Under the pieces are notes generated by a model that was not told where the DNA came from, ran no database searches, and saw nothing but the letters and a program-made list of their open reading frames with translations. 21,971 nt of DNA. It comes from Seison nebaliae. Taxonomy: Eukaryota; Rotifera; Pararotatoria; Seisonacea; Seisonidae. A program made the position numbers and the translations under genes. Position 1 is the first letter of the stretch. Every line of letters starts with the position of its first letter. This document shows, in pieces, positions 1-21,971 of the stretch. Location of the stretch: positions 1 through 21,971 of the forward strand of contig JALJEE010002619.1 in NCBI GenBank assembly GCA_023231475.1, read 5' to 3'.

Positions 1-545
1 AAAGCTGGACAAACGAAATCTAATATTCCTCGTTTCTGACGATTCTCATGCAATGCAGAAAAGTAGTCGATTGTTAGAATATGTTGAATGAATGAAAATA
101 AAAGAAGTATCTGCCACATATCAATTTCGTTCGAAGTAAATGAAGAATGTAAATGTCGTTTGAGTCAAAACTAATGGGTGAAGAATGGTGTTAGGAGAAG
201 TATTTGTTTTATGGTTGATGGAAGGACATTCTTCGAAAATTAGTCATTTATATGATTTCTTCACTAACAGTCGAAAATTATTCTTTCATGTCTTTTTCAT
301 ACATACTTCCGTCTGTTTTGTGAATTGTATGAAATACACAAGTCTATGTACCATAAAATAAGAAAATCATTAGAAGTTTATTTTGTACACTCTCAAATGT
401 AAAATATTCAAATTATCATAATTGATCATTTATAACTTCCAAAACACTTCACATATTTTACAACTCGAGTGATGTTCCTTGTTTAATTTTCAATTCATTC
501 AATGATTTCATTTATATTTCAATTTCTTGTAATCGATACGGTACA
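1..545. other. AT-rich stretch without a recognised gene
   Basis: I see no supported gene here. An open frame runs from base 1 to a stop at about position 39 and could be the tail of a gene lying to the left, but it is too short to judge. Confidence 0.4.
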
Positions 546-683
546 ATGAATTTCAGTCGAGCATTTCAGTGGATTTTTGATTATGTTGGATTTGTATTCA
601 AGCATATTATCGTGACAATATTCTATGAATCAGAACGAATTGACAAAAAAAATGAACTTTATAAGAACGAGTTTAAAAAATAA
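546..683 (+). CDS. possible 45-residue membrane micropeptide
   Basis: This is a 46-codon ORF from ATG at 546 to TAA at 681-683. The predicted product has a short N-terminus (MNFSRAFQW), a hydrophobic and aromatic stretch at roughly residues 9-27, and a charged Lys/Glu-rich tail ending in KK, so it resembles a small single-pass membrane protein. The stop lies 4 bp from the 3' end of the antisense tRNA-His gene. I do not recognise a family. In AT-rich DNA an ORF this short can occur by chance, and it could also be one exon of a gene I have not resolved. Confidence 0.25.
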   Translation: MNFSRAFQWIFDYVGFVFKHIIVTIFYESERIDKKNELYKNEFKK

Positions 684-687
684 AAAC

Positions 688-759
688 TGCTGTGACCAGG
701 ATTCGAACCTGGGTTGTCGCGGCCACAACGCGAAGTACTAACCACTATACTATCACAGC
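688..759 (-). tRNA. tRNA-His (anticodon GTG)
   Basis: Read on the minus strand, 759 to 689 folds as a full cloverleaf. The acceptor stem pairs GCTGTGA with TCACAGC, the D arm is typical (TATAGTGGTTAGT, also the A box), and a 5-bp anticodon stem TCGCG/CGCGA encloses the loop TTGTGGC with anticodon GTG. The T arm is CCAGG-TTCGAAT-CCTGG and contains the B box. The base at 688 supplies discriminator A73, as in eukaryotic tRNA-His. T-runs on the minus strand at 682-686 and 675-680 can end Pol III transcription. There is no intron. The base before +1 is G (minus-strand complement of C760), the identity of the G-1 normally added by Thg1. Confidence 0.97.
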
Positions 760-1019
760 CGTTGAAAATAATAGAATAATTAATTTGAATGAGACGAATG
801 TCAATAAAACTTCTTCTATGTAGCCAATAAAAACGAACAAAGAAAGTGTGAAAACTTTAATTAATATTTTTATAGTGACTGAAAGAAGAGATAAGTGGGG
901 ATTTATTTACTCCAATTACCGATAATTAAATAAAATAGGGAAGAATAAAAGAAGGTGATAAGCTTGTAGTTTTCAACTGGAAAACATAGGTAGAATAAAA
1001 AATTGAAGGATAGATTAAA

Positions 1020-1160
1020 ATGACAAATTATTTTATTGTCTTGACTACCTTCTTATTACCAAAGTCGATTTCAGCCGACAACGTGAGAAGACGCCAAAAG
1101 AATTATGTAAATTCAATAAGTGACACACTCAAATTAATAGGTGAGACAATAAGGAAATGA
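1020..1160 (+). CDS. short upstream ORF with signal-peptide-like start
   Basis: A 46-residue ORF starts at ATG 1020. Its N-terminus is hydrophobic (MTNYFIVLTTFLLP), followed by a small-residue stretch SISA that looks like a signal-peptidase site, then a basic segment. Its TGA stop (1158-1160) overlaps the ATG of the Homer-like gene (1157-1159) as ATGA. It may be an upstream ORF regulating that gene, a separate secreted micropeptide, or chance. A GTGAGA sequence lies near its end, but splicing there gives no sensible continuation. Confidence 0.25.
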   Translation: MTNYFIVLTTFLLPKSISADNVRRRQKNYVNSISDTLKLIGETIRK

Positions 1161-3278
1161 AGGAAAAGGTTAAATTGCCGAGTAAAACTGAAAGATTTAG
1201 TTCGCACGGAAAAGTATTCGAACTGAATGAGAAACAACCAGAAATTTGGCAATCCATAATTACTGGCGAATGTCTTATAAGCTTACACGAGGAGATTTAT
1301 CATAAAGATCATTTCAAAGTACTCGTAACAAATCAATCAACAGTTCATTAACTCTCCACTCGTCTACTATTACTTCTACTTTCAGATTATACTCAATGAG
1401 AATATCTATAAAATCTCTAAATTGACTACAGCGTCTTCTAAATTCATTTACTGGTGGAATGAGAAGGATGATATTATTTTCGGCGTTGGATTCAGTCATA
1501 GTCGAATTTGTAAAGATGTTTCATATTCTCTTTCTTTAACTCGCTCAAAATTTTCTGTAAAAGTTCTGTAATGAATTCAAGAAACTTCAAATGGAATTGG
1601 AAGACATGCCGTTCGATAATCGTTTTCGTTCTACGATGAGACAAAGAAAAACCTCCGTTGACACGAATAAACCAATGAACGAACATTTTCAGCGAACATA
1701 TTCGATGAATTTTCGAAAGAAGAGTAACGGTTATTATTTTCCGACAACCATTTTTGTGAGTTACATAAAATTCCTAAATTATTTTAAGTGAAAAAATCAA
1801 ATGAAAAAAAAGTTCTAGCACCAGCTAATGGTTGGTCAGAAACGGATGAAGGTGGATCAACGGCTGATGATACTCTCATATTATCGGAAGCAACACCAAG
1901 ACAACCGAAACCACCGATTGGTAGTGTGAGGTCAGTGAAGAACACGAAGAAGAATTCAATTTCATCTGGTCAACAATTAATCAGGAATTCTCAAGGAAGG
2001 AAATCATCAAGAAGAATAAGGAAATCATTAACATTTGAACATAATGGTGAGAATGAGAAAGCATCATTAGAAGTGAAGCAATTTACTGATATAATTCAAG
2101 AAACGTCTCGTACAGTCGGTTTAGTCGGAACTGAAACTCAGTCAACAATGTTGGGAAAATCTTCTTCGTCGAATTGTTTAGGAAATAGTTTCGTGTTTAA
2201 ACGGACACCAATTGAAGATTTGTTAATTGAAACAAGAAAAGAAAAAGATCGATATATCATCTTATATGAGGAAAGGTTAATATCATTATTAATCTAAATT
2301 GATTTCATCCGAATTTTATTTAGCGAGAAACAACGTGAGAAAAGTAACAAGATAGTGGAAGAATTAAGGAAAGAAATTAGTTCGTTGAAGGAAGTTCTCA
2401 ATCACGGATCAGGTACGATTGCGAAATGGAAAGAGAAATTCGATCAATGTAATATTAAGATTAATAATTTGCAGAATGAAGTGGATAATCAACGAAGAGA
2501 AAAAAAGAGTTATCTCCATTTTTTTCGGAATTGAAATTTAATTTGAATTAATATTATTTCAGGTCTCATTATCAAGTTGGAAGATGCTCTTATCCAAAAT
2601 AAGAAATATGAAGAACAACAATTACCAAGTGAAATAAAGATGAGTAAGAATGAATTGTCATTAGAAGAGGTGCGACAATCATTCTCTGATTCTTCTTTCG
2701 ACGATACTTTGGATGGTCAATTAAATGATACAACTTTAGTAGATAACCAGTATGATGAGATAGACAAATCGAAAGATATTGAGGAGAAAGATAAACTGAA
2801 TATAGTACGTCTACTTTCTTCGGTTTTTACGAACAAAAAAGAGTCATCGAACGATCATTATATTCAACCAGTTCCTTTCCGCGAAAAACGACAACCGATC
2901 ACCTCTCCCCAACAACAATCTCGAAATTTTGATGATCATTTCTATGAAAATCTCCCAAGGAAATCTGAACTACATGATCCGATTTATCGTAATAGTTCGG
3001 ATGTCATGCGTTCAGAGCAATCGTCATGTTGTTCACATCCAACATCTGGTGTGGATTTAGATTACAATATGTCAAATACAAACTCCAATTCAACCGAATA
3101 TGATATTTATTCTCAGATACCTGGAGATGTGAGTAATGGATTATTGAATAATTTTAATTTCTCTTCAGAAAACTCTTCCAATAAACAGAACTATGATAAT
3201 ATCATTGAACAGTTAAAGAATGTTCAAAACAACTTGAATAATATCCTCGGTCCAATCGGAGGTGAGTCAGAAGCATAA
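1157..3278 (+). CDS. Homer-like EVH1/coiled-coil scaffold protein
   Basis: Exons are 1157-1342, 1386-1517, 1564-1729, 1789-2275, 2324-2508 and 2563-3278, giving 623 residues in one frame. Residues about 12-115 match the Homer EVH1 domain: F21 and W31 sit where Homer has its ligand-pocket Phe and Trp, followed by SSKFIYWW and the IIFGVGFS strand (Homer: VYGLGFS), then a C-terminal helix. A coiled coil at about 305-405 holds LKEVLNHGSGTIAKWKEKF, like the Homer region with VKQWK. Homer proteins dock PPxxF partners such as Shank, IP3 receptors and group I mGluRs. Vertebrate Homer1 has about 366 residues. Here a Ser-rich linker separates the domains, and a roughly 200-residue low-complexity tail replaces most of the C-terminal tetramerising coil. 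All five introns start GTT. The donor of the third (1730-1788) is the least certain; 1760 also keeps the frame. The stop at 3276-3278 assumes that GTGAGT at 3262 is not used. Confidence 0.8.
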
Positions 3279-3380
3279 TTTATTTTCATTTTATCGCATT
3301 TCAAGTAGTTTATTTACTTTATTCACCACATTATTCCATTTTTGAGTTATGCTCTTTTGTTCCGATATTAATTACTAAAT

Positions 3381-3428
3381 CTTTCTTTCTTTCTCTTTCT
3401 CTTTCTTTCTCTCTCTCTCTCTCTCTCT
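3381..3428. repeat. CTTT/CT pyrimidine microsatellite
   Basis: A 48-bp run of only C and T: CTTT-type units passing into about nine CT units. Confidence 0.95.
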
Positions 3429-3553
3429 ATTTACGCTACATACGTCAGCATATTATTTTTCTGTATATCCATCATTACTTATCGAATAAAATGTCAAATT
3501 CACCACGGTTCCATCGATTTAATATTACGATGGAAACTCGTATAACTAAATAC

Positions 3554-3559
3554 AATAAA
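3554..3559 (+). promoter_or_regulatory. candidate poly(A) signal of the Homer-like gene
   Basis: An AATAAA hexamer about 275 bp after the stop. Another at 3485-3490 is equally possible. Confidence 0.35.
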
Positions 3560-3857
3560 GTGATATTTAATTTTCTGCATGATTAATGAGAAAACAAATG
3601 AATGATTTTCATCAGACATAATGAACTATCATAATAGTTTGTAAATAATCATTTTCATGATACGTCTACTGTAATTATTAACAATCAGATTATGAAACAA
3701 TAAAAATTGAAGAAAGACCTTGAATATCTGTCAAATTATTTAAAATGAAATATTCTGAGAAATATTTAATAAAAATTCATTAAATTGTTGGAAGAATGAT
3801 AAATAATGATCGGTTCAAATTTTGAGCAAGATAAAACTAAAAATAATGTGTTAATTG

Positions 3858-4997
3858 ATGTCAATTCTAATTAGAAGATGTTCCAATCTTGTGGTCATCA
3901 TTTATTCTTATATCAAATGGATATTCGAATGTTTATGGGCGAAATTTAAAAAAATTGTGAAAGATGAAAATTCTTCTAAAATCCTCAAAAAAGTTTTTCT
4001 CTTCTTTCTTCTTCTCTATTCCATTTCTGATTAGGTGATACTCGTTCAATTTTTTTTGTTATTATGGTCTTCCTCCATTTCCTTTCTCTTATGTCTCATG
4101 CTCCAAATTGGAGAGATTAAACAAATGGAAGTAAATTTCAATATACAAAATAATCGGCTAAGAGCAATTGAATCATTGTTTGATGAGATATCGTCAACTT
4201 ACGTTTTAATTCTTCCATTTAATAATACCATTCATCATCGACTCATTTTATCAGATGATGGTACCAAATCATTATCATGACATTATCCTTCATTTCCAAT
4301 TGCCGAAACATATTAATAATCGGAAAATTGGTTGATGCTTCAAATTAAACTATCGTCCAATTAATTTCCAATTTCAGGATATTTCATTGTCAATTCCACA
4401 ATAAATGTTCGATCTAATAAGGAAATAATCGGTGTGAAATCGAAGGATATTTCAGTTCGATATTTTATTTCACTTATGTCTTTTATTTTTTTTAGGTGAT
4501 AATTCCATTTAAGTCGTCATTGATCGAATTATTGGATACTTTGTTCTATGCCTTTCTCTATCTCTTTAATTGGAAAACAGAAGATTTATTTACAGAAAAT
4601 TATTTATTTCATGGAAAATATTTTCATAAAGTTCCTTATATTTCATTGATCGTTTTAAATTTTTATTTTTCGATTTATAGTACAATTATCCGGAGGAGAT
4701 AATAATCGACATTAATTCGATAGATGTTGTAATCTCAAGAATCACTTTAGAAGTACGACCGCAGATGTCATTCTTTCGGTTAATAAATTTGATATTAAAA
4801 AAAAAGATTTCAATTTTATTTGCAGAAGAATCGTCAATCGATTTTGGAGAATTTTTATTATTTTCTTCATCTTCCCACTAATCTATCTGATGTTTTCTTC
4901 ATTTCTACTAATCTTCTATTGTTTATTTGGATCTTTCGTCTATTTGAAAGAGAACGAAGAAGAAGTTCTCATCAATAAAATCGAGAAAGTCGAATAG
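3858..4997 (+). CDS. BSCL2: seipin (lipid droplet biogenesis protein)
   Basis: Exons are 3858-3992, 4035-4202, 4255-4330, 4378-4454, 4496-4630, 4681-4778 and 4826-4997, giving 286 residues. Seipin is an oligomeric ER membrane protein that organises lipid droplet formation at ER-droplet contacts. The N-terminus (MSILIRRCSN) and amphipathic stretch resemble insect seipin. TM1 is about residues 48-68. The lumenal domain aligns through HFQLPKH (human ELELPES), IGYFIVNSTINV (human LGMFLVTISCY) and ISVIIPFKSSLIELLDTL (human RSVMLHYRSDLLQMLDTL), the most diagnostic match. TM2 is about residues 239-270, followed by a short acidic/basic cytosolic tail. The start is the first ATG in a frame that joins exon 2 in phase. 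All six introns (41-52 bp) begin GTT and keep the frame. The gene ends 91 bp from the convergent gene at 5089. Confidence 0.9.
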
Positions 4998-5088
4998 GTT
5001 AAAAAAAAAAGATGAAAATTCTAAAATGTGTCGCTATTAAATTGTAAGTGAAAAAAAGAAATATAGTTTTGGAGTGAAAAGTTGAATG

Positions 5089-6960
5089 TTAGTTACATTT
5101 GATTTCGAATGTTTGATATCCAGGAATCGTGTATCTTTTCAAAATATCTTTCATGTTCCTAGTTGCATAAGTACCGTTCTCTAATCGTCGCTTCCTCAGT
5201 TGAACTGGTGGAGTTGAATAAATGTCTTTGATATTCTTAATCTTCTCCATATATTCTTTCACTTTATTCTTGTCTTTAACATACGATTTCCTTATATCAT
5301 CCAAAATAACTTGAGGAGCTTGCAACTTCTCCTCTTTCACATCGATACCCATCTCAGTGAGAAGTCGATTAACCGTTCCCGAATCTTTCAATTCATTCAA
5401 ATAATATTGACGATATTTCATCGGATCAGCACGCACCACACCCAAATTATGAACTTGTTTCACCAATTGAGCTTTTGCTGTATTCCATTCGATTATCATA
5501 TTTTTTACGGGAGATGACGGTCGATCTTTCTTCTCCAATTTCTCATAAATTATCTGCCGTTTCTGGTTTTTGTATGGTAGCCATCGTTCGACGATCACAT
5601 TTCTCGGTTTCTCCGGCATCTTACCCAATCGTTCGATGATCACTCGTCTCGGCTTTGGAGGTGGAGTTGGCAATCGATGATTAATAATTTTAGTTTCCGG
5701 TTCTGATGGTTCTTGTGGAGGATTTTCTCGAATGATCATCGGAGTTGGTGTCGCTGCTTGTGGTGGTTTTTGTCGAATGATTATTGGTGGCAATTGTGGT
5801 GTCGGTGCCTGAACTTCTTTAATAAGAATTGGACCACCAGGTGGTGGAGTTGGTGGTTGGAGATATCTGATGGCAACTTCCTGATTATAGAGAATATTAT
5901 CGAAATTTTCTTTTCGAATTACTCTGGGATTGGGATCGAGATTAATATTGAAATCATCTCTATTTCCACCAATATCTTTCGATGAGCTCATCGACGAATT
6001 CGTTTGCTGAATTGATCGAACATCAATTTTCTGAAATTTCTTCTCTAAATTCGAAGGAGAAGTATCTAAACTCTTCTCTGATTCATCATTTGAATGAATC
6101 GAACTCAATTCATACGAATTGTCAATATGGATTGAACGAGTACTATTATTCCCCAATGTATCGTCATCATTCGAAGTCACTTGAGTTGGTGTTGTCATCC
6201 GATTGGTAGTGGAACTAGCAAGACTATTCTCATCCGATTTGGAAGTGAGAGAAGAGATCGTTCGTAGATCACTTTCATATTTGATCGATTTGGACGAAGT
6301 GTCACTCCCAATTTTCGTACTTGATAATTTCGAAGAAATTTCACTTTCTCTTTTCAAATTTCTTAATAAAAATTCATCATCATTTTCAAAAGTTCTAGAT
6401 GATATTCCAGTGTCATATCTCGAATCTCTTGACATAATTCCATTGCCATTTCCTAAATTTATTGATATACTTCCATTGCCATTTCCTGAATTTCTGGATG
6501 AGATTCCATTACCATTTCCAGAATTTCTTGATGGAATTTCACTACTTATTCTCGAGTTTCTTGACGATTCCACTTTCGAATTTGAATTTTTAGAATATTT
6601 AGAAGAAATGTCGCTACCATTTCTAGAGGTTGATAATTTCGACGAAACTTCACTACCATTTTTAGAGGTTGATAATTTTGATGAAATTTCACTACCATTT
6701 TTAGATGTTGATAATTTCGATGAAATGTCGCTACCGTTTTTGGAGGATTTCAATGGAATTTCCATGCCATTTTTAGATATTGACATTTCATTCACCAAAT
6801 CGTTTTTGGGTGAATTGGATAAATTCATGATCGTATCACCATCATCACCATTTCTAAATTTCTTCTCTCGTTTCAGTAAATGTTGATGGTTCGAATAGAA
6901 TAAATGAGTTCGATTGTTCATAATATTTCTTCTGAAATTCTTTCCTATCACTTTTCCCAT
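5089..6960 (-). CDS. intronless Ser/Asn-repeat, proline-rich protein with ERWLPY motif
   Basis: A single 623-codon frame, the longest uninterrupted one in the window after those of ACLY and the retroelement. Residues about 50-170 are low complexity with two tandem repeat families: a 13-residue unit containing SKNGSEISSKLST and an 11-residue unit containing NGNGISSRNSG. After a Ser/Thr-rich spacer, residues about 345-500 carry Pro-rich units that alternate with short beta-like strands (PPIIIRQKPP, PTPMIIRENPP, KPRRVIIERL, KPRNVIVERWLPY). The charged C-terminal helical part includes AKAQLVKQVHNLGV. From memory, similar Pro-rich/IIERWLPY proteins occur in rotifers and some protists without a known function; I cannot confirm this. 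No signal peptide or membrane segment is visible. It may be a filamentous or cortical protein, but that is speculation. The start is the first Met after an in-frame stop region. Confidence 0.75.
   Translation of the reverse strand: MGKVIGKNFRRNIMNNRTHLFYSNHQHLLKREKKFRNGDDGDTIMNLSNSPKNDLVNEMSISKNGMEIPLKSSKNGSDISSKLSTSKNGSEISSKLSTSKNGSEVSSKLSTSRNGSDISSKYSKNSNSKVESSRNSRISSEIPSRNSGNGNGISSRNSGNGNGSISINLGNGNGIMSRDSRYDTGISSRTFENDDEFLLRNLKRESEISSKLSSTKIGSDTSSKSIKYESDLRTISSLTSKSDENSLASSTTNRMTTPTQVTSNDDDTLGNNSTRSIHIDNSYELSSIHSNDESEKSLDTSPSNLEKKFQKIDVRSIQQTNSSMSSSKDIGGNRDDFNINLDPNPRVIRKENFDNILYNQEVAIRYLQPPTPPPGGPILIKEVQAPTPQLPPIIIRQKPPQAATPTPMIIRENPPQEPSEPETKIINHRLPTPPPKPRRVIIERLGKMPEKPRNVIVERWLPYKNQKRQIIYEKLEKKDRPSSPVKNMIIEWNTAKAQLVKQVHNLGVVRADPMKYRQYYLNELKDSGTVNRLLTEMGIDVKEEKLQAPQVILDDIRKSYVKDKNKVKEYMEKIKNIKDIYSTPPVQLRKRRLENGTYATRNMKDILKRYTIPGYQTFEIKCN
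6440..6538 (-). repeat. 33-bp tandem repeat, three copies
   Basis: Copies at 6440-6472, 6473-6505 and 6506-6538 lie inside the coding sequence and encode the NGNG/SRNSG 11-residue unit. Confidence 0.85.
6614..6763 (-). repeat. 39-bp tandem repeat, three copies plus a decayed fourth
   Basis: Copies at 6614-6652, 6653-6691 and 6692-6730, with a diverged partial copy from 6731, encode the 13-residue SKNGSEISSKLST-type unit in phase. Confidence 0.88.
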
Positions 6961-7162
6961 TTCTCATCTTAAATAGTCTTGTGGGCCGTCTCACGTGGAT
7001 GGACAGAGAGTTAATTCACTCGTTAGCAATCGATTTAATTTCGAATTTAATTACAAACTCAATTCACGGACTCGTCAAGATTTTTATCAAATTTTAATTA
7101 ACAATAACTAAATCCTCGACAATGAAAAATGGAAAATGGATGACGTAAAAAAGAAGAATGAT

Positions 7163-7993
7163 CTATTGAGCGGAATCAGGATTTGCTGCGCTCGTCACCA
7201 TGATGAAAATGAAGAGAATAACAATGTACATCCACTAAGATAAAAATTAATTTCAAATTAATAAAAAAAAAGAATTAACATATTTCGATAAAAACGATCG
7301 ATTTTCTTTCTTGTTCTTTTGAAGTTTCATTTCCTCTTCTGTCTTCTTTTTCAAGAACGATTGAATATTCGGTCTTCAAATTTCACATATATTTATCAGA
7401 AATAATCATTTAATAACTTCCCACTAATTCCAACATTGGAAATATCGACAAAAAATCGAAACGGATTTAATTGTCGATTCATTTCACTTTTTCCAATATG
7501 AACTATTTCACTATTCATTCCATAAATATGATGAGGATTGTTGTCTTCATTCTTCAATAACGACAATCGAATAATCCCATTTTTAGTTTTGAACAATTCT
7601 CTCTAAATAAACAATATTTCAATCATTACTATTAAATTGTTAATAAACTGGTGGAATAATTGTCATCGGATGATTTCCATCACTCATATTTAATCGGAAA
7701 TAAATGAAATCATTTTCCATATTCTGCAACTATTCATATCAATTCCAATAAATGAAATAATGTAACTTCTGATATCTTTTGCATTTTTCCCGAATCCAAT
7801 TTCGGATAAACAACATCCGCTTTATTTGCAAACGAGTGAACAGTCACTTTCGCACATAAGATCCAATCTGAAAAAAATTAATTTTCTATTCTCAGATAAT
7901 AAAATTTTAACTTTTTCCATTATCTGAATATTCGATATTTATCGATTGGACGAGATATGGAAGAAATGTGAGACATATCAGTGAAAGTCTCAT
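7163..7993 (-). CDS. EMC10: ER membrane protein complex subunit 10
   Basis: Exons on the minus strand are 7993-7912, 7867-7767, 7723-7649, 7602-7418, 7373-7280 and 7234-7163, giving 202 residues (human about 262). EMC10 is a lumenal subunit, held by a membrane anchor, of the EMC insertase, which places tail-anchored and multipass proteins in the ER. The start has a signal peptide (MRLSLICLTFLPYLVQS). The lumenal domain is diverged but keeps the family's strand pattern. The decisive match is the C-terminus: a basic helix (KKKTEEEMKLQKNKKENRSF), then LSKYWMYI and the TM segment (from W180), as in human FFAKYWMYII, ending in a short polar tail. The five introns are 43-46 bp, all begin GTT, and the whole reading frame closes. 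The last two exons (7280-7373 and 7163-7234) are invisible as ORFs. It is head-to-head with UVSSA. Confidence 0.88.
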
Positions 7994-8342
7994 TATCGAC
8001 GAATAATTAATGAAAATCTTTAAATTTTCCAAGACGAAAAATTTGAATAATGAAATTTTTTTTTAAAAATATTCACATCATTTTCCTTCATGAATTAATC
8101 AAAATGAAAGCTCCTTTTTTCCCCTGATTGATTATTATTAATTATTTATTAAATTCCCAAATATTCCACAATTACCTAATTCCATAATTGCATATTCTGA
8201 TGATTTTTATGAAGTTGTCTTTTATCGAAATTGAATTGAAATTTTTTTTCTTCCTCATTTCCTAATTGAATAATTTATAAAATTATTTGTAGAATTTTAA
8301 AAATTTGAATTCGAAAATTTTGCTTTTTGATCATTTATATGA
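7994..8342. promoter_or_regulatory. shared upstream region of EMC10 and UVSSA
   Basis: A 349-bp, very AT-rich spacer between two divergent start codons. It must hold both 5' UTRs and promoters. I see no convincing TATA or Inr elements that I could assign. Confidence 0.45.
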
Positions 8343-10620
8343 ATGACTAACAATTGTAAGAATTGTGAGAGATTGGTAAATGAAATATTAAGAAATGAGA
8401 AAAGTGATGATATCAAAGGAGCATCCTTGAAGGAATTGAAGGAAGTTTGTCGGTTAATTTATTATATAAAACGAATTATGTCGAATATCGAACAGAAAGA
8501 ATGACGAAGCAGTGATTGATGTGTATAATTTGTTGAGGAGATATTTATCAATCAAATGCGATAATTTGAAGGGTGTGGAATTGGTGAAATACTTCTTCCA
8601 ATCGTCTCACATTTTCCGACATTTATTTATCGAGAATGTGAACGAATTCCTTTTGATGATAACTGGATACGACGTGAATAATCCAGGCAATACACCACAA
8701 CAAGACAATGGAGAAGTGAAAGATAAATTTTTGACATTTCTTTACGAAATCGAGAAGATATATGGGAAACTTTATGGATTGAGATTGTATCATATAATCA
8801 ATTTCCTCAATGTACAAACGGAGAATAATGAAATAAAGAAGAGGAAGAAGATGGAAGAGACAACTGTTCTCGATCAATTAATCAATGAGAGAGAAGAGAA
8901 TAGAATTCAAATATTAAAATGTCAATATTCGAAGAAGATTTGTTTATTAGAAAATGAAATATTCTTTTCAATTCAAACCATCAAAAAGTTGTTGGGAAAA
9001 AGAGAAATAAATTTAATTTCATCAAACTCCTCAATTGGAAATGTTCTGGATAATTCTCCTAAATTATCTCAAATTTCCACGGCGATTCCTTCACTCATCC
9101 AACGTATCAACAAAGAGAGTGAAGATCAGATAATGGATATTCTAATGGTGAATGAAAATGAGACCGATCCAGAACTGTTTTTCAATGAATATTCAGATGA
9201 TGAATTCGACGAACAATTCGATGATGATGAGGAGGAGGATGAAGAGAATGATGAAATGGATATATTAGTTGGAGATGAAGAATTTAAAAATTTAAGGAAA
9301 ACTATTCCTGATTTTGAAGATTTGTTCAAAAAGAAACCTATCGAGAATTGCGAGGAAAAAATAGAAGATGATAGAAAAGAAAAAGTTCAGAAAATGATAG
9401 TAAGCGAATTACAAACGATGTTAAGAGTTCACTTAAAGAAAAATGGATTATTGTTGAAAGTTCATATTTTGAGTATTTGAATGAAATACAAATTGTCGTT
9501 TTATTTTTTTTTTCACAGGAAATTCGTCAACAGAAGAATTTAGTGTTTAAAGAAGAATTAGTTCGATCAATTCAGTTGAAGGATTGTCTCCTACAGTTCG
9601 TGAGAAGTGTTCGAGAATCATCGACGGAAATCGATAAAGAGGTGAAAATTCTTTCGATTAAAATTCTTCATTCATCCTCGGCTCAACGAGATGAAGTAAA
9701 AATAGAAGTTATTAATTTAAATTGAAAATATTTCAAGTTTATTCAAAAGAAAGAAATTCCAATAATTTCGTATGGAATCGATCTTGAACATTGGGAAGAT
9801 ACTTCTAAAATTAGAATGGAACCAGCTTTATTATCAGGACCAATCGGCACGTCTATTCACGGTAATTGGACTCGAGAAAGGGATGAATTATTTTGTGATG
9901 AATCGAGTAATAAATTAATAGAAGTTTCCTTCTCATAATTTCAAAGGTCGATAATTTCCTTGTCAGTTGTTGAATGGGAAAATGTCAATGAGATTAATCG
10001 ATTATAAAACCGAATGGAAAAAGATCGAACATCGATGTTATGCTATGCGAAATAATGGATTATTGTGCTTGAGACAAGATCGTGAAAAAGTTGGAATTTT
10101 TATGATTCATTCTAAGTCTAGAGTCTTTTTTTTGTTGTTGTTGTTAAGTGTCCATTTCATGGAATAATTATACCGCGAGATATTCAAGGTCTACCGTTAT
10201 ATGAGGAAGACGTGTCAGATATGGATGTTAGTCAACCGAAGAAATTCAGAGCTGATGGTATCGATTTCCATTCGGAGAAAATGGAACAACTCTATGATTC
10301 GATCCGTTTCCTTTATAAATTTAAAGTTTTGTCACATTTCTTTTGATTTAGCCGATTGGCAAGATGAGGAACATCTGAGAGAGATCTACGAGAATACTGG
10401 AATGGATTTAACTATTCGAACAAAAGTCAAAAGAAAAGAAACAAACTGTCAACCGAACAACAAAAACGATAAATCGATACGGAAGAATAATAAATCTCTC
10501 AAATCCAGATTAACTGATAAACGAACTCTGAATCGAATAGGTAAGAAGATAGACGAAATAGAAGATCGTTTGAGACAGGACAAATTCCGTAATAATTTCC
10601 AATATCATTTGAAAAAATAA
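8343..10620 (+). CDS. UVSSA: UV-stimulated scaffold protein A (transcription-coupled repair)
   Basis: Exons are 8343-8452, 8496-9459, 9519-9707, 9750-9923, 9967-10089, 10149-10305 and 10352-10620, giving 661 residues (human 709). UVSSA binds stalled RNA polymerase II with CSA/CSB and recruits TFIIH in transcription-coupled nucleotide excision repair. The N-terminal VHS-like helical domain starts with LKELKEVCRKNDEAV (human MKELKKICKSSEEQL). An acidic tract at about 270-300, in the zone that would bind TFIIH p62, contains long Asp/Glu runs. The DUF2043 region contains ISYGIDLEHW (human VPYGVDLHYW), a CCCH zinc motif C503, C513, C521, H524 ending in CPFHG, IIIPRDIQGLPL, and DWQDEEHLREIYENTGMDL (human EWQDPELMRDVEAATGQDL). 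The end, RIGKKI...FQYHLKK, matches the human C-terminus. All six introns (42-59 bp) start GTT. A good GTAAGA site at 10541 stays in coding sequence. Confidence 0.95.
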
Positions 10621-10621
10621 A
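10616..10621 (+). promoter_or_regulatory. AATAAA overlapping the UVSSA stop codon
   Basis: The hexamer includes the TAA stop (10618-10620). If used, the 3' UTR would be very short. Another AATAAA at 10843-10848 is the ordinary alternative. Confidence 0.3.
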
Positions 10622-11521
10622 ATTATATTTTCTTCACTTATCCCTCTGTGCTCTTGAAAGTCTTCCTCCTATATTTTCTACGTTTTCTTTCAATTAAAAT
10701 GTTCAAACGAATTTATGATATGTTCATGTTAACTAGAATGTAGATAATAATGATATAGTTGCATAAGAAGATGTAATTGTCTGGAAATTTCTTGAAGGAA
10801 AAATTAGAAATTTTTTCATGTTGATTTGTAGAAAAAAGGTAAAATAAACAGTTATATATTCTCATTCGACGGAATTGTTTATTGTATATAATTGGGTATC
10901 CATTGGATACAGAATGATATATATAAAATTTTATACGTTATACATTTGGAATGAAGTCTCTTTATTTTCTCTTGGAAAATAGTAGTTTCTCTAATTGCTG
11001 TTTTTTTATCTGAGACATTTATCATTAAGCTCATTGGTAAAAGAATCAATTTCATGAAAGTATCATGTGCCATTCTCTCAAACAGCATTAATAAGAAGAT
11101 TACATTGTTTGTTAAGCAGAAAAATAGAAAATTTTTATTTTTCTACTTTTCCCTCTCGAACAATTGACGAGCTGTCACTAGTGGAATGATGAAAGGAATT
11201 AATTTGTGTGAAGAAAGAGAATGAATGATGAATGAAGAATTAATGAAATGGTGAAAAAGAAGATGACGATAAGATGGATAGCGAGCGGATGATTTCAAGT
11301 TATCGCTCCATATGTAAAGTTATGTGATGGAGTGTGATTGATAGAAATGAATGAGAATGATTCGAGTACTTTGTGAAAAGTAAGCTCGATTTTAACATAA
11401 GAATTGTCATACGATATGATGTCATTGGGATGGGAGATAAGATGGATCGACAATTCTAACTAATTATTCTTTCGTCTTTTAATCGACTAATGAGACTGAT
11501 GGACGAGAGTTTAGGAAGAAA

Positions 11522-11544
11522 CTTCTTCTTCTTCTTCTTCTTCT
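11522..11544. repeat. CTT trinucleotide microsatellite
   Basis: About seven to eight uninterrupted CTT units. It makes a poly-Phe run in the chance ORF that spans it. Confidence 0.9.
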
Positions 11545-11697
11545 GGGAAAGTGTTGGAAGAATTATTCTCCCGAAAATGTTAAGTTCGTTTTATTTCTCA
11601 TTTAATTCCGGTTTTAAGAGAAGGAAGAGAGAAAGAGAGAGATACATCTCGAGAAATTCTGTTTTCTTTTCATATTTTCTTTTCATCTTCTGTTTGA

Positions 11698-12063
11698 TTA
11701 TGCACCAAATTCTTTACTCATCTCGAAAATGAAATTTCTCGATGTCTTCCATAGCCATAATGAGAAGAGAATTTTCATGCGAGTTATTGGTCGAATGATT
11801 CGTTCTTTCCAATTCCTTCTAATTCGATTGTCGTCTCTGCTAATTTGCTGAATGGGAAATTCCACACAACAATTCACATTCCTCTTAAATGCATGTAAAT
11901 CAATTAAATATGATAATTCTTTATTTTCCCTTGTTCCCCGATCATTCCTCCTGTCATTTTTATTAGTTCTCGATCTTTCCTTATAAATTCTCATTTCTCT
12001 CTTCAATGTCTCCAACTCTTCCATATTTCTCCTCTTTCTCCTGCTTCTCCTTTTCATGCGCAT
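11698..12063 (-). CDS. possible basic, Arg-rich orphan protein (121 residues)
   Basis: An ORF of 121 codons, beginning MRMKRRSRRKRRNMEELETL, with a charged, helix-prone N-terminal half and a more hydrophobic C-terminal part containing three Trp. I recognise no domain. It lies divergent to ACLY, 182 bp from its ATG, so it could be real and share that promoter. Its Arg content comes partly from AGA/AGG-rich purine sequence, which can make long open frames by chance. Confidence 0.25.
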   Translation of the reverse strand: MRMKRRSRRKRRNMEELETLKREMRIYKERSRTNKNDRRNDRGTRENKELSYLIDLHAFKRNVNCCVEFPIQQISRDDNRIRRNWKERIIRPITRMKILFSLWLWKTSRNFIFEMSKEFGA

Positions 12064-12245
12064 ATCGTCCTCATTCGCTCCATTACCAAATTATTTCTCT
12101 AACGGAAAGATCTAACTGGATTTTGGTGAATGTAAAAAAATAAAACGAATTCACTTTTATTTTTCCATCCTTCCAAACAGACGAAAGAAAACAGAAGAAA
12201 AAAGAAAGTTAATTTTAGGAGAAAACATTTTATCGCATCATCATC

Positions 12246-15200
12246 ATGTCGGCGAAAGCGATTTATGAATATGACGCGAAAGAATTACTAAGAAAAGACG
12301 AAGAACTCGCAAAATATTGTACTGTGTCGAAGGGAGTGATTGTCGATCAGAACACGAAGGATCATGATTGGAAATCGATGGGATTTATGGAGAATTGTCG
12401 ACTCGTCGTCAAACCAGATCAGTTGATAAAACGACGTGGAAAATTGGGATTGATTCGAGTCAATGTAGAAATGGATAAGGTGAAAGAATTTGTAGATGAG
12501 AAAATGAATAAGATGATCAATTTAAATGGATTAGATTCGACTTCATTGCATTGTGGAAGATTAAATCGATTTCTCATCGAACCATTCGTTCAACATGAAC
12601 AAAATGAAGAGATGTATATCTGTATTATGACTGGACGTGAGAATGATGTTATATTATTTCACAATGAAGGTGGAATCGATATTGGAGATGTGGATGGGAA
12701 AGCCAAACGACATTTCATCGATTTAAAAGAAGGAATTTGTATCGAGAATATGGAAAAGGATTTATTCAATCATTTGAAATTGGAAGAGAAAACTTATGAG
12801 AATTTAGTGAAATTCATTGTCTCTTTATATAACGTATTCGTTCGACTTCATTTCACTTATATGGAAATCAATCCATTAGTAGTAAAAGAAGAGATGATTT
12901 ATGTTCTCGATCTCGCTGCTAAATTAGATATGACAGCCGATTATTTATGTCGTACTAAATGGTGGCCGAATAGTCTCGTCGTACCACCACCATTTGGACG
13001 TGATGCATTAAAAGAAGAGTTATATGTAGCTGATCTCGATAGTAAATCGGGAGCATCATTAAAATTGACAATTCTGAATGAGAAAGGACGAATATGGACG
13101 ATGGTGGCTGGTGGCGGTGCTTCCGTCATTTATTCTGATACCATATGTGATTTCGGTTATGCTTCCGAATTGGCAAATTATGGCGAATATTCTGGTGCAC
13201 CAACTGAGCAGCAAACATACGATTATGCACGAACAGTTCTTTCGCTCATGACGAAAGAAGTTCATAACGAAGGGAAAATTTTGATAATTGGTGGAGGTAT
13301 CGCCAATTTTACAAATGTCGCTGCAACATTTAAAGGAATCGTGAGAGCATTAACTGAAACGGCGGAGAAGTTGAATGAACAAAAAATTAAAATTTTTGTT
13401 CGTCGAGGTGGACCGAATTATCAGGAAGGTCTCCGTAATATGAAATCATTAGAGAGTAGTCACGATCTCGATATTCATGTTTATGGACCGGAAACTCATA
13501 TGACAGCTATTTGTGCAATGGCTTTAAAAGGCGATAATGATATGATTACAACAACGACAAGATCATCAAGACATTCGACAGGTGGAGATGATGAAGGAAG
13601 TGAATTGAATATAACAGCCAATTTCTTATTAGCTAATCGTCCAGTAGAAGAACCAGAAAAGATGGCAGAAATTAATGAACCAGCATGTCGATCTCCTTCG
13701 AAATCATTTGTTGGGGAGAATCCTCCCGATACTATTCAACCGGATAAAGAACATTTGTTATTTGATGAACAGACACAATGTGTCATTTGGGGAATGCAAA
13801 CAAAAGCTGTTCAATCGATGTTAGATTTCGATTATGTATGTTCAAGGAAAACTCCATCAGTCGTTGCTATGATATATCCGTTGACAGGAGATCAAAAACT
13901 CAAATTTTATTGGGGACACAAAGAGATTTTGATTCCATGTTATAAATCGATGAAGACTTGTTTCAATACACATACACATGCATCTGTACTTGTTTCTTTC
14001 GCTTCACTTCGTTCCGCTTATGAAAGTACAATGGATGCAATGCAATATTCACAAATAAGATCAATTGCTATTATTGCCGAAGGAATACCAGAAAGATTGA
14101 CACGTCTTCTTATACGCACAGCAACTGAGAAACATGTTGCATTAATTGGACCAGCTACAGTTGGTGGAGTGAAACCAGGTTGCTTCAAAATCGGCAACAC
14201 CGGCGGAATGTTAGACAATATTTTAATGTCAAAATTGTATCGAGCTGGAAGTGTAGCATATGTCTCTCGATCAGGTGGAATGAGTAATGAATTGAATAAT
14301 ATCATTTCTCGAAATTCAAACGGAGTTTATGAAGGAGTTGCAATTGGAGGTGATCGATATCCTGGAACGAATTTTATGTATCATATCAATCGATATAATC
14401 GTAATCCTGATATAAAAATGATTGTTCTTTTGGGTGAAGTTGGTGGTATCGAAGAATACGAAGTAGCCGAATCATTGAAACAGAAAATTATAACAAAACC
14501 GATTGTCGCTTGGTGCATTGGAACATGTTCCGATATGTTTACATCGGAAGTTCAATTCGGTCACGCTGGTGCTTGTGCCAATTCATTGAAGGAAACATCC
14601 AAAGCGAAAAATTCGGCTTTGAGAGATGCTGGTGCTTATGTTCCCACATCGTTCAATGATCTCGATAAAGTGATTCATGAAGTCTATGAAAGTTTAGTTG
14701 AGAAAGGAACGATTATTGTTAAAGCGGAAAATCCACCACCAACCGTTCCCATGGACTATAATTGGGCACGAGAATTAGGTCTTATAAGAAAACCGGCATC
14801 GTTCATGACTTCCATTTGTGATGAGCGAGGACAAGAATTGCTTTATGCAGGAATGCCAATTACCAAAGTCTTCGAAAACGATATGGGAATCGGTGGCGTA
14901 TTAGCACTTTTATGGTTCCAGAGACGGTTTCCACTCTTAATATTTAAATTATTTCATTTATTTATTTTCATAGATTACCTGCTTATGCCTCCAAATTTTT
15001 AGAGATGGTTCTTATGATAACTGCTGATCATGGACCAGCGGTGTCTGGTGCTCATAATACAATTGTTTGTGCACGAGCAGGAAAAGATTTAATTTCCTCT
15101 CTAGTCTCCGGACTATTAACAATTGTTAGATTTATATTATATTGGAAGAAACTTATTATTTTTAGGGTGATCGATTCGGTGGAGCGTTGGATGGAGCAGC

Positions 15201-15753
15201 AAAACAATTTACATATGGATTTGATACAGGAATGTGTCCCATTGAATTCGTCAATTATATGAGAAAAGAAGGCAAATTGATAATGGGAATTGGTCATCGA
15301 GTCAAATCGGTTAACTTTCTTGAAAAAAAAAAGAAAAAATAAAATTAATTCGATTTCATTCAATTCATTTATAAATAGATCAATAATCCTGATATGCGTG
15401 TCACTATTTTGAAGAAGTACATCCAAGAAAACTTCCAATCTACCGATCTCTTAGATTATGCGTTAGAAGTGGAGAAAATTACCACGAAAAAGAAACCAAA
15501 TCTCATTTTGAATGTCGACGGTTTAATCGGAGTAGCAACAGTCGATCTATTGAGAGGCTGTGGATGTTTCACACGAGCGGAAGCGGACGATTTCATCGAA
15601 CAAGGTTCCCTCAACGGTCTCTTTGTTTTGGGACGTAGTTTGGGATTCATTGGCCATTTCTTAGACCAGAAACGTCTCAACCAAGGCTTATATCGACATC
15701 CGTGGGACGATATTAGTTACATAGTTCCTGATTTGGAGAATCAGAAGAATTAA
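12246..15753 (+). CDS. ACLY: ATP-citrate lyase (ATP-citrate synthase), animal single-chain form
   Basis: Exons are 12246-14926, 14974-15124, 15166-15309 and 15379-15753, giving 1116 residues (human 1101). This cytosolic enzyme turns citrate, CoA and ATP into acetyl-CoA and oxaloacetate for lipid and sterol synthesis and protein acetylation. The start MSAKAI equals the human start. In order: an ATP-grasp/succinyl-CoA-synthetase-beta-like part ([30 protein letters not shown]), a citrate-binding part ([28 protein letters not shown]), a variable linker at about 430-500, a CoA-binding/alpha part ([33 protein letters not shown]) with the catalytic phosphohistidine H773 in [11 protein letters not shown] (human H760), and a citrate-synthase-like C-terminus ([42 protein letters not shown]). 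The three introns (47, 41 and 69 bp) all lie in the last quarter and start GTT. Homology fixes their borders exactly. The linker lacks the human RTASF phosphosite sequence. Confidence 0.99.
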
Positions 15754-15889
15754 AAGAAATTTTAAGCTTCATCAACAAAATCTTATTTATTATTTCCCCT
15801 TTCTCCTTTCAGTTTATTTCATTCTCTTTTATGATAGTCGAACTCTAAAAAGAAGAAAATGTGGAAGGAATTCTCTTCGAATAAATATT

Positions 15890-15895
15890 TTTCAT
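15890..15895 (+). promoter_or_regulatory. candidate poly(A) signal of ACLY
   Basis: An AATAAA hexamer 137 bp after the ACLY stop and before the next gene. Confidence 0.45.
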
Positions 15896-15967
15896 TTTTA
15901 CCAAATTTTCTTCTTTTTAATTCTCGAAGTAAATGTCAGACAACATTTTCTATTAACAGATACGCTT

Positions 15968-16538
15968 ATGAAAAGTCGTCGGAAACGTCATCAGATTTCG
16001 ACGGAGAGAAATGATAAAAAAAAATTAAAATTATTTCATTTTCCTGAAAAATTACCAGACGAAATTTCCTTCCAAACTCTCACATTGAATAATATGAATA
16101 ATCAGAAGAACAATAAGAAGAATCATCAGAAGGAAATTGAAGAATCGAATTCAACTCAAAACTTTTTCATAAAAACAAAACAATCAGAAAATCAACCAAA
16201 TAATGAAATTGACGATGATTTAATGGAATTGTCTCCACCATCACATCATCATCATCCCACAGAAACAATAACAACAACAACTTCCATTAACAATTCGAAG
16301 AAGAAGGAAATATCAATTTATCGACATGTTCCATTTCGACGAGAAGAAGAAACGAAGAAAAAGTTTAATTGAGAAAATTTTATGTAGAAAAAGTAGAATG
16401 AAAAAATTTTGTGATATTCTTTGTAGAATGAGAATAAATATGTCGATTCGTTCGGATGAAGGTCAGAATAGTACTTTGAAATATTTGGAGAAGCGACGTG
16501 AGATCTTATCGAGACAAATCCGTTCTAGACGATTATAA
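15968..16538 (+). CDS. orphan basic low-complexity protein, probably two exons
   Basis: The first frame, 15968-16374, encodes a Lys/Asn-rich, low-complexity sequence with a HHHH run and Thr repeats. A second frame in another phase ends at 16538. A GTT intron at 16363-16426 (64 bp, ending TTTGTAG) joins them in phase and gives 168 residues ending KYLEKRREILSRQIRSRRL, a basic helix. I recognise no family. Highly basic composition suggests a nuclear protein, but this is only inference. Support for the splice is the shared GTT rule and frame closure, not homology. An upstream exon is possible. The stop codon sits in TTATAA, shared with the convergent PLXDC-like gene. Confidence 0.5.
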
Positions 16539-17858
16539 GCGAGCATATGGAGTTTCTTTTTTATCTGATATGTTCAATGATTGTTCACGTTCTCTTAACT
16601 AATCATATGAATGTGAATTGGATGAAGAATAAAATTTTAATAAAAATTTAACTTTCATTACCATTTGTGAAACTGGCGATCTGATGGATCGAATTGATTT
16701 CATAACGAAACAAATTCCCACCAACAATAGACCGATGAGAAGTGGAAGAATGATACGGAGGAGAATTCCATGATTTTTTGGTGGATGGTTACATCTTTCC
16801 TCATGTAGGAATTGAGATTCTTGTTCGAATAATGACGATTCGTTGTAGCATAATTTCCGATAATAACACCAATGACAATACATAGAAAGTGATTTACAAT
16901 CTCTTCTCGTTTGTTTAAATGCACAAAAATTTACATTTGGTACAAATCGAATAGATGTTTTTGAATGAATTTCTTCCAAATTCATCTTCAATTCCGAATA
17001 AATATGAATATAAGATTCTATTTGAATAATTTTCAAGAATAAAATTTAGGAAAAGAAAATTTAGAAACTTCCTCTCAAATTCTCGTGATAACCGTCGGAC
17101 AAACCAGCGACAACTTCATGTGAATCTTTTTCGATTTCTTTCACTTCTTTAGGAATCTACAAGAGATTATTTATATAAATTTAAAAGAAATTTCAACTTC
17201 TAAATAATTAAATTGGAGTATTCCTTTTTTCTCATCAATTACTAATTGGAAAGAAAATGATTCATTTGTACTTTCCAGAAGATCATCAGAATATTCGAGA
17301 TTTACACGAGACCAAGTTATACATAAATCATCATTCTGATTTCCTAAAGAAATAATATTCCAATTTTCAAATTCGTAAAACTAACGGAAATAGAAGATAT
17401 TGGATATATCAGTCGCATTGAAATCGAAGTGTGCCTTCAATGGAGCGATATATTGTGTCATTGTCATCTTCTTGTGTAGATGTTCGCCAGTCGATACGAA
17501 TCCACTTGTCGCGACGAAAATAGAAAATATCCAATGAGAATTGAAAACAAATTGGATGTTCTCGAACAACTGAAATGAACTTTCAATTATTTAATATCGA
17601 TTAATTGAGATTAAACTTCTGTCACTTTTTTGTCATTGGAAAGTTTGGAAGTTTGGAAATATTCCGCCTCGTTTGCATGATACCAAACGAAATTATCATC
17701 TTTCACGACTTTGTAATACGTATTCTCTCCGATTAATCTGTTGAGTTTTACGAAGTTTAATGACGACTAACGTACGATAAAATAAATGTAAAAGAAAACT
17801 TTGATTCCAATAAATGTACAAGAAAGATTAATATTATTTTACAAATGTTGTACATCAT
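16533..17858 (-). CDS. plexin-domain-containing protein (PLXDC/TEM7-like receptor)
   Basis: Exons on the minus strand are 17858-17800, 17737-17617, 17569-17386, 17343-17198, 17156-17069, 17017-16653 and 16598-16533, giving 342 residues. PLXDC1/2 (TEM7/TEM7R) are type I surface proteins and proposed PEDF receptors. A signal peptide (MMYNICKIILIFLVHLLES) is followed by ENTYY (human NHTYY) and the hallmark VATSGFVSTGEHLHKKM...MTQYIAPL (human VATGGFIYTGE...TATQYIAPL). Then come LCITWSRVNL (human LVVQWDHVHL), ILQFNYLEIP and VVAGLSDGY (human VKVGLSDAF). A PSI-like Cys cluster follows (C231, C240, C247, C250, C256, C275), then a TM helix at about 284-305 and a short basic tail ending PYARL. It is shorter than human PLXDC2 (about 530) because the Thr-rich stalk is missing. 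All six introns (41-62 bp) begin GTT. If the last intron (16652-16599) is not spliced, the protein ends at a TAG at 16601-16599. Confidence 0.92.
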
Positions 17859-19119
17859 TTGATTGAACCAACGTCCCTAATTTTCCCACATTAGCAATTG
17901 TTTATTCTAGTGTACTCATTGAAGCTTCTTATTTAATCCAGTTCATCTATTAATTATAATTTACAGATTGTTGACGGTGCAAACATAGGAGTATCGATTG
18001 TAGTCGTATTTGTGCGACTATACAAATTGGAAACTGTAATACGTATAAACGAAATGTTTCTTATGCATAATATGTAGGATGAACTAATGTTTATACATTA
18101 TAATGAACATCAGTTTTTTGCCACTCTCTAATCTTTCACAGCTCTATTCTTAATCTTCTTATGAATCTTTTTAGGAAAGAATCCTTAACTAAGAAAATGT
18201 TTAGTAGTGCGCGAAAAATAGAACTGATAAAGATGAGACTTCTCCAGCTATAGATTACCATCCAAATGGTCCTTAACTTCAATAAAAAATGTTTTCAATA
18301 TTTTTTTTGTACATTCCACATTTCTTCTATAATATTTTACTGGCTTTCGAAGTTTGCGTTGTCGACGAACAGCATAGCTATATGTCATTTTTTCTTCATT
18401 TTATTCCTTCTTATCTTTCTTGATTAAACTTATGAACACAAATATGGCTTTCCCCGTATTTGGCACCTTGACCGATCAGATGTTTATAAAGTCATTTTAT
18501 TAAAATGATACTTCTTCATCTGTCTTCGATAATTCTTTGATTGATAATAGCTTCCATTGTTGTCAACCTTCTATCTTGAGCTTGAGAGTTTGACTTCCCA
18601 ACTTAAAATTTGATTTTTTAAACCTCTTCATCTTCAAAAAATAACTACCTATACGCTAGAATCATTAGGGGCAATCATAAAAGACTCACATTATAAACTT
18701 TTTTTAGTCATAGTTAAATTTTAACTAACAAATGGTAATAAAAAATTTAAAAAGTTTAATTAGTATTCCGTATATGATAAATAATTATTGTTGAATTAAT
18801 GGACCGAATTTACAATTTATGAGAGACAATATGACAATTAAGAGTATATGATAAAGAAGAATATTTAATGAAAATAAAATATTTAAAACGAATGAAACAA
18901 AAAGTGCTAATCATAAAATTCGACACGTATGAAGATTGTGTAGAATTCCTCGATGTTAATTAAAATAAATAGATATTTATTTATTGATGTTCAAGATTTG
19001 AAGAATAGAAAATAGAAAATGTGGTTTTCCGAATAACAGTAGAAGTCCCTTTTTTCCATTTATCTCTTCTTATTTATAATCCTCCTCTGTACAAAACTAA
19101 TTGTTTTTTTCTCGTTTTT
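17859..19119. other. non-coding region, probably with the retroelement 3' LTR
   Basis: No ORF or GTT-intron gene can be supported. The right part follows the stop of the Ty3/gypsy pol frame and should hold its 3' LTR; without the 5' copy its borders cannot be set. The left part should hold the PLXDC-like promoter. A 6-bp inverted repeat with an 8-nt loop (TAGTCG at 18001-18006, CGACTA at 18015-18020) is the only structure that stood out. Confidence 0.45.
19047..19062 (-). other. candidate polypurine tract of the retroelement
   Basis: On the minus strand, just after the pol stop, the sequence is purine-rich and ends AAAAAAGGGA, typical of a plus-strand primer tract next to a 3' LTR. A TGTT that could open the LTR lies a few bases further (from 19038). 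A second purine run, about 19076-19086 (GAGGAGGA), is an alternative. Confidence 0.35.
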
Positions 19120-21971
19120 TCACAGGTTTCCTACATCACTCCCCTCCGAGATAAATGCTTCATTAAAACATTCCAGTGAGCAATACCATAATCCTGGTAC
19201 CTCTCCTTTTAGCCCAACGCATCCTTTGTGGAGCCATTGGAACGGACATCTCTTATTCGAACATTGTATATAGGTTTTTCCATCTTTTTTCTTTGTACAA
19301 AAGCACCATTTGTCCGATCCCGGAATCTTTTGGTCCCGACTGCTTTCCATTTCACACCTTTCCATTTTCCACCGTTTCTTCCTCTTTCCACTGTCTCCCA
19401 GTTGTTTGCACAATAGATCTGTTTCCCTTTTCCATCGTTCCTCCGGCATTCTTTCTCTATTTATCGTTTCTGTCTCTTCCATGTGGCTTGGGGATGATTT
19501 TTGAGATTCATTAGTGTTCGATTCGAGGGTGGTTTGCCCAATCCGTTCATTCAGCTCATTCAAAATTTCTGAGTGATCTAGATCTTCTTCGCTTCTTTCG
19601 ACGTCCCATTGTAGAGGTCTATCCGTCTGCTCACTACCATCTGGTTCACCCACTATTTCGTTTATCTCCCGATTTCTTAACGACTCTAGTTCTGCTTCAC
19701 TTTTATCTGACAACTCGCCGACTTCTGGATTTCTTAAAATTCTTGGAAAGAAGTTTGTCTCTTCTTCTATTGTTTCTTTCACTTCTTCATTTTCTAACTG
19801 TAATTCGTGGTCCTTTCTTAGGTATCTTTTTATTTTCGTTTCATTTACGATCTTCCCATTCTCTTTGACTAGATAATTGTGGTTTCCCATTTTCCGTTGA
19901 ATAGTCAGTGGACCCACCCACTGTGCATCGAACTTGCTGCTCCTTCTCTCATTTTTGAGTAAGACTTCATCTCCCGTATTAAAATGAACAATTTTTGCCT
20001 TCTTATTATAATTCCGTTGTTGCATCTTTTGCGCCCTTGCCACGTTTATCCTAAGTTTCTCCCTGATTCTGTAGTCCCATTCGTAATTCTTCTCTCGCCA
20101 TCGGAATAAAGCTGTTGATGGTGCTATTTTTGTAGATGTTTGAGGTGTGGTCCGATATGACCATAATGCTGCTGGCAGATTGTCATCCCAGTCGTAACAT
20201 TCATCGGTGAATCTCCGGAAGTATCCACAAAGTGTTCGGTTCATTCTTTCTACGAGGCCATCTGTTTGTGGATGGTATGGTGCTGTCCTTATTTTTTCCA
20301 CTCCCATACTTTTGCACATCTCTCTGATAACTTCTCCATCGACGTTTGTTCCTTGATCGGATAGTAATCTTTCTGGTGGGCCCGTTAACGCGAAGACCTC
20401 CATCAGACATTGTGCTATCCTCCATGCTTTAGCGTCCGGTAAGGCGAAAGCGAAAGGAAATTTTGTGAAGTAATCCATGACAACCAATATGTTTTTGTTT
20501 CCTTTTCGGGTTTCTGGAATGTGACTAAGAATATCCATAGCCATTAACTGTCCCGGTCGATCGGTTGATATTGCCTCCATTTTCCCATGTTTGTTTTGAT
20601 GGTCTCTTGCTCTTTGACATCTCTCGCATGACTCTACCCATTCTGCAATATCCTTCTTTATTGATGGCCAGAAATACAACTCCTTCGTTTTCAGATACAT
20701 CCTGTATGTGCCACAATGTCCTGCTACCTTTGTATTATGCATTTCCCTCATAATCTCTCTCCTTTTTTTGCGTGGGACGATTAACCGATTTCCCTCTCCG
20801 TCTTGATATTTCCATATTCCATCCATTTTTGTGATATTCGACTGGCATTTCCTCCATTCCATTGACAGTTGTCTCCACTGATTCGCGTCCATCAATCTAC
20901 ATTCTGGATCAGCTTGTTGCTCCTTTCGAATAATGTCTTCTTCATTGAATTCCCATAGGACGTTAACATTCCTCGATAAATAATCGGCATTGCTATTTTC
21001 ACTCCCTTTCCTATAATTGATTTCGTAATCTAAATTACTCATCTTGATACTCCATCTCATTAGTCGTTTATTTGATTCTTTCATTTTCCACAATCCTACC
21101 AACGGCTTGTGATCGGTCCATATTTTCGTTTTTGAGAATTCAATATACTCTCGATTCTTAATAACTGCCCAATATATAGCCAGCGCTTCTCTTTCTGTTG
21201 TTGAATAATTCCGTTCGGCTGCCGAAAGTTTCCTTGAAATGAATTGAATAACTTTCCCATCTTGTTCCAAACTTGCTCCGATTGCTTGATCGCTTGCGTC
21301 TGTAAATAATTCAAATGGTTCTTCATATTTTGGAAAATGTAGAACCGCGTTCTTCTTGAGATCGGTGAGAATTTCTCTCATATTTTCGTTGTCCTCGTTT
21401 GAAAATGATATCCTTTTCAGTGTTTTCTTCAACTTGTTGTATAATTCCCCGGTTTTGGTTGCATAATTTGGAATGAATTGTCTGTAGTAACTCATCATTC
21501 CCAACCATGATTGCAATTGTTGGCGATTACGAGGGAACTCCTTTGCTTCAATCGCTTCAAGTCTCTCTTCGTCCATTTGTATGCCGTCTTTCGTGAATTT
21601 GTGTCCTACAAACGTTATTGACCCCATTCCCAACATGCATTTCGCTTTATTAAATTTGACTCCTCTCTTGCTTGCGATTTCGAATGTCTTAGTCAGCAGC
21701 CGCTTGTGTGACTCTTCATCCGACGTAAATAACAAGATATCATCCATGTGGATGGCTGTATTTTCTTCGATTTCCTGGAATACGTCTGCCATAGCTCTTT
21801 TGAAAGTAGCTGGTGCCCCCGTTAAACCAAATGGCATCCTCAAAAACTTGTACAACTTTCCTCCCGCGGTAAAGGCCGTTTTCTCCTGATCTTTTTCTGC
21901 CATTGGAACTTGCCAAAAGCCGTTTTTCAGATCAAGCTTCGAAAAAACACAATTTCCTCCTAATTTTCTAA
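19120..21971 (-). CDS. Ty3/gypsy pol polyprotein (partial) with C-terminal PHD finger
   Basis: The frame is open from the window edge (21969 is the first full codon) to TGA at 19122-19120, about 950 residues; the 5' part is missing. RT shows SKLDLKNGFWQVPM, FGLTGAPATFKRAM and an HMDD active site (21750-21739; usually YxDD). RNase H shows LFTDASDQAIGASL, TTEREALAIYWA and WTDHKPL. Integrase has an HHCC zinc domain (about 20745-20615), then the DDE core: D in MAMDIL, D in LLSDQGTN, E in GLVERMNRTL. A GPL-type C-terminal module follows. After an acidic, Glu/Ser-rich linker of about 150 residues comes a PHD finger at 19308-19168: WCFC, QC, KRCPFQWLHKGCVG, WYCSLEC, that is Cys4-His-Cys3, closest in spacing to ING-family PHD fingers. 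It sits where chromoviruses carry a chromodomain. No introns are seen in it. Confidence 0.93.
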   Translation of the reverse strand, partial: RKLGGNCVFSKLDLKNGFWQVPMAEKDQEKTAFTAGGKLYKFLRMPFGLTGAPATFKRAMADVFQEIEENTAIHMDDILLFTSDEESHKRLLTKTFEIASKRGVKFNKAKCMLGMGSITFVGHKFTKDGIQMDEERLEAIEAKEFPRNRQQLQSWLGMMSYYRQFIPNYATKTGELYNKLKKTLKRISFSNEDNENMREILTDLKKNAVLHFPKYEEPFELFTDASDQAIGASLEQDGKVIQFISRKLSAAERNYSTTEREALAIYWAVIKNREYIEFSKTKIWTDHKPLVGLWKMKESNKRLMRWSIKMSNLDYEINYRKGSENSNADYLSRNVNVLWEFNEEDIIRKEQQADPECRLMDANQWRQLSMEWRKCQSNITKMDGIWKYQDGEGNRLIVPRKKRREIMREMHNTKVAGHCGTYRMYLKTKELYFWPSIKKDIAEWVESCERCQRARDHQNKHGKMEAISTDRPGQLMAMDILSHIPETRKGNKNILVVMDYFTKFPFAFALPDAKAWRIAQCLMEVFALTGPPERLLSDQGTNVDGEVIREMCKSMGVEKIRTAPYHPQTDGLVERMNRTLCGYFRRFTDECYDWDDNLPAALWSYRTTPQTSTKIAPSTALFRWREKNYEWDYRIREKLRINVARAQKMQQRNYNKKAKIVHFNTGDEVLLKNERRSSKFDAQWVGPLTIQRKMGNHNYLVKENGKIVNETKIKRYLRKDHELQLENEEVKETIEEETNFFPRILRNPEVGELSDKSEAELESLRNREINEIVGEPDGSEQTDRPLQWDVERSEEDLDHSEILNELNERIGQTTLESNTNESQKSSPSHMEETETINRERMPEERWKRETDLLCKQLGDSGKRKKRWKMERCEMESSRDQKIPGSDKWCFCTKKKDGKTYIQCSNKRCPFQWLHKGCVGLKGEVPGLWYCSLECFNEAFISEGSDVGNL
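19168..19308 (-). other. ING-like PHD finger domain at the end of pol
   Basis: The zinc ligands appear in PHD order (C-x-C, C-x4-C, H-x2-C, C-x2-C), with the Trp two residues before the His and the Trp before the last Cys pair that ING PHD fingers have. ING PHD fingers read H3K4me3. The family assignment is from pattern; binding specificity is inference. Confidence 0.8.

What the first reader, a model, noticed from the sequence alone, without database searches (positions are those of the whole stretch)
1343..17799. All 31 reconstructed introns use a GTT 5' splice site instead of GTA/GTG
Seen: in the six spliced genes with homologues (Homer-like, seipin, EMC10, UVSSA, ACLY, PLXDC-like; both strands) every intron begins GTT. 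Examples: 14927 GTTTCC, 15125 GTTAGA, 15310 GTTAAC, 3993 GTTTTT, 4331 GTTGAT, 8453 GTTAAT, and on the minus strand 17068 GTTTCT. Positions +4 to +6 and the last exonic base are not conserved; +5 G occurs in about 3 of 31. Acceptors are normal (TAG, CAG, AAG). Known: in almost all eukaryotes +3 is A or G and pairs with U1 snRNA, and GTRAGT is strong in short introns. Inference: this lineage has changed 5' splice-site recognition, perhaps through an altered U1 5' end, an altered U6 ACAGA box, or weak reliance on U1. Caution: the three ACLY introns were placed before I saw the rule and are fixed by homology; later ones were partly found by using it, although all six frames close to a single terminal stop.
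Basis: partly seen in the sequence, partly recalled or inferred. Interest (0 to 1): 0.96.

Follow-up and report, generated by a model that had tools for sequence, protein, structure and literature searches.

The report
GTT introns with matching mutant U1
In the rotifer Seison nebaliae almost all introns examined begin with GTT instead of GTA or GTG, and three of the four U1 RNA genes found carry the exact matching base change, so the splicing code appears to have been rewritten in this lineage.

Summary
Homologous proteins, with any GTN donor allowed, place 29 supported introns in 11 genes: 28 begin GTT, one GTA (without dropping weak rows, 31 of 33). With each of 64 triplets in turn as the only donor, GTT ranks 1st and GTA 51st. 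My spliced ACLY, UVSSA and U1-C proteins (11 GTT introns) are identical to deposited Seison proteins. Strong canonical donors occur only at chance level genome-wide.

Three of the four U1 snRNA genes found begin AUACUAAC instead of AUACUUAC. The changed base, U1 nucleotide 6, faces donor +3, so A6 pairs with +3U. The fourth gene, U1b, keeps the canonical end and an intact fold but lacks the U1-A loop sequence. U6, U5 and U2 recognition sequences are normal. My searches of the held papers showed no report of this. Best reading: a natural compensatory swap of the U1-donor +3 base pair. Not tested, for lack of data: splicing reads, U1 expression, and relatives' DNA to date the change.

The parts
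14927..14973 (+). ACLY intron 1, ACG|GTTTCC..CATAG
   Evidence: spliced alignment to three homologues; deposited protein identical
15125..15165 (+). ACLY intron 2, ATT|GTTAGA..TTTAG
   Evidence: GTT 86-102 against GTC 42-54
15310..15378 (+). ACLY intron 3, TCG|GTTAAC..AATAG
8453..8495 (+). UVSSA gene intron 1, TCG|GTTAAT
   Evidence: gene finder; 661-aa product identical to deposited SNEBB_004723; Pfam UVSSA_N and DUF2043
9460..9518 (+). UVSSA gene intron 2, AAA|GTTCAT
9708..9749 (+). UVSSA gene intron 3, GAA|GTTATT (the gene finder without the rule chose GTA at 9696; the deposited protein agrees with GTT)
9924..9966 (+). UVSSA gene intron 4, GAA|GTTTCC
10090..10148 (+). UVSSA gene intron 5, AAA|GTTGGA
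10306..10351 (+). UVSSA gene intron 6, TCC|GTTTCC
   Evidence: gene finder with GTT-only and with any GT agree, (local margin test nearly a tie with GTA); no homology support
2276..2323 (+). putative intron of the same gene, AAG|GTTAAT
   Evidence: no homology support
2509..2562 (+). putative intron of the same gene, AGA|GTTATC
   Evidence: no homology support
   Evidence: low-penalty gene finder only
   Evidence: low-penalty gene finder only

Best explanation
In Seison nebaliae the major (U2-type) spliceosome recognises donors beginning GUU because its U1 snRNA has changed by one base. Nucleotide 6 of U1, which pairs with donor +3, is A instead of (pseudo)uridine in three of the four U1 genes found, giving an A-U pair with +3U. 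The donor population has shifted from +3 A/G to +3 U, while the U6, U5 and U2 recognition sequences and the AG acceptor stay normal. Shown here: the GTT rule in homology-anchored introns, the U1 base change in three separate genes, the normal U2, U5 and U6 boxes, and a canonical-ended U1b gene with a preserved fold. Inferred: that the A6 U1 genes supply the working U1 particle. Also inferred is the route: U1 copies duplicated, an A6 variant arose beside the old one, both donor types were tolerated for a time because +4 to +6 contribute little, AT-rich drift carried +3 to U, and U1b was left with a small or different task.
For: U1: four Rfam U1 genes at 97-113 bits, gathering score 69.5 (41 of 293 candidates were scored, so four is a lower bound). 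L001, L003 and L004 read AUACUA-AC and L002 reads AUACUU-AC; they lie on three contigs, L001 and L002 on the same one. Pairing register: U1 nucleotides 3-10 pair with AG/GUAAGU (PMC4383343, passages), so nucleotide 6 faces +3. Introns: 28 of 29 homology-anchored are GTT. On ten of those genes GTT is 1st of 64 sole donors, residual 1230 with sd 257 after a frequency fit, and AG is 1st of 16 acceptors. 11 of 11 introns in three proteins agree with deposited proteins. Whole genome: MAGGTRAGT occurs 362 times, against 349-486 expected from Markov models of 222 kb. Fifty GTT donors average 4.86 Watson-Crick pairs with A6 U1 (random GTT sites 4.34; 1 of 5000 draws reaches it); 0 of 50 pair better with U1b. 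Second fit: U1d (L004) also has C9 changed to U, which pairs with -1 A; -1 is A in 26 of 50 and G in 11 of 50 donors. U6 ACAGAGA, U5 GCCUUUUAC and U2 GUGUAGUA are normal.
Against: No RNA data were available: neither the introns nor expression of any U1 gene was seen in reads. U1b, with the canonical end, keeps its fold (two compensated pairs in the closing helix) and shares a 14-base upstream word with a U2 gene (2 of 300 shuffles share 13 or more), so it may be expressed. One homology-anchored intron is GTA. The excess of pairing over random GTT sites is the same for canonical U1 (3.86 against 3.34), since the two differ only at nucleotide 6; it supports U1 pairing at the other positions, not A6 in particular, and the A6 advantage at +3 is built in because all 50 donors are GTT. 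With no constraint on either end, GTT..AG is among the best choices in 10 of 22 introns and 1-8 points short of the best in the other 12. The unsupervised 64-triplet test put GTT 2nd by raw gain, behind the 2.7 times commoner ATT; per site GTG did better (99 against 79), and AG was not singled out. EM re-estimation diverged. The chance-level test for canonical donors had no control genome.
Confidence: 0.85

Rival explanations
1. The donors drifted to GTT in an AT-rich genome, and recognition relies on U6, U5, U1-C or intron definition rather than U1 pairing; the U1 A6 change is incidental or followed later.
For: +4 to +6 carry almost no information; introns are short, 38 of 50 at 41-59 nt, with T-rich ends (27 of the 50 came from a set filtered to 35-130 nt); U1-C has Gly32 (0 of 119 other homologues) and Asn29 (3 of 119). 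Entamoeba donors are GUUUGU with no U1 RNA found (PMC6018208, PMC13292270, passages).
Against: Three U1 genes changed at exactly the base facing +3 and, apart from C9U in U1d, nowhere else in the first eleven bases. +3 is close to fixed (28 of 29) while +4 to +6 are free, which drift does not explain.
Confidence: 0.1
2. The working U1 is U1b with the canonical end; the A6 copies are variants of minor use.
For: U1b scores 112.4 bits, has compensated pairs in its closing helix and an upstream word shared with U2a.
Against: U1b lacks the AUUGCAC loop that the A6 copies keep and has only a weaker likeness (AATTCAACT) of the downstream AATTAAACT element of the three A6 U1, U2a and U5 genes. 0 of 50 donors pair better with U1b. 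Canonical donors are at chance level.
Confidence: 0.03
3. The GTT rule is an artefact of intron placement by frame closure.
Against: Placement by homology with all GTN donors equal, the 64-triplet test and identity with three deposited proteins.
Confidence: 0.01
4. These are U12-type introns, or the assembly mixes in another organism.
For: None found.
Against: Donors do not resemble RTATCC (recalled motif); U1a (A6) and U1b lie on one contig; the 29 homology-anchored introns lie on 11 contigs. The U12 search found nothing, but no control rang either, so it is not evidence.
Confidence: 0.01

Closest known systems
Canonical metazoan U1 snRNA (Rfam RF00003) and GTRAGT donors
   Same: U1 fold and an AAUUU Sm-like site (recalled motif); AUUGCAC loop in the A6 copies; GT-AG introns; normal U2, U5 and U6 recognition sequences
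   Different: U1 nucleotide 6 is A in 3 of 4 genes; donor +3 is U; +5 G and -1 G are not conserved
Entamoeba histolytica introns (GUUUGU ... UAG)
   Same: +3 U in most donors (PMC6018208, passages)
   Different: Entamoeba has no U1 snRNA found (passages) and a conserved GUUUGU; Seison keeps U1 with a matching base change and conserves only GUU
Fritillaria borealis (larvacean) non-canonical introns
   Same: an animal whose introns departed from the normal donor genome-wide
Saccharomycotina +4 A/U switches
   Same: repeated lineage-wide change of one donor position
   Different: U1 ACUUACC was invariant wherever U1 was found (227 of 230 genomes and 9 of 10 outgroups; PMC10581693, passages); Seison changed U1 itself. 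The same passages cite a U6 change in Cyanidioschyzon merolae
S. specki (diplonemid; genus Sulcionema recalled) alternative U1
   Same: one U1 gene with an altered 5' end beside a normal one; its authors suggest adaptation to degenerate donors (PMC12621601, passages)
   Different: a run of C whose pairing with that species' canonical donor logo is comparable to the normal U1; in Seison one base of U1 and one donor base changed together

Membership tests
U2-type (major) spliceosomal introns | GT at the 5' end and AG at the 3' end | tested here: met
   GTT 1st of 64 donors, AG 1st of 16 acceptors; (the unsupervised test did not single out AG)
U2-type (major) spliceosomal introns | U2, U5 and U6 snRNAs with conserved recognition sequences | tested here: met
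   U6 ACAGAGA; U2 GUGUAGUA; U5 GCCUUUUAC
U2-type (major) spliceosomal introns | purine at +3 and G at +5 (GTRAGT) | tested here: not met
   +3 T in 28 of 29; +5 G in 7 of 50
U1 snRNA (RF00003) | score above the gathering cut-off with the U1 fold | tested here: met
   97.4-112.9 bits against 69.5
U1 snRNA (RF00003) | 5' end AUACUUACCUG | tested here: not met
   met in 1 of 4 genes (L002); A6 in L001, L003 and L004; L004 also U9
U1 snRNA (RF00003) | U1-A binding loop AUUGCAC | tested here: met
   present in L001, L003 and L004, absent in L002
Entamoeba-type GUUUGU introns | U1 snRNA absent | tested here: not met
   four U1 genes
Entamoeba-type GUUUGU introns | conserved +4 U, +5 G, +6 U | tested here: not met
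   +4 T 42%, +5 G 14%, +6 T 34%
U12-type introns | U12 snRNA present | tested here: inconclusive
   no match, but no control rang
Fritillaria-type introns | most introns not GT/AG | tested here: not met
working A6 U1 particle | A6 U1 transcribed and bound to pre-mRNA | not testable with these tools
   no RNA data held

The most novel reading that the evidence does not exclude
The first known natural rewrite of the U1-donor base pair in a whole genome: one base of U1 and the +3 base of nearly every intron swapped together, with a relic canonical U1 (U1b) kept for a small or non-splicing role. U1-C residues Asn25, Gln26 and Asn29, shared with the acanthocephalan Pomphorhynchus laevis (Asn29 also in two trematodes), hint that the shift began before Seison split from Acanthocephala.
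Probability: 0.8. Interest if true: 0.96.

Novelty: new variant of a known kind. Interest (0 to 1): 0.93.

Why it matters
The U1 5' end is among the most conserved sequences of eukaryotes (recalled; invariant across the yeasts of PMC10581693), because a change there would affect every intron at once. Seison appears to have crossed that barrier, much as some lineages have reassigned codons. It makes directly testable how a whole genome can change one base pair of its splicing code, whether a second U1 served as the bridge, and how far donor recognition depends on U1 pairing beyond +3. Standard donor models would probably misjudge this genome.

Tried and rejected
Tried without use: EM re-estimation of donor motifs diverged, flooding with false introns, and any-dinucleotide mode did not recover GT. 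The unsupervised 64-triplet test was only moderately discriminating: GTT 2nd after ATT, GTG 31st, GTC 36th, GTA 44th by raw gain; per site GTT is below eight or more triplets including GTG; with GTT donors AT, AA and TT acceptors scored as high as AG or higher. The tool's backward-pattern control for MAGGTRAGT (4206) looked like strong depletion, but Markov expectation shows it is a poor control and the count is simply at chance. A bdelloid-like spliced leader (sequence recalled): no place with fewer than 2 mismatches, 100 places with 2-3, against 436 for the backward control; not pursued. The U12 search was uninformative. Prp8 lies in one 2395-codon open frame, so gave no introns. Five further ATACTWACCTG sites are not U1 genes by cmscan.

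Rows dropped before the homology count: of 27 placed introns (ACLY counted once; 25 GTT, 2 GTA) four with poor support, CCT1 483 (GTA; the stretch reads through as coding), ARPC1A 2624, POLR1A 1844 and CLPB 1731 (all three GTT). Added by hand: U1-C intron 2. Added later: five LUC7 introns, all GTT; two of their acceptors differ between two homologues. An earlier count said 28 introns were called; the right number is 27.

Literature searches, for the record: (61 papers, 20 listed; 2; 678, 20 listed; 2; 16, 15 listed; 12; 100, 15 listed; 1, not opened, a C. elegans promoter paper by its title; 40, 15 listed, none on this by title), 105 (none). Unlisted papers were not seen.

Considered and rejected: placement artefact, U12-type introns, contamination, an altered U6.
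Full report
Organism. The spliced ACLY protein of the window is 100% identical over 1116 aa to SNEBB_004724 of Seison nebaliae, a rotifer of the class Pararotatoria. The assembly held is 36.0 Mb in 846 contigs and the window is contig 76; the genome paper estimates about 46 Mb (PMC8351084, abstract), so it is probably incomplete.

The observation. The seven cited donors all read GTT. To avoid using the rule, I aligned homologous proteins to the DNA with a spliced aligner that treats every GT..AG pair alike. Ten genes gave 27 introns (ACLY counted once): 25 GTT, 2 GTA. Four with poor local support were set aside (one GTA, three GTT). U1-C intron 2 was added by hand, giving 24 introns: 23 GTT, 1 GTA. 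A LUC7 gene, with recalled human sequences as guide, gave five more, all GTT. Total 28 of 29 after dropping, 31 of 33 without. The exception is SUCLG2 intron 2, CCA|GTACAT..GTAG, local score 48 against 35 for the best GTT choice. If neither end is constrained, GTT..AG is among the co-optimal choices in 10 of the 22 GTT introns and 1-8 points short in the other 12, so the protein alignment alone does not always fix the exact base.

In a second test each of the 64 triplets was the only donor allowed over the ten genes. GTT won with a gain of 4084 (next TTT 3625). After a fit on triplet frequency GTT stands 1230 above expectation, next ACT 386, residual sd 257. GTA ranked 51st, GTG 41st, GTC 28th. 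With GTT donors, AG was the best of 16 acceptors.

A gene finder trained on open frames, all GT donors equal, found 73 introns in genes scoring 30 or more in 222 kb: 55 GTT, 7 GTA, 7 GTC, 4 GTG. Most of the non-GTT calls are near ties or odd lengths, and two are contradicted by better evidence (GTC at 15104 in ACLY, GTA at 9696 in UVSSA). With a margin of 3 nats and length 35-130 nt, 29 introns outside the homology set remain: 27 GTT, 1 GTC, 1 GTG. The same finder's own 64-triplet test was less clear: GTT 2nd by raw gain, GTG better per site, AG not singled out.

Deposited annotation agrees in the three proteins I could check: ACLY (3 introns), UVSSA (6) and U1-C (2). How that annotation was made is not stated in the abstract and passages I saw of the genome paper (PMC8351084).

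Genome-wide, the strong canonical donor MAGGTRAGT occurs 362 times on both strands. Markov models of order 1-4 from 222 kb predict 349-486. So no sizeable class of canonical donors is visible; some tens would not be seen, and no control genome was run.

The donor logo (50 GTT introns, 23 from homology and 27 unsupervised): +1 to +3 are fixed by choice of the set; +4, +5 and +6 carry 0.05, 0.07 and 0.03 bits; +5 G is 7 of 50. At -1 A is 26 and G 11 of 50. 38 of 50 introns are 41-59 nt; two homology-anchored ones are long, 405 nt in CCT7 and 489 nt in LUC7.

U1. Rfam finds four U1 genes (41 of 293 candidates scored). L001 (C208), L003 (C647) and L004 (C762) begin AUACUAAC; L002 (C208, 1.5 kb from L001) begins AUACUUAC. 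U1 nucleotides 3-10 pair with AG/GUAAGU (PMC4383343, passages), so nucleotide 6 faces +3 and A6 pairs with +3U. U1d (L004) also has C9 changed to U, matching the common -1 A. The A6 genes keep the AUUGCAC loop and share a downstream AATTAAACT element with U2a and U5; U1b lacks the loop and has only AATTCAACT downstream. U1b does not look like a decaying copy: its closing helix has two compensated pairs relative to the other three and its stem I has 10 of 11 pairs standard against 9 of 11 in each A6 copy (pairs taken from the Rfam structure), it scores 112.4 bits, and it shares ATTATCACACTTTT with U2a at -99 and -95.

Other parts. U6 has ACAGAGA, U5 has GCCUUUUAC, and three U2 genes have GUGUAGUA. 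U1-C is well conserved but has Lys28, Asn29 and Gly32. Among 119 other homologues (the 120 best listed of 936 found) Asn29 is seen in 3, one of them Pomphorhynchus laevis and two trematodes, and Gly32 in none. In human U1-C a double change at 28 and 29 fails to enhance E complex formation, and Glu32 lies near the U1 5' end (PMC4383343, passages). The only LUC7 locus found fits LUC7L3 better than LUC7L (433 against 286, recalled human sequences); absence of LUC7L is not shown.

Mechanism. Most likely the A6 U1 particle selects GUU donors through an A-U pair at +3. That step is inferred from sequence. GTT donors pair better with A6 U1 than random GTT sites do (4.86 against 4.34 pairs), but the same excess appears with canonical U1 (3.86 against 3.34), so this supports U1 pairing at the other positions rather than A6 itself; the case for A6 is the exact position of the change in three genes and the near-fixed +3U. 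Because +4 to +6 are free, the duplex is short. Other factors (U1-C, LUC7L3, intron definition in short introns) probably help; this is inference.

Prior work. In the held papers I saw no report: searches for Seison with intron or splice, for AUACUAACCUG and for GTT-intron phrases (40 papers, 15 listed) showed nothing on this; a word search of the genome paper PMC8351084 and of PMC12256650 found no mention of a changed donor or U1. Of the two papers I saw passages of PMC10125929 and did not open PMC13161344. In Saccharomycotina the U1 pairing site was invariant wherever found (PMC10581693, passages). Nearest precedents are Entamoeba GUUUGU donors without U1 (passages), a diplonemid U1 with a C run (passages), and Fritillaria (abstract and one section).

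Limits. No RNA reads, no U1 expression and no relatives' DNA were available, so expression, use and date of the change are open. On checking I lowered the main odds from 0.88 to 0.85, because the pairing excess is not specific to A6, and set the rivals so that the odds sum to one.

Noticed in passing
L002:1501-1664 (C208): U1b: a U1 gene with the canonical 5' end, compensated closing helix and no AUUGCAC loop, 1.5 kb from an A6 U1 gene; role unknown.
   Followed up: partly
L004:1501-1659 (C762): U1d carries a second 5'-end change, C9 to U, that would pair with the prevailing -1 A of Seison donors.
   Followed up: partly
L015 3932-3972: SUCLG2 intron 2 begins GTA (CCA|GTACAT), the only non-GTT intron among the 29 fixed by homology; could be a U1b client.
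   Followed up: partly
L034 1442-1502 and following (C664): U1-C has Asn25-Gln26 and Asn29 in common with the acanthocephalan Pomphorhynchus laevis, and Gly32 found in none of 119 other homologues.
   Followed up: yes
L051 (C540): The only LUC7 locus found resembles LUC7L3; LUC7L/LUC7L2 not found in this probably incomplete assembly.
   Followed up: partly
L037, L038, L039: All three U2 genes carry the same small insertions relative to the Rfam consensus (two bases in stem-loop I, one before GUGUAGUA).
   Followed up: no
window 19120-21969 (-): Retroelement frame with reverse transcriptase, RNase H and integrase domains at the contig end.
   Followed up: no
window 688-759 (-): tRNA-His gene, anticodon GTG.
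   Followed up: no
window 5089-6960 (-): Intronless 623-aa frame with repeats; no Pfam family above its cut-off.
   Followed up: no
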